This document shows, in pieces, positions 1 through 56,371 of a DNA stretch of 56,371 bases. The position numbers were made by a program, and so were the translations under genes. This DNA comes from Anaerolineae bacterium (GTDB lineage: Bacteria; Chloroflexota; Anaerolineae; Aggregatilineales; UBA3940): assembly GCA_016926255.1 (NCBI GenBank), contig JAFGOY010000042.1, positions 1 through 56,371 of the forward strand. The letters are read 5' to 3'. The notes below the pieces were generated by a model that saw only the letters and a list, made by a program, of their open reading frames with translations, was not told the DNA's origin and searched no databases. Numbering within the stretch: the first letter of the stretch is position 1; the number at the start of each line of letters is the position of its first letter.

Positions 1-1677
1 CCGACCTTCGGGACACTGGAGGTGTGCATCGATGAAAGCTGCGAGAGTGTGGACAACTACAGTGAATACTGGCTGCGGCGGCAGACTGAACTCTTCGATG
101 ACCTGGGGAGCGGGGTACATACGGTAACGATCCGCAGCACGTCCGGTTCGTACGACATCGACGCGATCCAGGTGAACGACACCAGCGTGATCGGCGAAGG
201 GCTGCACGAACAGACGAGCAGTGACCTGGTCTTCACCGGGAACTGGGTGGAGCAAACCCACCCGCAGTACAGCGGTGGTTCGCAGTTGATCACCTGGGAT
301 AAATCGGCAGGGCTGTGGTTCCGCTTCGAGGGCGACACCCTGACCCTGATCCGGACAACCGGCCCGACCTACGGAACACTGGGGGTGTGCATCGACACGG
401 TCTGCGAGGACGTGGACGACAGCAGCGCGGAGTGGCTGAAACGCCAGCCGGTGACCTTCCCCGACCTGGGTGCCGGTATACACGAGGTACAGATCTACAG
501 TGTAGCAGGCAACCACAGTCTCGACGCGGTGCAGGTAGACAACACCAGCGTGATCGGCGAAGGGCTGCACGAGGAAACAAGCGGCGACCTGGTCTTCTTT
601 GGGAACTGGGTCGAGCAGACCCACCCGCAGTACAGCGGCGGCACGCAGATCGTCACCTGGGACCGGTGGGCAAGGCTGTGGTTCCGCTTCGAAGGGGACA
701 CGCTGACCTTGTTGCGCACAACCGGCCCGACCTACGGGACGCTGGAAGTGTGCATCGACGAAACCTGCGAGAACGTGGACGACAGCAGTGTCGACTGGCT
801 GAAACGCCAGGCAGTGACCTTCGGCGGACTGGGCACTGGCGTGCATGAGGTGCAAATCCGGAATGTTGAAGGCAATCACGGCATCGACGCAATCCAGGTG
901 GACAACGCCAGTATTCTGCCAGAGGGTCAATATGAAGAGACCAACGGCAACCTGGTGTACACAGGCGACTGGCAGGTGCGATCCGGCAGCGGCTTCAGCG
1001 GCGGCGCACTGCTGGTGAGCTGGGACACGTCAGCAATGGTATGGTTCCGCTTCGAGAGCGACACGCTGACCCTGCTGCGGCGAACAGGACCGGACCTGGG
1101 GACGGTCGAGGTGTGCATCGACGAGACATGCGAGATCGTTGACAACTACAGCACGACCTGGTTGAAGCAGGTGCCAGTGGTCTTCGACGAATTGGGCGAG
1201 GGAGAGCACGAATTCGTGATGCGTATCATGACGAATTCCAATGACATCGACGCAATCGAAGTGGGAGCCGGTGTCGGTGGGGCGGAAGTATCGGGCCAGA
1301 TCGTCGATGAGCCGACGGAAGAACCGACTGCGACGGACGAGTTGACGGAAACACCGGAGCCAACCGATGAACCGGAAGCGACGGAAACACCGGAGCCGAC
1401 GGAATCGCCTACCCCAACCGCGACGGACGAACCCGATCCGACGGCGACGGAAGAGCCGACTGCAACGGACGAACCCGATCCAACCGCAACAACAGAAGAA
1501 CCGACAGTGACAGAAACTCCTGAGCCAACCGAGGAATCCGATCCGACAGCGACGGAAACACCGGAGCCGACAGACGAACCGGAAGAAACGGAAGAGCCGA
1601 CAGAATCGCCCACCCCGACCGAGGAAACAGCGGATGAGGCGACAGTCGAAGAAACGGCTACGCCCGAACCAGACTAG
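1..1677 (+). CDS. Tandem-repeat surface protein, 5' end cut by window edge
   Basis: The frame is already open at base 1, so the true start lies outside. About 558 residues are visible: a tandem array of a 121-residue module, then a tail from about base 1300 made almost only of Thr, Pro, Glu, Asp and Ala. Each module has a W-F-R-F-E strand, a C-I-D-x-x-C cysteine pair and a closing D-A-I/V-Q-V strand, which suggests a beta-sandwich held by a disulfide. The acidic Thr/Pro tail resembles wall-spanning or glycosylated linkers of secreted Chloroflexota proteins. No membrane anchor or sorting motif follows it. I do not recognise the module family; a carbohydrate-binding or adhesion role is inference. 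A strong terminator follows 28 bases after the stop codon, so this gene ends its transcript. Confidence 0.8.
   Translation, partial: PTFGTLEVCIDESCESVDNYSEYWLRRQTELFDDLGSGVHTVTIRSTSGSYDIDAIQVNDTSVIGEGLHEQTSSDLVFTGNWVEQTHPQYSGGSQLITWDKSAGLWFRFEGDTLTLIRTTGPTYGTLGVCIDTVCEDVDDSSAEWLKRQPVTFPDLGAGIHEVQIYSVAGNHSLDAVQVDNTSVIGEGLHEETSGDLVFFGNWVEQTHPQYSGGTQIVTWDRWARLWFRFEGDTLTLLRTTGPTYGTLEVCIDETCENVDDSSVDWLKRQAVTFGGLGTGVHEVQIRNVEGNHGIDAIQVDNASILPEGQYEETNGNLVYTGDWQVRSGSGFSGGALLVSWDTSAMVWFRFESDTLTLLRRTGPDLGTVEVCIDETCEIVDNYSTTWLKQVPVVFDELGEGEHEFVMRIMTNSNDIDAIEVGAGVGGAEVSGQIVDEPTEEPTATDELTETPEPTDEPEATETPEPTESPTPTATDEPDPTATEEPTATDEPDPTATTEEPTVTETPEPTEESDPTATETPEPTDEPEETEEPTESPTPTEETADEATVEETATPEPD
181..1269 (+). 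repeat. Three in-frame 363-bp tandem coding repeats
   Basis: The segment beginning ACCAGCGTGATCGGCGAAGG at 181 recurs at 544, and a diverged version starts at 907, an exact period of 363 bp (121 codons). A partial fourth copy precedes base 181. Copies 1 and 2 are nearly identical at the nucleotide level in places, while copy 3 has drifted. This points to recent duplication or gene conversion in the N-terminal part of the array. Confidence 0.9.
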
Positions 1678-1705
1678 AGTCAAGGGCAAACGCTAAACGA
1701 AACAC

Positions 1706-1739
1706 GCGGGCGGTGGGGTCGAAATCCACCGCCCGCTTT
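1706..1739 (+). terminator. Intrinsic terminator of the repeat protein gene
   Basis: An 11-bp perfect stem, GCGGGCGGTGG paired with CCACCGCCCGC, has a 9-base loop and is followed by TTTG. It lies 28 bases after the stop codon. The short T tract makes it a moderate terminator. Confidence 0.75.
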
Positions 1740-1794
1740 GTGATTCACGGACAGCCCATCAAACCGGCGGCGGCAAATCGAACAAAGTCACGTT

Positions 1795-1929
1795 CTAAAC
1801 ATTGGCCCAGATCAGCGAATATCGCCAGAACAGGTGCCTGAGCAGGTAGCCGTGATACTGGCTGTTGTGATCCCATCCGCTGCCGGAAAGTGCGGCGATG
1901 CGGTCAAAGTCGTCGCGGATTGTGTTCAT
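1795..1929 (-). pseudogene. N-terminal scrap of a SAM-dependent methyltransferase
   Basis: On the minus strand an ATG opens a 44-codon frame starting MNTIRDDFDRIA, followed by GWDHNSQYHGYLLRHL. This matches the N-terminus of a common class I methyltransferase family, which begins with a FDRIA..GWDHN.HYH..LL motif. The frame then diverges and stops before the glycine-rich SAM-binding motif (GCGTG) that should follow. It is therefore a truncated remnant. It lies next to another gene scrap, so this interval is a decayed region. Family assignment is from memory of the motif and is moderately sure. Confidence 0.6.
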
Positions 1930-1943
1930 AGGTTAATTCGCCC

Positions 1944-2030
1944 CTACTCCACCGGTACGACTCACAGCGCCGGTTTCGGATTCAGATCGACGTCCCACAG
2001 GCCCATGAAGTGCTCGAAGTTGTACTTGGC
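1944..2030 (-). pseudogene. C-terminal scrap of a GH5-like hydrolase paralogue
   Basis: Read on the minus strand, this encodes the last residues of the neighbouring hydrolase (EHFMGLWDVDLNPKPAL), then an internal TGA where the intact gene has Gly, then VVPVE and the stop. By eye 77 of 87 bases match positions 2962-3048, and similarity ends just outside the stop codon. It is a dead copy of the 3' end of the intact gene about 1.02 kb away, with the hypothetical gene at 2050-2913 between the two copies. Confidence 0.85.
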
Positions 2031-2049
2031 TGGGCGATAACAATACGCA

Positions 2050-2913
2050 CTATATGCGACGAGGTTTAAAAAAATCGGGTAGTGATAATATTTCTGATAC
2101 TCCCTGCACCGCTTCGTCGAGACGATCCGAGTCCCATCCATACAGTTGCGTAAGACTACGAACCGGTTTTAGAAAAGCATTTACCGCGATACTGCAAAGG
2201 TAGACAATATAAATCGTCTCGAGGTTCTTTTCGAGAAATCCATGTTCCCCATCAGGAATCACCCGAAAGCCAAGTTGAAGATATGCCCAGTGATGCCCAT
2301 GTGTCATCGCTGATAGTAGTCGGTAGTTCACTTCTTCATCAAGGACGTCACGAATTACATCCACATTACTTGGCATTTTCTCCGCAATTCGACATCCTTT
2401 TTTACTAGGAACACTCTTGAAGCCGAGAGCACTAGCTTTTTTTTCGACATACTCGATACGTTCCTTGGCTTTGTCTATGAGTTCCTTTTCATTCCAGGCT
2501 CGAACGAATTTTAGTTGCTGTTCTAGACCCTCATAACGGAAGGCAAAACTCCTACTCACGCGGGACCTAGCATCAAGTGAAGGATCAAGTATCCAGGCAG
2601 CAATAGCAGATGTTTCAAGGACTGCCCGAACGCAATTATATGGTGCAATCGTCTGAACGGGTTCTTGAAGGACACGTGTCAAAGCAGAAAGGTGATCCGC
2701 AGCTACCTCAATCAATGTTCCCGCTTGAGCGTAAGCAGTATCAACAAGTTCAGAGTCTGAAAACTCCTGACTCTCAGTGATTGACTTGCATCCTGGTGCT
2801 GGCTGGTTGGAATTCTCATTAAAGAATGCTCCTAAAGACTTAAGTAGCAATTCTACGGATTCAATAATTTTTTTAGCTTGCTCGACAGTTATATTGTCAA
2901 TAGATTTGATCAT
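2050..2913 (-). CDS. Hypothetical alpha-helical protein, possible HEPN/DUF5677-like
   Basis: This 287-residue protein has no signal peptide or membrane segment and looks mostly helical. The most family-like stretch is near residue 200, YRLLSAMTHGHHWAY, which resembles the R...H motif region of HEPN-like or DUF5677-like proteins. That comparison is tentative. Its base composition is clearly more AT-rich than the flanking genes, with many A/T-ending codons and long A and T runs, which suggests separate ancestry. It sits alone between two copies of the 3' end of the adjacent hydrolase gene, on the same strand. The role is unknown; a mobile or defence-type accessory gene is possible. Confidence 0.65.
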   Translation of the reverse strand: MIKSIDNITVEQAKKIIESVELLLKSLGAFFNENSNQPAPGCKSITESQEFSDSELVDTAYAQAGTLIEVAADHLSALTRVLQEPVQTIAPYNCVRAVLETSAIAAWILDPSLDARSRVSRSFAFRYEGLEQQLKFVRAWNEKELIDKAKERIEYVEKKASALGFKSVPSKKGCRIAEKMPSNVDVIRDVLDEEVNYRLLSAMTHGHHWAYLQLGFRVIPDGEHGFLEKNLETIYIVYLCSIAVNAFLKPVRSLTQLYGWDSDRLDEAVQGVSEILSLPDFFKPRRI

Positions 2914-2961
2914 CAGAATTTGGCTCCCGGATTTGTTCCTTACTAATACCTACTCCCCGCC

Positions 2962-4374
2962 CTACTCCACCGGCACGACGCCCAGCGCCGGTTTCGGATT
3001 CAGATCGACATCCCACAGGCCCATGAAGTGCTCATAATTATACTGCGCATCGTAGGGCACATAATCGAAGGCCGTCCACACCAGCCAGCCCGATAACCGC
3101 CGATCCTCGGCGACGGTCAGCGCAGCGGCGAGCGATTCGGCCTGCTGCTCCGGCGACGAGGCATTGACCGGCGCACCCGGCCACGAGTGATAGCCCACCT
3201 CCTGAAGCATCAGCGGCTTGCTACTGCTGGCCCGGTACCCGGCGATGCGCAGCGACAGTTCCTCCGCCGATTCCCAGTGATGGAACGACAGAATATCGAC
3301 GTAGGGCGCGGTCGGGGTGGGATCACCCCACCACCCGGCAGTGAGCAGGTGATTCGGATCGTTCTCGCGGACGATCTGGCTGATATGAGATAACCAGTCG
3401 ATCACGGTCTGGTGCGGAAACTCGACGGTGACGGCGCGGATACCGGTATCGAGGTCGCCCTCGTTGCGTAAATCCCAGGCCAGAATGGTGGGATCGTTCC
3501 GGTAGCGGCGGACGATGTAGGCGGTCTGCGCATCGTAGCGGGCATAGTCGGTGTAGAGAGGCCGGAAGATCAGGTCGGGGAGATCGTTGAGGGTCATGAT
3601 CACTTTCAGGCCGCGCTCAGCGGCCATCGCCAGCAGTCGATCCACCCGCTCGAACATATCGGGCACGGGGACGGCGTCTTCGGGGGCGCAGGTAAAGAGC
3701 GGATCGTAATACAGGAACATCCGCACGGTGTTGAACCCCGCCCCGGCGATGGCGTCGAGTTCCTGCGCAGCAACGTCGAGATCGAGGTCGGTGATAAATC
3801 GATGCCACTGGGCGAACCGCGAATAGTAATTGACACCCCGCACGACGAAGGTCTGACCCTGCCAGACAAGCTGATTGCCCGACACCTGAACAAACGCCGC
3901 CGGATCGACCGGTTCGGCGAGCGGCAGCGGCTCGACCTCCGATACTTCACAGGGAACCGGTGTGGGATCGGGCAGCGCGTCGAGGCGAATCAGTGCGTCG
4001 ATGGCCTCGCGGCGTGTGCCATCGAGTGACAGGGCTTGCTGATACTGGTCGATGGCCTCGGAAGGAGCACCGGCAGCTTCGAGGGCCATCCCGTAGTTGA
4101 TGTGAACGGCGTACTGCTTGTTCACGAGCGGCTGGTCGCCGCAGCTTACCCCTTCGGCGCGCAGTGCTTCCAGCACCTCGATCAATGCTGCCCAATCGTT
4201 GTTCCAGTAGCGCTCGATGTCCTCACAGGTTGCGGCGGGGATGGATTCATCTGATACAGCAGCGGTTGTCGGCAGCGGGGTGAGCGTGACGTACCTCACC
4301 GGTTCCTCCTGCTGGCACGCCGACATCGAAACAAGCACGCCGATTATCGCAATCAATCGAAGTCTGATCTTCAT
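2962..4374 (-). CDS. GH5-like glycoside hydrolase lipoprotein
   Basis: The 470-residue product starts MKIRLRLIAIIGVLVSMSAC, a lipoprotein signal with Cys as the acylated residue, so it should sit outside the membrane. This ATG is preferred over one 22 codons upstream because GGAGG lies about 11 bases before it and because the signal peptide then starts correctly. Residues about 45-130 form a TPR-like helical region. The rest is a TIM-barrel hydrolase: N-x-V-R-G-V-N-Y, then RNEG with the likely acid/base Glu, then LQEVGYHS with the likely nucleophile Glu, and a closing GWLVWTAFDY. This is the layout of GH5/cellulase-clan enzymes acting on beta-mannan or beta-glucan; the substrate cannot be told. 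Its 3' end is duplicated at 1944-2030. Confidence 0.8.
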   Translation of the reverse strand: MKIRLRLIAIIGVLVSMSACQQEEPVRYVTLTPLPTTAAVSDESIPAATCEDIERYWNNDWAALIEVLEALRAEGVSCGDQPLVNKQYAVHINYGMALEAAGAPSEAIDQYQQALSLDGTRREAIDALIRLDALPDPTPVPCEVSEVEPLPLAEPVDPAAFVQVSGNQLVWQGQTFVVRGVNYYSRFAQWHRFITDLDLDVAAQELDAIAGAGFNTVRMFLYYDPLFTCAPEDAVPVPDMFERVDRLLAMAAERGLKVIMTLNDLPDLIFRPLYTDYARYDAQTAYIVRRYRNDPTILAWDLRNEGDLDTGIRAVTVEFPHQTVIDWLSHISQIVRENDPNHLLTAGWWGDPTPTAPYVDILSFHHWESAEELSLRIAGYRASSSKPLMLQEVGYHSWPGAPVNASSPEQQAESLAAALTVAEDRRLSGWLVWTAFDYVPYDAQYNYEHFMGLWDVDLNPKPALGVVPVE

Positions 4375-4516
4375 GGCTTCCCGTCCCTCCGGCAGCATGA
4401 TTTTCATCGAGAAAACTATACCACCCGACGGGAAACCCACATCGACTAATGCCCTTCGGCAAACATACAGGGAATCGATTCACAGGCCGCGGATCGCCGT
4501 GGCTCCTAGTATCAAC

Positions 4517-6607
4517 TCACTCTACGTCCCAGATCAGGAGCATACCTTCGACCGGTACGACGAATGCCGAGTCATCCAGTGCCCAGGCAGCACTAATTAC
4601 ATCGTAGTAGAAACCCGGATTATAATCAGCTCTGGCTACCGCACGGCTTTCATCAACATTCCACAGTTCGACATGGTCATTGGCCAATAGTGCCATGTGG
4701 TGCTGGTTGTGACTCAAAATACCGCGTCCACTTTCTGTTTCCAGCCGGACGATTTCCCGGTTTGAACTGGCATTCCAGATGATGGTCTCATCGTTAATGG
4801 ACGAAACGAGCAGCAGTTCCCCTTCCGACGTCCATTGCGCATCGTCGACTCCTTCGAACTGGCGCACATAGTCGCCATTGTGATAAAGAATCGAATTCCA
4901 CAGATTGCCACAGATAAAATATTCTCCATCATCACTGAATTCAGCAAGCATCAGGGGTTGAAACCAGATACTTTCCGGGAGCGGAACCCGCTGATAGGTT
5001 TCGGCCTGCAAATCCCAGATCAACGGCTGATCGTACAGCCCCGTGAACAATTGATCGCCATCAGGCGACCATGCCAGCCCACCCGTGAAGAAAATTTCTG
5101 GCATATAGAATATATACTCCGCCTCAAGTTTTTGCAGCAGATCGCCGGTTTCGACATCCCAGATGTACACATAATGAGGCAGGCTGAGGCTGGCCAGACG
5201 GCGGCTATCAGGGCTGAAAGCGAGGCCATTTATGCCATACGGGGCTGATTCGGAGGTAAGCCGCGTGACAATTTCTTCTTTCTCTACTTCCCAGATATCA
5301 ATCAAGCCATTCCCGCGATCCCCGGCAACAATCCACCGGCCATCGGGTGACCAGTCAGCATGGGTATAGTAATCGTGGTGTCCGCCAAGCACGGCATATC
5401 GTTCCCCGCTAAGAACGTCGAGCGAGTCGTACTGCCCGTTAGCCTGCCTGATCAGCGCCCGGTTTTCAGCCCCCAGCCAGCTTATGAATCCACCATCGAT
5501 TTCCCGAACAAGCTCACCCGTCTCGAAGTTCCAGAACAGGCTTCTCGACGTATCCGTCACACATAGCAATGAACCACGCAGGGCAACATTGAAGTCAATA
5601 CTCTGGACAGCTAACTCTTCAGACAGAGTGAATGTGCGTCCGGGTTCGCCGGTCAGCGCGTCGAAAATTTGCATCTCACGCCCATCGACATCGACTGCCA
5701 CGAACGAGGTGCCACTCGGATGCCAGTAGTACCGGCTAAAATTGTCCGGCAGTGTATAGAGTTTTTCCGATTGTTCAAACGACCAGAGCGATATCACCTG
5801 TTCATCATCGACTGTTTCACGAATGATCCCGAATTTTTCATAGGGCAATATCCACGGGATGTCAAAAAAGTAATCTTCGAGAGCCGGATTCTGTCCCAAG
5901 TGGTAAACCGACATAGCATCAGACGTAACAAAATGTTCATTGTCCGGCCAGGCAACAATGCGCTTGCTGTTACCCTGAACCTGATGCAGCACCTCACCGG
6001 TCGACACATCCCAGACGGTTCTATCGCCTGCCACTTTTTCACCATCAGGTGACCAGGTGACTGTATCCGCTTCTCCATCCAGCCGGTTCTGTATCTCACC
6101 CGTCCCGGCATCGACGATCAGTACTCGGTCAGAGAACAGCCCGACTGCCAGATATTCACTATTGGGTGACCATTCAATATCCTGAACCTGCCGGGAGCCG
6201 TCCTCCGCTTCGATATCAAATTGGGCGAGCAGTTCCAACGTACTCGCGTCGTAAATGTATCCAAACAACTTGCCGGTGACCGCCAGGGATTGGCCATTCG
6301 GAGAGAGTTCGATCTGGTCTATTGGCCCCCTGCCCAGAAAATGTATCGTTTCGGCGAGGGGGATATCAGGAAGATCGAGGGTTGGGATTTCCGTCGGCGT
6401 CGCGGGGACAGCAGTCAGGATAACGGTAGGCGTGATCGGCGGCATCACCGTTTCAGCAGGCACCGTTGACGCCACTGCTTCTGGCGTAGCTTCAGATGAT
6501 CGGAACAGATTGATGGCATAGTGGGCGATAATCACGCTGCCAGCGCCAAGCGCACCGGCAAGAAGCGCCACCGCTGCTACCAGTAGAATCTTTTCTCTTT
6601 TTTTCAT
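4517..6607 (-). CDS. Membrane-anchored WD40 repeat protein
   Basis: The 696-residue protein starts with a charged KKRE stretch and one hydrophobic helix (about residues 8-34). A Thr/Pro-rich linker follows, then WD40-type repeats with typical strands (WSPDG, LAFSPDSRRLA, VYIWDVETGDLL) that should close one or two beta propellers outside the membrane. No enzymatic domain is visible. The ATG overlaps the stop of the upstream WD40 gene as TAATG, so the two are translationally coupled and probably work together. The partner is unknown; propellers of this kind usually bind proteins. Confidence 0.85.
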   Translation of the reverse strand: MKKREKILLVAAVALLAGALGAGSVIIAHYAINLFRSSEATPEAVASTVPAETVMPPITPTVILTAVPATPTEIPTLDLPDIPLAETIHFLGRGPIDQIELSPNGQSLAVTGKLFGYIYDASTLELLAQFDIEAEDGSRQVQDIEWSPNSEYLAVGLFSDRVLIVDAGTGEIQNRLDGEADTVTWSPDGEKVAGDRTVWDVSTGEVLHQVQGNSKRIVAWPDNEHFVTSDAMSVYHLGQNPALEDYFFDIPWILPYEKFGIIRETVDDEQVISLWSFEQSEKLYTLPDNFSRYYWHPSGTSFVAVDVDGREMQIFDALTGEPGRTFTLSEELAVQSIDFNVALRGSLLCVTDTSRSLFWNFETGELVREIDGGFISWLGAENRALIRQANGQYDSLDVLSGERYAVLGGHHDYYTHADWSPDGRWIVAGDRGNGLIDIWEVEKEEIVTRLTSESAPYGINGLAFSPDSRRLASLSLPHYVYIWDVETGDLLQKLEAEYIFYMPEIFFTGGLAWSPDGDQLFTGLYDQPLIWDLQAETYQRVPLPESIWFQPLMLAEFSDDGEYFICGNLWNSILYHNGDYVRQFEGVDDAQWTSEGELLLVSSINDETIIWNASSNREIVRLETESGRGILSHNQHHMALLANDHVELWNVDESRAVARADYNPGFYYDVISAAWALDDSAFVVPVEGMLLIWDVE

Positions 6608-8352
6608 TACTCAGTCTTCCAGATAATGACGGCACCATCTTCCGAACCAGAAGCCAGCAGCCCATCCGACGACCAGCTTACAGCGGATACAGTCCCATTG
6701 TGGTCATCATAAGATTGGAGCACATCCCCTGTAATCGGGTTCCAGACCTTCACGGTGTGATCCATCGATCCCGACGCCAGTCCATAGTCAGACCAGTCTA
6801 CCGAGACGACGGTATCCCGATGCCCGAACAGTCGATTGACCGCCTCCCGCTGCTCGATATCCCAGATGACGATCTCCCCGGCAGCGACAAACGCCAGTTG
6901 ATCGCCATCCGGAGACCAGTCAAAATCACCGACCCTGCCAACCGGATCATCGATCACGAACAGGGCTTCATCCGTCTGGCTGTCGTGGATGGTGATTTTT
7001 CCGGTATCATGATCCAGAACAGCGTTGAGCGTCCCATCCGGTGATCGGGTATCCGGTTCGAGCGTGTATCCGGTAAGCGTGGAAACTTCACCATCTTCCC
7101 AGCGATACATCGACTCGCCAGCGAATACGATCAGCGCTGACTGATCCCAGCGGACCGTTCCCACCCCCGGTGGTGTTCCGGCAACCATGCGCAAAGGGAC
7201 ACCCTGTTCGATATCCCACACCACGAGACTACAGACATTCGCTATACTGGTTACTGTATAGACGATTTGATCATCCCACAACGATGGCCTGGGAACATAT
7301 ATTGAGGCTGGTAGATCATGGATCAAATCACCCGTAGCGACTCGCCAGACGGCAAGATGACTCTCCCTGCTATCCTCGGTCGAGTACGAGCCAAGTAAGT
7401 ATTCGTTATTCGCACTAAATCTTTTTGAGAAACATCCACTATGCCGGGGGAGCGGAGAGTCGAATGTCGAAATCCGTTCCTCGGATTGGATGTCGATTAT
7501 TTCATATAACTCAGCCCAGATTCTGTTATCCGGGTCTTTATCGTATTCATATGGCTGGGCACGCAGCAAACCATCGTGAGACCAGACAGCCACATGATAC
7601 ATACCGTCAGCGTAAAACTGCGGAATGCCTTCCTCATCAAATACGATGTGATCGAAAATATCTCTTTCTAAATAAAGCGTTTCTTCACCGGTTGCCATAT
7701 CCCAGGCAACGATATAAGGCTGATAATATTCATAGTACCCTTGGCTGGAGACCAGCGTTCGACTGTCCGGGCTGAATACCAGATTGTACGAATACTGGGT
7801 ATAGCCGGGCAGTTCCCACAGCAGTTCGCCTGTTTCCACGTCCCAGACCAGCGTCTCCGGCAGATACCCTTTCGCCGCGATCATCCGCCCATCGGGAGAA
7901 AATGCGACATCAATATAGGTATAGTTGTTGATGCTGAACTGCTGGAGGGCTTCGCCTGTGAACGCATCGAACAGCGTGATCGTCCCGCTCGTGTCGTCCA
8001 CAGCCAGCTTCGTTCCATCGGCGTTGAAAGTGATTCCCTGCGCGCTGTATTCGGTATCGACAAACCACAGCAGTTCAAACGTTTGGGCATCGAACATATA
8101 CAGTCCCACACCGCCAGCCGCCGCCAGCATCGATTTATCGGGAGAAAGATCGATAGAGCAGAACGGCCCTACTCCGAACCGGTCGATCATCTCGTCGGTG
8201 ATTGGTAACTCCACCGGAACCGGCTCAGGCCACTCGATCTCTTCTACCGGTGTGTCAGGCTCAGGCGTTTGAAGCCCGGCAGCATCGACCACTACCGGCA
8301 AACCGCCGATCAATATCAACAGTATGCCCAATAATATGTTCAGACGTTTCAT
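6607..8352 (-). CDS. Secreted WD40 repeat protein
   Basis: The 581-residue product has a clean Sec signal peptide (KRLNILLGILLILIGGLPVVVDA) and then WD40 repeats to the C-terminus. The last two repeats are the most canonical: HRDTVVSVDWSDYGLASGS, and a GTVSAVSWSSDGLLASGS stretch ending in a WK dipeptide. The earlier repeats are degenerate. It is the first gene of a two-gene operon with the membrane-anchored WD40 protein. Both share ..EWSPNS/..DWSPDGDQLAF repeat style and probably arose by duplication. Function is not evident from the sequence. Confidence 0.85.
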   Translation of the reverse strand: MKRLNILLGILLILIGGLPVVVDAAGLQTPEPDTPVEEIEWPEPVPVELPITDEMIDRFGVGPFCSIDLSPDKSMLAAAGGVGLYMFDAQTFELLWFVDTEYSAQGITFNADGTKLAVDDTSGTITLFDAFTGEALQQFSINNYTYIDVAFSPDGRMIAAKGYLPETLVWDVETGELLWELPGYTQYSYNLVFSPDSRTLVSSQGYYEYYQPYIVAWDMATGEETLYLERDIFDHIVFDEEGIPQFYADGMYHVAVWSHDGLLRAQPYEYDKDPDNRIWAELYEIIDIQSEERISTFDSPLPRHSGCFSKRFSANNEYLLGSYSTEDSRESHLAVWRVATGDLIHDLPASIYVPRPSLWDDQIVYTVTSIANVCSLVVWDIEQGVPLRMVAGTPPGVGTVRWDQSALIVFAGESMYRWEDGEVSTLTGYTLEPDTRSPDGTLNAVLDHDTGKITIHDSQTDEALFVIDDPVGRVGDFDWSPDGDQLAFVAAGEIVIWDIEQREAVNRLFGHRDTVVSVDWSDYGLASGSMDHTVKVWNPITGDVLQSYDDHNGTVSAVSWSSDGLLASGSEDGAVIIWKTE

Positions 8353-8707
8353 AGGCTTATCTCGCTAAAAGAATGAAGGCTCCCACTCACCGACCCCGCG
8401 ATCATTATAGCCGCATGCACGCGATGTCACCACCCCTACCCGCGATTACATATTGTCAACACCATCTGAACAAGAACGTAAGGGGTTACTGACCGGGCCA
8501 GCCGCATTCGACAACCTGCGATATACCATCCGCCCACCAATCCATCTCAGATCATTTCCCTGTGATAGTTTGATCCCACAAATCAATAGGTATATGAACC
8601 CTGATTGCATCTTTTATCTCTGAAGATGCGTATACGGGATCGAGAGGGGCTGCTGACCAGGCCAGCCGCTCTCCGACAGCAAACACAACGCAAGAGGAGA
8701 CAGAGCC
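8353..8707. other. Divergent intergenic region with a 24-bp direct repeat
   Basis: This 355-bp gap separates the WD40 operon (minus) from the ABC permease (plus). No credible gene is seen. It contains an imperfect direct repeat: 8482-8505 and 8646-8669 share 21 of 24 bases around the core CTGACC-G/A-GGCCAGCCGC. The second copy is about 23 bases before the permease ribosome-binding site AGGAGA (8692-8697). The repeat could be an operator pair or a remnant of a duplicated leader. Confidence 0.6.
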
Positions 8708-11095
8708 ATGATCCGACTATCACCGCGCTGGCGGAAAGTCATCAACGACCTGTGGGATAACAAGCCACGCATGATCCTGGTGGTGCTGGCTATCGCTACC
8801 GGCGTGCTGGCCTTTGGATCGGTATTCATCGCCCGCGATCAGATGCTGGCCAAAATGAACGACCAGTGGAACGCGACCCATCCCCCCGACATCATTTACT
8901 ACATGGACGACTTCGACGAGGAGTTCGTCCGCTCTGTCACTGCAATGCGGAATGTCGAAAAGGCGGAAGGCGTCGCCTTCATGACCGTCAAGCTCATCGC
9001 CGATGATGACAAAGAACATGAACTCGATATCTGGGCCTGGAAAGACAACGCCAATATCGAGTACATCCGGGTCAACCCTTTGACAGGGAACTGGCCGCCC
9101 CAGCGCCGTGAAATCTTCCTCGAACGCTCCAGCGCCGAAGAACTCGGCGCATCGGTGGGCGATATCATCACGCTCGAACTCTCCAGCGGCGAACAGAAAG
9201 AACTGGTGATGGCGGGCACCGTCCACGACTACTTCGCCGAACCGCCGGGCCTGTCGAACTGGCTGACCAGTTATACATCGATGGATACCCTGCGCTGGAT
9301 GGGGCACAGCGGCCTGTATGACGATCTGCGCGTGGGCCTTGTACCGGAGATCGACACAATGGACGAGATCGAGCAGGCCGCCACCGAACTCAAGGGGCAG
9401 TTCGAGCGGGACGGTTATGGCGTCCACTACACCGATCTCGATCTTCAGCGGCACTGGGGGGCGGAAACAACCGAAGCGGTGACCGGCATCCTGGCCGGGA
9501 TCGGCTTTTTCTCGCTGGGCCTGAGCGGCTTCCTGGTGATGAACACCATCTCCGCATTGATCACCCAGCAGAAACGCCAGATCGGGATGATGAAAGCCAT
9601 CGGCGCATCGGGTCAGCAGGTCACCGGCATTTACATCGCGATGGTGATCATCTTCGGGCTGCTGGCGCTGGCCGTCGCCGCCCCCGCCGGGGCGCTGCTC
9701 GGCTACGGGATGGTTTACCTCGTCGCCGATTTCCTGAATTTCGATATTAACTCTTTCGGTATCCCGCCCTGGGTATTCCTGGTCGAAGCGCTGGCGGCAA
9801 TCGCCCTGCCCCTCTTCGCCGCGCTGATCCCGATCATCGGCGGCACGCGGGTCACCGTCCGGCAGGCGATCAGCGATTACGGCATCGCCGCCGTCCGGGT
9901 CAAACGCGGCCTGCTCGACCGGATCGTCGAGCGGGTGCGCGGTGCGTCACGCCCGATCATTCTCTCGATTCGCAACACCTTCCGGCGCAAAGGTCGGCTG
10001 TTCCTGACACTGGGCACGCTGGCAATCGCCGGTTCGATTGTAATTGCGGTGCTCAACGTGCAGGCCTCGATGAAAGCCGAGGCGGGCATGATCATGAAGC
10101 TGTTCCAGTTCGACGTCGAGGTGATATTCGATCAGGGTTACAGCAGCCGGATGGTCGAGCGAGAAGCGCTGGCAGTCGACGGCGTCACCTCGGCGGAAAC
10201 CTGGACGGCGATCAGTGGACAGCTTATGCGTCCAGATGGCAGCGAGGGAACATCGTTTACCGTGTACGGCACACCGACAGAATCGCCATTCATCGATGCC
10301 GACATACAGGAAGGGCGCTGGCTTGAGCCGGGTGACACGAACGCGCTGGTTTTGAGCAGCACCCTCAGAAAAATGGAACCCGATGTATCCATCGGCGACG
10401 AGATATTCATGCGGGTCAACGGTATGCGGCGGCGCTGGAAAGTCGTGGGGTTTTTCACCTCACTTGGCGAGGAGCAGTTGGCCTACGCCACCTACGATAC
10501 GGTAGCCCACCTCGAAGGCAGTTACGGCAGTTCCTCCGTGATCCTGGTCGGCACCGAACAGCACGATCCCGACTTCCAGGCGCAGGTAGCCACCGCCCTG
10601 GAGGAACACCTGAAAGATCGCGGGGTCGGCATCGAATACACCATCACCGGCACCGATATCATCGAACAGGACAGCAGCGAGATCGATTTCATCGTGATGT
10701 TCCTGCTGATCCTCGCCGGGCTGATCGCGGTGGTCGGGGCGCTGGGATTGACCGGTACGATGAGCCTCAACGTGCTGGAACGCACCCGCGAAATCGGGGT
10801 GATGCGCGCCATTGGTGCCGGGAATGCCATCCTGCGCCGGATCGTCGTGTCGGAGGGCGTGCTGATCGGCGTGATCAGCTGGGCGCTGGCGCTGCTGGCC
10901 GCCATCCCGATGACGATGCTGGCTGTCAACGTGGTTGGCGAGGCGGTAATGGGCCAACCTTCGATGTTCGTCTATTCGCCGCTGGGGGTGATCGCCTGGC
11001 TGGCGGTCGTCGTGGTGATATCGGGGCTGGCGAGCCTGGTCCCGGCGCGGGCGGCATCACGGATCAGCGTGCGCGAGTCGCTGGCCTATGAATGA
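8708..11095 (+). CDS. FtsX/MacB-type ABC transporter permease
   Basis: The 795-residue integral membrane protein has the double-FtsX layout. An N-terminal membrane helix (about 17-40) precedes a large MacB-type extracytoplasmic domain and a first core of three helices ending in QKRQIGMMKAIGASG. A second extracytoplasmic domain and a second core with LNVLERTREIGVMRAIGAG follow. Such permeases pair with LolD/MacB-like ATPases to export lipids, peptides or proteins, or to transmit mechanical signals; the substrate is unknown. AGGAGA lies 11 bases before the ATG. It is about 45% similar in style to the second permease at 12856. The last 45 bases recur at 11949-11993 beyond an intervening toxin-antitoxin pair. 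Confidence 0.9.
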   Translation: MIRLSPRWRKVINDLWDNKPRMILVVLAIATGVLAFGSVFIARDQMLAKMNDQWNATHPPDIIYYMDDFDEEFVRSVTAMRNVEKAEGVAFMTVKLIADDDKEHELDIWAWKDNANIEYIRVNPLTGNWPPQRREIFLERSSAEELGASVGDIITLELSSGEQKELVMAGTVHDYFAEPPGLSNWLTSYTSMDTLRWMGHSGLYDDLRVGLVPEIDTMDEIEQAATELKGQFERDGYGVHYTDLDLQRHWGAETTEAVTGILAGIGFFSLGLSGFLVMNTISALITQQKRQIGMMKAIGASGQQVTGIYIAMVIIFGLLALAVAAPAGALLGYGMVYLVADFLNFDINSFGIPPWVFLVEALAAIALPLFAALIPIIGGTRVTVRQAISDYGIAAVRVKRGLLDRIVERVRGASRPIILSIRNTFRRKGRLFLTLGTLAIAGSIVIAVLNVQASMKAEAGMIMKLFQFDVEVIFDQGYSSRMVEREALAVDGVTSAETWTAISGQLMRPDGSEGTSFTVYGTPTESPFIDADIQEGRWLEPGDTNALVLSSTLRKMEPDVSIGDEIFMRVNGMRRRWKVVGFFTSLGEEQLAYATYDTVAHLEGSYGSSSVILVGTEQHDPDFQAQVATALEEHLKDRGVGIEYTITGTDIIEQDSSEIDFIVMFLLILAGLIAVVGALGLTGTMSLNVLERTREIGVMRAIGAGNAILRRIVVSEGVLIGVISWALALLAAIPMTMLAVNVVGEAVMGQPSMFVYSPLGVIAWLAVVVVISGLASLVPARAASRISVRESLAYE

Positions 11096-11105
11096 TTTTC
11101 GGGGG

Positions 11106-11139
11106 GGGAGCAGGCAGAAGGGGGTCTTCGCCTGCTCCC
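11106..11139 (+). terminator. Hairpin after the first permease gene
   Basis: GGGAGCAGGC pairs with GCCTGCTCCC, with an inner GAAG/CTTC extension closing a five-base loop. It lies 10 bases after the stop codon. There is no T tract, so it is either a weak terminator or a transcript-stabilising hairpin. Confidence 0.55.
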
Positions 11140-11194
11140 ACTTCCGCAATAGCGATATACAGTATTGGCTTTCCTGCATAAGAGTGAGAATCCA

Positions 11195-11222
11195 TGTACA
11201 ATCGTAGTATGTGCATAGTACA
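11195..11222 (+). promoter_or_regulatory. Candidate antitoxin operator with TGTACA core
   Basis: TGTACA (11195-11200) is the core motif known from YefM/Phd-family operators. A second near-copy, AGTACA, lies at 11217-11222. Between them is an imperfect palindrome, TAGTATG-TG-CATAGTA (11205-11220). The block ends 12 bases before the antitoxin ATG, where autorepression would be expected. The link to YefM-like binding is inference. Confidence 0.5.
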
Positions 11223-11234
11223 GGGAGTTCGAAA

Positions 11235-11468
11235 ATGGTGACACGAGCAATTGACATTCACGAACTTCAACGCAATCTTGATGCATTACTGAGCGAAGTT
11301 AACGCCGGAACTGAAATCGTCGTCATGGATGCAAACAGACCGGTAGCCCGGCTGCTGCCCCCCCATCCAGAGAAGCAGCGTCAACCAGGGTTACATCCGG
11401 AAGCTATTCAGATGGCAGATGATTTTGACACACCGCTTCCTGAAAACTTCTGGCTTGGAGATTCGTGA
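11235..11468 (+). CDS. Phd/YefM-like antitoxin
   Basis: This 77-residue protein begins MVTRAIDIHELQRNLDALLSEV, the N-terminal DNA-binding fold of Phd/YefM antitoxins, with the typical V-x-x-R-P-V-A-R-L-L beta strand. The C-terminal tail (FDTPLPENFWLGDS) fits the toxin-binding, intrinsically disordered part. GGGAG lies about 8 bases before this ATG, so it is preferred over an in-frame upstream start. Its TGA overlaps the toxin ATG by one base (TGATG), which is standard for such pairs. It probably represses its own promoter through the TGTACA-containing block just upstream. Confidence 0.85.
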   Translation: MVTRAIDIHELQRNLDALLSEVNAGTEIVVMDANRPVARLLPPHPEKQRQPGLHPEAIQMADDFDTPLPENFWLGDS

Positions 11469-11854
11469 TGCAGCTTCTGTTCGATACACATACTTTCATC
11501 TGGTGGGACAGTGACCCCGGCAGCCTGAGTCAGAACGTATTGGATCTCTGCACAAATCCGAACAACACCTTAATTGTCAGCACCGTTTCACTTTGGGAGA
11601 TTCAGATAAAGCATCAACTGGGAAAACTGTCACTGAATCGCCCCCTGCCAGAAATCGTACAGAACCAGCAAGAGCGAAACGAAATCTCAATTCTCCCCAT
11701 TCGCCCTGGCCATATTTACGAACTCGAAAAGCTACCTGACCACCATCACGATCCATTTGACCGGCTCCTTGTTGCTCAGGCACAGGTAGAGCAGTGTGTA
11801 TTACTCAGTAAAGACCCAAAAGTAGCCGCATATCCCGTGCAGGTGCTCTGGTAA
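11468..11854 (+). CDS. PIN-domain toxin (VapC-like)
   Basis: The 128-residue PIN-domain protein carries the expected acidic residues: D in LLFDTHTFIWW, E in SLWEIQIKHQLGKL and D in DPFDRLLVAQA, with a late D in SKDP. These would bind metal for RNA cleavage. The L-L-F-D-T-H-x-F-I-W-W opening is typical of PIN toxins paired with Phd-type antitoxins. It is translationally coupled to the antitoxin. The pair lies inside an ABC exporter locus, between permease and ATPase genes, flanked by copies of the permease 3' end. Confidence 0.9.
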   Translation: MQLLFDTHTFIWWDSDPGSLSQNVLDLCTNPNNTLIVSTVSLWEIQIKHQLGKLSLNRPLPEIVQNQQERNEISILPIRPGHIYELEKLPDHHHDPFDRLLVAQAQVEQCVLLSKDPKVAAYPVQVLW

Positions 11855-11948
11855 CGACAGTCTTCTCCAGATCAAATATCTTCCTCCATACTTTTCGTCA
11901 GCGTATTGAATTCACCTGAATAGCCAACAACCGAAGCGATCAATCCGC

Positions 11949-11993
11949 GCAGCATCACGGATCAGCGTGCGCGAGTCGCTGGCCTATGAGTGA
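11949..11993 (+). pseudogene. Duplicated 3' end of the ABC permease gene
   Basis: This 45-base stretch encodes the permease C-terminus ASRISVRESLAYE plus stop. It matches 11051-11095 with two mismatches, an offset of 898 bp. Upstream of it there is no further permease similarity. The sequence downstream (TGATCGATAG) differs from that after the intact gene and may be the original downstream flank. With the intact copy it brackets the toxin-antitoxin pair. Confidence 0.85.
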
Positions 11994-12086
11994 TCGATAG
12001 GACAGGTGGCCCCGTCCCTGCGACCATTGTTCGCCGTTCGCGTATAGAGTAGTGAACGACAAAATCTATAAGCAGCGGCGGCTAAT

Positions 12087-12842
12087 ATGATCGGACTGAG
12101 GACGGCCCACAACGGGCATAAAAACGGCAGACAACACCAACCAGAATTGATCGATCTGCGCCATATCGACAAGGCGTATAAAACCAGAGCCGGGGACTTT
12201 TACGCGCTCAAGGATATCAGTTTCACCGCCCGGCGCGGCGAGTTCATCACCGTGAGCGGTAAATCCGGCGCGGGCAAATCGACGCTGGTCAACATGATCG
12301 CCGGGATCGATCATCCTACCTCTGGCGAAGTATGGGTCGACGGCACCAGGGTGCATACGCTCAACGAAAACCAGGGCGCACGCTGGCGCGGTCGAAACCT
12401 GGGCGTGGTCTTTCAGGGCTTTCAACTCCTGCCCACGCTGACCATTCTACAGAACGTCATGCTGCCGATGGCGCTGGCCGGATTTGACTCCCCGCTGGAT
12501 CGGCGCGAACGGGCAATGTATCTGCTCGAACAGGTCGATATCGGCGAGCAGGCCCACAAACGCCCGATGATGCTGTCGGGTGGGCAGCGCCAGCGGGCCG
12601 CCGTCGCCCGCGCGCTGGCAAACAATCCGCCGCTCATTCTCGCCGACGAACCCACCGGAAACCTCGACTCGCGAACCGCCGATCAGGTCTTCGGGGTGCT
12701 GTCCGATCTTGCCGCGCAGGGTACCACGATCCTCCTCGTCACCCATGACGAAGAGTTGGCCTCCCGCACCGACCGGATCATCCGCCTCGTCGACGGCGAG
12801 ATCGTCGAAGACACCCGCTGCCAGCAGCCGGTATTTGCGTGA
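12087..12842 (+). CDS. ABC exporter ATPase (LolD/MacB type)
   Basis: This 251-residue nucleotide-binding subunit has all the key motifs: Walker [10 protein letters not shown] near residue 57, a Q-loop in [13 protein letters not shown], signature [15 protein letters not shown], Walker [13 protein letters not shown] and the H-loop VTHDEE. Length and the FQLLPTLT motif place it in the MacB/LolD (o228) group, which energises FtsX-like permeases. The stop is 13 bases before the second permease start, so those two are certainly co-transcribed. An N-terminal extension of about 20 polar residues precedes the ABC fold. A closer in-frame start cannot be excluded, as the ribosome-binding site at this ATG is weak. 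Confidence 0.92.
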
Positions 12843-12855
12843 GGGGAAGCGGACT

Positions 12856-15246
12856 ATGATCAATCCACAGTGGATCAAAGTCATCAATGATTTATGGGAT
12901 AACAAGGCCCGCACCATCCTGGTCGTGATCGCCATTACGGTCGGCGTATTCACGCTTGGCGGCGTCTTTATGTCCCAGGAAGTCATCATGGGGGATATGG
13001 CCTCCCAGTTCGCAGAAATCAACCCGGCCTGCATCGATCTCTATGTATCATCCTTCGACAACAGCCTTGTATCGGCGGTCAAGGGCATGCGTGAAGTCGA
13101 GGACGCCGCCGGAAGCACCAGCCTATCGGTAAAGCTGATCGCCTCAGACGGGACGATCTACAATACAGACCTGCGCGCCGTCGAAGATTACAGCCAGGCG
13201 ACTGTCAACCAGATCACGCCGCTCGAAGGGGCTTTTCCACCGATCAGGCGCGGCATTCTGCTCGAACGCACAAGCGTCGAATTTACCGGCGCGGAGATCG
13301 GCGATATGCTGGAAATCGAACTCCCCGACGGACAGCGGCGCGAAATCGAGTTCATTGGCACCGTCCACGATCTGAACGCCTTCCCCGCTTCGATGTGGCC
13401 GCAGCTGACCGGTTATGTATCGCTCGACACGCTCAAGTGGCTGGGTCATTCCGGTAGCTTCCACCAGTTATCGATTGTCGCCCCTCCTGAGGTGACAACG
13501 CTGCGCGAAGCGCAGGACCTTGCACAGGAAATCAAGACGCGCGTGGAACGCTACGGCTACACCGTTTACAACGCCTATGCCATCCGCCCCGGAGAACACT
13601 GGGCCGAAGAAACAACGATGGGCGTCATCACAATTCTGTCGATACTCGGCGTGTTCGCGTTGGGACTGAGTGCATTCCTGGTCGTCAATACGATCACCGC
13701 GCTGCTGGCCCAGCACAAACGGCAGATCGGCATGATGAAGGCGGTCGGTGCGACACGCAGGCAGGTTCTCAGCACCTACCTGACCATGGTCGCCGCGTTC
13801 GGCATCCTCGCGCTGGTGCTCGCGCTTCCACTTGGCGCAGGGCTGGCCTACGGCACCGTTCTTGCGGTGACAAAATACCTGAACCTCGAAATCGTCAATT
13901 TCCATATGCCGCTGTGGGTGGTCGGCCTGATGACCACCGCCGCGTTGATCGCGCCGCTGATCGCCGGGCTGTTTCCCATCATAGGCGGCACCCGGATCAC
14001 CGTACGCGAGGCGCTGAGCGATTACGGAATCAACGCGACGAAGAAATACGGGGTCGTCGACCGGCTGCTGACCCGGCTGCAGGGGCTGCCCCGCCCGACC
14101 ATGCTGTCGCTGCGCAACACCTTCCGGCGGAAGGGTCGGCTCTGGCTGACGCTGGGCACGCTGACCCTCGCCGGGGCGATGTTCATCTCCGTGCTCAACG
14201 TCCGGCAGGCGATGTTCGAAGTGCTGGACGAAGCGCTAAAGCTTTGGGGATACGACGTCGCCTTCTCGTTCGACAACGTGTACCAGGCCCGCAGTGTCGA
14301 ACGCGAAGCACAGCGTGTCGACCATATCACCGATATGGAAGGCATCTACGAGACAGCCGCCGACAATATCCGCGCGGACGGCAGTGAGGGGTCACGCATC
14401 TGGCTGCGCGGCGTCGATTATGATTCGCAGTTTGTGCAGGGCGCGTCGCTGGTCGAGGAGGGGCGCTGGCTCCAGCCGGGCGACAAAAACGCGATTGTCA
14501 TTTCGCTCGAATTCATAAAAAACGAGCCAGACTACCACGTCGGCGACGAGATCACACTCGATATGCAGGGCCTGGAACACGATACCACCTGGGAGATCGT
14601 CGGGATCATCAATACGCTGGGATCGTCGTCGGGCTACGTCAATTTCGATTACCTGTCACGGATCGACGGTCACCCCGGAGAGATCACCTCGTTCTTCGTC
14701 GGCATCGATCCAAACGATGCCGCGATGCAGGACGCGGTCGCCGAAGACATGGAAGACCGGTTTAAGCGGGCCGGTATCGGCGTCGATTACACCGAGGCCA
14801 ACCACACGATCATCGAGGCGAATACGGCCCAGTTCAATTTCCTCGTCTCGTTCCTGCTGGTCGCCGCCGTCATCCTGGCGATTGTCGGCGGGATCGGGCT
14901 GATGGGGTCGATGAGCCTTAACGTTCTGGAACGCACCCGCGAGATCGGGGTGATGCGCTCAATCGGTGCATCGACCGGGTCGGTACGCGGGATCGTCGTC
15001 GTCGAAGGGCTGGTGATCGGGGCGATCAGCTGGGCGCTCAGCACCGCGATCAGCCTCCCGGTGACCTATGGGTTCGGCATCGCGCTGGGCGTGGCCGTTT
15101 TCCAGTTTCCACTGACTTTCACCTTCTGGCCGCCGTCGGTACTGCTGTGGCTGCCGGTTGTGCTGCTGATTTCGATGCTGTCCAGTTTGCTTCCTGCCCG
15201 GCGTGCGGCTCGGATCAGCGTGCGCGAGGCGCTTGCCTATGAGTGA
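12856..15246 (+). CDS. FtsX/MacB-type ABC transporter permease
   Basis: This 796-residue protein has the same double-FtsX architecture as the permease at 8708: N-terminal helix after WIKVINDLWDNKARTILVV, a MacB-like outer domain, a core with HKRQIGMMKAVGATR, a second outer domain, and a core with LNVLERTREIGVMRSIGAS. It ends in RISVREALAYE. The start is set by GAGGGG 9 bases before ATG and by homology with the first permease; the open frame runs further upstream inside the ATPase gene, but that is a shadow. With the ATPase and the first permease it could form a heterodimeric exporter. A DUF433/PIN-like pair follows 86 bases downstream. Confidence 0.92.
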   Translation: MINPQWIKVINDLWDNKARTILVVIAITVGVFTLGGVFMSQEVIMGDMASQFAEINPACIDLYVSSFDNSLVSAVKGMREVEDAAGSTSLSVKLIASDGTIYNTDLRAVEDYSQATVNQITPLEGAFPPIRRGILLERTSVEFTGAEIGDMLEIELPDGQRREIEFIGTVHDLNAFPASMWPQLTGYVSLDTLKWLGHSGSFHQLSIVAPPEVTTLREAQDLAQEIKTRVERYGYTVYNAYAIRPGEHWAEETTMGVITILSILGVFALGLSAFLVVNTITALLAQHKRQIGMMKAVGATRRQVLSTYLTMVAAFGILALVLALPLGAGLAYGTVLAVTKYLNLEIVNFHMPLWVVGLMTTAALIAPLIAGLFPIIGGTRITVREALSDYGINATKKYGVVDRLLTRLQGLPRPTMLSLRNTFRRKGRLWLTLGTLTLAGAMFISVLNVRQAMFEVLDEALKLWGYDVAFSFDNVYQARSVEREAQRVDHITDMEGIYETAADNIRADGSEGSRIWLRGVDYDSQFVQGASLVEEGRWLQPGDKNAIVISLEFIKNEPDYHVGDEITLDMQGLEHDTTWEIVGIINTLGSSSGYVNFDYLSRIDGHPGEITSFFVGIDPNDAAMQDAVAEDMEDRFKRAGIGVDYTEANHTIIEANTAQFNFLVSFLLVAAVILAIVGGIGLMGSMSLNVLERTREIGVMRSIGASTGSVRGIVVVEGLVIGAISWALSTAISLPVTYGFGIALGVAVFQFPLTFTFWPPSVLLWLPVVLLISMLSSLLPARRAARISVREALAYE

Positions 15247-15331
15247 TCGATTATTCATCGGAGCATGGGCAGGTAACTCGGCACCATGATACAATGAGAA
15301 GTAGCAAACGGAGAACTGGTAAGGACATTGT

Positions 15332-15634
15332 ATGGTTACCGTACTATCGATTGACACCATCGTATCAGATACCACGATCCGGGATGGACAGCCTATTCTC
15401 GCCGGGACACAGGTGCGCGTCAGCGATCTTGTCGCCAGCCATCTATTTAGGGGACACAGCCCGGAAGCTCTGGCGGTCAACTATAAGCTGAGTCTGGGAC
15501 AGGTGTATGCGGCTCTGGCATACTACTACCAGCATAAAGACGAGATCGACAGACTGCTGCATCAGGAAGCGCAGCGTGCCGACACCTACCTGAACAAGCT
15601 GGAACAAGATGGGCGTCTCATCCGGGTCGAATGA
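15332..15634 (+). CDS. DUF433-family antitoxin
   Basis: The 100-residue protein has the DUF433 pattern: an I-R-x-G-x-P-x-L-A-G-T-Q-V-R-V strand, then L-x-x-G-x-S-P-E-A-L-A and a winged helix LSLGQVYAALAYYYQHKDEID. DUF433 proteins are usually the antitoxin partner of DUF5615 PIN-like toxins, and exactly such a gene overlaps its 3' end by 26 bases. It is the second toxin-antitoxin pair in the exporter region. Confidence 0.85.
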   Translation: MVTVLSIDTIVSDTTIRDGQPILAGTQVRVSDLVASHLFRGHSPEALAVNYKLSLGQVYAALAYYYQHKDEIDRLLHQEAQRADTYLNKLEQDGRLIRVE

Positions 15635-15968
15635 ACTGAAATACTACTTCGACGAAAGCGTCGAACTGGCAGTCAGTGAGCAGTTGGCGGCAGGCGGGTT
15701 GGATGTTGTCTCCGCTCACAGCCTTGCTATGTTGAACGACGATGATCGAAATCATCTGGAACGCGCCGCTAATATGGGGCGCGTTCTTTGTACCTATGAT
15801 GCGGATTTCCTGCGGTTGGCGAGTGAAGGGATAGAGCACAGCGGAATTATCTTCGCCACACAGCGAAAAACCAGCATTGGAGGATGGGTAAAGGAAATCC
15901 GGGCGCTGCATGTACGGTTTCAATCCGAGAATCTGGTAGGGCAGGTGGTATACCTGTCAATGCGATAA
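15609..15968 (+). CDS. DUF5615 PIN-like toxin
   Basis: The 119-residue product fits the Mut7-C/DUF5615 PIN-like family: KYYFDESVELAVSEQLAAGG with the first Asp/Glu pair, D-V-V-S-A-H, a middle D-D-D-x-x-H-L-E-R-A and CTYDADFLRLA with the late acidic cluster. These proteins are predicted RNases. The ATG lies inside the end of the DUF433 gene, so translation is coupled. A start at the downstream residues before LKYYFDES is possible but no other ATG is present there. Confidence 0.85.
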   Translation: MGVSSGSNELKYYFDESVELAVSEQLAAGGLDVVSAHSLAMLNDDDRNHLERAANMGRVLCTYDADFLRLASEGIEHSGIIFATQRKTSIGGWVKEIRALHVRFQSENLVGQVVYLSMR

Positions 15969-15992
15969 CCACACAGAGATCAGGAGATCGTG

Positions 15993-16700
15993 ATGTCCCT
16001 ATACGTGCTCATCATACTATCTCTGATCTGGCTCAGTGCTTACGTCACCGGCATGATCAACAAGCAGAAAAAGAAGGACGGCACGCGGCGGCTGCCATTG
16101 TGGTCAAAAGGGGCCATGATCGCAGTCACGCTGTCCGTCGCCTGCCTGTGGATCGCCCTGCCCCACACTCGACTTACCGCTGCTGCCGGGTGGCTCGTCG
16201 CCGGGTTGGTAATCGGTGCGCTCGGCGATCTCATTCTGGCCGATGTCTTTCCACTGAAACACACCATTCCCCCGGCGCTGCTCGCCTTCGGCGTGGGGCA
16301 CGGCTGCTATATCGTTACGCTCGCCATCGAGCATATCCAACTGAGGTTATCAGCCAGCGGCTCCCTGCTGGCGATACTTTTAAGCACTGCGCTAATGGCA
16401 ATACTATGGCGCGCCCTAATCTACAATCCACGTATCAGCAGACGGTTCAACACCGGGAGTCTGATTTACGGAATCTGGTTATTCGCCGCCGTCGGGTTGA
16501 GTATCAACCTGACACTGAAGTCCGGTACGCTGATCCCCTTCACCGTGGGGATCACGCTTTTCGCCGCCTCCGACATGATCCTCGCCCAGTACCTGCTGCG
16601 CAAACGCGGAAAGCCGCGGCTGCGTGATATCGTCTGGCTGATCTACAGCGCCGGGCAAATGCTGATCGCCTATTCGGTAGGCGAACTCCTGATACCTTAA
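15993..16700 (+). CDS. YhhN/TMEM86-family membrane protein (lysoplasmalogenase-like)
   Basis: The 235-residue protein has about eight hydrophobic helices. It shows the YhhN-family acidic motifs: G-A-L-G-D-L-I-L near residue 75, F-G-V-G-H-G-C-Y in the next helix pair and F-A-A-S-D-M-I-L-A near residue 190, with a final Y-S-A-G-Q helix. Members include lysoplasmalogenase, which hydrolyses the vinyl-ether bond of lysoplasmalogens. That activity is known for a few members only and is not assured here. AGGAGA 5 bases before the ATG favours this start over a GTG one codon upstream. Confidence 0.8.
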   Translation: MSLYVLIILSLIWLSAYVTGMINKQKKKDGTRRLPLWSKGAMIAVTLSVACLWIALPHTRLTAAAGWLVAGLVIGALGDLILADVFPLKHTIPPALLAFGVGHGCYIVTLAIEHIQLRLSASGSLLAILLSTALMAILWRALIYNPRISRRFNTGSLIYGIWLFAAVGLSINLTLKSGTLIPFTVGITLFAASDMILAQYLLRKRGKPRLRDIVWLIYSAGQMLIAYSVGELLIP

Positions 16701-16733
16701 TTGCGAATTAGGTATACAACACACTCCCATGCT

Positions 16734-16957
16734 ACAATGGGGACTGGTTATCGGGAAGCGGTGAATATCAAGTGGTACATACAGGTTTACTGGACGGATA
16801 AATTGCGACTTTTTGAACGATGAATCAAATAGCCCGCACAGGATATTTCGTTGAGGAAAAAACGAGTCCCCAATCTTGAATCTCGACCGGGACACCTAGA
16901 GTCAGTCTCGTTAATGGTTGTTTTCGAAGCCTCTGGCAGTTAGCCAGGGGCTTTTTT
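16734..16957 (+). ncRNA. Structured leader with intrinsic terminator before nucleobase permease
   Basis: A TACAAT box (16734-16739) just precedes GGGGACU, which pairs with AGUCCCC about 125 bases later (UGGGGACU near 16738-16745 with AGUCCCCA near 16865-16872). This closes a domain rich in short helices. The 3' arm can instead pair with GGGAC near 16890, and CGGGAC near 16889 can pair with GUCUCG near 16905. The leader ends in a terminator: AGCCUCUGGC/GCCAGGGGCU (16928-16952) plus six U. The permease starts 117 bases later. This is the layout of an attenuation riboswitch or protein-binding leader. I could not match it to purine, PRPP, preQ1 or PyrR consensus sequences, so the ligand is unknown. 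Confidence 0.55.
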
Positions 16958-17074
16958 ATTGGCACTATGACATATCGCCCATTCGGAGAGGAGACAGCTA
17001 TAGAAGGACGAGAGGATAGGAGTGAACGAGTACAACCAATCTTTTGATGGCTTTTGAAATAGAGGGGAAAAACA

Positions 17075-18442
17075 ATGGCATCAGATAGTCAGGAATTAAA
17101 AATCAAGGGCTACCTGCCCAATGATGCGCCACCCATAGGCGAAATGATTTTGCTGGGCTTCCAGCATGTACTGACCATGTTCCCGGCTACGGTTCTGGTG
17201 GCGCTGCTCGTCGGCTTCCATGTCAGTACGGTCCTGCTGGCCTCCGGGCTGGCAACCATCGTTGCGCTGCTGCTCTCGCGCTGGCGGATAGGCAAGTTTA
17301 TCCCGCTGTACTATGGCTCCAGCTTTAGCTACATCGCTGCGACTGTCGCGGTAACAGGTGCCCAGTTCGCCCAGCCGGTCAGCGACGAATTGATCGGCAC
17401 GGCGCAGGCTGGCATTCTGGTTACCGGCCTGGTAAACGTCCTGATCGGTGTGCTTATCCGGCTTACCGGTGGGCGCAAAGCAATCGATGTGATCCTGCCG
17501 CCAATCGTCACCGGCTCTGTCGCAGCAACAATCGGTTTTGCGCTGGGTTTCGCAGCGCTCGATATGGCGGCGGCCAACTGGGGCATCGCCCTGCTCACCT
17601 TGCTTGCCACAGTCGCCTTTTCAGTTTACCTTCAGGGGCGCGGGTTTATCGGCATGCTGCCGGTGCTGCTTGGGGCCGTTTTCGGCTACCTGATCTCGAT
17701 CCCCTTCGGGCTTGTCGACTTCAGTTCGGTTGCCAGTGCGGCTGTAGTCCAGGCTCCCCATCTGACACTCCCGAACTTCTCAAGCAACCTGACTGCGACG
17801 GCCATCTTTGGTATTGCCGTCATGGCGATTGCCACGATCCCGGAATCAACGGCGCATCTCTACCAGATCGGCCTGTATGTGGATCATCTTGCCGACAAAC
17901 TTGAAAAGGATCGATACGACCTGAGCCAGTACATTGGCTTCAACCTGATCCTCGATGGCATTGGCGATATGGTGAATGGCTTGATCGGCGGCGTGGCCGG
18001 AACCAACTACGGCGAAAACAACTCCCTGATGGCTATCACCCGTAACTACTCAGGCCCGGCTTTGATTGCCGCCGGGGTGATCGCCATTGTCATGTCTTTC
18101 AGTGGGACTCTGTCTGCGTTTGTCAACAGTATTCCGCTGGCCGTTACCGGAGGGCTGGCGATCTACCTCTTTGGTGTGATCGGCATGCAGGGTGTGGCGC
18201 TGATGATGGCCGAAAAAGTCAATCTCTTCGATCCCAAACAGCTTGCCATCGGCGCGACGATCCTGGTCGTCGGGGTTGGCGGTCACATCGGGTATTCCGG
18301 TGGTTTCCTGCCCATTCCGCTGCTGCCCGGCATCTTCCCCCAGGGCTGGCCCGCGATTGCGACCGGCGCAGTACTGGGCATCCTGCTGAACCTGATTTTT
18401 ATCGCCTTCAAGCCGCCTGCGGTCGAGTCACTGGAGGATTAG
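17075..18442 (+). CDS. NCS2 uracil/xanthine permease
   Basis: The 455-residue polytopic protein belongs to the nucleobase-cation symporter-2 family. The N-terminus has LLGFQHVLTMFPATVLVALL, matching the UraA-type Q-H motif in helix 1. Later come a Y-x-G-S-S-F-S-Y segment, the P-P-I-V-T-G-S-V motif of helix 5, an ATIPESTAHLYQ segment with the substrate-binding Glu, and GGVAGTNYGENNSLMAITRNYS. The GTNYGENN segment fits uracil transporters better than xanthine ones. GAGGGGAA lies just before the ATG. It is monocistronic: a leader terminator stands upstream and a long hairpin terminator stands downstream. Uptake of uracil for salvage is the likely role. Confidence 0.88.
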   Translation: MASDSQELKIKGYLPNDAPPIGEMILLGFQHVLTMFPATVLVALLVGFHVSTVLLASGLATIVALLLSRWRIGKFIPLYYGSSFSYIAATVAVTGAQFAQPVSDELIGTAQAGILVTGLVNVLIGVLIRLTGGRKAIDVILPPIVTGSVAATIGFALGFAALDMAAANWGIALLTLLATVAFSVYLQGRGFIGMLPVLLGAVFGYLISIPFGLVDFSSVASAAVVQAPHLTLPNFSSNLTATAIFGIAVMAIATIPESTAHLYQIGLYVDHLADKLEKDRYDLSQYIGFNLILDGIGDMVNGLIGGVAGTNYGENNSLMAITRNYSGPALIAAGVIAIVMSFSGTLSAFVNSIPLAVTGGLAIYLFGVIGMQGVALMMAEKVNLFDPKQLAIGATILVVGVGGHIGYSGGFLPIPLLPGIFPQGWPAIATGAVLGILLNLIFIAFKPPAVESLED

Positions 18443-18496
18443 TTCGCTATTCGAACCTGACAGATTCGCCGCCTCGACAGTGACGAGGTTGACAGC

Positions 18497-18565
18497 AACA
18501 CCCTGTTCACAGAACGCGCGTTGTCTTCCAGGCAGCGTATGAAATGAACAGGGTGTTTGTCTTTT
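18497..18565 (+). terminator. Terminator of the nucleobase permease gene
   Basis: A perfect 13-bp stem, AACACCCTGTTCA with TGAACAGGGTGTT, encloses a 35-base loop and is followed by TTGTCTTTTT. It lies 54 bases after the stop. The long loop is unusual, but the stem and T tract are convincing. Confidence 0.75.
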
Positions 18566-18708
18566 TAGCGAGACAGGGTATCAAGTGTACCCCTATACTT
18601 CAATGATCGAATTAGTCCCCGTCGCACACCCGACATGCCCTCCGACCCGGTCAGCCGGACAAGCTCCTCTTCCTGCGCCAGTATTCAACTGCTTTGGGAA
18701 GAATGCGG

Positions 18709-19182
18709 CTAATCTGCGTCCGGCGGTGTCCCGTCGAGGATATCCAGAAGGGACACATCGACATCGAGGTCCGGCCAGTAAATCCCGTTGCTGTCAAGCT
18801 CGTAATCGGTACGAGTCTCCTCAGACGCTTCTTCCAGTTGTGGATACCACGCCAGCGGCGCCGAAATCACCCGGCCATCCGACAGGCTCACCTGGAGAAG
18901 GTCACCGGCAAACGTGACGTCGACGGGGCGCACCGGTTCGGCGGCAGCGGCCACAGCGGGAGCCGCTGCAACGCGCTTCTGAGGCCGCCTGCGCCGAAAA
19001 TTCGCGTTGACGATCACCGAAACCAGCGTGGCAATCAAAGCCAGAAAGAAGCCAAACCAGCCGACCCCCAGACTTACAACATGAAACCAGCTCAGCACAA
19101 TCAGGATTGTGCCAAGAATCCAGATCATCCAGTATGCATTTCGCCAGGAAATTCGAACCGGTTCTCGATTGCTGCGTCCCAT
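18709..19182 (-). CDS. Two-helix membrane protein with C-terminal DUF2442 domain
   Basis: The 157-residue protein has two membrane helices: RNAYWMIWILGTILIVLSW, and a second through GVGWFGFFLALIATLVSVIV. A basic and Ala-rich linker follows, then a C-terminal DUF2442 domain with the signature L-x-V-x-L-x-D-G-R-x-I-x-x-P-L-x-W-Y-P-x-L, then N-G-I-x-W-P-D-L-D-x-D-x-S. DUF2442 usually forms small stand-alone proteins near toxin-antitoxin genes, so fusion to a membrane anchor is uncommon. GGAGG lies 5 bases before the chosen ATG. Function is unknown. Confidence 0.75.
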   Translation of the reverse strand: MGRSNREPVRISWRNAYWMIWILGTILIVLSWFHVVSLGVGWFGFFLALIATLVSVIVNANFRRRRPQKRVAAAPAVAAAAEPVRPVDVTFAGDLLQVSLSDGRVISAPLAWYPQLEEASEETRTDYELDSNGIYWPDLDVDVSLLDILDGTPPDAD

Positions 19183-19330
19183 CCCTGCCTCCGATGAAGA
19201 TAGTGTACTGAAAGCCAATTTTACAGGATAAACTACGCAGCGAAAACGCGGCTGAGTTCAATGGCAGAAAGGGCGTGAGGAGCGTCAGCGGGGACGGCAT
19301 CAACAACCCGGTGCTGATCGAGATCGTTGA

Positions 19331-19361
19331 ACCGGCACCGGGTATTTGTCCCGGTGCCGGT
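19331..19361 (-). terminator. Perfect 12-bp hairpin after the small zinc-ribbon-like gene
   Basis: ACCGGCACCGGG pairs perfectly with CCCGGTGCCGGT around a 7-base loop, 32 bases beyond the stop of the minus-strand gene at 19393. There is no T tract on either strand, so termination efficiency is uncertain. Confidence 0.5.
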
Positions 19362-19392
19362 AACGAACTGATGGACGCCCTCACTGCCAGTA

Positions 19393-19953
19393 TCAATCCG
19401 TACCGGGCAGCAGTTCCTGAAACTGTTCACCGTATTCGTCGTTGTCGAAGGTGATCGTGATCTGCTGTTTGCCCTCCTGCATCTGCCGGTTGATGGAGAC
19501 ATCGAGGCACAGTGCAATGCCCTCAACACCTTCCGGGACAACGTAGCCCTGCTCGGCGACCTTCTTCTTGATTTTTGAATTGTGCATCGGTATGAAAGCC
19601 AGGTTATGGACGGCACCTTTGAGGATCGCAGCCACGATCAGATAGATGATCGCCGCCGTCCCTGTGATCTCACTGCCGACAATCGGAATCATGATAAGCG
19701 CTGCACCGGCCAGTGCAATGATGTATTCAAGGGTGATCATCCCCTGCCCCAGGCCGGTATGCGTGATGTCTCTCACCCGTTCGGCGTTATGGAAATGACT
19801 TCTACAGTATGGAAGCGACAATGGTAAATTGCCGTTCTGCGTGGCGTAGGTGCAGTCGACGCGCTTGTAGGTTTCGGCACCGCATTTCACACATTTGTCG
19901 GGCAGTGTCGGGACAGGGACACCCGGTTCCCATCGAAACGTGATGGATTTCAT
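19393..19953 (-). CDS. Hypothetical membrane protein with Cys motifs
   Basis: The 186-residue protein starts MKSITFRWEPGVPVP; the ATG with AGGAG 8 bases upstream was preferred to one 13 codons earlier. Near the N-terminus, residues C-V-K-C-G-A-E, then a single Cys in VDCTYATQ and LPYCRSHF could form a small zinc-ribbon-like site. Two hydrophobic helices follow (about residues 75-115), then a basic KIKKK stretch and a beta-rich C-terminal part ending in TFDNDEYGEQFQELLPG. I do not recognise the family. A cytosolic zinc site joined to a membrane hairpin is the visible layout. Confidence 0.65.
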   Translation of the reverse strand: MKSITFRWEPGVPVPTLPDKCVKCGAETYKRVDCTYATQNGNLPLSLPYCRSHFHNAERVRDITHTGLGQGMITLEYIIALAGAALIMIPIVGSEITGTAAIIYLIVAAILKGAVHNLAFIPMHNSKIKKKVAEQGYVVPEGVEGIALCLDVSINRQMQEGKQQITITFDNDEYGEQFQELLPGTD

Positions 19954-20217
19954 CGTATGGCTCCTTATGTGATTGAAGTGGCTATAAATCATATAAATCA
20001 GGAGGGCCGGAAATCACGCGGGGAAAGGAAATGGCAGCGCAGTGGAAGGTCTCAGGAGAAGGACGGCGAATAAGATGTAAAGGATGCTTCCTGCTCTCGA
20101 CTGCACCAGTATACACGATCATCCACGAGGTTCAAATCGCACGGCCAATACAGTAATGCAATACTATCGAGATGGATATCTCGTACCGGTTGTGGAGTGA
20201 AGATCATTATACTGAGA

Positions 20218-20679
20218 CTAATCGGTTGGTGGAAAAACGTTGGGCCGGTCAATCCCTTCGATCATATCACCAGAAAATGGGCCATCGGTTTGCTCTAAGC
20301 CCCACCAGCCTACCACCACCCATTCGCCGTTTTCTTCATCGATCTCCACAACGACATCATACGATTTCTGGTCGAAGAACATATAGTAGCCCCAGTAGCC
20401 ATCGGCATCGCCATGAACAAACAGAATATCCTCTGGCTTCCCAGAATCATAAATACCAGTTGACTCGAAGCAGGCAATGATAGAACCGTCATCGCACAGT
20501 TCATCGACGGCTGCCCTGGTATCTTCACTCAGGTATGAATACGCTTTCCGCTCCCGTTGATTCGCAACGGCTGACAGAAATCGGCTGCCCACCTGCCCCG
20601 GCGACGAATCGGCTGCGGAACATGCCAACAAGACTCCAATCAGTGCCATTGCAGCTATACGAAACCTGCGAGTTTTCAT
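20218..20679 (-). CDS. Small lipoprotein, DUF4878-like fold possible
   Basis: The 153-residue product has a lipoprotein signal, MKTRRFRIAAMALIGVLLAC, with LLAC as lipobox. The mature part opens S-P-G-Q-V-G-S-R-F-L-S-A-V-A-N-Q-R, resembling the first helix of NTF2-like lipoproteins (DUF4878 type). Acidic beta strands follow (YDVVVEIDEENGEWVVVGWW). It starts 26 bases before the end of the glgC gene in transcription order, that is, directly downstream of glgC, so it may be co-transcribed. The role is unknown. Confidence 0.65.
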   Translation of the reverse strand: MKTRRFRIAAMALIGVLLACSAADSSPGQVGSRFLSAVANQRERKAYSYLSEDTRAAVDELCDDGSIIACFESTGIYDSGKPEDILFVHGDADGYWGYYMFFDQKSYDVVVEIDEENGEWVVVGWWGLEQTDGPFSGDMIEGIDRPNVFPPTD

Positions 20680-20705
20680 GATTAACCAATATCAGAATGA
20701 TTTGT

Positions 20706-21953
20706 TCAAATCACCGTATCATCGGGGATCGTCGCGCTCTTGGGCACGATCACGATTCCTTCGCGCGCGACCCAGTTCTCCGCGTCGGAGTCGGGACGGT
20801 TCGCCACGTAGCGGATATGCACGTTGCGCCCGATCCGCACATTCTTGTCGATGATCGCGCATTCGATGGTCGAGTTCTCGCCGATCCCAATTGGCGGGCA
20901 GCACTCGTCGGCGGCCTCCACTTCGTCCTCGTAATAGTCAGCGCCCATGATCACCGACGAGTGGATCGTGACGTTGGGGCAAATCCTGCTGCGCAGGCCG
21001 ATCACCGCCTGTGAAATGTTGGCATGGTCGATGTGGCAGCCATCGGCCAGCAGCACTTCGTCGAGGCGCGTATCGAAGACCTCCGAAGGGGGCAAAAACC
21101 GGGCGCGGGTAAAGACCAGGTGGCGCGGGTCGAACAGGTTGAGCGGGCTGTCTTTGGTTGCCAGCTCCAGGTTGACCTCGTAAAAGCGGCGCATCGTCCC
21201 GACATCGGCCCAATACCCCTCGAACACGTACCCCATCACCGGGCGTTCTTCGAGTGCCTGGGGGATGATATGCTTGCCAAAGTCGTTGCCGGGGCCGTGC
21301 AGCAGTTCGTGGAGCAGTTCAATCGAGATCACATATATCCCCATCGATCCCAGATAGGGCTTATCCGTGCCGGGCAGACTCTCCCACCCTTCCAACTCAT
21401 CGACTGCGGGTTTTTCGACGAAGTCGACAATCTGCCCGTCCTCGTTGCGCTTCAGTATGCCGTACTGCGGTGCATCTTCCGCCGAAACCGGCTGCACGGC
21501 GAGGGTGATATCGGCGTTCGTATCGACGTGGTAAGCCACAAACGGGCGGTAGTCCATGTGATACAGGTGATCCCCGGCGAGGATCAGGGCGTATTTGGTG
21601 CGGGCGCTCTTGATCTCCAGCCACTGCTGGCGGACGGCGTCCGCTGTCCCCTGGTACCAGCCGGTTTCCTCGAAGCCCTGCTGCGCGGCGAGGATTTCCA
21701 CCCACCCCCCGGAAAAGACATCGCGCTGGTAGGTGCGGTTGATGTGACGATTAAGAGACGCGGATTGAAACTGGGTAAGGATTGCGATCTTGTCAATATC
21801 GGAGTGGATGCAGTTGCTGATGGGAATATCGATCAGGCGGTAGCGCCCGGCGAGGGGAACCGCCGGTTTAGCGCGTTTCAGCGTGAGTGGATAAAGACGC
21901 GAACCCCGACCACCACCAAGAATAACACCAAGGACATCATCCATATCCAGCAT
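20706..21953 (-). CDS. glgC: Glucose-1-phosphate adenylyltransferase
   Basis: The 415-residue enzyme makes ADP-glucose from glucose-1-phosphate and ATP for glycogen synthesis. The nucleotidyltransferase signature GVILGGGRGSRLYPLT sits near residue 9, followed by KPAVPLAGRYRLIDIPISNC. The catalytic Asp lies in LAGDHLYHMDY. Substrate loops GSMGIYVI and FEGYWADVGT are present, and a left-handed beta-helix makes up the C-terminal third. Length matches the family. AAGGG lies 9 bases before the chosen ATG; the open frame extends 27 codons further upstream but without support. Only glgC of the glycogen pathway is in this window. Confidence 0.93.
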   Translation of the reverse strand: MLDMDDVLGVILGGGRGSRLYPLTLKRAKPAVPLAGRYRLIDIPISNCIHSDIDKIAILTQFQSASLNRHINRTYQRDVFSGGWVEILAAQQGFEETGWYQGTADAVRQQWLEIKSARTKYALILAGDHLYHMDYRPFVAYHVDTNADITLAVQPVSAEDAPQYGILKRNEDGQIVDFVEKPAVDELEGWESLPGTDKPYLGSMGIYVISIELLHELLHGPGNDFGKHIIPQALEERPVMGYVFEGYWADVGTMRRFYEVNLELATKDSPLNLFDPRHLVFTRARFLPPSEVFDTRLDEVLLADGCHIDHANISQAVIGLRSRICPNVTIHSSVIMGADYYEDEVEAADECCPPIGIGENSTIECAIIDKNVRIGRNVHIRYVANRPDSDAENWVAREGIVIVPKSATIPDDTVI

Positions 21954-22045
21954 GTTAATTACCCTTTCAGGAAGCAACCAATAGACCGAGGAAATGCCTG
22001 CTATACATCTAGTACAGAACGTCAAAAAGCGCAATCCTGGAAAGC

Positions 22046-22083
22046 AAAAAGCGGGGGACGACCATTGGTCGCCTCGCCCCGCT
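22046..22083 (-). terminator. Terminator of the lipid kinase gene
   Basis: Read on the minus strand, AGCGGGG-CGA-GGCGACC pairs with GGTCG-TC-CCCCGCT around an AAT loop, then TTTTTG. It lies about 30 bases beyond the kinase stop and 90 bases before glgC, so glgC probably has its own promoter. Confidence 0.75.
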
Positions 22084-22114
22084 CGGAAAGGTTGAACGAT
22101 GGATTGTCGATCAG

Positions 22115-23071
22115 CTAGCTGCTTGAGAGCGTGTGCAGCGCGGAGGGGATCATCGCCACTTCGAGCTGGCGCAGATCGTTTTCCAGCCGGGAGAACAATT
22201 CGCCGTCGATGTGGACGGTCAGCGGGTCGTGGGCTTCGATGTGGAGCTTGTGCGCGTTGCCGAACTCGAAATGCTTGACCTTGTCGGTGTGTTTGGCGGC
22301 AAGGACGATCGGGAGGAAATAGAGCATCTTGACGCGGCTCATCCGGCGCATGAAGGTATAGGACAGCAGGCCATCGTCCATCAGGGCGTGGGGCGCGACA
22401 GGGAACCCGCCGCCCTCCGCCGGGCCGTTGCAGATATTGACCATGCTGATCGACCGCTTGACCGGGTCGCCGTCATCGACCTTGACCATGATATCGTTGT
22501 TCTGCATGTGGAACAGAATGGTTTTAATGACGATATACAGGTAGAGCACGAACCCGCGTAAAATCGACGTGGAACTGCGGGCGACGACGGTCACCGCACC
22601 GGAAAACCCAAAGCCCAGCGTATTGACCCAGTACTGCGAACGGCTGTCGCCATCACTCACCATACCCACGTCGAGCGGGCGGGTGTTTTCCTGGAACAGG
22701 CAGCGGGCGGCTTCGGCGAGATCGGTACTGAGGCCGAAATTATTGGTCAGGTCATTACCGGTGCCGGTGGGCAGGATGCCCAGCTTGGGCCGTTGATCGG
22801 GATCGACACGCATCATGCCGTTGACGACCTCATGAATGGTGCCATCTCCGCCGATAGCGACAATCGTATCGTAACCGTTGAGCGCCGCCTGGTAAGCCAG
22901 CTCGGTGGCATGGCCCGGCTCCTCGGTGGTCACCCAGTCGACCTGGTAAAGCGGGCCGTCCAACGAGGCGGTTTCGGCCAGCTCATGGAGAAGATCGAAA
23001 ATGAAATCGTGCTGCTTGTAATTATCACCACGATTAGCCTGCGGGTTAAAAATCGCTTTTATTCGGGGCAT
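22115..23071 (-). CDS. Diacylglycerol-kinase-family lipid kinase
   Basis: The 318-residue protein matches the DagK/YegS/sphingosine kinase family. It starts MPRIKAIFNPQANRG, has the nucleotide-binding loop AIGGDGTIHEVVNGM near residue 80, then LPTGTGNDLTNNFGL and a beta-sandwich C-terminal domain ending in a VHIDGELF strand. These enzymes phosphorylate diacylglycerol or related lipids at the membrane. GAGG 9 bases before this ATG fixes the start; a 47-codon upstream extension has no family similarity. It is transcribed divergently from the FHA histidine kinase. Confidence 0.9.
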   Translation of the reverse strand: MPRIKAIFNPQANRGDNYKQHDFIFDLLHELAETASLDGPLYQVDWVTTEEPGHATELAYQAALNGYDTIVAIGGDGTIHEVVNGMMRVDPDQRPKLGILPTGTGNDLTNNFGLSTDLAEAARCLFQENTRPLDVGMVSDGDSRSQYWVNTLGFGFSGAVTVVARSSTSILRGFVLYLYIVIKTILFHMQNNDIMVKVDDGDPVKRSISMVNICNGPAEGGGFPVAPHALMDDGLLSYTFMRRMSRVKMLYFLPIVLAAKHTDKVKHFEFGNAHKLHIEAHDPLTVHIDGELFSRLENDLRQLEVAMIPSALHTLSSS

Positions 23072-23286
23072 AGTTGTTTCCTCATTCGGGCGAAAAATTT
23101 TCGTTATTGGTATCAGCCTGGCAAACACTGTACATGCTGTATAACGAAAAAGCCTGGCAAGAGTTTCGTATACGAGGCTACAGATATACCACAAACAACT
23201 TACAGATTCCAAACAAATGTATCAACAGGCCTGTTTTTCACTATTCTTTCATATTATTTTCCCTGCCACCGGGTAAAATAGATTTG

Positions 23287-24951
23287 ATGGCAAATACCGC
23301 AAAACCATCAACGCACACACACGACGGGGAAAGGCCCAGCATGGGTATTGACGAATTTGCGGCCAAGGAAGAACAATCAGAGGGGAAAACCACCGGTCTT
23401 CTGTTCAACTGGCGGATTCGTCTCTCGCGGATATCCGATCCGGGTGAATGGATCGAGCTCGATCTAACCGAGGAAGCTATACTCGGCATCGGCGAGGGCA
23501 GCCCGGTCGCCCGGACACTCCAGCGGTTCGACGGCGAGCAGAAGGGTGTATCCCGGCAGCACGCGATCCTGAGGGCATCAGGCACTGAACTGTCGGTGGT
23601 TGACCTGGGCAGCACCAACGGTACGACGGTCAACGGGGAGCTCATCAAACCCGATTTACCCCACCCGCTGGAAGACGGTGACCGCCTGTCGCTGGGCGGC
23701 CTCGACCTGCTGGTCACGGTGATCGAGGGGATCAAAGGGCGGGTCAGGAGAAAAGATACCGTCGAACTGGCCGATGCCCTGGTGCAGATGGCAAAGGCGA
23801 TCACTTCCCACCTGGAACTGGAAGAGGTCTTCAAACAAGCGCTGGCGATGTCGATGAAACTGACCTCGGCAGGCGAAGCGGCGATCTGGCTGCTGGACGA
23901 AACCACTCACCAGTTATACGTCGAGGCCGGGGTTGGCCTCAACGACGACCATATCAAGAAACTGCGCGTGCCGGTCACAGGGAGCCTGGTCGGGGCGGCG
24001 CTGACCACCGGAAAACCGATCCGCACCAGCCGGAACATGACCGGGAGCGAGGTTAAGGTCAAGACTGGTTACGTGGTCGAGGCAGTGCTCTACATTCCCC
24101 TGGTGCATGGCAGCAACAGGCTGGGCGTCCTGGCCGCCGTTCACCGGGAGCAGGGTCACAACTTCAGCGAACGCGACGAACACCTGCTGGAAAGCATCGG
24201 CGATTTCACCGCGCTGGCCCTTCAAAACGCGCAGATGTACCAGAAACTACAAGAAGCGAGCCATCTCAAGCAAGAGATGATCCAGAACGTTTCGCACGAG
24301 TTCAGAACGCCGATCCAGTATATCCTCGGCTACACCGAACTGCTGCTGGAGGAAAAGGAAAGGCTCGACCCGGCGCATGCCGAATACGTAGAAAACCTGG
24401 CACACCAGACACGGCGGCTGACCTGGATGATGGACAATTTCCTGTCGCTGCAACTGGTCAACAGCATGGTGTCACAGCGCTTCCCATCGAACATTGGCCC
24501 GATTGTCGAGGGGGCAGTCGGCAACGCGAGGATGCTCTCACGGGAAAAGAAGATCACGCTTACCCACCATATCGACGCCAACCTGCCCAAAGCCTTTATC
24601 AGCCCAATGGGAATCTATCAGGTGCTCGACAACCTGATCGCCAATGCCTTGAAGTTCACCGAGTCCGGGGGAAGCGTCTCTGTTGCGGTGAAACACGATG
24701 AAAGAGGCGGTGCTATCACGGTGACAGTGACCGATACCGGCATCGGCATTGCCCCGGCTGACCACGCGCGCATCTTCGAGCGCTTCGTCCAGGTGGATGG
24801 ATCGAGCAGGCGAACCTATGAAGGCGTAGGCCTGGGGCTGACCGTCTGCAAGAGCATCGTCGAAGAACACGGCGGTCGGATCGGGGTAGAGAGCGAACTC
24901 GGCAGAGGCGCAATGTTCTGGTTTACCATACCTACCGACGACGGCGGTTAA
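23287..24951 (+). CDS. FHA-GAF sensor histidine kinase
   Basis: The 554-residue soluble kinase has an N-terminal FHA domain (about 45-145, with GVSRQHA and DLGSTNGTTVNG), a GAF domain (about 165-320), a HisKA dimerisation helix with phospho-accepting His337 in NVSHEFRTP, and a HATPase domain with NALKFTESGG, DTGIGIAPAD and GVGLGLTVCKS. No membrane segment is present, so it senses an internal ligand or binds phosphothreonine partners through FHA. No response regulator gene lies nearby. The ATG at 23287 is preferred over a long upstream extension that lacks domain character. It is likely first in an operon with the FHA protein and sigma-like gene. Confidence 0.9.
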   Translation: MANTAKPSTHTHDGERPSMGIDEFAAKEEQSEGKTTGLLFNWRIRLSRISDPGEWIELDLTEEAILGIGEGSPVARTLQRFDGEQKGVSRQHAILRASGTELSVVDLGSTNGTTVNGELIKPDLPHPLEDGDRLSLGGLDLLVTVIEGIKGRVRRKDTVELADALVQMAKAITSHLELEEVFKQALAMSMKLTSAGEAAIWLLDETTHQLYVEAGVGLNDDHIKKLRVPVTGSLVGAALTTGKPIRTSRNMTGSEVKVKTGYVVEAVLYIPLVHGSNRLGVLAAVHREQGHNFSERDEHLLESIGDFTALALQNAQMYQKLQEASHLKQEMIQNVSHEFRTPIQYILGYTELLLEEKERLDPAHAEYVENLAHQTRRLTWMMDNFLSLQLVNSMVSQRFPSNIGPIVEGAVGNARMLSREKKITLTHHIDANLPKAFISPMGIYQVLDNLIANALKFTESGGSVSVAVKHDERGGAITVTVTDTGIGIAPADHARIFERFVQVDGSSRRTYEGVGLGLTVCKSIVEEHGGRIGVESELGRGAMFWFTIPTDDGG

Positions 24952-24964
24952 AAACAACATTCGA

Positions 24965-25486
24965 ATGAAGAAATTCAACCCGGATATGACTATGACCAAC
25001 AACACCGACCCATATGAGGACTTCGATCACATAGACGCACTCAACACCGATCTGGCGGTATGGCAGGGCGTTCAAAACTGGCGGATCATCCTGGAGATCA
25101 ATGCGCCGCCTCCCAATATTATCGGATTGGATGTAAAATGGCCCTGTGCGATTGGCCGCTCAGACCGGTATACGCGGATACACCTGGATATTGACCTGAT
25201 GTCTCTCGGCGGTGATGCGCATGGCGTTTCGAGGCGGCACGCGGTGCTCCTTCCGCATGGAACCGGCCTGATGATTATGGATGTAGGAAGCACCAACGGC
25301 ACCTGGGTAAACGACACACAGTTGATGCCGGGCAAGCAGTATCCACTGGCAAAAGGGGATCACATCGAGTTCAGCACACTGAAAGCCACCGTCCGGTCGA
25401 TTGTCAGGCTTGAGGAAAGCCAGGCGGCTGGCTACAACACAATAGTGGCCCGCCCGAAGAAGAAAAACGGGACAGCTCATCGATAA
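24965..25486 (+). CDS. FHA-domain protein
   Basis: The 173-residue protein has a short acidic N-terminal segment and a single FHA domain. Its conserved residues are clear: a G-R strand (AIGRSDRY), H-G-V-S-R-R-H-A-V-L-L, and DVGSTNGTWVND, which bind phosphothreonine. A basic tail follows (RPKKKNGTAHR). It starts 13 bases after the histidine kinase stop. No ribosome-binding site is visible at this ATG, and an in-frame ATG at 24989 is an alternative. A role as an adaptor for a Ser/Thr kinase is inferred; one candidate is the kinase-cyclase fusion at 33228-36677. Confidence 0.82.
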   Translation: MKKFNPDMTMTNNTDPYEDFDHIDALNTDLAVWQGVQNWRIILEINAPPPNIIGLDVKWPCAIGRSDRYTRIHLDIDLMSLGGDAHGVSRRHAVLLPHGTGLMIMDVGSTNGTWVNDTQLMPGKQYPLAKGDHIEFSTLKATVRSIVRLEESQAAGYNTIVARPKKKNGTAHR

Positions 25487-25555
25487 CGCAGAACGGGTAA
25501 AGGCTGTCCGCAGTTCGTGAATTAGTTCGTCACGACTCATTGATTCGAGATAACT

Positions 25556-26194
25556 ATGGCAGCCGACGAGTTAAGCAGACAGCAGCAGTTGGCTTTCCAC
25601 CGCCGGATCGTCAGTAACGATCCGACGGCTTTTGCTGAGTTGTGTGAAATCGCCCTCCCCCATTTGATCACCTTTTTGGAGCAGGCTTTCCCAGGGCAGG
25701 ACGCCCACCAGCGCGAAACAATTGCCATCGACATTCTGCTCGATTACCGCCGCCGCACCGATCAATTCGACCCAAAGCGGCTCTCTCTATTTGCCTACCT
25801 GCGTATGGCCGCCAAGTACGACATGCTCAACCTGATTCGGAAAAACCAGCGCCGAGAACGGCATCTTGAACCCATTGATGGGGAATTTGTCGAACTTTCG
25901 GAATCAGACGGGAACCAATATCGAAGGGAAGAAACCCTTCAGGAATGGGTTGAACAGTACACCGATTTATCGTTACGAGAAATATTTGTAGAGGTAGAAA
26001 CCCAACTGGAGGACCCCGAGGCGCAAGTGCTGGTCATGATGCTAGAAAGAGTAAGGTCGACAGCCGAATACGCCGAGGTATTGGGAATAACCCAACTGGA
26101 TGAAACATCCCAACGCCGCGAGGTAAAACGGGTAAAAGACCGCATCATGAAAAGGCTTGAGCGCCTGGGTAAACGGATACGAACGTATCCATAG
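25556..26194 (+). CDS. RNA polymerase sigma-70-like (ECF-type) factor
   Basis: The 212-residue basic helical protein looks like an ECF-type sigma factor. The region-2-like stretch is FDPKRLSLFAYLRMAAKYDMLNLIRKNQRRERH (two parts, near residues 75-108), which has the aromatic and basic residues that bind -10 DNA. The region-4-like part around STAEYAEVLGITQLDETSQRREVKRVKDRIMKRL would be the helix-turn-helix. Similarity is diverged, so the call rests on layout and context. The next gene encodes a FecR-type membrane protein, the usual sigma-regulator pairing. It follows the FHA gene by 69 bases. Confidence 0.7.
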   Translation: MAADELSRQQQLAFHRRIVSNDPTAFAELCEIALPHLITFLEQAFPGQDAHQRETIAIDILLDYRRRTDQFDPKRLSLFAYLRMAAKYDMLNLIRKNQRRERHLEPIDGEFVELSESDGNQYRREETLQEWVEQYTDLSLREIFVEVETQLEDPEAQVLVMMLERVRSTAEYAEVLGITQLDETSQRREVKRVKDRIMKRLERLGKRIRTYP

Positions 26195-26245
26195 AGGGAC
26201 AGGTAGGGAGAGTCGATTTCGTGAGAATGGACCGAACACCAAGCT

Positions 26246-27427
26246 ATGAACAACCATCCCCTGAATAGACTGGCTGAAAAAGCCGGACAAGACCACGAAC
26301 TGATCGCCGCTGCAATCGCCCGGTACATTGATGCAACCAACGCAACCTGGGAACAGGCTGCGAGCAACCTCCACCTCAGCGGTGATCAGCTCTCCCACCT
26401 GGCACTATGCAGAATCCCTTCTGGCCCAAACAAACACGCCGACGCCGCGAAAATCGCTGCCTATACAGGCATCGATCAGCAGGCGCTGCTCCTGTTCCTG
26501 AATGCTTACGCACCGCCGTCGGTTGAGGAATTGCAACAAATGCAGATTCGTGAAGGTATCACAGGGAGGTTAAGGAATATCATGTCGAAGAATATTGCTA
26601 AATGGGCGCTGGCTGCGCTGGGGGTTCTCCTGGTTGCGGGTATGGTCTTTGCCCGCCCGGAGCGTCCACAGGCAACACTGGTCGTAAGTGAGGGCCAGGC
26701 GACTTTGTTACAAAGTCGTAATGTGGTATTTGGGCTGCGTTCGACAAACCAGGTCAACGTCGGAGCAGGCGATGCCATCGGCATACGGGAAGGCGACCGG
26801 GTCAGCATGGGCGAGGATGCTGTTGCCCAGCTTGTACTTGATGACGGCAGCACCGTCGACCTGTACGATGGAGCTGATGTCACCGTCGCCGAACTCGAAC
26901 TGGGGAAAGGCTACCAGGTCGAATTCGAAGTTCTCGCCGGACGAACTTATCATCGCGTCAAGCACATTCTCGGAATTGATGATATATTTAAGGTAAGCAC
27001 GCCCTCATCGACAGCGTCGGTGCGAGGGACTATGTTTACCGTCGAAGCCCTCAGCGCCGATGCGAGTTATTTCGCCTGTGACGAAGGCACGGTTGCCGTC
27101 ACGATGGGCGATCAGGAAGTCGTGCTCAACCCCGGCGAGGAAACCGTCGCGGCGGTGGGGCAGCCACTTGAGGCCAAACCGCAGGCTGAGGCCACGACAA
27201 TGGGCCTGACTATCGTCAGCCCGCTGTCACCGCCAGCGGCAGGGAGTTCCGTCGTCGTGTCGGGATATACTGCCGTGGGTTCATCGGTAACCATCGACGG
27301 GAACACAGTGGTGGTGGATGGCGATGGATACTTCGAAATTCAGGTCACCGCCGGAGAAGACCCGATCGTTATCATTTCGACCGATCCGAGCGGCGAGAGC
27401 GTCACGGCAGAAATATCGACAAAATAA
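26246..27427 (+). CDS. FecR-domain membrane protein, putative anti-sigma/surface signal
   Basis: The 393-residue protein has a helical N-terminal domain (1-110) that should face the cytoplasm, one membrane helix (about 117-136) and an external FecR domain (about 165-285) with V-S-x-G-D-x-V-x-x-G and the S-T-P-S-S-T-A-S-V-R-G-T strand. The C-terminal module (315-393) resembles an Ig/glucodextranase-B-like domain. FecR proteins pass an external signal to an ECF sigma factor, and a sigma-like gene lies 51 bases upstream. The N-terminal domain does not look like the known FecR anti-sigma helix and may be a lineage-specific sigma-binding domain. The 3' end overlaps the next long frame. Confidence 0.82.
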   Translation: MNNHPLNRLAEKAGQDHELIAAAIARYIDATNATWEQAASNLHLSGDQLSHLALCRIPSGPNKHADAAKIAAYTGIDQQALLLFLNAYAPPSVEELQQMQIREGITGRLRNIMSKNIAKWALAALGVLLVAGMVFARPERPQATLVVSEGQATLLQSRNVVFGLRSTNQVNVGAGDAIGIREGDRVSMGEDAVAQLVLDDGSTVDLYDGADVTVAELELGKGYQVEFEVLAGRTYHRVKHILGIDDIFKVSTPSSTASVRGTMFTVEALSADASYFACDEGTVAVTMGDQEVVLNPGEETVAAVGQPLEAKPQAEATTMGLTIVSPLSPPAAGSSVVVSGYTAVGSSVTIDGNTVVVDGDGYFEIQVTAGEDPIVIISTDPSGESVTAEISTK

Positions 27428-30400
27428 GGGCACAGAAAGCCGACCTGCCCGGTCGGCCCGGCGTACGTTAAAAATCAACAGTCTGACTCTGGCCGGTTTA
27501 GCGGTGCCCGTACTGCTTGCCGCAGCGACGGCGATCAACGGCCTGTCGAACCAACCGGCCTTGCAGGCTGGAACATGTGATATCGTATTGGAGCAGCATC
27601 AACTCGACACTCCTGAAGACGGGTGGATGCTGCTTTTTGTTACCAATGAGGACACGGCCAGCGTCACCATCGACAGGATGATGCTGAACTGGACTCAACC
27701 CCCCCAGCAGTTGGTGGGAATCTATATCCCGGCAGGGAATCAAGTCCTGGGCCTGCCTGCTAAATCACCGCCGGTGGACGCCAATATCGACAATACGACC
27801 ATCACAGCCGAAACGACGATCTCGCTGGAGTTTACGTTCACCAACCAGCCGTTCGGCAGCGATCTGGAAATTGAGTTTCTTACCACCGATCTGGAAACGT
27901 GCGGATTCACCTTCACGCCGGGCGAAAGCGCGCCCTGGGCGCAGGACGACAGCGCCCAGACGAACGCCGGTACGGACGTGGAAATTGATGTATTAGCCAA
28001 CGATATGCCCGGCAGTGAACCTATCGACCCGGCGACGGTGAACATCCCTACCGGGGAGGAACCAGCGCACGGATCGACGGTGATCGACCCGGTCAACGGG
28101 AAGATCACCTATACACCCACTCCTCCTGGCTGGGCCGGCAGCGACGACTTTAGATACGAAGTCTGCGATAACGGCACGCCTCAGCAGTGCGACACGGCAG
28201 AAGTGACCATCGAGGTGCTGCCCGGCTGCGACATCACACTGGAGGCTATCGACCGCGAGACACCGTGCTCAAGCTGCATCCGGTTCGACATCAGGAATAA
28301 CGACGCCACACCGGTCGTCGTCTATGGGTTACAGCCAGCAGTATGGAACCCATCTGACCAGGACCTGGACACCGTCGAGTTCCCCCACTGGACACCGGAT
28401 CGGGTCTGGGACGGCGATGTCGAGTCGCCTTCGGACCTTGTTTTCACCAGCGCGGTAACCCTCGGCGCGAACAATACCTATGAGATGGATATGGACTGGC
28501 AGAACTCCGCTCCGCCTGCTGGTCCGTTCTCCTTTGCCTTCGATACCAACCGGGGCACCTGTCTGATCGAAACGGGCGCGACGGCCCCGGACGCAAACGA
28601 CGACACAGAAACCACCGATGAGGATGTCAATGTCGACATCGACGTGATCGCCAACGACACCGACTTCGAGGACAATCTCAACCCGGACTCGGTGACGGTG
28701 ATCAGCGGGCCGACCAACGGCACGGCCACCCCACACAGTGACGGAACCGTCACCTATGACCCGGATTTGAACTTCAACGGAACAGATACCTTCGAGTATC
28801 AGGTTTGCGATACCACCTCCCTGTGCGATACAGCAGAAGTTGAGGTAACGGTCGACCCGGTCAACGACCCGCCGGTTGCCAATGACGACACGGCCAGCAC
28901 TCTGGTGGATACCCTGGTCAATATCGACGTTCTGGACAACGACAGCGACGTTGACGACGATCTGTACACCGACGGCACTATCATCGTGTACAATACTCCC
29001 GACCACGGCGCGGCAACTGTGCTGGGCAATAATACCATCGATTATACCCCCGCACCGGGTTACACCGGCCTCGATGAATTTGAATACCGGATTTTCGATG
29101 ATGCCGGAGAGTCTGACACTGCGACGGTAACCATCGACGTGGGGTCAAGCAACAACCCACCCACCGCAAACGACGATACGATAAATACCAACGAAGATAC
29201 CCCGGTCAACGATTTCGACCTGACGGCCAACGACAGCGACGACAGCAGCCTCGATCTTTCCACGCTGTCGATCCTCGACACGCCGGATCATGGGACGGTC
29301 ACCAATAACGGCGATGGTACGGTGGACTACACCCCGGATACAAACTACAACGGGACGGATACGTTTACCTATCGAGTCTGCGATGACGATCCGACGACGC
29401 CGCTCTGCGACAGCGCAACAGTTGACGTAGACATCAACCCGGTGAACGATGACCCGGTTGCCAACAATGATTCGGCCTCGGTCAACGAGGATTCCAACGT
29501 CGTGTTCAACGTGCTGACAAACGACACCGACATCGACGGGAACCTGGATACCGGCTCGGTGACGATAACCGACACCCCCGACAACGGCACGCTGACGTCA
29601 ACCGCGCCCCCCGACGGGGAATATCGCTATACACCGGCTGCCAACTACAACGGCGGTGACAGCCTGACCTATGAGGTTTGCGATGATGACTCCGCCTGCG
29701 ATACGGCCAACGTAACGATCACCGTGCAGGCGGTCAACGACCCAATCGATGCCAACCCCGATTCGGCCACCACCACCGAAGACACGAACGTGACGATCAA
29801 CGTGGCGGCCAACGATACGGATATCGACACCAATCCGGCCCATGCCAGGAACCTGGCAAGCGTGACGCTGACCAACGGGCCGTATCACGGCACGGGGACT
29901 CCGGATGGCAGCGGCAGGGTAGTCTACAACCCAAATACCAATTACTCCGGCGGCGACAGTTTCGTCTACCGGATTTGCGATTTCGGTGGAAGCTGTGACA
30001 CAGCCACAGTGTCGATCACCATTACCCCGGTGAACGATCCGCCAGTTTTGGGCAACGACACGGATACCATCGACGAGGACAGCGACACCACCATCGACGT
30101 GCTGGCAAACGACATGGACCCCGACGACGGGTTAGACCTCGACACACTGCGCATCACCAACAAGCCAGACGACGGCAGTGCGTCGGTTCGCAGTGACAAC
30201 CGCATCAGATACGAACCGGACAAAAACTTCTACGGGATCGACGAGTTCACGTACGAGGTCTGTGATTATTCCGGCCAGTGCGAAAAGGCCGATGTGGTGA
30301 TCACCGTTACCGCCATCGACGATAAGCCAAAGGCCAAAGACGACACGGCGACGACCAAACCCGCGACGACGGTGGTGATCAAGGTACTCAACAACGACGA

Positions 30401-31562
30401 CGACTCCGACGAAGACGACTTCGACCTCGATTCGCTGCGGGTCACCAATAAGCCCGACGACGGCGACTTCAAAATCGACGAAGACAAGGGGACGATCAGC
30501 TACGATCCGGACAACAAGTTCGTCGGCACGGACGAGTTCGAGTATGAAATCTGTGACGATGCCGGGCAGTGCGACCGGGCCGACGTGAAGATCACCGTCG
30601 CCCAGAACACACCCACCCCTACCCTGAGACCGACCGCCACCGACATTCCCACCAGGACGCCGACGCCGACCAGGACACCAACGCCGCTTCCAACCAGCAC
30701 GCCGGTGCCCGGTGGGGTCGAGCCGGAGCAGCCCTCCGGACCGCCGCCTGCTGCCCCTGAAAGCCAGCAGCCAACCGCCACGCCAACGGCGACGGTACAG
30801 GCAACCACTGAAGGCGAGGAAACAGAAGAAGAAGTCCAGCCCGGTGAAACCGGCGGAGAACCCGCTCCCGAAGGACGCTTCGATATCCAGATGGCCCCCA
30901 GCGCAATCGAGATCACACCGGGGGGGAGCGTGATCGTCCACGCGACGATCCGCAATATCGGGGCAGCTACCCTGACCGGGATCGACGCGGGGATGGCAAT
31001 CAGCGGGCCGGGGTCACTGGAACAGGTCACCATCTCAGACGGCCAGCTGGATGTCGGCGATGACATGACCCACTGGCTGATCAACTCGCTGGCTCCGGGC
31101 GACTCGGCAATAATCCAGCTTCAGCTCCGGGCAAACAGCAGCGCGATTGGGACGCTGGTGACCTGTGCCACCGTCCACGCCGATCAAGCCGCCGAACTGA
31201 GCGTCTGCAAGAACGTGCTGGTGCGGGGTGTAGCGGCGGAGGAACCGGAGACAACCGGCAAGGAACAGCCGCCGCGCATCGAGCCGGGGGCCAACGGCGA
31301 TATCAGCTTTGAGCCGTCACTGCCGGAACCCTATATCGAGGTATCCGAGGCACGCTATATCGGCGATCAATGCCTGCAAGTGCTGGGCATGACGATCACC
31401 TGCATTCCACTGGTGCGCTGGTGGCTGCTGCTGCTCGGATTATTGACCGCCGCGCTGGGTGCCTTCCTGTTCTTCTCGGTATCGGATCGGGACGAGAGAG
31501 GCGAAGACCGGGCAGCACGGGATGATCGCCAGGAAGACGACGTGTTCGGGAATCTCTTCTAG
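27318..31562 (+). CDS. Giant cell-surface protein with eight Big_9/cadherin-like repeats
   Basis: The frame encodes up to 1414 residues. After a basic segment and a signal-like helix (INSLTLAGLAVPVLLAAATA) come eight modules of about 95 residues that open with A-N-D-D-S/T and contain D-V-L-A-N-D-x-D, the bacterial Ig/cadherin-like pattern with many putative Ca2+-binding Asp. A Thr/Pro linker follows (near 30600-30840), then a DUF11-like domain, one C-terminal membrane helix (WWLLLLGLLTAALGAFLFF) and a charged cytoplasmic tail. It is a likely adhesin or cell-envelope receptor. The start is uncertain: the only ATGs (27318 and 27324) lie inside the end of the FecR gene, and no ATG, GTG or TTG suits the signal peptide after base 27427. 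Confidence 0.85.
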   Translation: MAMDTSKFRSPPEKTRSLSFRPIRAARASRQKYRQNKGTESRPARSARRTLKINSLTLAGLAVPVLLAAATAINGLSNQPALQAGTCDIVLEQHQLDTPEDGWMLLFVTNEDTASVTIDRMMLNWTQPPQQLVGIYIPAGNQVLGLPAKSPPVDANIDNTTITAETTISLEFTFTNQPFGSDLEIEFLTTDLETCGFTFTPGESAPWAQDDSAQTNAGTDVEIDVLANDMPGSEPIDPATVNIPTGEEPAHGSTVIDPVNGKITYTPTPPGWAGSDDFRYEVCDNGTPQQCDTAEVTIEVLPGCDITLEAIDRETPCSSCIRFDIRNNDATPVVVYGLQPAVWNPSDQDLDTVEFPHWTPDRVWDGDVESPSDLVFTSAVTLGANNTYEMDMDWQNSAPPAGPFSFAFDTNRGTCLIETGATAPDANDDTETTDEDVNVDIDVIANDTDFEDNLNPDSVTVISGPTNGTATPHSDGTVTYDPDLNFNGTDTFEYQVCDTTSLCDTAEVEVTVDPVNDPPVANDDTASTLVDTLVNIDVLDNDSDVDDDLYTDGTIIVYNTPDHGAATVLGNNTIDYTPAPGYTGLDEFEYRIFDDAGESDTATVTIDVGSSNNPPTANDDTINTNEDTPVNDFDLTANDSDDSSLDLSTLSILDTPDHGTVTNNGDGTVDYTPDTNYNGTDTFTYRVCDDDPTTPLCDSATVDVDINPVNDDPVANNDSASVNEDSNVVFNVLTNDTDIDGNLDTGSVTITDTPDNGTLTSTAPPDGEYRYTPAANYNGGDSLTYEVCDDDSACDTANVTITVQAVNDPIDANPDSATTTEDTNVTINVAANDTDIDTNPAHARNLASVTLTNGPYHGTGTPDGSGRVVYNPNTNYSGGDSFVYRICDFGGSCDTATVSITITPVNDPPVLGNDTDTIDEDSDTTIDVLANDMDPDDGLDLDTLRITNKPDDGSASVRSDNRIRYEPDKNFYGIDEFTYEVCDYSGQCEKADVVITVTAIDDKPKAKDDTATTKPATTVVIKVLNNDDDSDEDDFDLDSLRVTNKPDDGDFKIDEDKGTISYDPDNKFVGTDEFEYEICDDAGQCDRADVKITVAQNTPTPTLRPTATDIPTRTPTPTRTPTPLPTSTPVPGGVEPEQPSGPPPAAPESQQPTATPTATVQATTEGEETEEEVQPGETGGEPAPEGRFDIQMAPSAIEITPGGSVIVHATIRNIGAATLTGIDAGMAISGPGSLEQVTISDGQLDVGDDMTHWLINSLAPGDSAIIQLQLRANSSAIGTLVTCATVHADQAAELSVCKNVLVRGVAAEEPETTGKEQPPRIEPGANGDISFEPSLPEPYIEVSEARYIGDQCLQVLGMTITCIPLVRWWLLLLGLLTAALGAFLFFSVSDRDERGEDRAARDDRQEDDVFGNLF

Positions 31563-31587
31563 CACATTACAGTCAATCGGATTGACA

Positions 31588-31626
31588 GGCGGGCGACGAC
31601 CTATGGTTGTACAGCCCGCCTTTTTT
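31588..31626 (+). terminator. Terminator after the giant surface protein gene
   Basis: GGCGGGC pairs with GCCCGCC across a 19-base loop, followed by six T. It lies 26 bases after the stop codon and separates the giant protein gene from the bactofilin-like gene. Confidence 0.8.
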
Positions 31627-31788
31627 GTTGGCCTGCCTGTATACCGATTCACCCACATTCCAGGGGGGAAAACAGATCGGCGATTTGCTAGAATCACTGA
31701 TGGGTCGCCCACCGGCCAAACGTGGCCATCGGGCGCTGCATTGTTGTTTCACTGTTTACATTTCCAGGGGAATGAGAGGGATAAATTC

Positions 31789-33144
31789 ATGACTCGCAAG
31801 TTCAAAAGAGTGCTGCTCCCCGTACTGATCGGCGTGGTGGCACTGGCATTGCTGGCTGCCGCACCGGTCGGCGCGGCTGAGACGATCACCGGAGATGCAA
31901 TCACCGTCGACGAGGATATCGAAGACGATCTATACCTGTTCGGGCAGACGATCACCATCGACGCAGTGGTTGATGGCGACATCGTGGCTTTCGGCTCGAC
32001 ATTGACGATCAACGGTACCGTTACCGGGGACGTGCTTTTCTTCGGGCAGGCTCTCGTGCTGAATGGCACGGTCGAGGATGATGTGCGCGGCGCAGGAAAC
32101 ACGCTCATCCTCGAAGCAGGATCACAGGTTGGAGGCGACCTCGTGGCGGCAGGTTATGCCGTCGAAATGCGCCCCGGCAGCAGCGTCGGCAATGACGTGC
32201 TGGCCGGAGGCGGGCAGGTACAGTTGGCCAATGTCGGCGGCGACCCGAACTTAAACGCAGGGTCGGTGCGGATCGTAGGTGTGGTCGGCGGAGACGCCGA
32301 TATTTCGGTGAGTGAGGCCGGTACGCCCATGTTCAACCCGGCGATGTTCATGCCTTCCAGCGTGGGCGTCCCGCAGACATCAACGCTGCCCGGCGGGCTG
32401 ACTTTTTCTGACGAGGGGATGATCAACGGCGACCTGACCTATCAATCGGAGAGTGAACTGGCTGTCCCCGAAAACCAGGTCGGAGGGAAAATCTCGTTTG
32501 AGAAGATCGTGACAGAAGAATCGACGCCGCAGCAGCAGATGTTGAGATTGATCCGCCGCTTCGCCGGGCGGTTCATCGGCAGTTTCCTGGCCCTGATGCT
32601 GGTCGGCTGGCTGATGGTGCGCTTCGCGCCGCGCCTGGTCGAAAAGCCACTTGAGACACTGCGTGAGCGCTGGGCGGCAAGCCTGGGCGTCGGGCTGCTG
32701 GCCTATCTTGCTTTCTGGTTCGTGATATTCGTGCTGTTCATCGTGATGATTCTGACTCTTATCGCGCTGTCGAACCTGAAAATCCTGTCACGCTTTGTCG
32801 GCGCGCTGGCGCTGCTCGGCGGCGGGACGGCCACCCTGTTCATCTTTACAACGCGCTGGCTGGCGCTGATCGTCGTTGCGCTGCTGATCGGCAGATGGAT
32901 TTACAAGACCCCGACTGAGGGGAAAGAAATGCTGTCGACTGTCGCAGCGCTGGCGATTGGGCTGGCGATCCTCACGCTGGTGCTTGCCGCGCCGGTTCCT
33001 GGCTTCGGCCTGATCGGGCTGCTGGTCAGTTCGATCGGGTTGGGTGCGGTTGTGCTGGCGTTCTGGCCGCGTAAGGAAAAAGACGCGGGCGAACCGGCGA
33101 AGCCCGCATCGGGGCCGGAGGCGGATGTTGCCCCGGTGGAGTAA
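31789..33144 (+). CDS. Bactofilin-like beta-helix protein with C-terminal membrane helices
   Basis: The 451-residue protein has a signal peptide (RVLLPVLIGVVALALLAAAPVGAAE) and then a repeat-rich beta-helix with V-x-G-D-I/V and N-G-T-V-x-G-D-V rungs typical of polymer-forming bactofilins. From about residue 245 there is a basic segment and about five membrane helices. A short charged tail follows. Bactofilins normally lie in the cytoplasm, so here the beta-helix is probably outside the membrane. AGAGGG lies 8 bases before this ATG; a long open frame upstream overlaps the terminator and is not real. It may organise the cell envelope together with the surface proteins next to it. Confidence 0.83.
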   Translation: MTRKFKRVLLPVLIGVVALALLAAAPVGAAETITGDAITVDEDIEDDLYLFGQTITIDAVVDGDIVAFGSTLTINGTVTGDVLFFGQALVLNGTVEDDVRGAGNTLILEAGSQVGGDLVAAGYAVEMRPGSSVGNDVLAGGGQVQLANVGGDPNLNAGSVRIVGVVGGDADISVSEAGTPMFNPAMFMPSSVGVPQTSTLPGGLTFSDEGMINGDLTYQSESELAVPENQVGGKISFEKIVTEESTPQQQMLRLIRRFAGRFIGSFLALMLVGWLMVRFAPRLVEKPLETLRERWAASLGVGLLAYLAFWFVIFVLFIVMILTLIALSNLKILSRFVGALALLGGGTATLFIFTTRWLALIVVALLIGRWIYKTPTEGKEMLSTVAALAIGLAILTLVLAAPVPGFGLIGLLVSSIGLGAVVLAFWPRKEKDAGEPAKPASGPEADVAPVE

Positions 33145-33174
33145 TTGTCAGCAGTTCGCAGACAGATGATTGAT

Positions 33175-33212
33175 AAAGAATATGCTGCGCAGTCTTGCGC
33201 AGCATATTCTTT
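33175..33212. terminator. Bidirectional terminator between convergent genes
   Basis: A perfect 17-bp stem starts AAAGAATATGCTGCGCA, has a GTCT loop and is followed by T-rich sequence on both strands. It sits between the stop codons of the bactofilin-like gene and the kinase-cyclase gene. Confidence 0.85.
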
Positions 33213-33227
33213 ATTTTGCACTCACAC

Positions 33228-36200
33228 TCACAGCGGCTCGGTGGCAGGAAGCAGACGATACACGTCAATCGGGGCGACCTTACCGGGAAGCGCCAGCGGA
33301 TCGACCGGCTCGGCGGCAATGACCTCACCGCTCCGTTCGACGGTCACCCGGCCTGCCAGCATCTGCCCGGAATCCGCCAGCAGCGAAAGCTGGGAAGCGA
33401 TCTCGACCGCGTCGCCAAAGACGGTGACATCGCTGCGCTGTGCGGATCGGGAATACGACACAACCGCACGCCCGGTGTAGATTCCATAGCTGAGAGTGAT
33501 ATCACGGTGGATATCGGCGGGGGGCAGCGATTTTCGATACCTGTCCAGCGAACGGGAAACCTCAAGCATGGCCTTCAACGCCAGACTGGGATGTGTGGGC
33601 TGGGCAAGTGGTGCATTGAAGACGGCGGTCAGGTGATCCCCGTCGGCCTGGACGACCATCCCCTCCGCGTTGACAATCATCCCGGAGATCTTCGCCAGGA
33701 TATCGTTGACAGCCTCCAGCGCTTTGTCCGGGAGGTGCCGCTCGCCGAATTCGGCAAAATTGCGAACGGAGGCAACCAGAACGGTGACTTCCTGCACCTG
33801 CCCCTCCAGGCTGATCTCGCCATCCTGCAATGCCTGGAGAGTCGCCCGCGCCACGCGGGGCTGCACACGATTCTCGAACATGCTCAGGAACTCGCGGCGC
33901 TCGCGGATTTCCACCGAGAGATGGTAGATCGTCACCAGGATGAAAACCAGGCTGATGACGAGAACAGGATAGAGAAGGCTCAACAGTATTCCCCAGGCAT
34001 CGAAAAGCAGCATCGCCAGGACGAAATAGAGCAGTATCTCGCCGACAGCCAGAAGCAGACCCAGCCAGGGACGCGCGTTGAGCACCAATGCGGTGATCGC
34101 CCCCAGGCCGACCAGGATCAAAACCTGCACCCAGAACGCAGGCAGCCGGATAAACCGCTGTGACCAGACCGTCTCAATCGCATTAGCCAGCACCTCGACG
34201 CCAAACATCGGGCGGCCAGCATCGCTGACCGGGGTGAGGTACTTATCCGGCTCGGCGGTTGCCATCACACCGACCAGCGCGATCTTACCTTTGAACAGGG
34301 CCGGGTCGAAATCACCGGAAAGCACATCCCGGTAGCTGACCATGTTGAAGGTCTGCTCACTCTGGCTGGCGGGCGGCCCGGCAAAGTTGATCCTCATCTC
34401 GCCCCAGGTACCGACCGGAATGGAACGCCCGGCCATGTCAAGCGACTGGTCAAGGGAATTGGTAGGCACGGTCACATCGCCGGTCAGGTAAAGGCTGATA
34501 GCGGCCAGCGGCAGGCTCAGATAGCGCCCGTCATCAACGTGGATCAGTGAGGGCATGGTACGAATAGTGCCATCGGGATCGTGCAGAATGTTGGTATGTC
34601 CAAGAGCCGCACTCGATTCGCGGAGCACCGCCTGCGGCTGGACAGCGTTCTCAAAATCGATGATTCCAAGGGTACGGTACAGGGCATCGCCTTCGCCAAG
34701 CACCGGCTGTAAGACCGCGCCATGTTCTGCCATTGCCTCGGCCAGTTCAGTGTCATCTTCAGTTGCGGTAGCAAACGTCACGTCGAACGCAATCACCTTC
34801 GCGCCCGCCGCTTCAAGCTGGCGAATCAGTTCGGCATGGAGCGAACGGGGCCAGTTCTCCCAGCGGCCATACTCAGACAGGGAGTCATCGTCAATGGCGA
34901 CCAGGGTGGTGATTCCGCTGACGTCGTAAGGCGCGAACAGGGCATCTCTCAGGAACAGGTCTTGTGTATACAGAACACGCCAGTTGACGAGCAGCGCGAC
35001 CGCCACGCCGACAATGAGACCGATCAGGAGGCGCACCCAGGTTCGGAGCACCCGCACCATGAGCGCGGTCTGCCACAGGCGTTGAAGCCACCCTTGCAGC
35101 CGGAAGCGTGGGGCAACACTTTCAGGCCAGCGCCCAATTCCGTCCCTGATCTCCAGCGCCGCCGACCAGAAATGTCGGTCATGCTGTTCGCGCTCCATGA
35201 TATACTTGAAGGCAGTTTCTGTTCCCAGGCGGCCCAGCAGACGCGCCACCCGACGCGACAGGCTGTCGTCGGTCAGGGCCAGCCCTGCCAGCTCCCGGTC
35301 GGCTTTTACGCTGATCGCTATCGGCTGCCAGTCCTCCTGCTGGGGAAAAATCTGCTCAAGCACCGAGAGGGCATCGCCCCTGACTTTAAGACTGTTGTGA
35401 TTGACACAAAAATCGACCAGCCGCTCAAGTCCAGGCTGGGTGAACCAGTCCTTCTTCACACCGGTATCGACCGCCAGCAGTGAAAGCAGCCGCTCGATAA
35501 CAATGTCGATCCCATCTTCCATAACCTGCCTGACCACACGGATCCGGGCTTCCGGTTCATCGGCCAGCCGGTGCCACCACGTGTCGAAATGGTAGTCGTG
35601 GAGCAGAGCAGCCTGGAGGATAAACGCGCTCTCCGAGGTAGTCAGTGTCAGGTTGAGGCGATTGGCATGCTGGTAGACCGAATCGATCAAAACGAAATGC
35701 GTCAGCCGGATCGACAGGGGATCGCCGGGTTCGGTGTTGACAACATGATGCTTCAACAAAACACCGGCTTCCTGAATGTCCTGCGCAGGGCCGGTCAGGA
35801 TCGGGACTGGTTCAGGCATCAGCGACTGGGTATCGCCAATCGCCCTGCGGATAATGTCAAGCGCCTCCAATGCCGTTGCGGGCCGGTCGGCGGCCTTGTA
35901 TGCCGTCAGCTTATGGAGGGCATTGGTCACCCGGTCGGGCAGATCGGGGTTGAATTCGCGGATATCGGGCAGTTCGACATCCGAATCGATCTGCATCAAG
36001 GCGAGCGATGTATCGCCATCCCAGGGGAGATTGCCGGTGAGCATCTCGAAGAGCATTACGCCCAGCGAGTAAATATCCGACTGCGGGGTAATCTGCTGCT
36101 TGAGGTGCTGCTCCGGGGGAGAATAGGGCGCGGTGCCGTGCCCGGTATGGAGCGCTGCGGTGATATCGGGGAGCAGCCGCGCCAGGCCGAAGTCAGAAAT

Positions 36201-36677
36201 ATAAACCCGCCACAGGGTATCGAGCAGAACGTTGCTCGGCTTGAGATCGCGATGGACGATTCCATGCGTGTGAATATAATTGAGCGCCGCGACGATCTGC
36301 GAGGTAAAGCGCAGCACATCCTTCGGGAACATCGGGCCGTTGATCAACAGGTCGGCAATCGACCCGCGTGAAACGTAGCGCAGCACAAAAAGATAGTGCT
36401 GCTTGGTACGGCCAAATTCGTAGAGGGGCAGAATGTTGGGATGCGAAAGACTGGCGACGAGATGGGCTTCTTTCTGAAGCATCTGGTAGGCGACCGAATC
36501 GGTCGCGCCGACGCTTAACGGGATTGCCCTGACGGCGACGACGCGCTCCCGTTCACGATCCCAGGCCGACCAGATATTGGCCTGCCCGCCGACGCCGATT
36601 TGCTCGAGCAGGGTATATGCGCCGAGCAGATAGCCGGCGGTGAGCTTATCAGAATGTATCAGACTGTGAGTATCCAT
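33228..36677 (-). CDS. Ser/Thr kinase-like, CHASE2 and adenylate-cyclase-like fusion
   Basis: The 1149-residue protein has an N-terminal kinase domain (about 20-280), a helical middle region, one membrane helix, an external CHASE2 sensor, three membrane helices and a class III cyclase-like domain. In the kinase, HRDLKPSN and SDFGLA are intact but the ATP-anchoring Lys is Arg50 (VVAVRAI). In the cyclase, the first metal Asp is Ser (VLVASVRNF), the purine-binding Lys is Gln (VVQADGD), the transition-state Asn is Glu and the Arg is Gln (GDAVEIASQL). The product may be a pseudoenzyme or an unusual enzyme. The ATG at 36677 is preferred to a TTG 21 codons upstream because a TATAAT box lies between them. 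Confidence 0.88.
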   Translation of the reverse strand: MDTHSLIHSDKLTAGYLLGAYTLLEQIGVGGQANIWSAWDRERERVVAVRAIPLSVGATDSVAYQMLQKEAHLVASLSHPNILPLYEFGRTKQHYLFVLRYVSRGSIADLLINGPMFPKDVLRFTSQIVAALNYIHTHGIVHRDLKPSNVLLDTLWRVYISDFGLARLLPDITAALHTGHGTAPYSPPEQHLKQQITPQSDIYSLGVMLFEMLTGNLPWDGDTSLALMQIDSDVELPDIREFNPDLPDRVTNALHKLTAYKAADRPATALEALDIIRRAIGDTQSLMPEPVPILTGPAQDIQEAGVLLKHHVVNTEPGDPLSIRLTHFVLIDSVYQHANRLNLTLTTSESAFILQAALLHDYHFDTWWHRLADEPEARIRVVRQVMEDGIDIVIERLLSLLAVDTGVKKDWFTQPGLERLVDFCVNHNSLKVRGDALSVLEQIFPQQEDWQPIAISVKADRELAGLALTDDSLSRRVARLLGRLGTETAFKYIMEREQHDRHFWSAALEIRDGIGRWPESVAPRFRLQGWLQRLWQTALMVRVLRTWVRLLIGLIVGVAVALLVNWRVLYTQDLFLRDALFAPYDVSGITTLVAIDDDSLSEYGRWENWPRSLHAELIRQLEAAGAKVIAFDVTFATATEDDTELAEAMAEHGAVLQPVLGEGDALYRTLGIIDFENAVQPQAVLRESSAALGHTNILHDPDGTIRTMPSLIHVDDGRYLSLPLAAISLYLTGDVTVPTNSLDQSLDMAGRSIPVGTWGEMRINFAGPPASQSEQTFNMVSYRDVLSGDFDPALFKGKIALVGVMATAEPDKYLTPVSDAGRPMFGVEVLANAIETVWSQRFIRLPAFWVQVLILVGLGAITALVLNARPWLGLLLAVGEILLYFVLAMLLFDAWGILLSLLYPVLVISLVFILVTIYHLSVEIRERREFLSMFENRVQPRVARATLQALQDGEISLEGQVQEVTVLVASVRNFAEFGERHLPDKALEAVNDILAKISGMIVNAEGMVVQADGDHLTAVFNAPLAQPTHPSLALKAMLEVSRSLDRYRKSLPPADIHRDITLSYGIYTGRAVVSYSRSAQRSDVTVFGDAVEIASQLSLLADSGQMLAGRVTVERSGEVIAAEPVDPLALPGKVAPIDVYRLLPATEPL

Positions 36678-36713
36678 ATTTTGACTGGTCACTTTGCCTA
36701 AAGCGTTGCGCTC

Positions 36714-36719
36714 ATTATA
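36714..36719 (-). promoter_or_regulatory. -10 box of the kinase-cyclase gene
   Basis: A perfect TATAAT on the minus strand lies 37 bases before the chosen ATG. Transcription would start near 36707, downstream of the alternative TTG start, which supports the shorter protein. No good -35 hexamer is seen. Confidence 0.45.
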
Positions 36720-36789
36720 CTCGTGTTGCGATGGATACAATAGTCAGGGGTCTGCCCATAACCGGCATACTGAAACAATGAGAGGCACA

Positions 36790-37602
36790 ATGAGAATCTC
36801 AGCGATGACCACCTGTGTGGTCGACACCTTCATCTACAAGAACATGGAATGCATCGGCGGGAACAGCCTCAACGTGGCGACGCAGTGCAGGCGGAGCGGC
36901 GTCGAAGAGGTGGCGATCATCGGCGCGGTGGGCGACGACCGTCCGGGCAGGCTGATCGAGGCGTACCTCGCGCGGGTGGGGATCGACGCGAGTCACCTGC
37001 ACCGGCTGGCGGGTGAGCGGACGATGACCAACAAAATCGACCGGGACGAAAAGGGCGAGCGGTACTTCGTGCCAGGCGCTTTCGACCCCGGCATCCGCGA
37101 TGCCTTCCGCCTGAGCGATGACGATTGGGCTTTCGCCAACACCTTCGACGTGCTGGCGACGACCGAAACCGATCCCAACCTCAAGACTGCCTTTGAGCGG
37201 CTCGATCCATCGACGAAGCTGGTGGTCGATATCCACAATATGCCAAATCTCGCACTGATGGTCAAGCACGCACAGCGCATCGACCTGGGGATCATCAGCG
37301 GGGGCGAGGAGCAGTTGGCGCAAGCGCGGGAGATCGTCAAAAATCACGGGGCGTTCATCATCGTGACGCTGGGCGCGGAGGGGAGCATCGCGCTGCGGCC
37401 CGGAGAAGAAATCCACCAACCCGCGCTGCCGGTTGACGAAGTCGTCGATACCACCGGCTGCGGCGATGCCTTCCTGGGGGCGTTCATCGCGGCGTACTAT
37501 GGCGGCGCGGATGTGCAGTCGGCGCTGCTGAAGGGTGCCGAGGCCGGTGCGGAGACGCTGGGGCGAGTCGGGGCGGTGGAGGGTGGGTGCAGTGGGGGGT
37601 AA
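36790..37602 (+). CDS. PfkB-family sugar kinase (fructosamine kinase-like)
   Basis: The 270-residue ribokinase-fold enzyme has an N-terminal GGNSLNVATQCRRSG motif, an IGAVGDDRPG segment and a C-terminal DTTGCGDAFLGAFIAAYYGG with the catalytic Asp and anion hole. The opening TTCVVDTFI and the GGNSLNVA motif recall fructoselysine 6-kinases (FrlD) and related enzymes; the substrate is an inference. AGAGG lies 5 bases before the ATG. It is divergent from the kinase-cyclase gene and is followed by a MITE-like element. The end of the protein is unusually rich in Gly. Confidence 0.87.
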   Translation: MRISAMTTCVVDTFIYKNMECIGGNSLNVATQCRRSGVEEVAIIGAVGDDRPGRLIEAYLARVGIDASHLHRLAGERTMTNKIDRDEKGERYFVPGAFDPGIRDAFRLSDDDWAFANTFDVLATTETDPNLKTAFERLDPSTKLVVDIHNMPNLALMVKHAQRIDLGIISGGEEQLAQAREIVKNHGAFIIVTLGAEGSIALRPGEEIHQPALPVDEVVDTTGCGDAFLGAFIAAYYGGADVQSALLKGAEAGAETLGRVGAVEGGCSGG

Positions 37603-37611
37603 GGGCTTTTT

Positions 37612-37844
37612 ATCCACAGATTTCACAGATGCCACAGATAAAAAAACAAAAAAACATATTCAGTCCGCGAATTACGCTAATTACACGAATTTATTATCTG
37701 TCACGCAGAACAGTCTGGTGAAACTTGTATCAAGGCTGATGCAGATTCAAGTTCAGACGAACCGTGCTCAACCAGCAGAAAATAATTAGCGTAATCCGCG
37801 TAATTTGCGGATAAATATCTATGAAATCTGTGTCATCTGTGGAT
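37612..37844. repeat. MITE-like element, copy 1, nested in a second inverted repeat
   Basis: The inner element (37658-37815) has terminal inverted repeats: TCCGCGAATTACGCTAATTA on the left and the complement of TAATTAGCGTAATCCGCG...TTTGCGGA on the right. Outside it lies a second pair: ATCCACAGATTTCACAGAT (left, from 37612) against AAATCTGTGTCATCTGTGGAT (right, ending 37844; given in part). A diverged copy of the inner element occurs at 45726-45881. The whole interval can fold into one long cruciform. No coding content is seen. Confidence 0.8.
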
Positions 37845-37931
37845 CATCTTCCGCCCACAAACACAAAAAATCAGGGGTATACTGGTAATTACAGAGAATA
37901 CCTGTACTGCGGTTATTGGGGGGAGGAAACG

Positions 37932-38411
37932 ATGATCTTCTTACTGATGCCGTATGGGCTGCCCTGGCTGGGTGCCCTGATGATGACCCTGGTCGGGAAG
38001 CCGCAGAAGCAGACCAAATACCTGCTGGCGACAATCAGCTTTGCCCTGACGGGGATTGCCACACTGGTCGTTCTGATACTGACGTGGGATGATGCTGTCA
38101 TCGGCGGGTTTGGTATGATAGCTATGGCCCTTGCTGCTCTGTTAAGCTTGGGGCTATCAGTCCACCTGATCCTCAAATCGCGGTATGGCCCAGAAAAGCG
38201 GGCAGGTTTTTATGCGCTGTTCTTGCTGCTGATCGGTGGGGTAAACAGCCTCGCATTGACCCCGTCGATCGTACTCATGATTTTGTCATGGGGCGCGATT
38301 ATTTTCGCTACTGCCAGGTTATTGTGGTTTGGCGGCATCGTCAACGATGTTTCCGCCGACAAGGAAGACCGACGACGACGCAATATGGATGATTTTTACG
38401 ATTCTAGATAA
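37932..38411 (+). CDS. Hypothetical four-helix membrane protein
   Basis: The 159-residue protein has four hydrophobic helices (about 3-22, 30-50, 58-80 and 92-130) and a charged cytoplasmic tail rich in Arg and Asp (DKEDRRRRNMDDFYDSR). GGAGG lies 5 bases before the ATG, which fixes the start; the frame open upstream runs into the repeat element. No family is recognised. The gene stands alone between a repeat and the convergent hydrogenase operon. Confidence 0.7.
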   Translation: MIFLLMPYGLPWLGALMMTLVGKPQKQTKYLLATISFALTGIATLVVLILTWDDAVIGGFGMIAMALAALLSLGLSVHLILKSRYGPEKRAGFYALFLLLIGGVNSLALTPSIVLMILSWGAIIFATARLLWFGGIVNDVSADKEDRRRRNMDDFYDSR

Positions 38412-38454
38412 TTGGCTGCCGTGATAAACGCACAATACCCGCCCTAACCTGCGA

Positions 38455-38928
38455 TCAGCCGCCTGCCGAATGGATCGCCTCCAGCACCAGCGCGACAGCC
38501 TCATCGACGGCGGCGGCGACAGCAGGCGACAGCCCTTCCCCCGCATCGAATTGATTGGCCTCAACCGAGATCAGGATCATATCGGGCGTCACGCCATACA
38601 GCGATTGTGCCGCACCGAACAGCACGCCAGGATCGACGTGATGCTGGTAGGTGACCGGTGCCTCGGCGGGGCGGGTGATCCGCTCGACGTGGAGTTTGCC
38701 GGGGGAATCGCCCACACGGGCGTCGATTAGGATGGTGCGCGCCGCCCGGCTGACCGGCTCGGCCAGATCGGGGGTGAGTTGCTGGATAATGAGGACTTCG
38801 ACCTGATCGGTATCAACGTGCGGGATAAGCCGGGAGGCGACGGTGGGGCCGAAGCCGTCGTCGCCTCTCAGGGGGTTACCGTAGCCGATGACCAGCACGC
38901 GGGGTGCGTGGTCGTCAGGGGAGGTCAA
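38455..38928 (-). CDS. hoxW: [NiFe]-hydrogenase maturation protease
   Basis: The 157-residue endopeptidase of the HyaD/HybD/HoxW family removes the C-terminal peptide of the hydrogenase large subunit after nickel insertion. The N-terminal motif LVIGYGNPLRGDDGFGP holds the conserved Asn and Asp (nickel-binding in family structures). A middle D-A-R-V-G-D and the H-H-V-D-P segment supply further ligands. Its ATG overlaps the stop of the large-subunit gene by four bases, so it is the last gene of the hox operon and is made together with its substrate. Confidence 0.92.
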   Translation of the reverse strand: MTSPDDHAPRVLVIGYGNPLRGDDGFGPTVASRLIPHVDTDQVEVLIIQQLTPDLAEPVSRAARTILIDARVGDSPGKLHVERITRPAEAPVTYQHHVDPGVLFGAAQSLYGVTPDMILISVEANQFDAGEGLSPAVAAAVDEAVALVLEAIHSAGG

Positions 38929-40337
38929 CGCAGAACCTCGTCGAGCAGTTCGCCCTCCGGGCCGCGCAGTTCGACATCCAGCGAAAGGCGGTCGTAGGCG
39001 TGGGTCGAGCAGCTCAGGCAGGGATCGAAGCTGCGGATCACAGCCTCGACGCGGTTGAGCATTCCCTCGGTGAGCTTGTTGCCGTCGACATACCGGCGGG
39101 CGGTTTGCAGCACACCGCGATTCATGGCGAGATTGTTGTGCGTGGTCGAGACGACCAGGTTTGCCCCGGTGATCAACCCCTGCTCGTCGACGGTATAATG
39201 ATGGATCAGCGTGCCGCGCGGCGCTTCGGTGACCCCGATACCAGAGTCGACATTGGCGTTCGCCACCGCACGGACGCGATTGCCCAGGATCGCCGGGTCA
39301 GCCATGTACTGCTCGATGCGCTCGACGGCGTGAAGGCACTCGATCAGGCGGGCCAGGTGATAGTGGAACGAACTCAGGCGGTTCAAGTCCTTGAACTCGA
39401 CCAGTTCCTGGTCGGCCATCGGGGTGCCCAGACGGTCGAGAATGTTGAGACGGGCCAGCGGGCCGACTCGATAAATGCCATCCGGGTAGCCCTCCGGCAG
39501 ATAGTAGGGGAACTTCAAATACGTCCAGGGTTCGACTGCTTCGCCGATGAACTCCTGGTAGCGATTGCGGTGGAATTCCGCAACCACTTTGCCGTTTACG
39601 TCGGCTATGCGGATACGGCCCCGGTAAATTTCGTGCTTTTCATCGTGCTCGTCGACCAGCCCCATGAACAGGGAGGGGAAATCGGCAAAGATGCGAATTT
39701 CCTCGCGGTAGTCTTCAAGCGTACGCTTGAACCATCCCAGGGTGCGCTGGAGAATCTCGTACGCCTCCGGGATCATGCCCAGGATTTCCTCGCGGGTTTC
39801 CGGGGACAGCCGTTCGGAGACTCCACCGACGACGATCCAGGTCGGGTGGATGCGTTTCCCGGCCATCAGTTCGATGATGCGCTGGCCGAAGCGGCGCAGG
39901 CGAACGCCATCACGAGCGATCTCCGGGTTGGATTCCATCAGGCCGAAGATGCTGCGCTTCGCCGGGTCTGAGTCCATGCCAAGCAGAAAGTCGGGCGATG
40001 ACAGGTGGAAGAAAGAAAGCGCGTGAGACTGGATCAGCGAGGCATAGTTGACGACTTCGCGCAGGCGGCGGGCGGTGCCCATCACGCGGACGGACATCAC
40101 TTCTTCACACGCCTGAGCCGAGGCCAGCATGTGGCTGATTGTGCAGATTCCGCAGATGCGGCCCATCAGAGCGGGCATCTCGTAGAACGGGCGGCCCACG
40201 CAGATTTTCTCGAAGCCGCGATACTGGGTGACGTGGAAACGGGCATCGGCGACATTGCCGGTATCGTCCAGTTGAATGGTGATCTTGGAGTGGCCCTCGA
40301 TGCGGGTCACCGGATCAATGACAATTTGTTGGGTCAT
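38925..40337 (-). CDS. hoxH: NAD-reducing [NiFe]-hydrogenase large subunit
   Basis: The 470-residue catalytic subunit carries both cysteine pairs for the NiFe centre: R-I-C-G-I-C-T-I-S-H (Cys62, Cys65) and D-P-C-L-S-C-S-T-H (Cys440, Cys443). A 24-residue C-terminal extension follows His446; the protease encoded next should cut there. The pattern DPCLSCSTHA is typical of group 3d (HoxH) enzymes. With HoxY it forms the hydrogenase dimer, and HoxEFU link it to NAD(H). All expected ligands are present, so the enzyme should be active after maturation. Confidence 0.96.
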   Translation of the reverse strand: MTQQIVIDPVTRIEGHSKITIQLDDTGNVADARFHVTQYRGFEKICVGRPFYEMPALMGRICGICTISHMLASAQACEEVMSVRVMGTARRLREVVNYASLIQSHALSFFHLSSPDFLLGMDSDPAKRSIFGLMESNPEIARDGVRLRRFGQRIIELMAGKRIHPTWIVVGGVSERLSPETREEILGMIPEAYEILQRTLGWFKRTLEDYREEIRIFADFPSLFMGLVDEHDEKHEIYRGRIRIADVNGKVVAEFHRNRYQEFIGEAVEPWTYLKFPYYLPEGYPDGIYRVGPLARLNILDRLGTPMADQELVEFKDLNRLSSFHYHLARLIECLHAVERIEQYMADPAILGNRVRAVANANVDSGIGVTEAPRGTLIHHYTVDEQGLITGANLVVSTTHNNLAMNRGVLQTARRYVDGNKLTEGMLNRVEAVIRSFDPCLSCSTHAYDRLSLDVELRGPEGELLDEVLR

Positions 40338-40348
40338 TGTGTTTTCTC

Positions 40349-40885
40349 CTAGGCCCCAGGCCGCGTGTGTTCGGTGAGATCGGCGGGGATGCGGCCCGCA
40401 AGTAATTCGGCGATGGTGTGAAAGATCGTATCCGCCGAGGGCGGGCAGCCCTGTACAAAGACGTCGATATCGACCACTTCGTGGAGCGGGACGGCTTTGG
40501 GCAGCAGGGCCGGGATCACCTCACTGGGATGCTGCGGATTCTCGGTGGCGCTTTTGATGTAGGCCACGTCGAGCAGTTCTTCACGGCTGAACTTGTTGCG
40601 CATGGTCGGGATGTTGCCCGCGACGGCGCAGTCGCCAAGTGCAACGAGGATTTTGGTCCGCGAACGGATCATCCTGATCTTGTGCAGGTCTTCCTCGCTG
40701 CTGACCGCCCCTTCGACGATGGCAACGTCAACCTGCTCCGGGTATTCCTTCATATCGACCAGTGGGCTGTAAACCACATCGATTTTATCGGCGATGTCGA
40801 TCAGGCGCTCGTCGATGTCGAGCAGCGACATATGGCAGCCTGAGCAGCCGTCGAGCCAGGTTGTCGCCAGGGTTACTTTGCTCAT
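40349..40885 (-). CDS. hoxY: NAD-reducing [NiFe]-hydrogenase small subunit
   Basis: The 178-residue subunit is the short HoxY form, which carries one proximal [4Fe-4S] cluster. Ligands are visible in [22 protein letters not shown] and [15 protein letters not shown] lies 7 bases before the chosen ATG, and this ATG overlaps the hoxU stop (ATGA), so the upstream extension is rejected. It passes electrons from the NiFe site to HoxU. Confidence 0.95.
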
Positions 40886-41604
40886 TTCTTTACCTCTCTC
40901 ATCTTGGTCAGGTAGGCCAGGAATTCGGTGCGCTTGATCATCTCGCCTGCTGCCTTGCCCTTTTCGACCAGTGCCCCGGTCGGGCAGACATTGACACACT
41001 TGCCACAGGATGAACAGGTCGGCGATTCACCCCAGGGCAGGTTGAAGTCGCTGATAATCGTTGAGTTTTCACCCCGGCCAAAGATATCCCAGGTGTGGGC
41101 ACCTTCGATCTCATCGCAGACACGCACGCAGCGGGTGCAGAGGATGCAGCGGTTGGCATCGACCACGAAATGCTCGTGAGTCATATCGACGCGGCGGTCG
41201 GGGTTTTGATTGGTAAAGCGAACATGATCCATGCCGAGCTTCTGGGCTTTCCATTGAAGCTCGCAGTTGCCATTCGAGACGCAGACCGCGCAGACGTGGT
41301 TGCCCTCTGCGAACAGCAGCTCAATGATCATGCGGCGGTATTTTTGAAGGCGCTCAGAGTTGGTGATCACCTCCATGCCTTCTTCGACATAGGTGGTGCA
41401 GGCCGGGACAAGATTTCGCCAGCCGACGACCTCCACCAGACACAAACGGCAGGCCCCCACCAGCGACAGGCCATCAAGCTGGCACAGGGTGGGGATCATA
41501 ATGCCGTTCTCGCGGGCGACTTCGAGGATCGTCTCGTCTTCGTGAGCGCCGACATCCTGGCCATCGATCTTTAGAGTTTTAATACGTGAACGTACGACTG
41601 CCAT
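40882..41604 (-). CDS. hoxU: Hydrogenase diaphorase subunit, iron-sulfur protein
   Basis: The 240-residue protein corresponds to the N-terminal part of complex I NuoG. It has an N-terminal [2Fe-2S] ferredoxin-like domain (C-Q-L..., V-G-A-C-R-L-C-L-V), an H-x-C-x-x-C type cluster site (N-H-V-C-A-V-C, then C-E-L-Q-W) and two [4Fe-4S] motifs, [13 protein letters not shown] and [14 protein letters not shown]. It wires HoxY to HoxF. Its stop overlaps the hoxY start by four bases, and 20 bases separate it from hoxF. Confidence 0.95.
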
Positions 41605-41624
41605 GATCAGACCTTTCTCCGGCT

Positions 41625-43289
41625 CTAGCTCTCGCCTGCCGGTTCGTCGGCACTGCCGTTATCATCGACCAGGCGCTCCAGGTATTCGTCTTCAAAATAC
41701 TGCATTGTGCTGACCACCGGGTTCGGTGCAGCCTTGCCCAGCCCGCACAGGCAGGTGTTCTGCAACAGGTCGCCCAGTTCGACCAGCAGGTTGAGTTCGG
41801 ATTGGCTGGCCTCGCCAGCAACCACTTTGGACAGCAGGTCGTACATCTGGCGGGTCCCGGTGCGGCAGGGGATGCACTTGCCGCATGATTCGGTCATCGA
41901 GAATTCCATGAAGTAGCGGGCGACTTCAACCATCGAGGAAGAGTCGTCCATGACGATCATACCGCCCGACCCCATGAAGGAGCCGACCTCGCGCAGCGAT
42001 TCATAATCGACGGGCATGTCGAGGAACTGCTCAGGCACACAGCCACCGGACGGCCCGCCGGTCTGGACGGCCTTGTAGTTGCGGCCATCGGGCAGCCCGC
42101 CGCCGATATCGAAGACGATCTCGCGCAGGGTGATCCCCATCGGGACTTCGATCAGGCCGGTGTTGACGATCTGCCCGGCCAGCGCGAAGACCTTGGTACC
42201 CTTGCTCTTTTCGGTGCCGATCTCGGCGAACCAGTCGCTGCCGTTGCGGATGATCGGGGCGACGTTGGCAAAGGTTTCGACGTTATTGATCAGGGTCGGC
42301 TGCCCCCACAGGCCGTAATCGGCGGGATAGGGTGGCCGGGGACGCGGCACGCCGCGCCGCCCTTCAATCGAGGCAATCAGTGCGGTTTCCTCACCGCAGA
42401 CAAAGGCCCCTGCCCCAAGACGTACCTCGATGGCAAAATCGAATGTAGTGCTGAAGACACCGTTGCCGAGAATGCCTGCCCAGCGGGCCTGCTTGATCGC
42501 CAGCTCAAGGCGCTCGACGGCCAGCGGGTATTCGGCGCGGACGTAGATATAGCCCTTGTTGGCACCGACCGCGTAGCCGGCAATAGCCATACCTTCGATC
42601 ACACGGTGGGGGTCGCTCTCAAGGACACTGCGATCCATGAACGCGCCGGGGTCGCCCTCATCGGCGTTGCAGATCACATACTTGGTTTCGCTTTCCGCCT
42701 TGGCGACCGTCACCCACTTGAGTCCGGCAGGATAGCCGCCGCCGCCGCGACCACGCAGGCCGCTCCTGGTCACCACGTCGATGACCTCCGAGGGGGTCAT
42801 TTCAGTCAGCGCCTTGTGCAGCGCCAGGTACCCACCGGCGGCGATGTATTCGGTGATCGCTTCGGGGTCGATGATGCCGCAGTTCTCAAGCACGATCTTC
42901 TGCTGGCGCTCAAAGAAGGGAATGTCCTGGGGGAGAATCAGCTTTTCGACCGGGCCATTTTCGAGGCTGTCGAGGATCGCCGGGACATCGTCAACGGTGA
43001 CGCTCTGGTAGACGATCCCGTCAGGATCGACGCGGACGAGCGGCCCGGCGGCACACAGTCCCATGCAGCCCACCCCTTTGACCTGAACTTCATCTTCAAG
43101 GCCGCGCGCCTCGACTTCGGCGATCAGCGCATCGCGGACGGCGTCGCTGTTCTGGGAGATACAGCCCGCCGCCACACAGATGCAGATGTGATAGCGATAC
43201 TGCTGCTCCTGTTCCTGCGAGGCCCCGGCGACGTTGACGAGATCATCAAGCGAAGCCACCGAGATTCTTTGACTAGTTTTCTTCACCAT
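41625..43289 (-). CDS. hoxF: Hydrogenase diaphorase subunit, NADH-binding flavoprotein
   Basis: The 554-residue protein is NuoF-like with an N-terminal thioredoxin-fold [2Fe-2S] domain (C-I-C-V-A-A-G-C and C-M-G-L-C-A-A-G-P). The core has the NADH site [13 protein letters not shown], the FMN site [14 protein letters not shown] and [19 protein letters not shown], and the C-terminal [4Fe-4S] site [16 protein letters not shown]. It oxidises NADH or reduces NAD+ for the hydrogenase. The ATG overlaps the hoxE end by 17 bases; another ATG three codons upstream is equally possible. Confidence 0.95.
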
Positions 43290-43797
43290 TGCCTTCATCC
43301 TCTTCTGCCAGCCAGTTATCCAGGCGTTCGTGCAATAGATCGGGTGTCACGCTGCCTTCCACTTCGCCGTCAAAAACGGCGGCGGGGGCAAGGCCGCAGG
43401 CACCGATGCAGCGCACAGTCAACAGCGACACCTTGTCATCGGGCGTCGTCTGACCATCTTTGAGATCGTAGTGCGCTTCGATATCATCCAGGAGTGCTTT
43501 CGACCCCTTGATGTGGCAGGCGGTGCCGGTGCAGACCGAACAGGTGTGCCGGCCCTGGGGTTTCATCTGGAAGTAGTGATAGAAGGTCACCACACCGAAA
43601 ATCTGGCTGGGCGATACAGGCAGCCTTTCGGCCACAAACTTGAGTGCTTCTCGATCAATGTAGCCAAATACGCCCTGCACGGTATGCAGCGTTTCGATGA
43701 GCGCATCGGGCCGGTAGCCGTTTCTGCGCATGGTTGCTTCGACGAGCTTCCAGCGTTTATCGGCGGCGCTTGTTTCGGCTGTTGCCTGAGCAGGCAT
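43273..43797 (-). CDS. hoxE: Hydrogenase diaphorase subunit, NuoE-like
   Basis: The 174-residue protein is a NuoE-type thioredoxin-fold [2Fe-2S] subunit with ligands C89, C94 (C-T-G-T-A-C), C130 and C134 (C-I-G-A-C-G-L-A-P). A helical N-terminal part precedes it. It is the first gene of hoxEFUYHW. AGAGGAGA lies 6 bases before the chosen ATG, whereas the 26-codon upstream extension has no family similarity. The presence of hoxE marks the five-subunit, cyanobacterial/Chloroflexi-type enzyme. Confidence 0.95.
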   Translation of the reverse strand: MPAQATAETSAADKRWKLVEATMRRNGYRPDALIETLHTVQGVFGYIDREALKFVAERLPVSPSQIFGVVTFYHYFQMKPQGRHTCSVCTGTACHIKGSKALLDDIEAHYDLKDGQTTPDDKVSLLTVRCIGACGLAPAAVFDGEVEGSVTPDLLHERLDNWLAEEDEGNGEEN

Positions 43798-44090
43798 ACC
43801 ATTCTCCTCTGCTGTGTCATTGACCGGGTCGACTCCGGTCAATTCAATCGGGGCGGCACGACTGCCTCCGCCCAATTATGCAATGTCAAGATAAACGAAT
43901 ACCCGCCAAAACGGGCTTCTTCGGATTATCCGGTGAATAGTATTATATTTCAGTCAATCAAAGAAGGAAATGTATCACTAACAAACAGTGACTATCGTCC
44001 CTCGTTTGTGAAATAAAGTACAAATTAGTGACAAAAGGCACAAAAGGGAGGAACAATTGGATTGGCAAGGCTGGTATGGACGAGTGCCTG
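43798..44090 (-). promoter_or_regulatory. Upstream region of the hox operon with Rex-like site
   Basis: No gene is seen here. On the minus strand a TATAAT box lies at 43947-43942, about 145 bases before hoxE. Further upstream, 44006-44023 reads TTGTG-N8-TACAA on the plus strand, one base from the Rex core TTGTG-N8-CACAA. Rex senses the NADH/NAD+ ratio, which suits an NAD-linked hydrogenase. An AT-rich stretch lies between the two sites. Promoter and operator assignments are inference. Confidence 0.45.
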
Positions 44091-44567
44091 TCAGCGCGGA
44101 CGGAGGGCGATCAGGGTCAGCTCTTTGCCGAGAGCACGCCAGTCGTCGTCGGTGCCGTCGACCGTATAGCCCAGCACATTGACGAACTTCGCCTCGAAGG
44201 GATACTTTTTGGCGAAGGCCAGCAGGATTTCCCCGGCTTCTTCGTGCGAAAGCTGCTCGGCGTGAACGTCGAGCTTGCGGCGGCCCACCTGGATCGAGAC
44301 GTCGGGATTAGCCATCAGGTTCTTATACCACTGCGATTCCTTGCCGAAACCGACGGCGATGATATAGGTATCGGTTTCTTTGTCGTGGGTGACGACCTCC
44401 AGAACCGCCTGCCGGGTCAACCCGGATTTCCGGCCAATGTGATTGAGCAGCAGGAATCGCTTGCCAAACAGCCATCCCAGCCCGATTTTATAGGCCGTGA
44501 TCGGCATGCGAAAGAACAGGCGGCTGAGTCCGGTCGGCGGTTGTAAGTCTCGGATTTTCTCCGGCAT
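44091..44567 (-). CDS. Nitroreductase-family deazaflavin-dependent oxidoreductase
   Basis: The 158-residue protein fits the F420H2-dependent Ddn/Rv3547-type split-barrel family: L-L-L-N-H-I-G-R-K-S-G-L-T-R followed by a strand ending in V-L-E-V-V, then W-Y-K-N-L-M-A-N-P-D-V-S-I-Q-V-G and A-E-Q-L-S-H-E-E. The W-Y-K-N-L motif lies at the coenzyme site. Such enzymes use reduced F420 or a flavin to reduce diverse compounds; the physiological substrate is unknown. GGAG lies close before the ATG. It stands alone upstream of the hox promoter region, in the same direction. Confidence 0.85.
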   Translation of the reverse strand: MPEKIRDLQPPTGLSRLFFRMPITAYKIGLGWLFGKRFLLLNHIGRKSGLTRQAVLEVVTHDKETDTYIIAVGFGKESQWYKNLMANPDVSIQVGRRKLDVHAEQLSHEEAGEILLAFAKKYPFEAKFVNVLGYTVDGTDDDWRALGKELTLIALRPR

Positions 44568-44770
44568 GGTGAATCTCCTTCGGGCGGCGGCTGACAGTCA
44601 GCAGGGGAGATTACCCCCAATCGCCACACCCCTATTATAATCCCATCTATTGTGAATGGGACGGTTGTTCCTGACGGCGGGCGCAGCACGCTGCGCCCCT
44701 GCGAGATGGGGCCATATTTGTGATCCATCAGACGAGGGTGACGATCACCCGTCCAGAGACAGGAGCTATT

Positions 44771-45709
44771 GTGACCGGTTCGACGCTGTACATCGAAACA
44801 CCAATCTATACCAACCCGGAGATCGACGCCCGGTTGGGCAAGAAAATTTACCTCAAGATGGAGTGTTTCCAGCCTTCGGGATCGTTCAAGGCGCGGGGGA
44901 TCGGGACGCTGTGCAAAGAGGCCGCCGATCAGGGATCGACGCGGCTGGTATCGTCGTCGGGAGGGAACGCGGGCTACGCGGCGGCGTATGCCGGTCGGGT
45001 GCTGGGACTGCCGGTGACGGTCGTCGTGCCGGAGAACACATCGCAGATCGCCCGGCAGCGGATCGCCTCACAGGGGGCGGAGGTAATCGTGCAGGGCGCG
45101 GCGTGGGACGAGGCCGATCAATATGCCCGGCGGCTGGTCGAGGAGGTCAACGGGGCGTACATCCCGCCCTTCGACAACCCGACGATCTGGCGGGGCAACT
45201 CGACGATGGTCGACGAGATCGTACAGCAGTGCCCGAAACCGGGGGTGATCGTGCTGTCGGTGGGCGGTGGAGGGCTGCTATGCGGGGTGATGGAAGGGCT
45301 TCATCGACACGGCTGGGCGGATGTACCGGTGATCGCCGCCGAGACAAAAGGAGCCGACTCGCTGGCGGAATCAATCGAAGCCGGGGAGTTGATCACGCTG
45401 CCGGGGATTACGTCAATCGCCTCGACTCTGGGGGCAAGGACAGTAGCGAAGAAGGCCTTCGAGTGGACTCAGCAGCACCGGGTGATCTCGCTGGTGGTCA
45501 GCGACGGGGAAGCGGTCGATGCCGCGTGGCAGTTCGCCAACGATCAGCGGGTGCTGGTCGAACCGGCCTGCGGTGCGTCGCTGACCGTGCTGTACAATCA
45601 CCGCGAGGCGCTGGACGAGTTCGAGTCGGCGCTGGTGATCGTCTGCGGCGGGACGGGCATCACGGCGGACAAGTTACTCGCGTGGAAGCGCGAGCTGGTA
45701 GATTCATGA
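44771..45709 (+). CDS. PLP-dependent threonine/serine dehydratase-like enzyme
   Basis: The 312-residue fold-type II PLP enzyme has the Schiff-base Lys in M-E-C-F-Q-P-S-G-S-F-K-A-R-G, the substrate loop S-S-S-G-G-N-A-G-Y-A-A-A and the phosphate-binding loop SVGGGGLLCGVMEG. The SSGGNAG loop and lack of an ACT domain fit the catabolic serine/threonine dehydratase group, which gives pyruvate or 2-oxobutyrate plus ammonia. The start is the GTG with AGGAG five bases upstream, giving MTGSTLYIETP; a GTG 17 codons earlier has no such site. The gene converges on the trp operon with a repeat element between. Confidence 0.87.
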   Translation: MTGSTLYIETPIYTNPEIDARLGKKIYLKMECFQPSGSFKARGIGTLCKEAADQGSTRLVSSSGGNAGYAAAYAGRVLGLPVTVVVPENTSQIARQRIASQGAEVIVQGAAWDEADQYARRLVEEVNGAYIPPFDNPTIWRGNSTMVDEIVQQCPKPGVIVLSVGGGGLLCGVMEGLHRHGWADVPVIAAETKGADSLAESIEAGELITLPGITSIASTLGARTVAKKAFEWTQQHRVISLVVSDGEAVDAAWQFANDQRVLVEPACGASLTVLYNHREALDEFESALVIVCGGTGITADKLLAWKRELVDS

Positions 45710-45725
45710 TCCGCAGATAAAAACA

Positions 45726-45881
45726 TTCAGTCCGCGAATTACGCTAATTACACGAATTTTTATCCATTTGCAGAACCGTTTGTAGTACCTTGTATCAATA
45801 TTGACCGAGATTCAAGTCTCATCGATTTGTACTCGGCCAGCATAAAATAATTAGCGTAATCCGCGTAATTCGCGGATAAAT
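45726..45881. repeat. MITE-like element, copy 2
   Basis: This 156-bp copy shares with copy 1 (37658-37815) the left end ATTCAGTCCGCGAATTACGC and onward for about 34 bases. It also shares the right end AATTAGCGTAATCCGCG with GCGGATAAAT. The centres have diverged but can still be aligned (CTTGTATCAA, GATTCAAGT, CCAGCA). The ends form inverted repeats. It lies between two convergent genes and could also act as a terminator. The outer CACAGAT repeats of copy 1 are absent. Confidence 0.8.
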
Positions 45882-45890
45882 CCCCCTCCC

Positions 45891-46694
45891 CTAATCGAGC
45901 GCGTCACGCAGAGTCTTTGCGAGGTCGCGCACCGTATCGACTCCCTCGTTTCCGGCGCGGACAAGCGCGCTGCCCACGATGAAGCCATCGACGAGGCCAT
46001 TCATCGCCCGTGCATGGGCCGGTTTGCTGATCCCGAACCCCATCACCAGCGGCTGCGACGTATTCTCACGCACCCGCGCGATGAACTCCGTCAGTCCGGG
46101 CGGCAGTTCGACCCGTTCGCCAGTCACGCCGGTCAGCGAGACGACATAGATGAAGCCGGTCGCCTGCTTTCCGACCAGTTCGATCCGCTCCGCGCTGCTG
46201 GTCGGGGCGAGGAAGAAGACCAGCGCCAGCCCCGCATCCGCACAGGCCGAACTGAAGATCGCCGCTTCTTCGGGCGGCAGGTCGGGGACGATCAGGCCGT
46301 CGGCTCCGGCTTCCTTCGCATCGTGGACAAAGGCATCGACGCCATAAGCCAGCAGCGGATTGATGTAGCCCATCAGCAGCATGGGCTGATCGACGCCCCG
46401 CGCGCGCAGTTCGGCAACCGCACGCAGGCAGTCACGGACGGTGGTGCCGTTCTCCAGCGCGATCTGGGTCGCGGCCTGGATGGTCGGGCCATCGGCAAGG
46501 GGATCGGAAAACGGGATGCCGATCTCGAAGGCATCGACGCCGACCTTCGACATCGCTTCGACGGCATCGAGCGACGAGTCGTAATCGGGAAAGCCGATGG
46601 GGAAGTACGGGAGAAACGCGGCGCGATTTTGGTCGGCGGATTGTTTGAAAATGTCGGCGATAGCCTCAAGGCCGGTTTGTGTTTTCGTGGTCAT
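45891..46694 (-). CDS. trpA: Tryptophan synthase alpha subunit
   Basis: The 267-residue TIM-barrel protein cleaves indole-3-glycerol phosphate to indole and glyceraldehyde-3-phosphate. The catalytic Glu lies in FLPYFPIGFPD...AFEIGIPFSDPLADGP (the Glu in FEIG) and the catalytic Asp in ADGLIVPDLPPEE. A phosphate-binding GFGISKPAHA and a G-S-A-L-V strand are present. The ATG lies one base after the trpB stop. It is the last gene of the operon, and a MITE-like hairpin follows within 10 bases of its stop. Confidence 0.96.
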   Translation of the reverse strand: MTTKTQTGLEAIADIFKQSADQNRAAFLPYFPIGFPDYDSSLDAVEAMSKVGVDAFEIGIPFSDPLADGPTIQAATQIALENGTTVRDCLRAVAELRARGVDQPMLLMGYINPLLAYGVDAFVHDAKEAGADGLIVPDLPPEEAAIFSSACADAGLALVFFLAPTSSAERIELVGKQATGFIYVVSLTGVTGERVELPPGLTEFIARVRENTSQPLVMGFGISKPAHARAMNGLVDGFIVGSALVRAGNEGVDTVRDLAKTLRDALD

Positions 46695-46695
46695 A

Positions 46696-47916
46696 TCACT
46701 CACCCAATTCTTTGATGACGGTATCGAGGTCTTTGTCGCCGCGACCGGAGAGGTTGACAAGCAGGATCGAGTCCTTCGGCATGGTCGGCGCACGCTTGAT
46801 CACCTCGGCGATGGCGTGGGCACTTTCCAGTGCGGGGATGATCCCCTCAAGCTGGCAGAGCAGTTGGAAGGCTTCGAGCGTTTCCTCGTCGGTGGCGTAG
46901 GTGTAGTAGGCGCGTTCGGTTTCGCGGAGAAAGGCATGCTCCGGGCCAACCGATGCGTAATCAAGCCCGGCGCTGACGCTGTGCGTGTTGAGAATCTGAC
47001 CGTCGGCGTCCTGAAGCACGTAGGATCGGGTGCCGTGCAGCACGCCGGGCCGACCCAGGGCGGGATCGGCGAAGCGGGCGGCGTGCGCACCGCTGGCGAT
47101 CCCAAGCCCACCGGCCTCGACGCCGATCAGGTCGACGTCCTCGTCGTCACGGAAGGCGTTGAACAGGCCGATCGCGTTCGAGCCACCGCCGACGCAGGCG
47201 ACACAGGCATCGGGCAGGCGTCCGGCCATCTCGACGATCTGCTGGCGGGCCTCGTCGCCGATCACGCTCTGGAAGTGGCGGACGATCAGCGGGTAGGGAT
47301 GCGGGCCAAGCGCCGATCCGAGCAGGTAGAAGGTCGTCTCGACATTGGTCACCCAGTCGCGGATCGCCTCGTTGATCGCGTCTTTGAGCGTCTTGCTGCC
47401 CGATTCGACCGGGATCACTTCGGCACCGAGGAGCCTCATCCGGAAGACGTTGGGCTGCTGGCGGGCCATATCGACCGTTCCCATATAGACGTGACATTCC
47501 ATGCCCAGCAGGGCGGCAGCGGTGGCGGTCGCCACACCGTGCTGACCCGCGCCCGTCTCGGCGATCACCCGCTGCTTGCCGATCCGGCGGGCAAGGAGCG
47601 CCTGCCCCAGCGCGTTGTTGATCTTGTGTGCGCCGGTGTGGGCGAGGTCTTCACGCTTGAGGTAAATCTGCGCCCCGCCCAGATGATCGGACAGGCGGCG
47701 GGCATAGCTGACCGGGGTCGGGCGGCCCGTGTAAGTCGATTGCAGGTAATCCAACTCGTGGGTGAACTCAGAATCGGCGAGCGCAGCGTGGAAGGCCGCT
47801 TCGAGTTCGTCGAGCGCCGGGACGAGCGTCTCCGGGACGAATCGCCCGCCGTATTCGCCGTAATAGCCCCGCGCATCGGGAAGTTGTTTGCTATCTACAT
47901 TTATAGTGCCGGTCAT
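46696..47916 (-). CDS. trpB: Tryptophan synthase beta subunit
   Basis: The 406-residue PLP enzyme joins indole and serine to tryptophan. The PLP Lys is in [19 protein letters not shown]. The phosphate loop [10 protein letters not shown] and the [17 protein letters not shown] segment are intact, so this is the TrpB1 type that pairs with TrpA. Length is standard. Its ATG overlaps the trpF stop by four bases. Confidence 0.97.
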
Positions 47917-48587
47917 ACGGCCTCCAGTATTGGCTGGCGGGCGGCCTCGATGAACGCCCGCACCTTTGACGAATCCTTGCGCCCCTTGCGCGGGCTTTCG
48001 ACTCCGCTGGCAGCGTCGATTCCCCAGGGGCGGATCGCGGCGATCCGCTCGCCGACATTGTCGGGGGTCAGGCCGCCAGCAAGCATCAGGCGGGGGGTCA
48101 GCGCGTTGATCGCCTGGGCGACTTCGACGCTGGCCTCCACGCCCGATCCTCCGTAGAGATCGGGGTGATAGGCGTCGAGGAGCAGCGCCGGGAAGCGGTC
48201 GTCGGTGGGTGAATGGGGTAGATACTGCTCCGCGAGATACAGCGCCTCGCTCCTGTCGACCGGGCGGATCGCTTTGACAGCGCGGCCATCGAGCGCGATG
48301 AGCGTCTCAACGGGTTCATCACCGCACAACTGGGCGAGATCGAGACGCACCAGATCGATGGTTCGCTGAACGCTGTCGACCGGTTCGTTGACGAATACCC
48401 CGACAAGCAGCGGATGCTTCTTGCCAAACACACCGCGCAGGGTATCGACGATCTCGCGGGCCTGGGCGGGGGTCACATAGCGCGGGCTGGGCGGGTAGAA
48501 ATTCAGGCCCAGCATATCGGCCCCGGCCTGCGTGGCGGCGAGGGCGTCTTCGTATGTTGTAATGCCGCAAATCTTTGTTTTGGTCAT
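47913..48587 (-). CDS. trpF: Phosphoribosylanthranilate isomerase
   Basis: The 224-residue TIM-barrel enzyme opens [18 protein letters not shown], with the catalytic Cys in KICGIT. The catalytic Asp lies in [15 protein letters not shown], and the phosphate site in [15 protein letters not shown] lies about 8 bases before this ATG; an earlier ATG six codons upstream is less likely. It follows trpC after a 123-base gap that holds no gene. Confidence 0.95.
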
Positions 48588-48710
48588 CGTTTCATCTCCC
48601 CTCATCTGTTTAATGCCCTGTCCGTTCCCGGCGCTGAAGCACCGGGCTAATTGTTTTCGAACACGTCACCAGTTTTGCAAGCAGTGATCCACCAAATAGG
48701 TGGCGCACCC

Positions 48711-49532
48711 CTACCCCCGATTTGTCGGTCGCGGCTGGGCGCTGACCCGGCGCACCCGGTCGGCGATATCGGCGGCCTTGACCAGCGCCTCGCCGACCAG
48801 CACCGCGTGGACACCAAGTTCCCCCATCCGGCGGACATCTTCCGCTGAGTGGATGCCGCTTTCGGCAACCAGCACGACACCGGACGGGACGAGTCCGGCA
48901 AGGCGGGCGGTCGTCGCCAGATCGACGTCGAACGTTTTCAGATCGCGGTTGTTGACGCCGACGATCTGCGGATCGATCCGCAGCACGCGGTCGAGTTCGG
49001 CCTCGTCGTGGACTTCGACCAGCGCGTCGAGTCCCAATCGGGCGGCCTCGGCGTAGAGATCGGCAAGCTGCGCGTCGTCGAGCGAGGCGGCGATCAGCAG
49101 GATGGCGCTTGCCCCGGCAGCGGCGGCCTCGTGTACCTGGTAGGCGTCGAGGATGAAGTCCTTGCGCAGCAGCGGCGTATCGACCACCGCCGCGATCTGG
49201 CACAGGTAATCGAGATGCCCCTGGAAGAAGCGCTCGTCGGTCAGCACCGAAATCGCCGACGCGCCGTTGTCCGCATAGGTCGCTGCCAGCAGCACCGGAT
49301 CGAAATCCTCAATCAGCACGCCTTTGCTGGGCGAGGCGTGCTTGACCTCGGCGATCAGCGCCACCGAATCGCCCCGGCGCAGCGCGTCGGCGAAACGGGC
49401 GGGCCGCGTCTCAACCGCTTCGGCGCGACGCAGCATCTCCGCCAGGGGAACCGCGCGTTTGCGTTCGGCGAGTTCCGCCTGCTTGTGCGCGAGTATCTTA
49501 TCGAGGATCGTGCCGGTTTTGACGAAGGTCAT
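48711..49532 (-). CDS. trpC: Indole-3-glycerol phosphate synthase
   Basis: The 273-residue enzyme has the catalytic Lys and Glu in V-A-L-I-A-E-V-K-H-A-S-P-S-K-G, then LLRKDFILDAYQV, LVEVHDEAEL and VNNRDLKTFDVD, with a phosphate-binding VAESGIHSAEDV and A-V-L-V-G-E-A-L-V. It closes the indole ring in tryptophan synthesis. Its ATG overlaps the trpD stop by four bases. Confidence 0.96.
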   Translation of the reverse strand: MTFVKTGTILDKILAHKQAELAERKRAVPLAEMLRRAEAVETRPARFADALRRGDSVALIAEVKHASPSKGVLIEDFDPVLLAATYADNGASAISVLTDERFFQGHLDYLCQIAAVVDTPLLRKDFILDAYQVHEAAAAGASAILLIAASLDDAQLADLYAEAARLGLDALVEVHDEAELDRVLRIDPQIVGVNNRDLKTFDVDLATTARLAGLVPSGVVLVAESGIHSAEDVRRMGELGVHAVLVGEALVKAADIADRVRRVSAQPRPTNRG

Positions 49533-50566
49533 GCCGCGAACCCCTGTGACATCTCGATCAGCGCGTCGAGTTTTTCGAGCGCCGCGCCGCTGTCGATGGT
49601 GTTGGCGGCCAGCGCGATCCCATCCTGCAGATCGTCGACCACGCCTGCGGCCAGCAGTGCCGCTCCACTGTTGAGCAGCACGACATCGCGTTTTTCGCTG
49701 TTGACCGCACCGGTCAGGATGCCGCGCAGAATGGCGGCGTTCTCGGCGATATCGCCGCCGCGCAGGTCAGAGATATGCGCACCGGGGAAACCGTACTCCT
49801 GCGGATCGAGGGTGTAGGTTTCGACCACACCGTTCTGGAAATGGCTGACGGTGTTGGGACCAGTGGTCGTCAGTTCGTCGATGCCGCCGTAGCCGCTGAC
49901 GATGATCGCCGATTCCGATCCGAGATCGTTGAAGACCTGAGCGAGAAATGAGGCGAGGTCGGCGGCAAAGACGCCCATCAACTGGCGCTTCGCCCCGGCG
50001 GGATTGGTCAGCGGGCCGAGGATATTGAAGATCGTCCGCACGCCGATCTCGCGGCGCGGGCCGATGGCGTAGCGCATCGCCGGGTGGAGCTTCGGCGCAA
50101 ACAGGAAGCCGATCCCGATCTCGTCGATGCACTGCCCGACCTGCTCCGGGGTCAGATCGAGATTGACGCCCAGCTCGCCGAGGACATCGGCGCTGCCGCA
50201 TTTGCTGGTCGCGGCGCGGTTGCCGTGCTTGGCGACCGGCACCCCGGCCCCCGCGGCGACGAAGGCAACGGTAGTCGAGATGTTGAACGTGCCGGAATGA
50301 TCGCCACCCGTGCCGCAGGTGTCGAGCAGCCTGGAGGGGTCGACTTTGGTCGGGATGCGGGTGGCGTTGGCGCGCATGGCGCGGGCGCTGCCGGTGATCT
50401 CACTGCGGGTCTCGCCCTTCATGCGCAGGGCCATCAGGTAAGCGGCGATCTGGGCATCGGTCGTTGCCCCGACCATGATCTGGTTCATCACCACTTCGGC
50501 TTCTTCTGCCTGCAAATGTCCGAACCGGCTGATGATTTCGATCGCACGTTTGATGTCAATGGTCAT
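49529..50566 (-). CDS. trpD: Anthranilate phosphoribosyltransferase
   Basis: The 345-residue protein has the PRPP loop DTCGTGGDHSGTFNIST, the anthranilate-binding KHGNRAATSKCGSADVLEx-type segment (here KHGNRAATSKCGSADVLG) and a RTIFNILGPLTNPAG motif. It transfers phosphoribose to anthranilate. About 130 bases with two hairpins separate it from the methyltransferase gene, so ribosomes must load independently here. Confidence 0.96.
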   Translation of the reverse strand: MTIDIKRAIEIISRFGHLQAEEAEVVMNQIMVGATTDAQIAAYLMALRMKGETRSEITGSARAMRANATRIPTKVDPSRLLDTCGTGGDHSGTFNISTTVAFVAAGAGVPVAKHGNRAATSKCGSADVLGELGVNLDLTPEQVGQCIDEIGIGFLFAPKLHPAMRYAIGPRREIGVRTIFNILGPLTNPAGAKRQLMGVFAADLASFLAQVFNDLGSESAIIVSGYGGIDELTTTGPNTVSHFQNGVVETYTLDPQEYGFPGAHISDLRGGDIAENAAILRGILTGAVNSEKRDVVLLNSGAALLAAGVVDDLQDGIALAANTIDSGAALEKLDALIEMSQGFAA

Positions 50567-50623
50567 TGTTAGATTTCTCCTTTGTTTTTACGCTGTCTCT
50601 AAATCGCAACGATCACCCCCCTG

Positions 50624-50668
50624 TGCGGAACTTCGTTCCGCATCCGTCCCCCCTTAACAAAGGGGGAC
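50624..50668. repeat. Two adjacent hairpins inside the trp operon
   Basis: TGCGGAAC-TTC-GTTCCGCA (50624-50642) is followed by GTCCCCC(C)TT-AACA-AAGGGGGAC (50646-50668). They lie between the methyltransferase stop and trpD. They look like a small intergenic repeat or a processing or partial termination site. Neither has a clear T tract in the operon direction. Confidence 0.55.
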
Positions 50669-50694
50669 GATAAATATTCGGGGAGAGATGGTTA

Positions 50695-51471
50695 TTACAC
50701 TGCACTTCGCAGCACCATTCGGCGCATATACCATGTAATATTCGACTGACCGGCGGCACTGTTTTGCAGCCGGAGCAGTTCTCCCCGAATCGACTCCTGC
50801 TCGTCGGTAGACAGATGTTGGGCAACCAATTCGCTGCCCGGCCACAGAATGACCGTATTCGGATAAAACCATTCGGCGGCATCCCGATCGTCGACCGGGA
50901 GTCTGTCCCGTTCGTTGTACAGCACCTCGCAGTCAGCATAATCGCCCTGCCCCAGCAGCGATCCGATCCACAGGCTGCCGCCACCTGACCGGACGATCCG
51001 ATCGCTGATGTCCAGATAGGTTTGGAAGGCCGGAACAGTCGTCACGACCTTCTCCACTTCATCGATGAAGCACAGCCCACCCGGTGCGAGTTCGCCCAGC
51101 CACCGGTTGATCAGCGAGACAGCATCAGTGAGATGAGAAAGCAGAAAGCGCGCATAGATGATGTCGGGCCGGGCCGGGAACGGTGTAACGGTAACATCGT
51201 GCCGGATGAATTCGAGGTGCGGGAAAGCTTCCGATGCCCGCCGGATATACTCCGCAGACTGATCCAGTCCGCAGGTGCGATCCGCCCCGCTGACTTCAGC
51301 CAGCATGGTGGTCGTATAGCCCGGCCCGCAGCCCAGATCGAGCGCGAGGGCGGGGGTCTGACCGTTGATGTATGGCGTGATGACCTTACGGGCCTCCCGG
51401 TTGAATACGGTAGATATTGATTTGAGACGTTCGGCAGCGCGTTCGTCACTGCCAAATGTATATCTCGTCAC
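50695..51471 (-). CDS. Class I SAM-dependent methyltransferase within the trp operon
   Basis: The 258-residue protein has a canonical SAM-binding motif, ALDLGCGPGYTTTML, then a C-G-L-D-Q-S acidic loop, F-I-R-H-D-V-T and a PGGLCFIDEVEKV motif. The preferred start is a GTG with GGAGA six bases upstream, 13 bases after trpG; an ATG eight codons earlier would overlap trpG by 11 bases. The C-terminal half, with long helices and EWFYPNTVILWPG, should bind the substrate. It is not a known tryptophan-pathway enzyme, so its place between trpG and trpD is odd. The target is unknown. Confidence 0.88.
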   Translation of the reverse strand: MTRYTFGSDERAAERLKSISTVFNREARKVITPYINGQTPALALDLGCGPGYTTTMLAEVSGADRTCGLDQSAEYIRRASEAFPHLEFIRHDVTVTPFPARPDIIYARFLLSHLTDAVSLINRWLGELAPGGLCFIDEVEKVVTTVPAFQTYLDISDRIVRSGGGSLWIGSLLGQGDYADCEVLYNERDRLPVDDRDAAEWFYPNTVILWPGSELVAQHLSTDEQESIRGELLRLQNSAAGQSNITWYMRRMVLRSAV

Positions 51472-51484
51472 CGATATCTCTCCA

Positions 51485-52060
51485 TCAGGCCGCATCGAAG
51501 TGCATCTCCAGGAAATTCTTCAATATGCGCGGGCCGAAAACGGTCAGGATGCTCTCCGGGTGAAACTGCACGCCGAACACCGGATAATATTTGTGGCGCA
51601 CCGCCATCGTGACGCCATCCTCGGTGAAGGCAGTGAGGCGCAGCGAATCGGGCAGCGGGCTTTCGACGATCAGCGAGTGGTAGCGAGTCGCCTCGAAGGG
51701 ACTGGGGATACCGGCAAAGAGCACGTCGCCCTTGTGATAGACGAAGCTGGTCTTGCCGTGCATCAGCTTTTCGGCGCGGGAGACGACTCCCCCAAACGCC
51801 TGCCCGATGCACTGGTGGCCCAGGCAGACGCCCAGCACCGGGATCGACGGGCCAAGCTGCTCGATCACGTCGAGCGATACGCCGCCGTCGTCGGGCGTGC
51901 CCGGCCCCGGCGAGACGACGATATGGCTGGGCGACATCGTACGGATGTCGTCGACGGTGATCTCGTCGTTGCGCACGACATGTAGATCGGCCCCGAATTC
52001 GCCAAGCTGCTGAACGAGGTTGTAGGTAAAACTGTCGTAATTATCGATAACAAGGATCAT
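51485..52060 (-). CDS. trpG: Anthranilate synthase glutaminase component
   Basis: The 191-residue class I glutamine amidotransferase has the catalytic Cys in PVLGVCLGHQCIGQAFGG and the His-Glu pair in VFGVQFHPESILT. It opens MILVIDNYDSFTYNLVQ. It supplies ammonia to TrpE, which ends 9 bases upstream. No fused TrpD domain is present. Confidence 0.96.
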   Translation of the reverse strand: MILVIDNYDSFTYNLVQQLGEFGADLHVVRNDEITVDDIRTMSPSHIVVSPGPGTPDDGGVSLDVIEQLGPSIPVLGVCLGHQCIGQAFGGVVSRAEKLMHGKTSFVYHKGDVLFAGIPSPFEATRYHSLIVESPLPDSLRLTAFTEDGVTMAVRHKYYPVFGVQFHPESILTVFGPRILKNFLEMHFDAA

Positions 52061-52069
52061 GGTTGGCTC

Positions 52070-53596
52070 CTATAATCGGCCCTGTTCGGCATGGCGAATG
52101 GCGACGTCGAGGGCCATCGCCTTGTTGACCGTTTCCTCGTATTCGCGCGCCGGGTCGCTGTCGGCGACGAGGCCCGCGCCCGCCTGCACGTAGACGGTGT
52201 CGCCCTGCTTGACCATCGCCCGGATGGTGATGCAGGTGTCCATCGAGCCGTCATAGCTGAAATAGCCGACCGCCCCGCCGTAGATGCCGCGCCTCGTCCC
52301 TTCCAACTCCTCGATGATCTCCATCGCCCGGATTTTCGGCGCACCGCTCAGCGTGCCCGCTGGGAAGGTCGCGCGGAACAGATCGACGGCGTCCATGTCG
52401 TCGTTGATCCGGCCCTCAACCTGGCTGACGATGTGCATCACGTGCGAGTAACGTTCGATGACCATCATCTCAGGCACATGGACCGATCCATACTTGCAGA
52501 CGCGGCCCAGATCGTTGCGGCCCAGGTCGACCAGCATGACGTGTTCGGCGCGTTCCTTCGGATCGGCCAGCAGTTCATCGGCCAGCCGCCGGTCTTCAGA
52601 CTCGGTCGCGCCGCGATGCCGTGTCCCGGCGATGGGACGCACCATCCCGACGCCGTCTTCGAGGCGAACCATCATCTCCGGCGAAGCCCCGACCAGGCTC
52701 AGGGCGGTATCGCCTTCGCCGTAAAGATTCTCGAACAGGAACATATACGGCGACGGATTCAGCGCACGGAGCGCACGGTAGATCGCCAGGGTCGGGGCGC
52801 TGGTCTTGCGGCTGAATCGCTGCGAAAGGACGATCTGGAAGGCGTCGCCCGCCGCGATATATTCTTTGGCCCGCCGGACGTTCTCCTCGTAGCGCTCGCG
52901 CGGCGTGTTCGACTGCATCGACTGGGCAAGCGGGGTTCCGGCACGCGGAACCGGCGGCAGGGGCTGATCGATGGCGACGGTCAGTTCGTCGATGCGGCGC
53001 AGGGCGTCGTCGTAGGCAGCGGTTGGATCGCCGGTGTTATGGGCGTTCGCCAGCAGGATCAGGTGATGCTTGACGTGGTCGAAGATCACCAGCGTATCGA
53101 CCAGCAGGAAGATCGCATCGGGCAGATCGAGGTCAGTGGTGGCGGTAGCGGGGAGGCGCTCGAAAGTGCGGACGATATCATAGCCGATATAGCCCAGCGC
53201 CCCCCCGATAAATCGCGGCAGCCCCTCAAGTTTGACCGGTTGAAACCGTTCAAGCTCCTGCCGGATACAATCGAGCGGGTTTTCACCGCTTTCGATGGCA
53301 ACCACACTCGAATCGCCATTATGGTAGCGGTGGATTTCGCCGTTCTGGATGATGATCTTGCCCCTGGGGTTGACGCCCAGGAACGAGTAGCGCCCGATCT
53401 GCGCCCCACCCTCGACGCTTTCGAGCAGGAATGCGGGCAGGCCAAGCTGCCGCAGCTTGAGATAGACCGAGACGGGCGTCTCAAGGTCGGCGAGAATGGT
53501 TCGATACACGGGCAGCAGGTCGCCCTGCTCGAACAGATCGGCGGCCTGCTCGCGCGTCGGGGTGATCGATGCTGCCGGTTCGGCGGGAAATATCAT
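52070..53596 (-). CDS. trpE: Anthranilate synthase component I
   Basis: The 508-residue chorismate-utilising enzyme has the feedback-inhibition motif L-L-E-S near residue 58 (FLLESVEGGAQIGRYSFLG), so tryptophan inhibition is expected. The catalytic core has SPEMMVRLEDG, RPIAGTRHRG, LVDLGRNDLGRVCKYGSV, FPAGTLSGAPKIRAMEII and GAGLVADSDPAREYEET. It makes anthranilate from chorismate with TrpG. It is the first gene of the operon, 109 bases after the T-box terminator. Confidence 0.96.
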   Translation of the reverse strand: MIFPAEPAASITPTREQAADLFEQGDLLPVYRTILADLETPVSVYLKLRQLGLPAFLLESVEGGAQIGRYSFLGVNPRGKIIIQNGEIHRYHNGDSSVVAIESGENPLDCIRQELERFQPVKLEGLPRFIGGALGYIGYDIVRTFERLPATATTDLDLPDAIFLLVDTLVIFDHVKHHLILLANAHNTGDPTAAYDDALRRIDELTVAIDQPLPPVPRAGTPLAQSMQSNTPRERYEENVRRAKEYIAAGDAFQIVLSQRFSRKTSAPTLAIYRALRALNPSPYMFLFENLYGEGDTALSLVGASPEMMVRLEDGVGMVRPIAGTRHRGATESEDRRLADELLADPKERAEHVMLVDLGRNDLGRVCKYGSVHVPEMMVIERYSHVMHIVSQVEGRINDDMDAVDLFRATFPAGTLSGAPKIRAMEIIEELEGTRRGIYGGAVGYFSYDGSMDTCITIRAMVKQGDTVYVQAGAGLVADSDPAREYEETVNKAMALDVAIRHAEQGRL

Positions 53597-53616
53597 TGAG
53601 TGCTACTCCTCCGGTG

Positions 53617-53636
53617 CCTGGGGTTCAAACCCCAGG
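53617..53636. repeat. Perfect 9-bp inverted repeat before trpE
   Basis: CCTGGGGTT-CA-AACCCCAGG lies 21 bases upstream of the trpE start, between it and the T-box terminator. Its centre, GGTTCAAACCC, looks like a tRNA T-arm, but no tRNA body surrounds it. It may be a translation-modulating hairpin or a small repeat. Confidence 0.65.
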
Positions 53637-53700
53637 CTACAATCGATATGTCGCCTGCGGCGACTGCGGGCCTGTACCCATACGGCCATTTCAGGCAAAC

Positions 53701-53998
53701 AAACAAAAAAGCCCCTTTCGTACAAGGACGAAAGAGGCTCGTGGTGCCACCTTGTTTAAGCAGCGATGCTGCTCATCTCATTGTAGGGTGCGGGCCTTCT
53801 GGCCGATACCCCGCGCTTCGATAACGGTGCGCTCTCCGGCACAGGCTACTTGCTGCAACAAACTTTCGCCTGTGCGACTCTCTGGCCCATTCCACACCCG
53901 CGCCTGTACCGCCTTCTCAGCAACCGGCGGCTCTCTGAACCCCGCTTCGGTGTGTACTCCTCCAGATCAACGTCTCTGGTGTTTTTTCAATTGCGCAA
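53701..53998 (-). promoter_or_regulatory. Tryptophan T-box leader with intrinsic terminator
   Basis: On the minus strand the leader shows the T-box hallmarks: the AGAGAG element (53936-53931) with GCCGCCGG...UUGCUGAGAAGGCGG as distal stem I, a specifier loop GAA-UGG (UGG at 53889-53887, the Trp codon), and the T-box AACAAGGTGGCACCACG with UGGC at 53749-53746. UGGC would pair with GCCA, the 3' end expected of tRNA-Trp with discriminator G. The terminator AGCCTCTTTCG/CGAAAGGGGC with six T (53739-53705) follows. Uncharged tRNA-Trp would stabilise the antiterminator and switch on the trp operon. Confidence 0.92.
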
Positions 53999-54028
53999 AT
54001 GCTACCACAGGTCGTGGGGCGATGTCAA
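53999..54028 (-). promoter_or_regulatory. Promoter of the trp operon
   Basis: On the minus strand TTGACA (54028-54023) is followed after 18 bases by TAGCAT (54004-53999). Transcription would start near 53992, which includes the whole T-box leader. Confidence 0.65.
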
Positions 54029-54123
54029 GGGGAGAATTGCAGGAAGGAAAAAGAACAAAGAAAAAAGTAGCCCGGCGGCTTCAGCCCTGGACGGGGAAAG
54101 ATAAAAGATGATAGTGGGATACA

Positions 54124-54152
54124 TTTCCAGTGCTGTCTATTCAGCCTATAAT
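54124..54152 (+). promoter_or_regulatory. Promoter of the TIR gene
   Basis: TTTCCA (54124-54129) and a perfect TATAAT (54147-54152) are 17 bases apart. They point toward the TIR gene and would give a leader of about 32 bases. The region between this and the trp promoter (54029-54123) holds no gene. Confidence 0.55.
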
Positions 54153-54190
54153 GATAGTATTCTATTCTGTATAAGTTGGAATGCTTCCTT

Positions 54191-55765
54191 ATGACTGGAC
54201 TCTTCGTCAGCTACAGCCGTGATGACACCCTTGCGATGAACGTCATCCGTGACAATCTTCGCAAGTTGGGATTCAACCTGTGGATCGATCTGGAGCATCT
54301 CCCGCCGGGTGCCGAACAATGGATGTGTTCGATCAAACATGCTGTGGGCGAATCCGATGGGATGCTGGTCTTATGCTCGCCTTCCGCCGAAAAATCCGAA
54401 TGGGTCAATCGTGAAATCCATATGGCGCAGACGGCGGGCAAACCGGTGATCCCGGTGCTGATCGCCGGTGAGGAGTGGGAGTCCATTCCTGCCGCCTTGA
54501 TGGGCAACCAGTACTGCGATATGCGCGGGCGGGCAAATCCGGAACAGGGTTTTCAGAAGCTTGTAATGTGGCTGTCCGAACGTTTCGAATTTTCAGTACC
54601 GGATTATGAACTGGACGCATCGGGGAGTGTACAGCTTCCGACGGTGCAGGTCATCAACATACAGGGGCATGTCGAAGGACACGTGATCGCCATCGGGCGG
54701 GACGTCGCCGGGGATGTGAGCATCGCCGGTGGGGATATCAGGCAGGAGGGACAGCGGGCTGAACAGCCTGCTCCAACGGTTCCGCCCGCACCTGAACCGC
54801 AACTCGCGTCACGTGAGGAACCAAGCTCCTTCCGACGATGGCTGATTGTAGCCATACTTGGTTTGATCGGTCTTGCAATTGTGGTCGGCGGATACTTCGG
54901 GTTGAAGGCACTGATATCGACCTTACTGGCGAAGACGGGTGTCGCCAACAACATCGACTGGAAGCCGGTCAGCGCGGAGAAAAACGATGTAGAGATGGTG
55001 CTCGTCCCGGCGGGGTGCTTCGAGATGGGCAGCATCGACGGGGACGACGACGAGCAGCCGGTTCACCGGGTGTGCTTCGACGATCCGTACTGGCTCGACG
55101 CCTACGAAGTGACGAATGCCGAATTCGCCGCGTTCCTGAACAGCGCGGGCAGCCAGCCCGAAGGGGACGAAGCCTGGTTCGACGAAAGCGCCGGGGATGC
55201 GCATATCAGCGAAAGCGGCGGTACATGGTCGGTGGACGGCGGCTACGAGAATCACCCGGTTGTCGAGGTGACATGGTACGGGGCGTCGGCCTACTGCGAG
55301 TGGCGCGATGCACGCTTACCGACCGAGGCCGAATGGGAGTTCGCAGCACGCGGCCCGGACGGGTCAGCCTATCCCTGGGGAATGGCCTTCGACTGCTCGC
55401 GGGGAAACTTCGACGACGAGACGGTATCGGACAGCTACACGGTGCCCGCAGGCCCCGCCTGTGATGGCTACAACCAGACGTCACCGGTGGGCAGCTTCGA
55501 AAGCGGCGCTTCATGGGTCGGCGCATACGACCTGAGCGGAAACGTCTGGGAGTGGGTGAACGACTGGTACGCCGCCGGTTACTATGCGACACTGGCGAAC
55601 GGCGAAGTAAACCCGCAGGGGCCGGGGAGCGGCGAGTATCGAGGGCTGCGGGGCGGCTCGTGGGAAGAGAGCTATTCGGGATATCTTCGTGCCGCCGACC
55701 GGTACTGCGAGCTACCCGCCACCGCGATCAACAACGTCGGTTTTCGCTGCGCGCGATCATATTAG
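54191..55765 (+). CDS. TIR, transmembrane and FGE-fold fusion protein
   Basis: The 524-residue protein opens with a TIR domain (1-130): LFVSYSRDD, WIDLEHLPPGAEQW, LCSPSAEKS and WVNREI with Glu75 at the place of the catalytic Glu of NAD-cleaving TIRs. A Gly/Val-rich beta segment follows (VEGHVIAIGRDVAGDVSIAG), then a membrane helix (about 216-240). A C-terminal FGE/SUMF1-fold domain (about 263-522) has PAGCFEMGS, RLPTEAEWEFAARG, DLSGNVWEWVNDW and RGGSW. The two catalytic Cys of true formylglycine-generating enzymes (LCH..YC after RGGS) are missing, so this domain probably binds a ligand. ATG 54191 is preferred to a TTG five codons upstream. Confidence 0.88.
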   Translation: MTGLFVSYSRDDTLAMNVIRDNLRKLGFNLWIDLEHLPPGAEQWMCSIKHAVGESDGMLVLCSPSAEKSEWVNREIHMAQTAGKPVIPVLIAGEEWESIPAALMGNQYCDMRGRANPEQGFQKLVMWLSERFEFSVPDYELDASGSVQLPTVQVINIQGHVEGHVIAIGRDVAGDVSIAGGDIRQEGQRAEQPAPTVPPAPEPQLASREEPSSFRRWLIVAILGLIGLAIVVGGYFGLKALISTLLAKTGVANNIDWKPVSAEKNDVEMVLVPAGCFEMGSIDGDDDEQPVHRVCFDDPYWLDAYEVTNAEFAAFLNSAGSQPEGDEAWFDESAGDAHISESGGTWSVDGGYENHPVVEVTWYGASAYCEWRDARLPTEAEWEFAARGPDGSAYPWGMAFDCSRGNFDDETVSDSYTVPAGPACDGYNQTSPVGSFESGASWVGAYDLSGNVWEWVNDWYAAGYYATLANGEVNPQGPGSGEYRGLRGGSWEESYSGYLRAADRYCELPATAINNVGFRCARSY

Positions 55766-56371
55766 CTGCAAAAACAGCAGCGCCGTGCCGCCGACCGCCA
55801 CAATCGTCCCGATGATGGCCTGCACGCCGAATCGCTCCTTGAACACCACGTAGCCCGCCGGGAGCAGCAGCACCGGTGAGAGGCTCATCAGCGTCGAGGC
55901 GATGCCCAGCGGGGCCTTCTGCACCGCAATCAGCGAAAGCCACACACCCAGGAACGGCCCGAAGATCGCCCCCAGCGTCAGGGTCAGCAGGGCTTTGGGC
56001 TGCTTTCGAAGCTCGACAACCCCCCTGACCGCCTCGCCCCTGATCGCCGCCCACGTCCAGATCACCGCCGCACCGACCAGCAGCCGGATCAGGTTGCCGG
56101 ACAGCGCGCTGAAATCGCCCGCCACGCCAAATCGAGAAAACAGCAGGCCGGTCGCCTGCCCCAGCGCACCGCCAAAGGCAAAGAGTAATCCGGTGGCGAA
56201 CTGCTTGCGGCGCTTCTGCTCGTCGACTTTGTCATCGGGATTGTTATTGCCGTTGCGGGCCTCGGTCACCACCAGCCCTACCCCGATCAGGGCCAGCGCG
56301 ATCCCGATCAGCTCCATCCGGCTGAGGCGCTCGCCGAGCAGCACCCAGCCCATGATCGTGTTCATCACCGG
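55757..56371 (-). CDS. EamA/DMT-family transporter, 5' end cut by window edge
   Basis: The visible 204 or so residues are the C-terminal part of a 10-helix drug/metabolite transporter. They begin in the first EamA repeat (TIMGWVLLGERLSRMELIGIALALIGVGLVV), pass through a hydrophilic loop rich in charged residues, and cover the second EamA repeat ending in the P-x-x-x-x-L-P-x-x-Y-x-x-F-K-E-R motif and GTIVAVGGTALLFL. The substrate is unknown. The stop overlaps the last 9 bases of the convergent TIR gene, so there is no room for a terminator between them. The start lies beyond the right edge. Confidence 0.85.
   Translation of the reverse strand, partial: PVMNTIMGWVLLGERLSRMELIGIALALIGVGLVVTEARNGNNNPDDKVDEQKRRKQFATGLLFAFGGALGQATGLLFSRFGVAGDFSALSGNLIRLLVGAAVIWTWAAIRGEAVRGVVELRKQPKALLTLTLGAIFGPFLGVWLSLIAVQKAPLGIASTLMSLSPVLLLPAGYVVFKERFGVQAIIGTIVAVGGTALLFLQLI

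Follow-up and report, generated by a model that had tools for sequence, protein, structure and literature searches.

In a 56,371-nucleotide stretch from an Anaerolineae bacterium (contig JAFGOY010000042.1, the whole of which is called the window here), two signalling types, each already known, appear to have been spliced into one. We give about an even chance to the whole model, in which a transmembrane sigma/HTH switch is joined to a FecR/CHASE2 envelope-sensing kinase and the output includes a giant surface protein. FecR is mostly taught within the TonB-dependent iron signalling of outer-membrane cells. In the present lineage, FecR-sigma pairs are linked with a CHASE2 Ser/Thr kinase and with surface proteins, and no TonB receptor was found: a search of the window's genome (96% complete) with PF00593 gave no match while positive controls matched, in keeping with the first-pass annotation, which had set this FecR and sigma pair apart from TonB-dependent uptake. 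These links suggest a more general role of FecR domains. In addition, the HTH-type domain that accompanies sigma seems to be a sigma-regulating domain of an undescribed kind, and it has apparently been shuffled between a membrane-bound sensor and what is probably an anti-phage cassette.

Gene order and limits of the unit

The features of the locus, numbered by window position, are the following.

23287-24951, plus strand: soluble FHA-GAF-HisKA-HATPase histidine kinase (Pfam FHA 2e-14, GAF, HisKA, HATPase_c)
24965-25486, plus strand: FHA-domain protein (Pfam FHA 6.5e-15)
25556-26194, plus strand: divergent sigma-70/ECF-type sigma factor (TIGR02937, AF2 model, Foldseek)
26246-27427, plus strand: HTH-TM-FecR protein, whole gene (Pfam, hydropathy, AF2)
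26246-26590, plus strand: its cytoplasmic HTH-like domain, signature LALCRRP (reciprocal HMMs, HTH_31, weak CapH fold)
26591-26662, plus strand: its TM helix, residues about 116-139, then a conserved A-[QR]-P (hydropathy, AF2 helix 117-134, alignment)
26780-27190, plus strand: its extracytoplasmic FecR domain, residues about 180-315 (PF04773 E 3.3e-10, fold matches)
27200-27427, plus strand: its C-terminal Ig-like domain (Glucodextran_B E 0.001, below cut-off; AF2 strands)
About 27318-31562, plus strand: giant surface protein (Big_9 E 3e-142 in eight stretches, DUF11-like domain, TMs)
31587-31621, plus strand: probable intrinsic terminator at the operon end (GGCGGGC...GCCCGCC, then T6; fold z -3.6)
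31789-33144, plus strand: bactofilin-like multi-TM protein, a separate unit (PF04519 22.7 bits, cut-off 27.9)
33228-36740, minus strand: Ser/Thr kinase-CHASE2-adenylate/guanylate-cyclase-like protein (Pkinase 2.5e-47, CHASE2 1e-49, Guanylate_cyc 5e-10)

The first-pass annotation had described a one-direction series running from the histidine kinase to the bactofilin-like protein, with small or overlapping spacings up to the adhesin. All six genes are real and lie on the same strand in that order. The gaps are 13 nt between the histidine kinase and FHA genes, 69 nt from there to the sigma gene and 51 nt between sigma and the HTH-TM-FecR gene. The start of the surface protein is uncertain: ATG starts are available only within fecR, with an overlap of about 100 nt, and the canonical codon after them is a GTG at 27504. 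The span originally drawn for the cluster (23287-33144) needs revision, however, since a key member, the convergent kinase, lies outside it.

Of the six genes, one was also ruled out as a member of the system and another as a core member. The bactofilin-like gene, whose PF04519 score is under the Pfam cut-off, falls outside the unit because a hairpin and T-run precede it and because it is missing from the corresponding loci of two relatives (L111 and L112). The histidine kinase is probably the first gene of the operon, with an intact H-box (HEFRTP) and no TM by hydropathy, but it is not conserved at sigma loci; its homologues in relatives sit at other places with no sigma nearby. The neighbouring FHA protein is a candidate phosphothreonine reader, and FHA genes again adjoin FecR or Ser/Thr kinase genes in L016, L019, L111, L143 and L152.

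The sigma factor and its HTH-type partner

The 212-residue product of 25556-26194, previously called sigma-like, is a divergent sigma-70/ECF-type sigma factor. It has no Pfam match at E 0.01; the sensitive HMM search that had been suggested as a check gave a TIGR02937 match at E 8.7e-10, with a score (38.5 bits) below the cut-off of 42.9. The AF2 model (pLDDT 87.7) contains sigma2 (residues about 8-103) and sigma4 (about 128-208) helical domains joined by a flexible or disordered linker, with no sigma1.1 or sigma3, and its best PDB fold matches in Foldseek were ECF sigmas. A single-sequence scan of genome contigs with this protein gave no matches, and an alignment-based scan for homologues gave 25 loci. 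Inspection by eye upstream of the sigma genes revealed no convincing shared promoter motif.

The sigma and HTH-TM-FecR genes were adjacent in all nine Chloroflexota genomes carrying this sigma clade (the window and L030-L037), which bears out the pairing suggested earlier, and the FecR-type pairs form one clade (support 100/99). No convincing sigma match came from G005 (80% complete), where the contig stops inside fecR, or from G006 (75% complete). The FecR protein has a cytoplasmic N-terminus, one TM helix and an extracytoplasmic FecR/CSSD-type domain whose fold matches (Z about 9) include the PupR CSSD (6ovk) and the anti-sigma structures 4m0h and 4m0n; the AF2 strands of its C-terminal Ig-like domain (residues 335-387) are of low confidence. 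M50 site-2 proteases are present in the genome. As in FecI-FecR(-FecA) systems (E. coli FecR, Pseudomonas PupR/FoxR), an ECF-type sigma lies next to a FecR protein that has a single TM and an extracytoplasmic domain of PupR/BDI_1681 fold. Here, in contrast, no TonB-dependent receptor accompanies the pair in the genome, a Big_9/DUF11 surface protein and a CHASE2 kinase are encoded next to it, and the cytoplasmic part, of about 110 residues, is HTH-like rather than a classical anti-sigma domain. In Leptospira, the ECF sigma and FecR-like regulator LIC_12757/LIC_12756 form a comparable pair, with sigma binding and anti-sigma activity reported for the regulator; that organism, however, is a diderm pathogen, the cytoplasmic segment is short (1-73), and the accessible part of the source reports no link to a CHASE2 kinase or Big_9 protein (PMC12155086).

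We propose that the HTH-like domain is the sigma-holding (anti-sigma) domain, based on the gene adjacency in all nine genomes and the co-inheritance of HTH and sigma. This domain is the constant partner of the sigma family. It is fused to TM-FecR in the nine Chloroflexota genomes, and a free-standing version occurs in sigma/HTH/M78-protease/p415/HerA cassettes of at least six phyla, whose genes are tightly coupled or overlapping. An HMM built from the FecR-fused copies recovered every free-standing partner directly after sigma and no other ORF of these loci, and the reverse search also held. Pfam similarity is HTH_31/HTH_3-like and mostly weak (best, HTH_31 at E 4e-7 within the family), and the match to the CapH fold (Z 3.7) is not strong enough to serve as evidence by itself.

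These cassettes are probably phage-defence systems. An M78 protease gene, with capP as best PADLOC match, was present at free-standing-HTH loci wherever the contig reached far enough; none lies beside the HTH gene in the window operon, and none was found in L030-L037. p415 had no Pfam, PADLOC or credible PDB match, and a NurA-like role for it is only a guess from its HerA neighbour; a p415 search of the window's own genome, which had no positive control, was empty. A search of the plasmid collection with the cassette-type sigma of L053 gave no match. In the known XRE-type regulator and M78 protease modules (CapH/CapP, ImmR/ImmA, DdrO/IrrE), repression is exerted by the HTH protein itself. The HTH-like partner, and in the cassettes the M78 protease that follows it, are shared with these modules; however, here the HTH domain is paired with a sigma factor, and the window version has neither an adjacent protease gene nor an LxAARD tail.

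A broader reading, tentative and somewhat short of an even chance when all its parts are taken jointly, is that an XRE/HTH-like domain, rather than a classical anti-sigma domain, governs this sigma family, the sigma/HTH pair being a portable switch. In the cassettes, the M78 protease would cleave the HTH protein close to the LxAARD tail, releasing sigma and turning on the HerA-based system; in Chloroflexota, where HTH is fused to TM-FecR, a CHASE2 kinase/FecR complex would free sigma for expression of surface proteins.

The CHASE2 kinase and the surface protein

The membrane kinase convergent to the operon is the best candidate phosphothreonine writer and also a candidate envelope sensor. A Ser/Thr kinase-CHASE2-cyclase gene adjoins FecR in the window, L016, L018, L019 and L111, and a Ser/Thr kinase-CHASE2 gene in L143 and L152, lending weight to the earlier idea of phosphothreonine signalling; in L144, L145 and L146 FecR adjoins a CHASE2-histidine kinase or CHASE2-cyclase. 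FecR-CHASE2 adjacency was thus observed in about 10 of the 21 FecR loci read; even if each locus had a 2.5% chance of it, so many would arise with a probability below 1e-10. The kinase-adjacent FecR proteins of L143 and L152 lack a cytoplasmic domain and have no neighbouring sigma, implying that the two modules, sigma and kinase, can be separated. The adhesin is a less likely partner of FecR than the CHASE2 kinase, since FecR-CHASE2 pairs recur here without an adhesin and are known elsewhere (PMC5192318). Burkholderia BiofilmReg, a FecR-CHASE2 operon reported to control biofilm, shares the genetic coupling of a FecR-domain protein to a CHASE2 sensor kinase; however, its FecR is fused to LysM and its output is a two-component pair, whereas the present kinase is of the Ser/Thr kinase-CHASE2-cyclase type and FecR extends into the cytoplasm to sigma (PMC5192318).

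The surface protein consists of an N-terminal signal/TM (residues 51-77), eight Big_9 repeats, a Pro/Thr-rich spacer, a DUF11-like domain (8.9e-5, just below cut-off) and a C-terminal anchor (TM 1355-1390) with a two-cysteine signature, TxTCxP..R[WY]. This agrees with the eight-repeat, membrane-anchored protein described in the first pass, and places it among large Big_9/cadherin-like bacterial surface proteins as a putative adhesin. Its supposed partnership with FecR and sigma fared less well: the protein recurs in L111, but it is not beside eight of the nine sigma-FecR pairs, those of Ardenticatenaceae-like genomes (L016-L021, L036, L037), so that of the suggested sigma/FecR/Big_9 triple only the sigma-FecR part holds in all nine genomes. 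Within the window's family, one operon of a second genome (L111) combines genes for FecR, a Big_9 surface protein and FHA and is convergent with a Ser/Thr kinase-CHASE2-cyclase, and in a third (L112) the surface protein is convergent with such a kinase; these surface proteins were called by Pfam Big_9, BLAST and reading of the sequence, and the scores of an HMM of the adhesin C-terminus were set aside because its L112 row is frame-shifted. A search with the adhesin C-terminus gave no matches in 198 other genomes of the class, a result that misleads because the region diverges fast and G005 and G006 were absent from the sample; the conserved unit was recovered by following the kinase instead. 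Canonical ECF-FecR-DUF11 surface-protein operons occur in the same class (L145, L149, L150).

Proposed mechanism and alternatives

In the model that we favour, the neighbouring FecR protein would hold sigma through its HTH-like cytoplasmic domain, while outside the membrane the FecR domain and the CHASE2 sensor of the kinase/cyclase may act together. A change in the envelope would alter this complex and free sigma, and the kinase would phosphorylate threonines that are read by FHA proteins. Freed sigma would then transcribe a set of target genes, to which its own operon, with the Big_9/DUF11 surface protein, most likely belongs. It is well established that FecR proteins regulate sigma factors and bind them through their cytoplasmic part. 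This argues against the unlikely alternative of an HTH domain that binds DNA as a co-regulator, forming with sigma a split promoter-recognition factor that the membrane anchor positions or restrains, as in membrane-bound transcription regulators. The HTH_31/HTH_3 similarity, the weak match to the CapH DNA-binding domain and the tight gene coupling in the cassettes fit that idea, but the Pfam matches are mostly weak.

It is distinctly unlikely that sigma is switched directly through threonine phosphorylation by the neighbouring kinase, as is known for ECF43 (EcfP-PknT; PMC8999054), with FecR here only a scaffold or positive factor. A Ser/Thr kinase gene is near sigma, region sigma2.2 lacks the full DAED (DAHQRETIAID in the window), and a Thr lies close to it in most FecR-type members. 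However, acidic residues are still present in this stretch, L032 has no Thr there, the cassette versions have no kinase among the genes read and, unlike in ECF43, a sigma-holding candidate is always adjacent. A role of the Big_9 protein as sensor or ligand for the FecR domain, comparable to that of FecA for FecR, is suggested by the adjacency of the two genes in the window and L111 and by the lack of a TonB receptor in the genome, yet most sigma-FecR pairs have no Big_9 protein beside them and CHASE2 is a far commoner neighbour of FecR than Big_9 is, making such surface-contact sensing rather improbable. Finally, sigma and FecR could be a real pair among unrelated local genes, as the loci L017, L020 and L021 have the pair without surface protein, FHA or, within the flanks read, kinase. 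We consider this very unlikely: FecR-CHASE2 linkage is far above chance, and FecR, surface protein, FHA and kinase occur together again in L111 at about 30-41% identity, which argues against recent copying.

Gene order and the sigma factor

The window is a single 56-kb contig (C67) of a 4.61-Mb genome (completeness 96%); homologues from its class that have named records belong to Chloroflexota. As the first-pass annotation had listed, six genes follow one another in one direction, here the plus strand: a histidine kinase with FHA and GAF domains comes first, then a protein with an FHA domain, the sigma-like protein, the FecR membrane protein, the surface protein with Big_9 repeats and finally a bactofilin-like protein. 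However, the bactofilin-like gene, assigned to the same unit, is set apart from the rest by a hairpin, and the proposed limits omitted a convergent kinase gene. The relevant features are:

25556-26194, plus, sigma-like protein
26246-27427, plus, FecR membrane protein
about 27318-31562, plus, Big_9 surface protein
31587-31621, hairpin with T-run, between the surface-protein and bactofilin-like genes
33175-33213, symmetric hairpin, strong on either strand (z -5.4 each), where the two convergent transcripts meet; probably a bidirectional terminator
33228-36740, minus, Ser/Thr kinase-CHASE2-cyclase protein, convergent on the FHA-to-surface-protein unit

Pfam gave no match to the sigma-like protein at 0.01, and the NCBIfam sigma70-ECF model matched it with 38.5 bits (E 8.7e-10). 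Its predicted structure, based on a 25-sequence alignment, had a pLDDT of 87.7 and a floppy linker between two helical domains. The best-ranked Foldseek matches were ECF sigmas or sigma-RNAP complexes, with SigE-ChrR first; none reached E 0.001, and whole-chain TM-scores were low, probably because the linker lets both domains move. Thus, the earlier sigma assignment holds, and this protein is a genuine though divergent sigma factor.

A sigma-HTH pair in two settings

The FecR protein has a single TM (residues 116-139). Outside the membrane, residues ~180-315 matched the PupR cell-surface signalling domain and a Bacteroides anti-sigma (Z ~9). Inside, residues 1-110 are HTH-like: of the 24 members of the family, 7 matched HTH_31 (E down to 4e-7), and there was a weak match to CapH. 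An HMM built only from FecR-fused HTH copies recovered the free-standing partners, each directly 3′ of a homologous sigma gene, and no other ORF of the loci; the reverse HMM recovered all FecR-fused domains. The sigma-HTH pair is therefore a unit common to both versions. The FecR version, found in the window and eight Chloroflexota genomes (L030-L037), forms one side of a branch with support 100/99 in a tree that is unrooted and gives no order of age.

The free-standing version is a cassette of sigma, HTH, M78 (IrrE-like) protease, p415 and HerA ATPase genes (loci L038-L050, L053 and L054, e.g., L040:9980-14975 and L042:9992-14881; L052 is cut after the HTH and L039 inside the protease). Its hosts are Chloroflexota, Thermomicrobiota, Deinococcota, KSB1, Planctomycetota, Thermodesulfobacteriota and Pseudomonadota. 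Neither Pfam nor PDB gave a match for p415. Read by eye, DNA-methyltransferase-like genes adjoin cassettes in ~10 loci, and CRISPR repeats or cas-like genes adjoin several. Each of the 16 aligned free-standing HTH proteins (L038-L050, L052, L053, L024) carries an LxAARD-type motif at its C-terminus (~residues 103-117), which every FecR-fused copy lacks; protease and motif thus go together, which suggests a candidate M78 cleavage site. We regard the cassette as a candidate for a defence system not yet catalogued, controlled by its sigma and protease.

FecR, CHASE2 and the surface protein

STK-CHASE2 (Ser/Thr kinase) genes also adjoin FecR genes in L016, L018, L019, L143 and L152, and in L144-L146 a FecR gene lies directly 5′ of a CHASE2 histidine kinase or cyclase. 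By a rough binomial estimate, FecR-CHASE2 adjacency in 10 of 21 loci, which are not fully independent, has a probability <1e-10 even if each locus had a 2.5% chance of showing it. At L019:12403-13632, L152:8924-10138 and L143:9014-10099, STK-CHASE2 is adjoined by FecR proteins that have just a signal/TM and lack a cytoplasmic domain, suggesting that FecR can be a CHASE2 partner without any sigma output. In L016, a SulP-type transporter containing STAS and cyclic-nucleotide-binding domains (6253-8496), a possible target of the cyclase, lies between STK-CHASE2-cyclase and the sigma-FecR pair. A paralogous FHA-GAF protein elsewhere in the genome carrying the window (L110, contig C38, 3941-8355) is divergent from another Ser/Thr kinase.

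Pairing of FecR with an ECF sigma, as in the window, is already known from FecI-FecR and from Leptospira LIC_12757/12756 (PMC12155086), and FecR-CHASE2 association from BiofilmReg (PMC5192318). In the open-licence papers searched we found neither an HTH-type sigma partner, nor its sharing with M78/HerA cassettes, nor the joining of sigma-FecR and FecR-CHASE2 modules; earlier description elsewhere is possible.

The adhesin had been proposed as the partner of FecR. A Big_9 gene does accompany fecR in the window and in same-family genome G005, but none lies 3′ of the sigma-FecR pair in the eight Ardenticatenaceae-like genomes. In G005 (L111), fecR, truncated where the contig ends, shares its strand with the genes for a 1067-aa Big_9 protein and FHA, convergent with STK-CHASE2-cyclase; the Big_9 gene of G006 (L112) is convergent with the same kinase. 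Identities of ~28-41% between the window unit and these counterparts exclude recent duplication. All three surface proteins have a two-cysteine TxTCxP..R[WY] pattern in the C-terminal anchor. Hairpins separate fecR from the surface-protein gene in both the window (27439-27457) and L111 (~14656-14763); 3′ of the latter is a promoter-like element, TGATACAAT, so the surface-protein gene may have its own promoter.

Proposed mechanism and related loci

Most likely, the HTH domain of the FecR protein would keep the sigma membrane-bound, CHASE2 and the ectodomain of the FecR protein would jointly sense the envelope, FHA proteins would read the Ser/Thr kinase output, and the sigma would drive the surface-protein gene; we infer sigma binding, release and regulon. 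M50 proteases, encoded here as in all control genomes, could release the membrane-held factor. No TonB receptor was found in the genome, in agreement with the initial view that FecR has no TonB-dependent partner here.

Among the main rivals, the sigma might be phosphorylated directly, in the style of ECF43, a sigma activated in this way (PMC8999054); the convergent gene does encode a Ser/Thr kinase. The FecR-fused HTH domain might instead bind DNA. Finally, the surface protein might be the ligand of FecR, a reading that meets the mixed occurrence of Big_9 genes beside fecR.

FecR-sigma pairs adjoining surface proteins seem to be a recurring theme in this class, given that in L145, L149, L150 and L151 a canonical ECF sigma is followed by FecR carrying Ig or DUF11 domains, with either DUF11/Pro-rich surface proteins or a CHASE2 kinase encoded next, and that the surface protein of the window contains a DUF11-like domain (8.9e-5). 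Canonical ECF sigmas followed by FecR proteins were likewise observed in L153 and L155, with surface proteins or CHASE2 kinases in several of the six loci.
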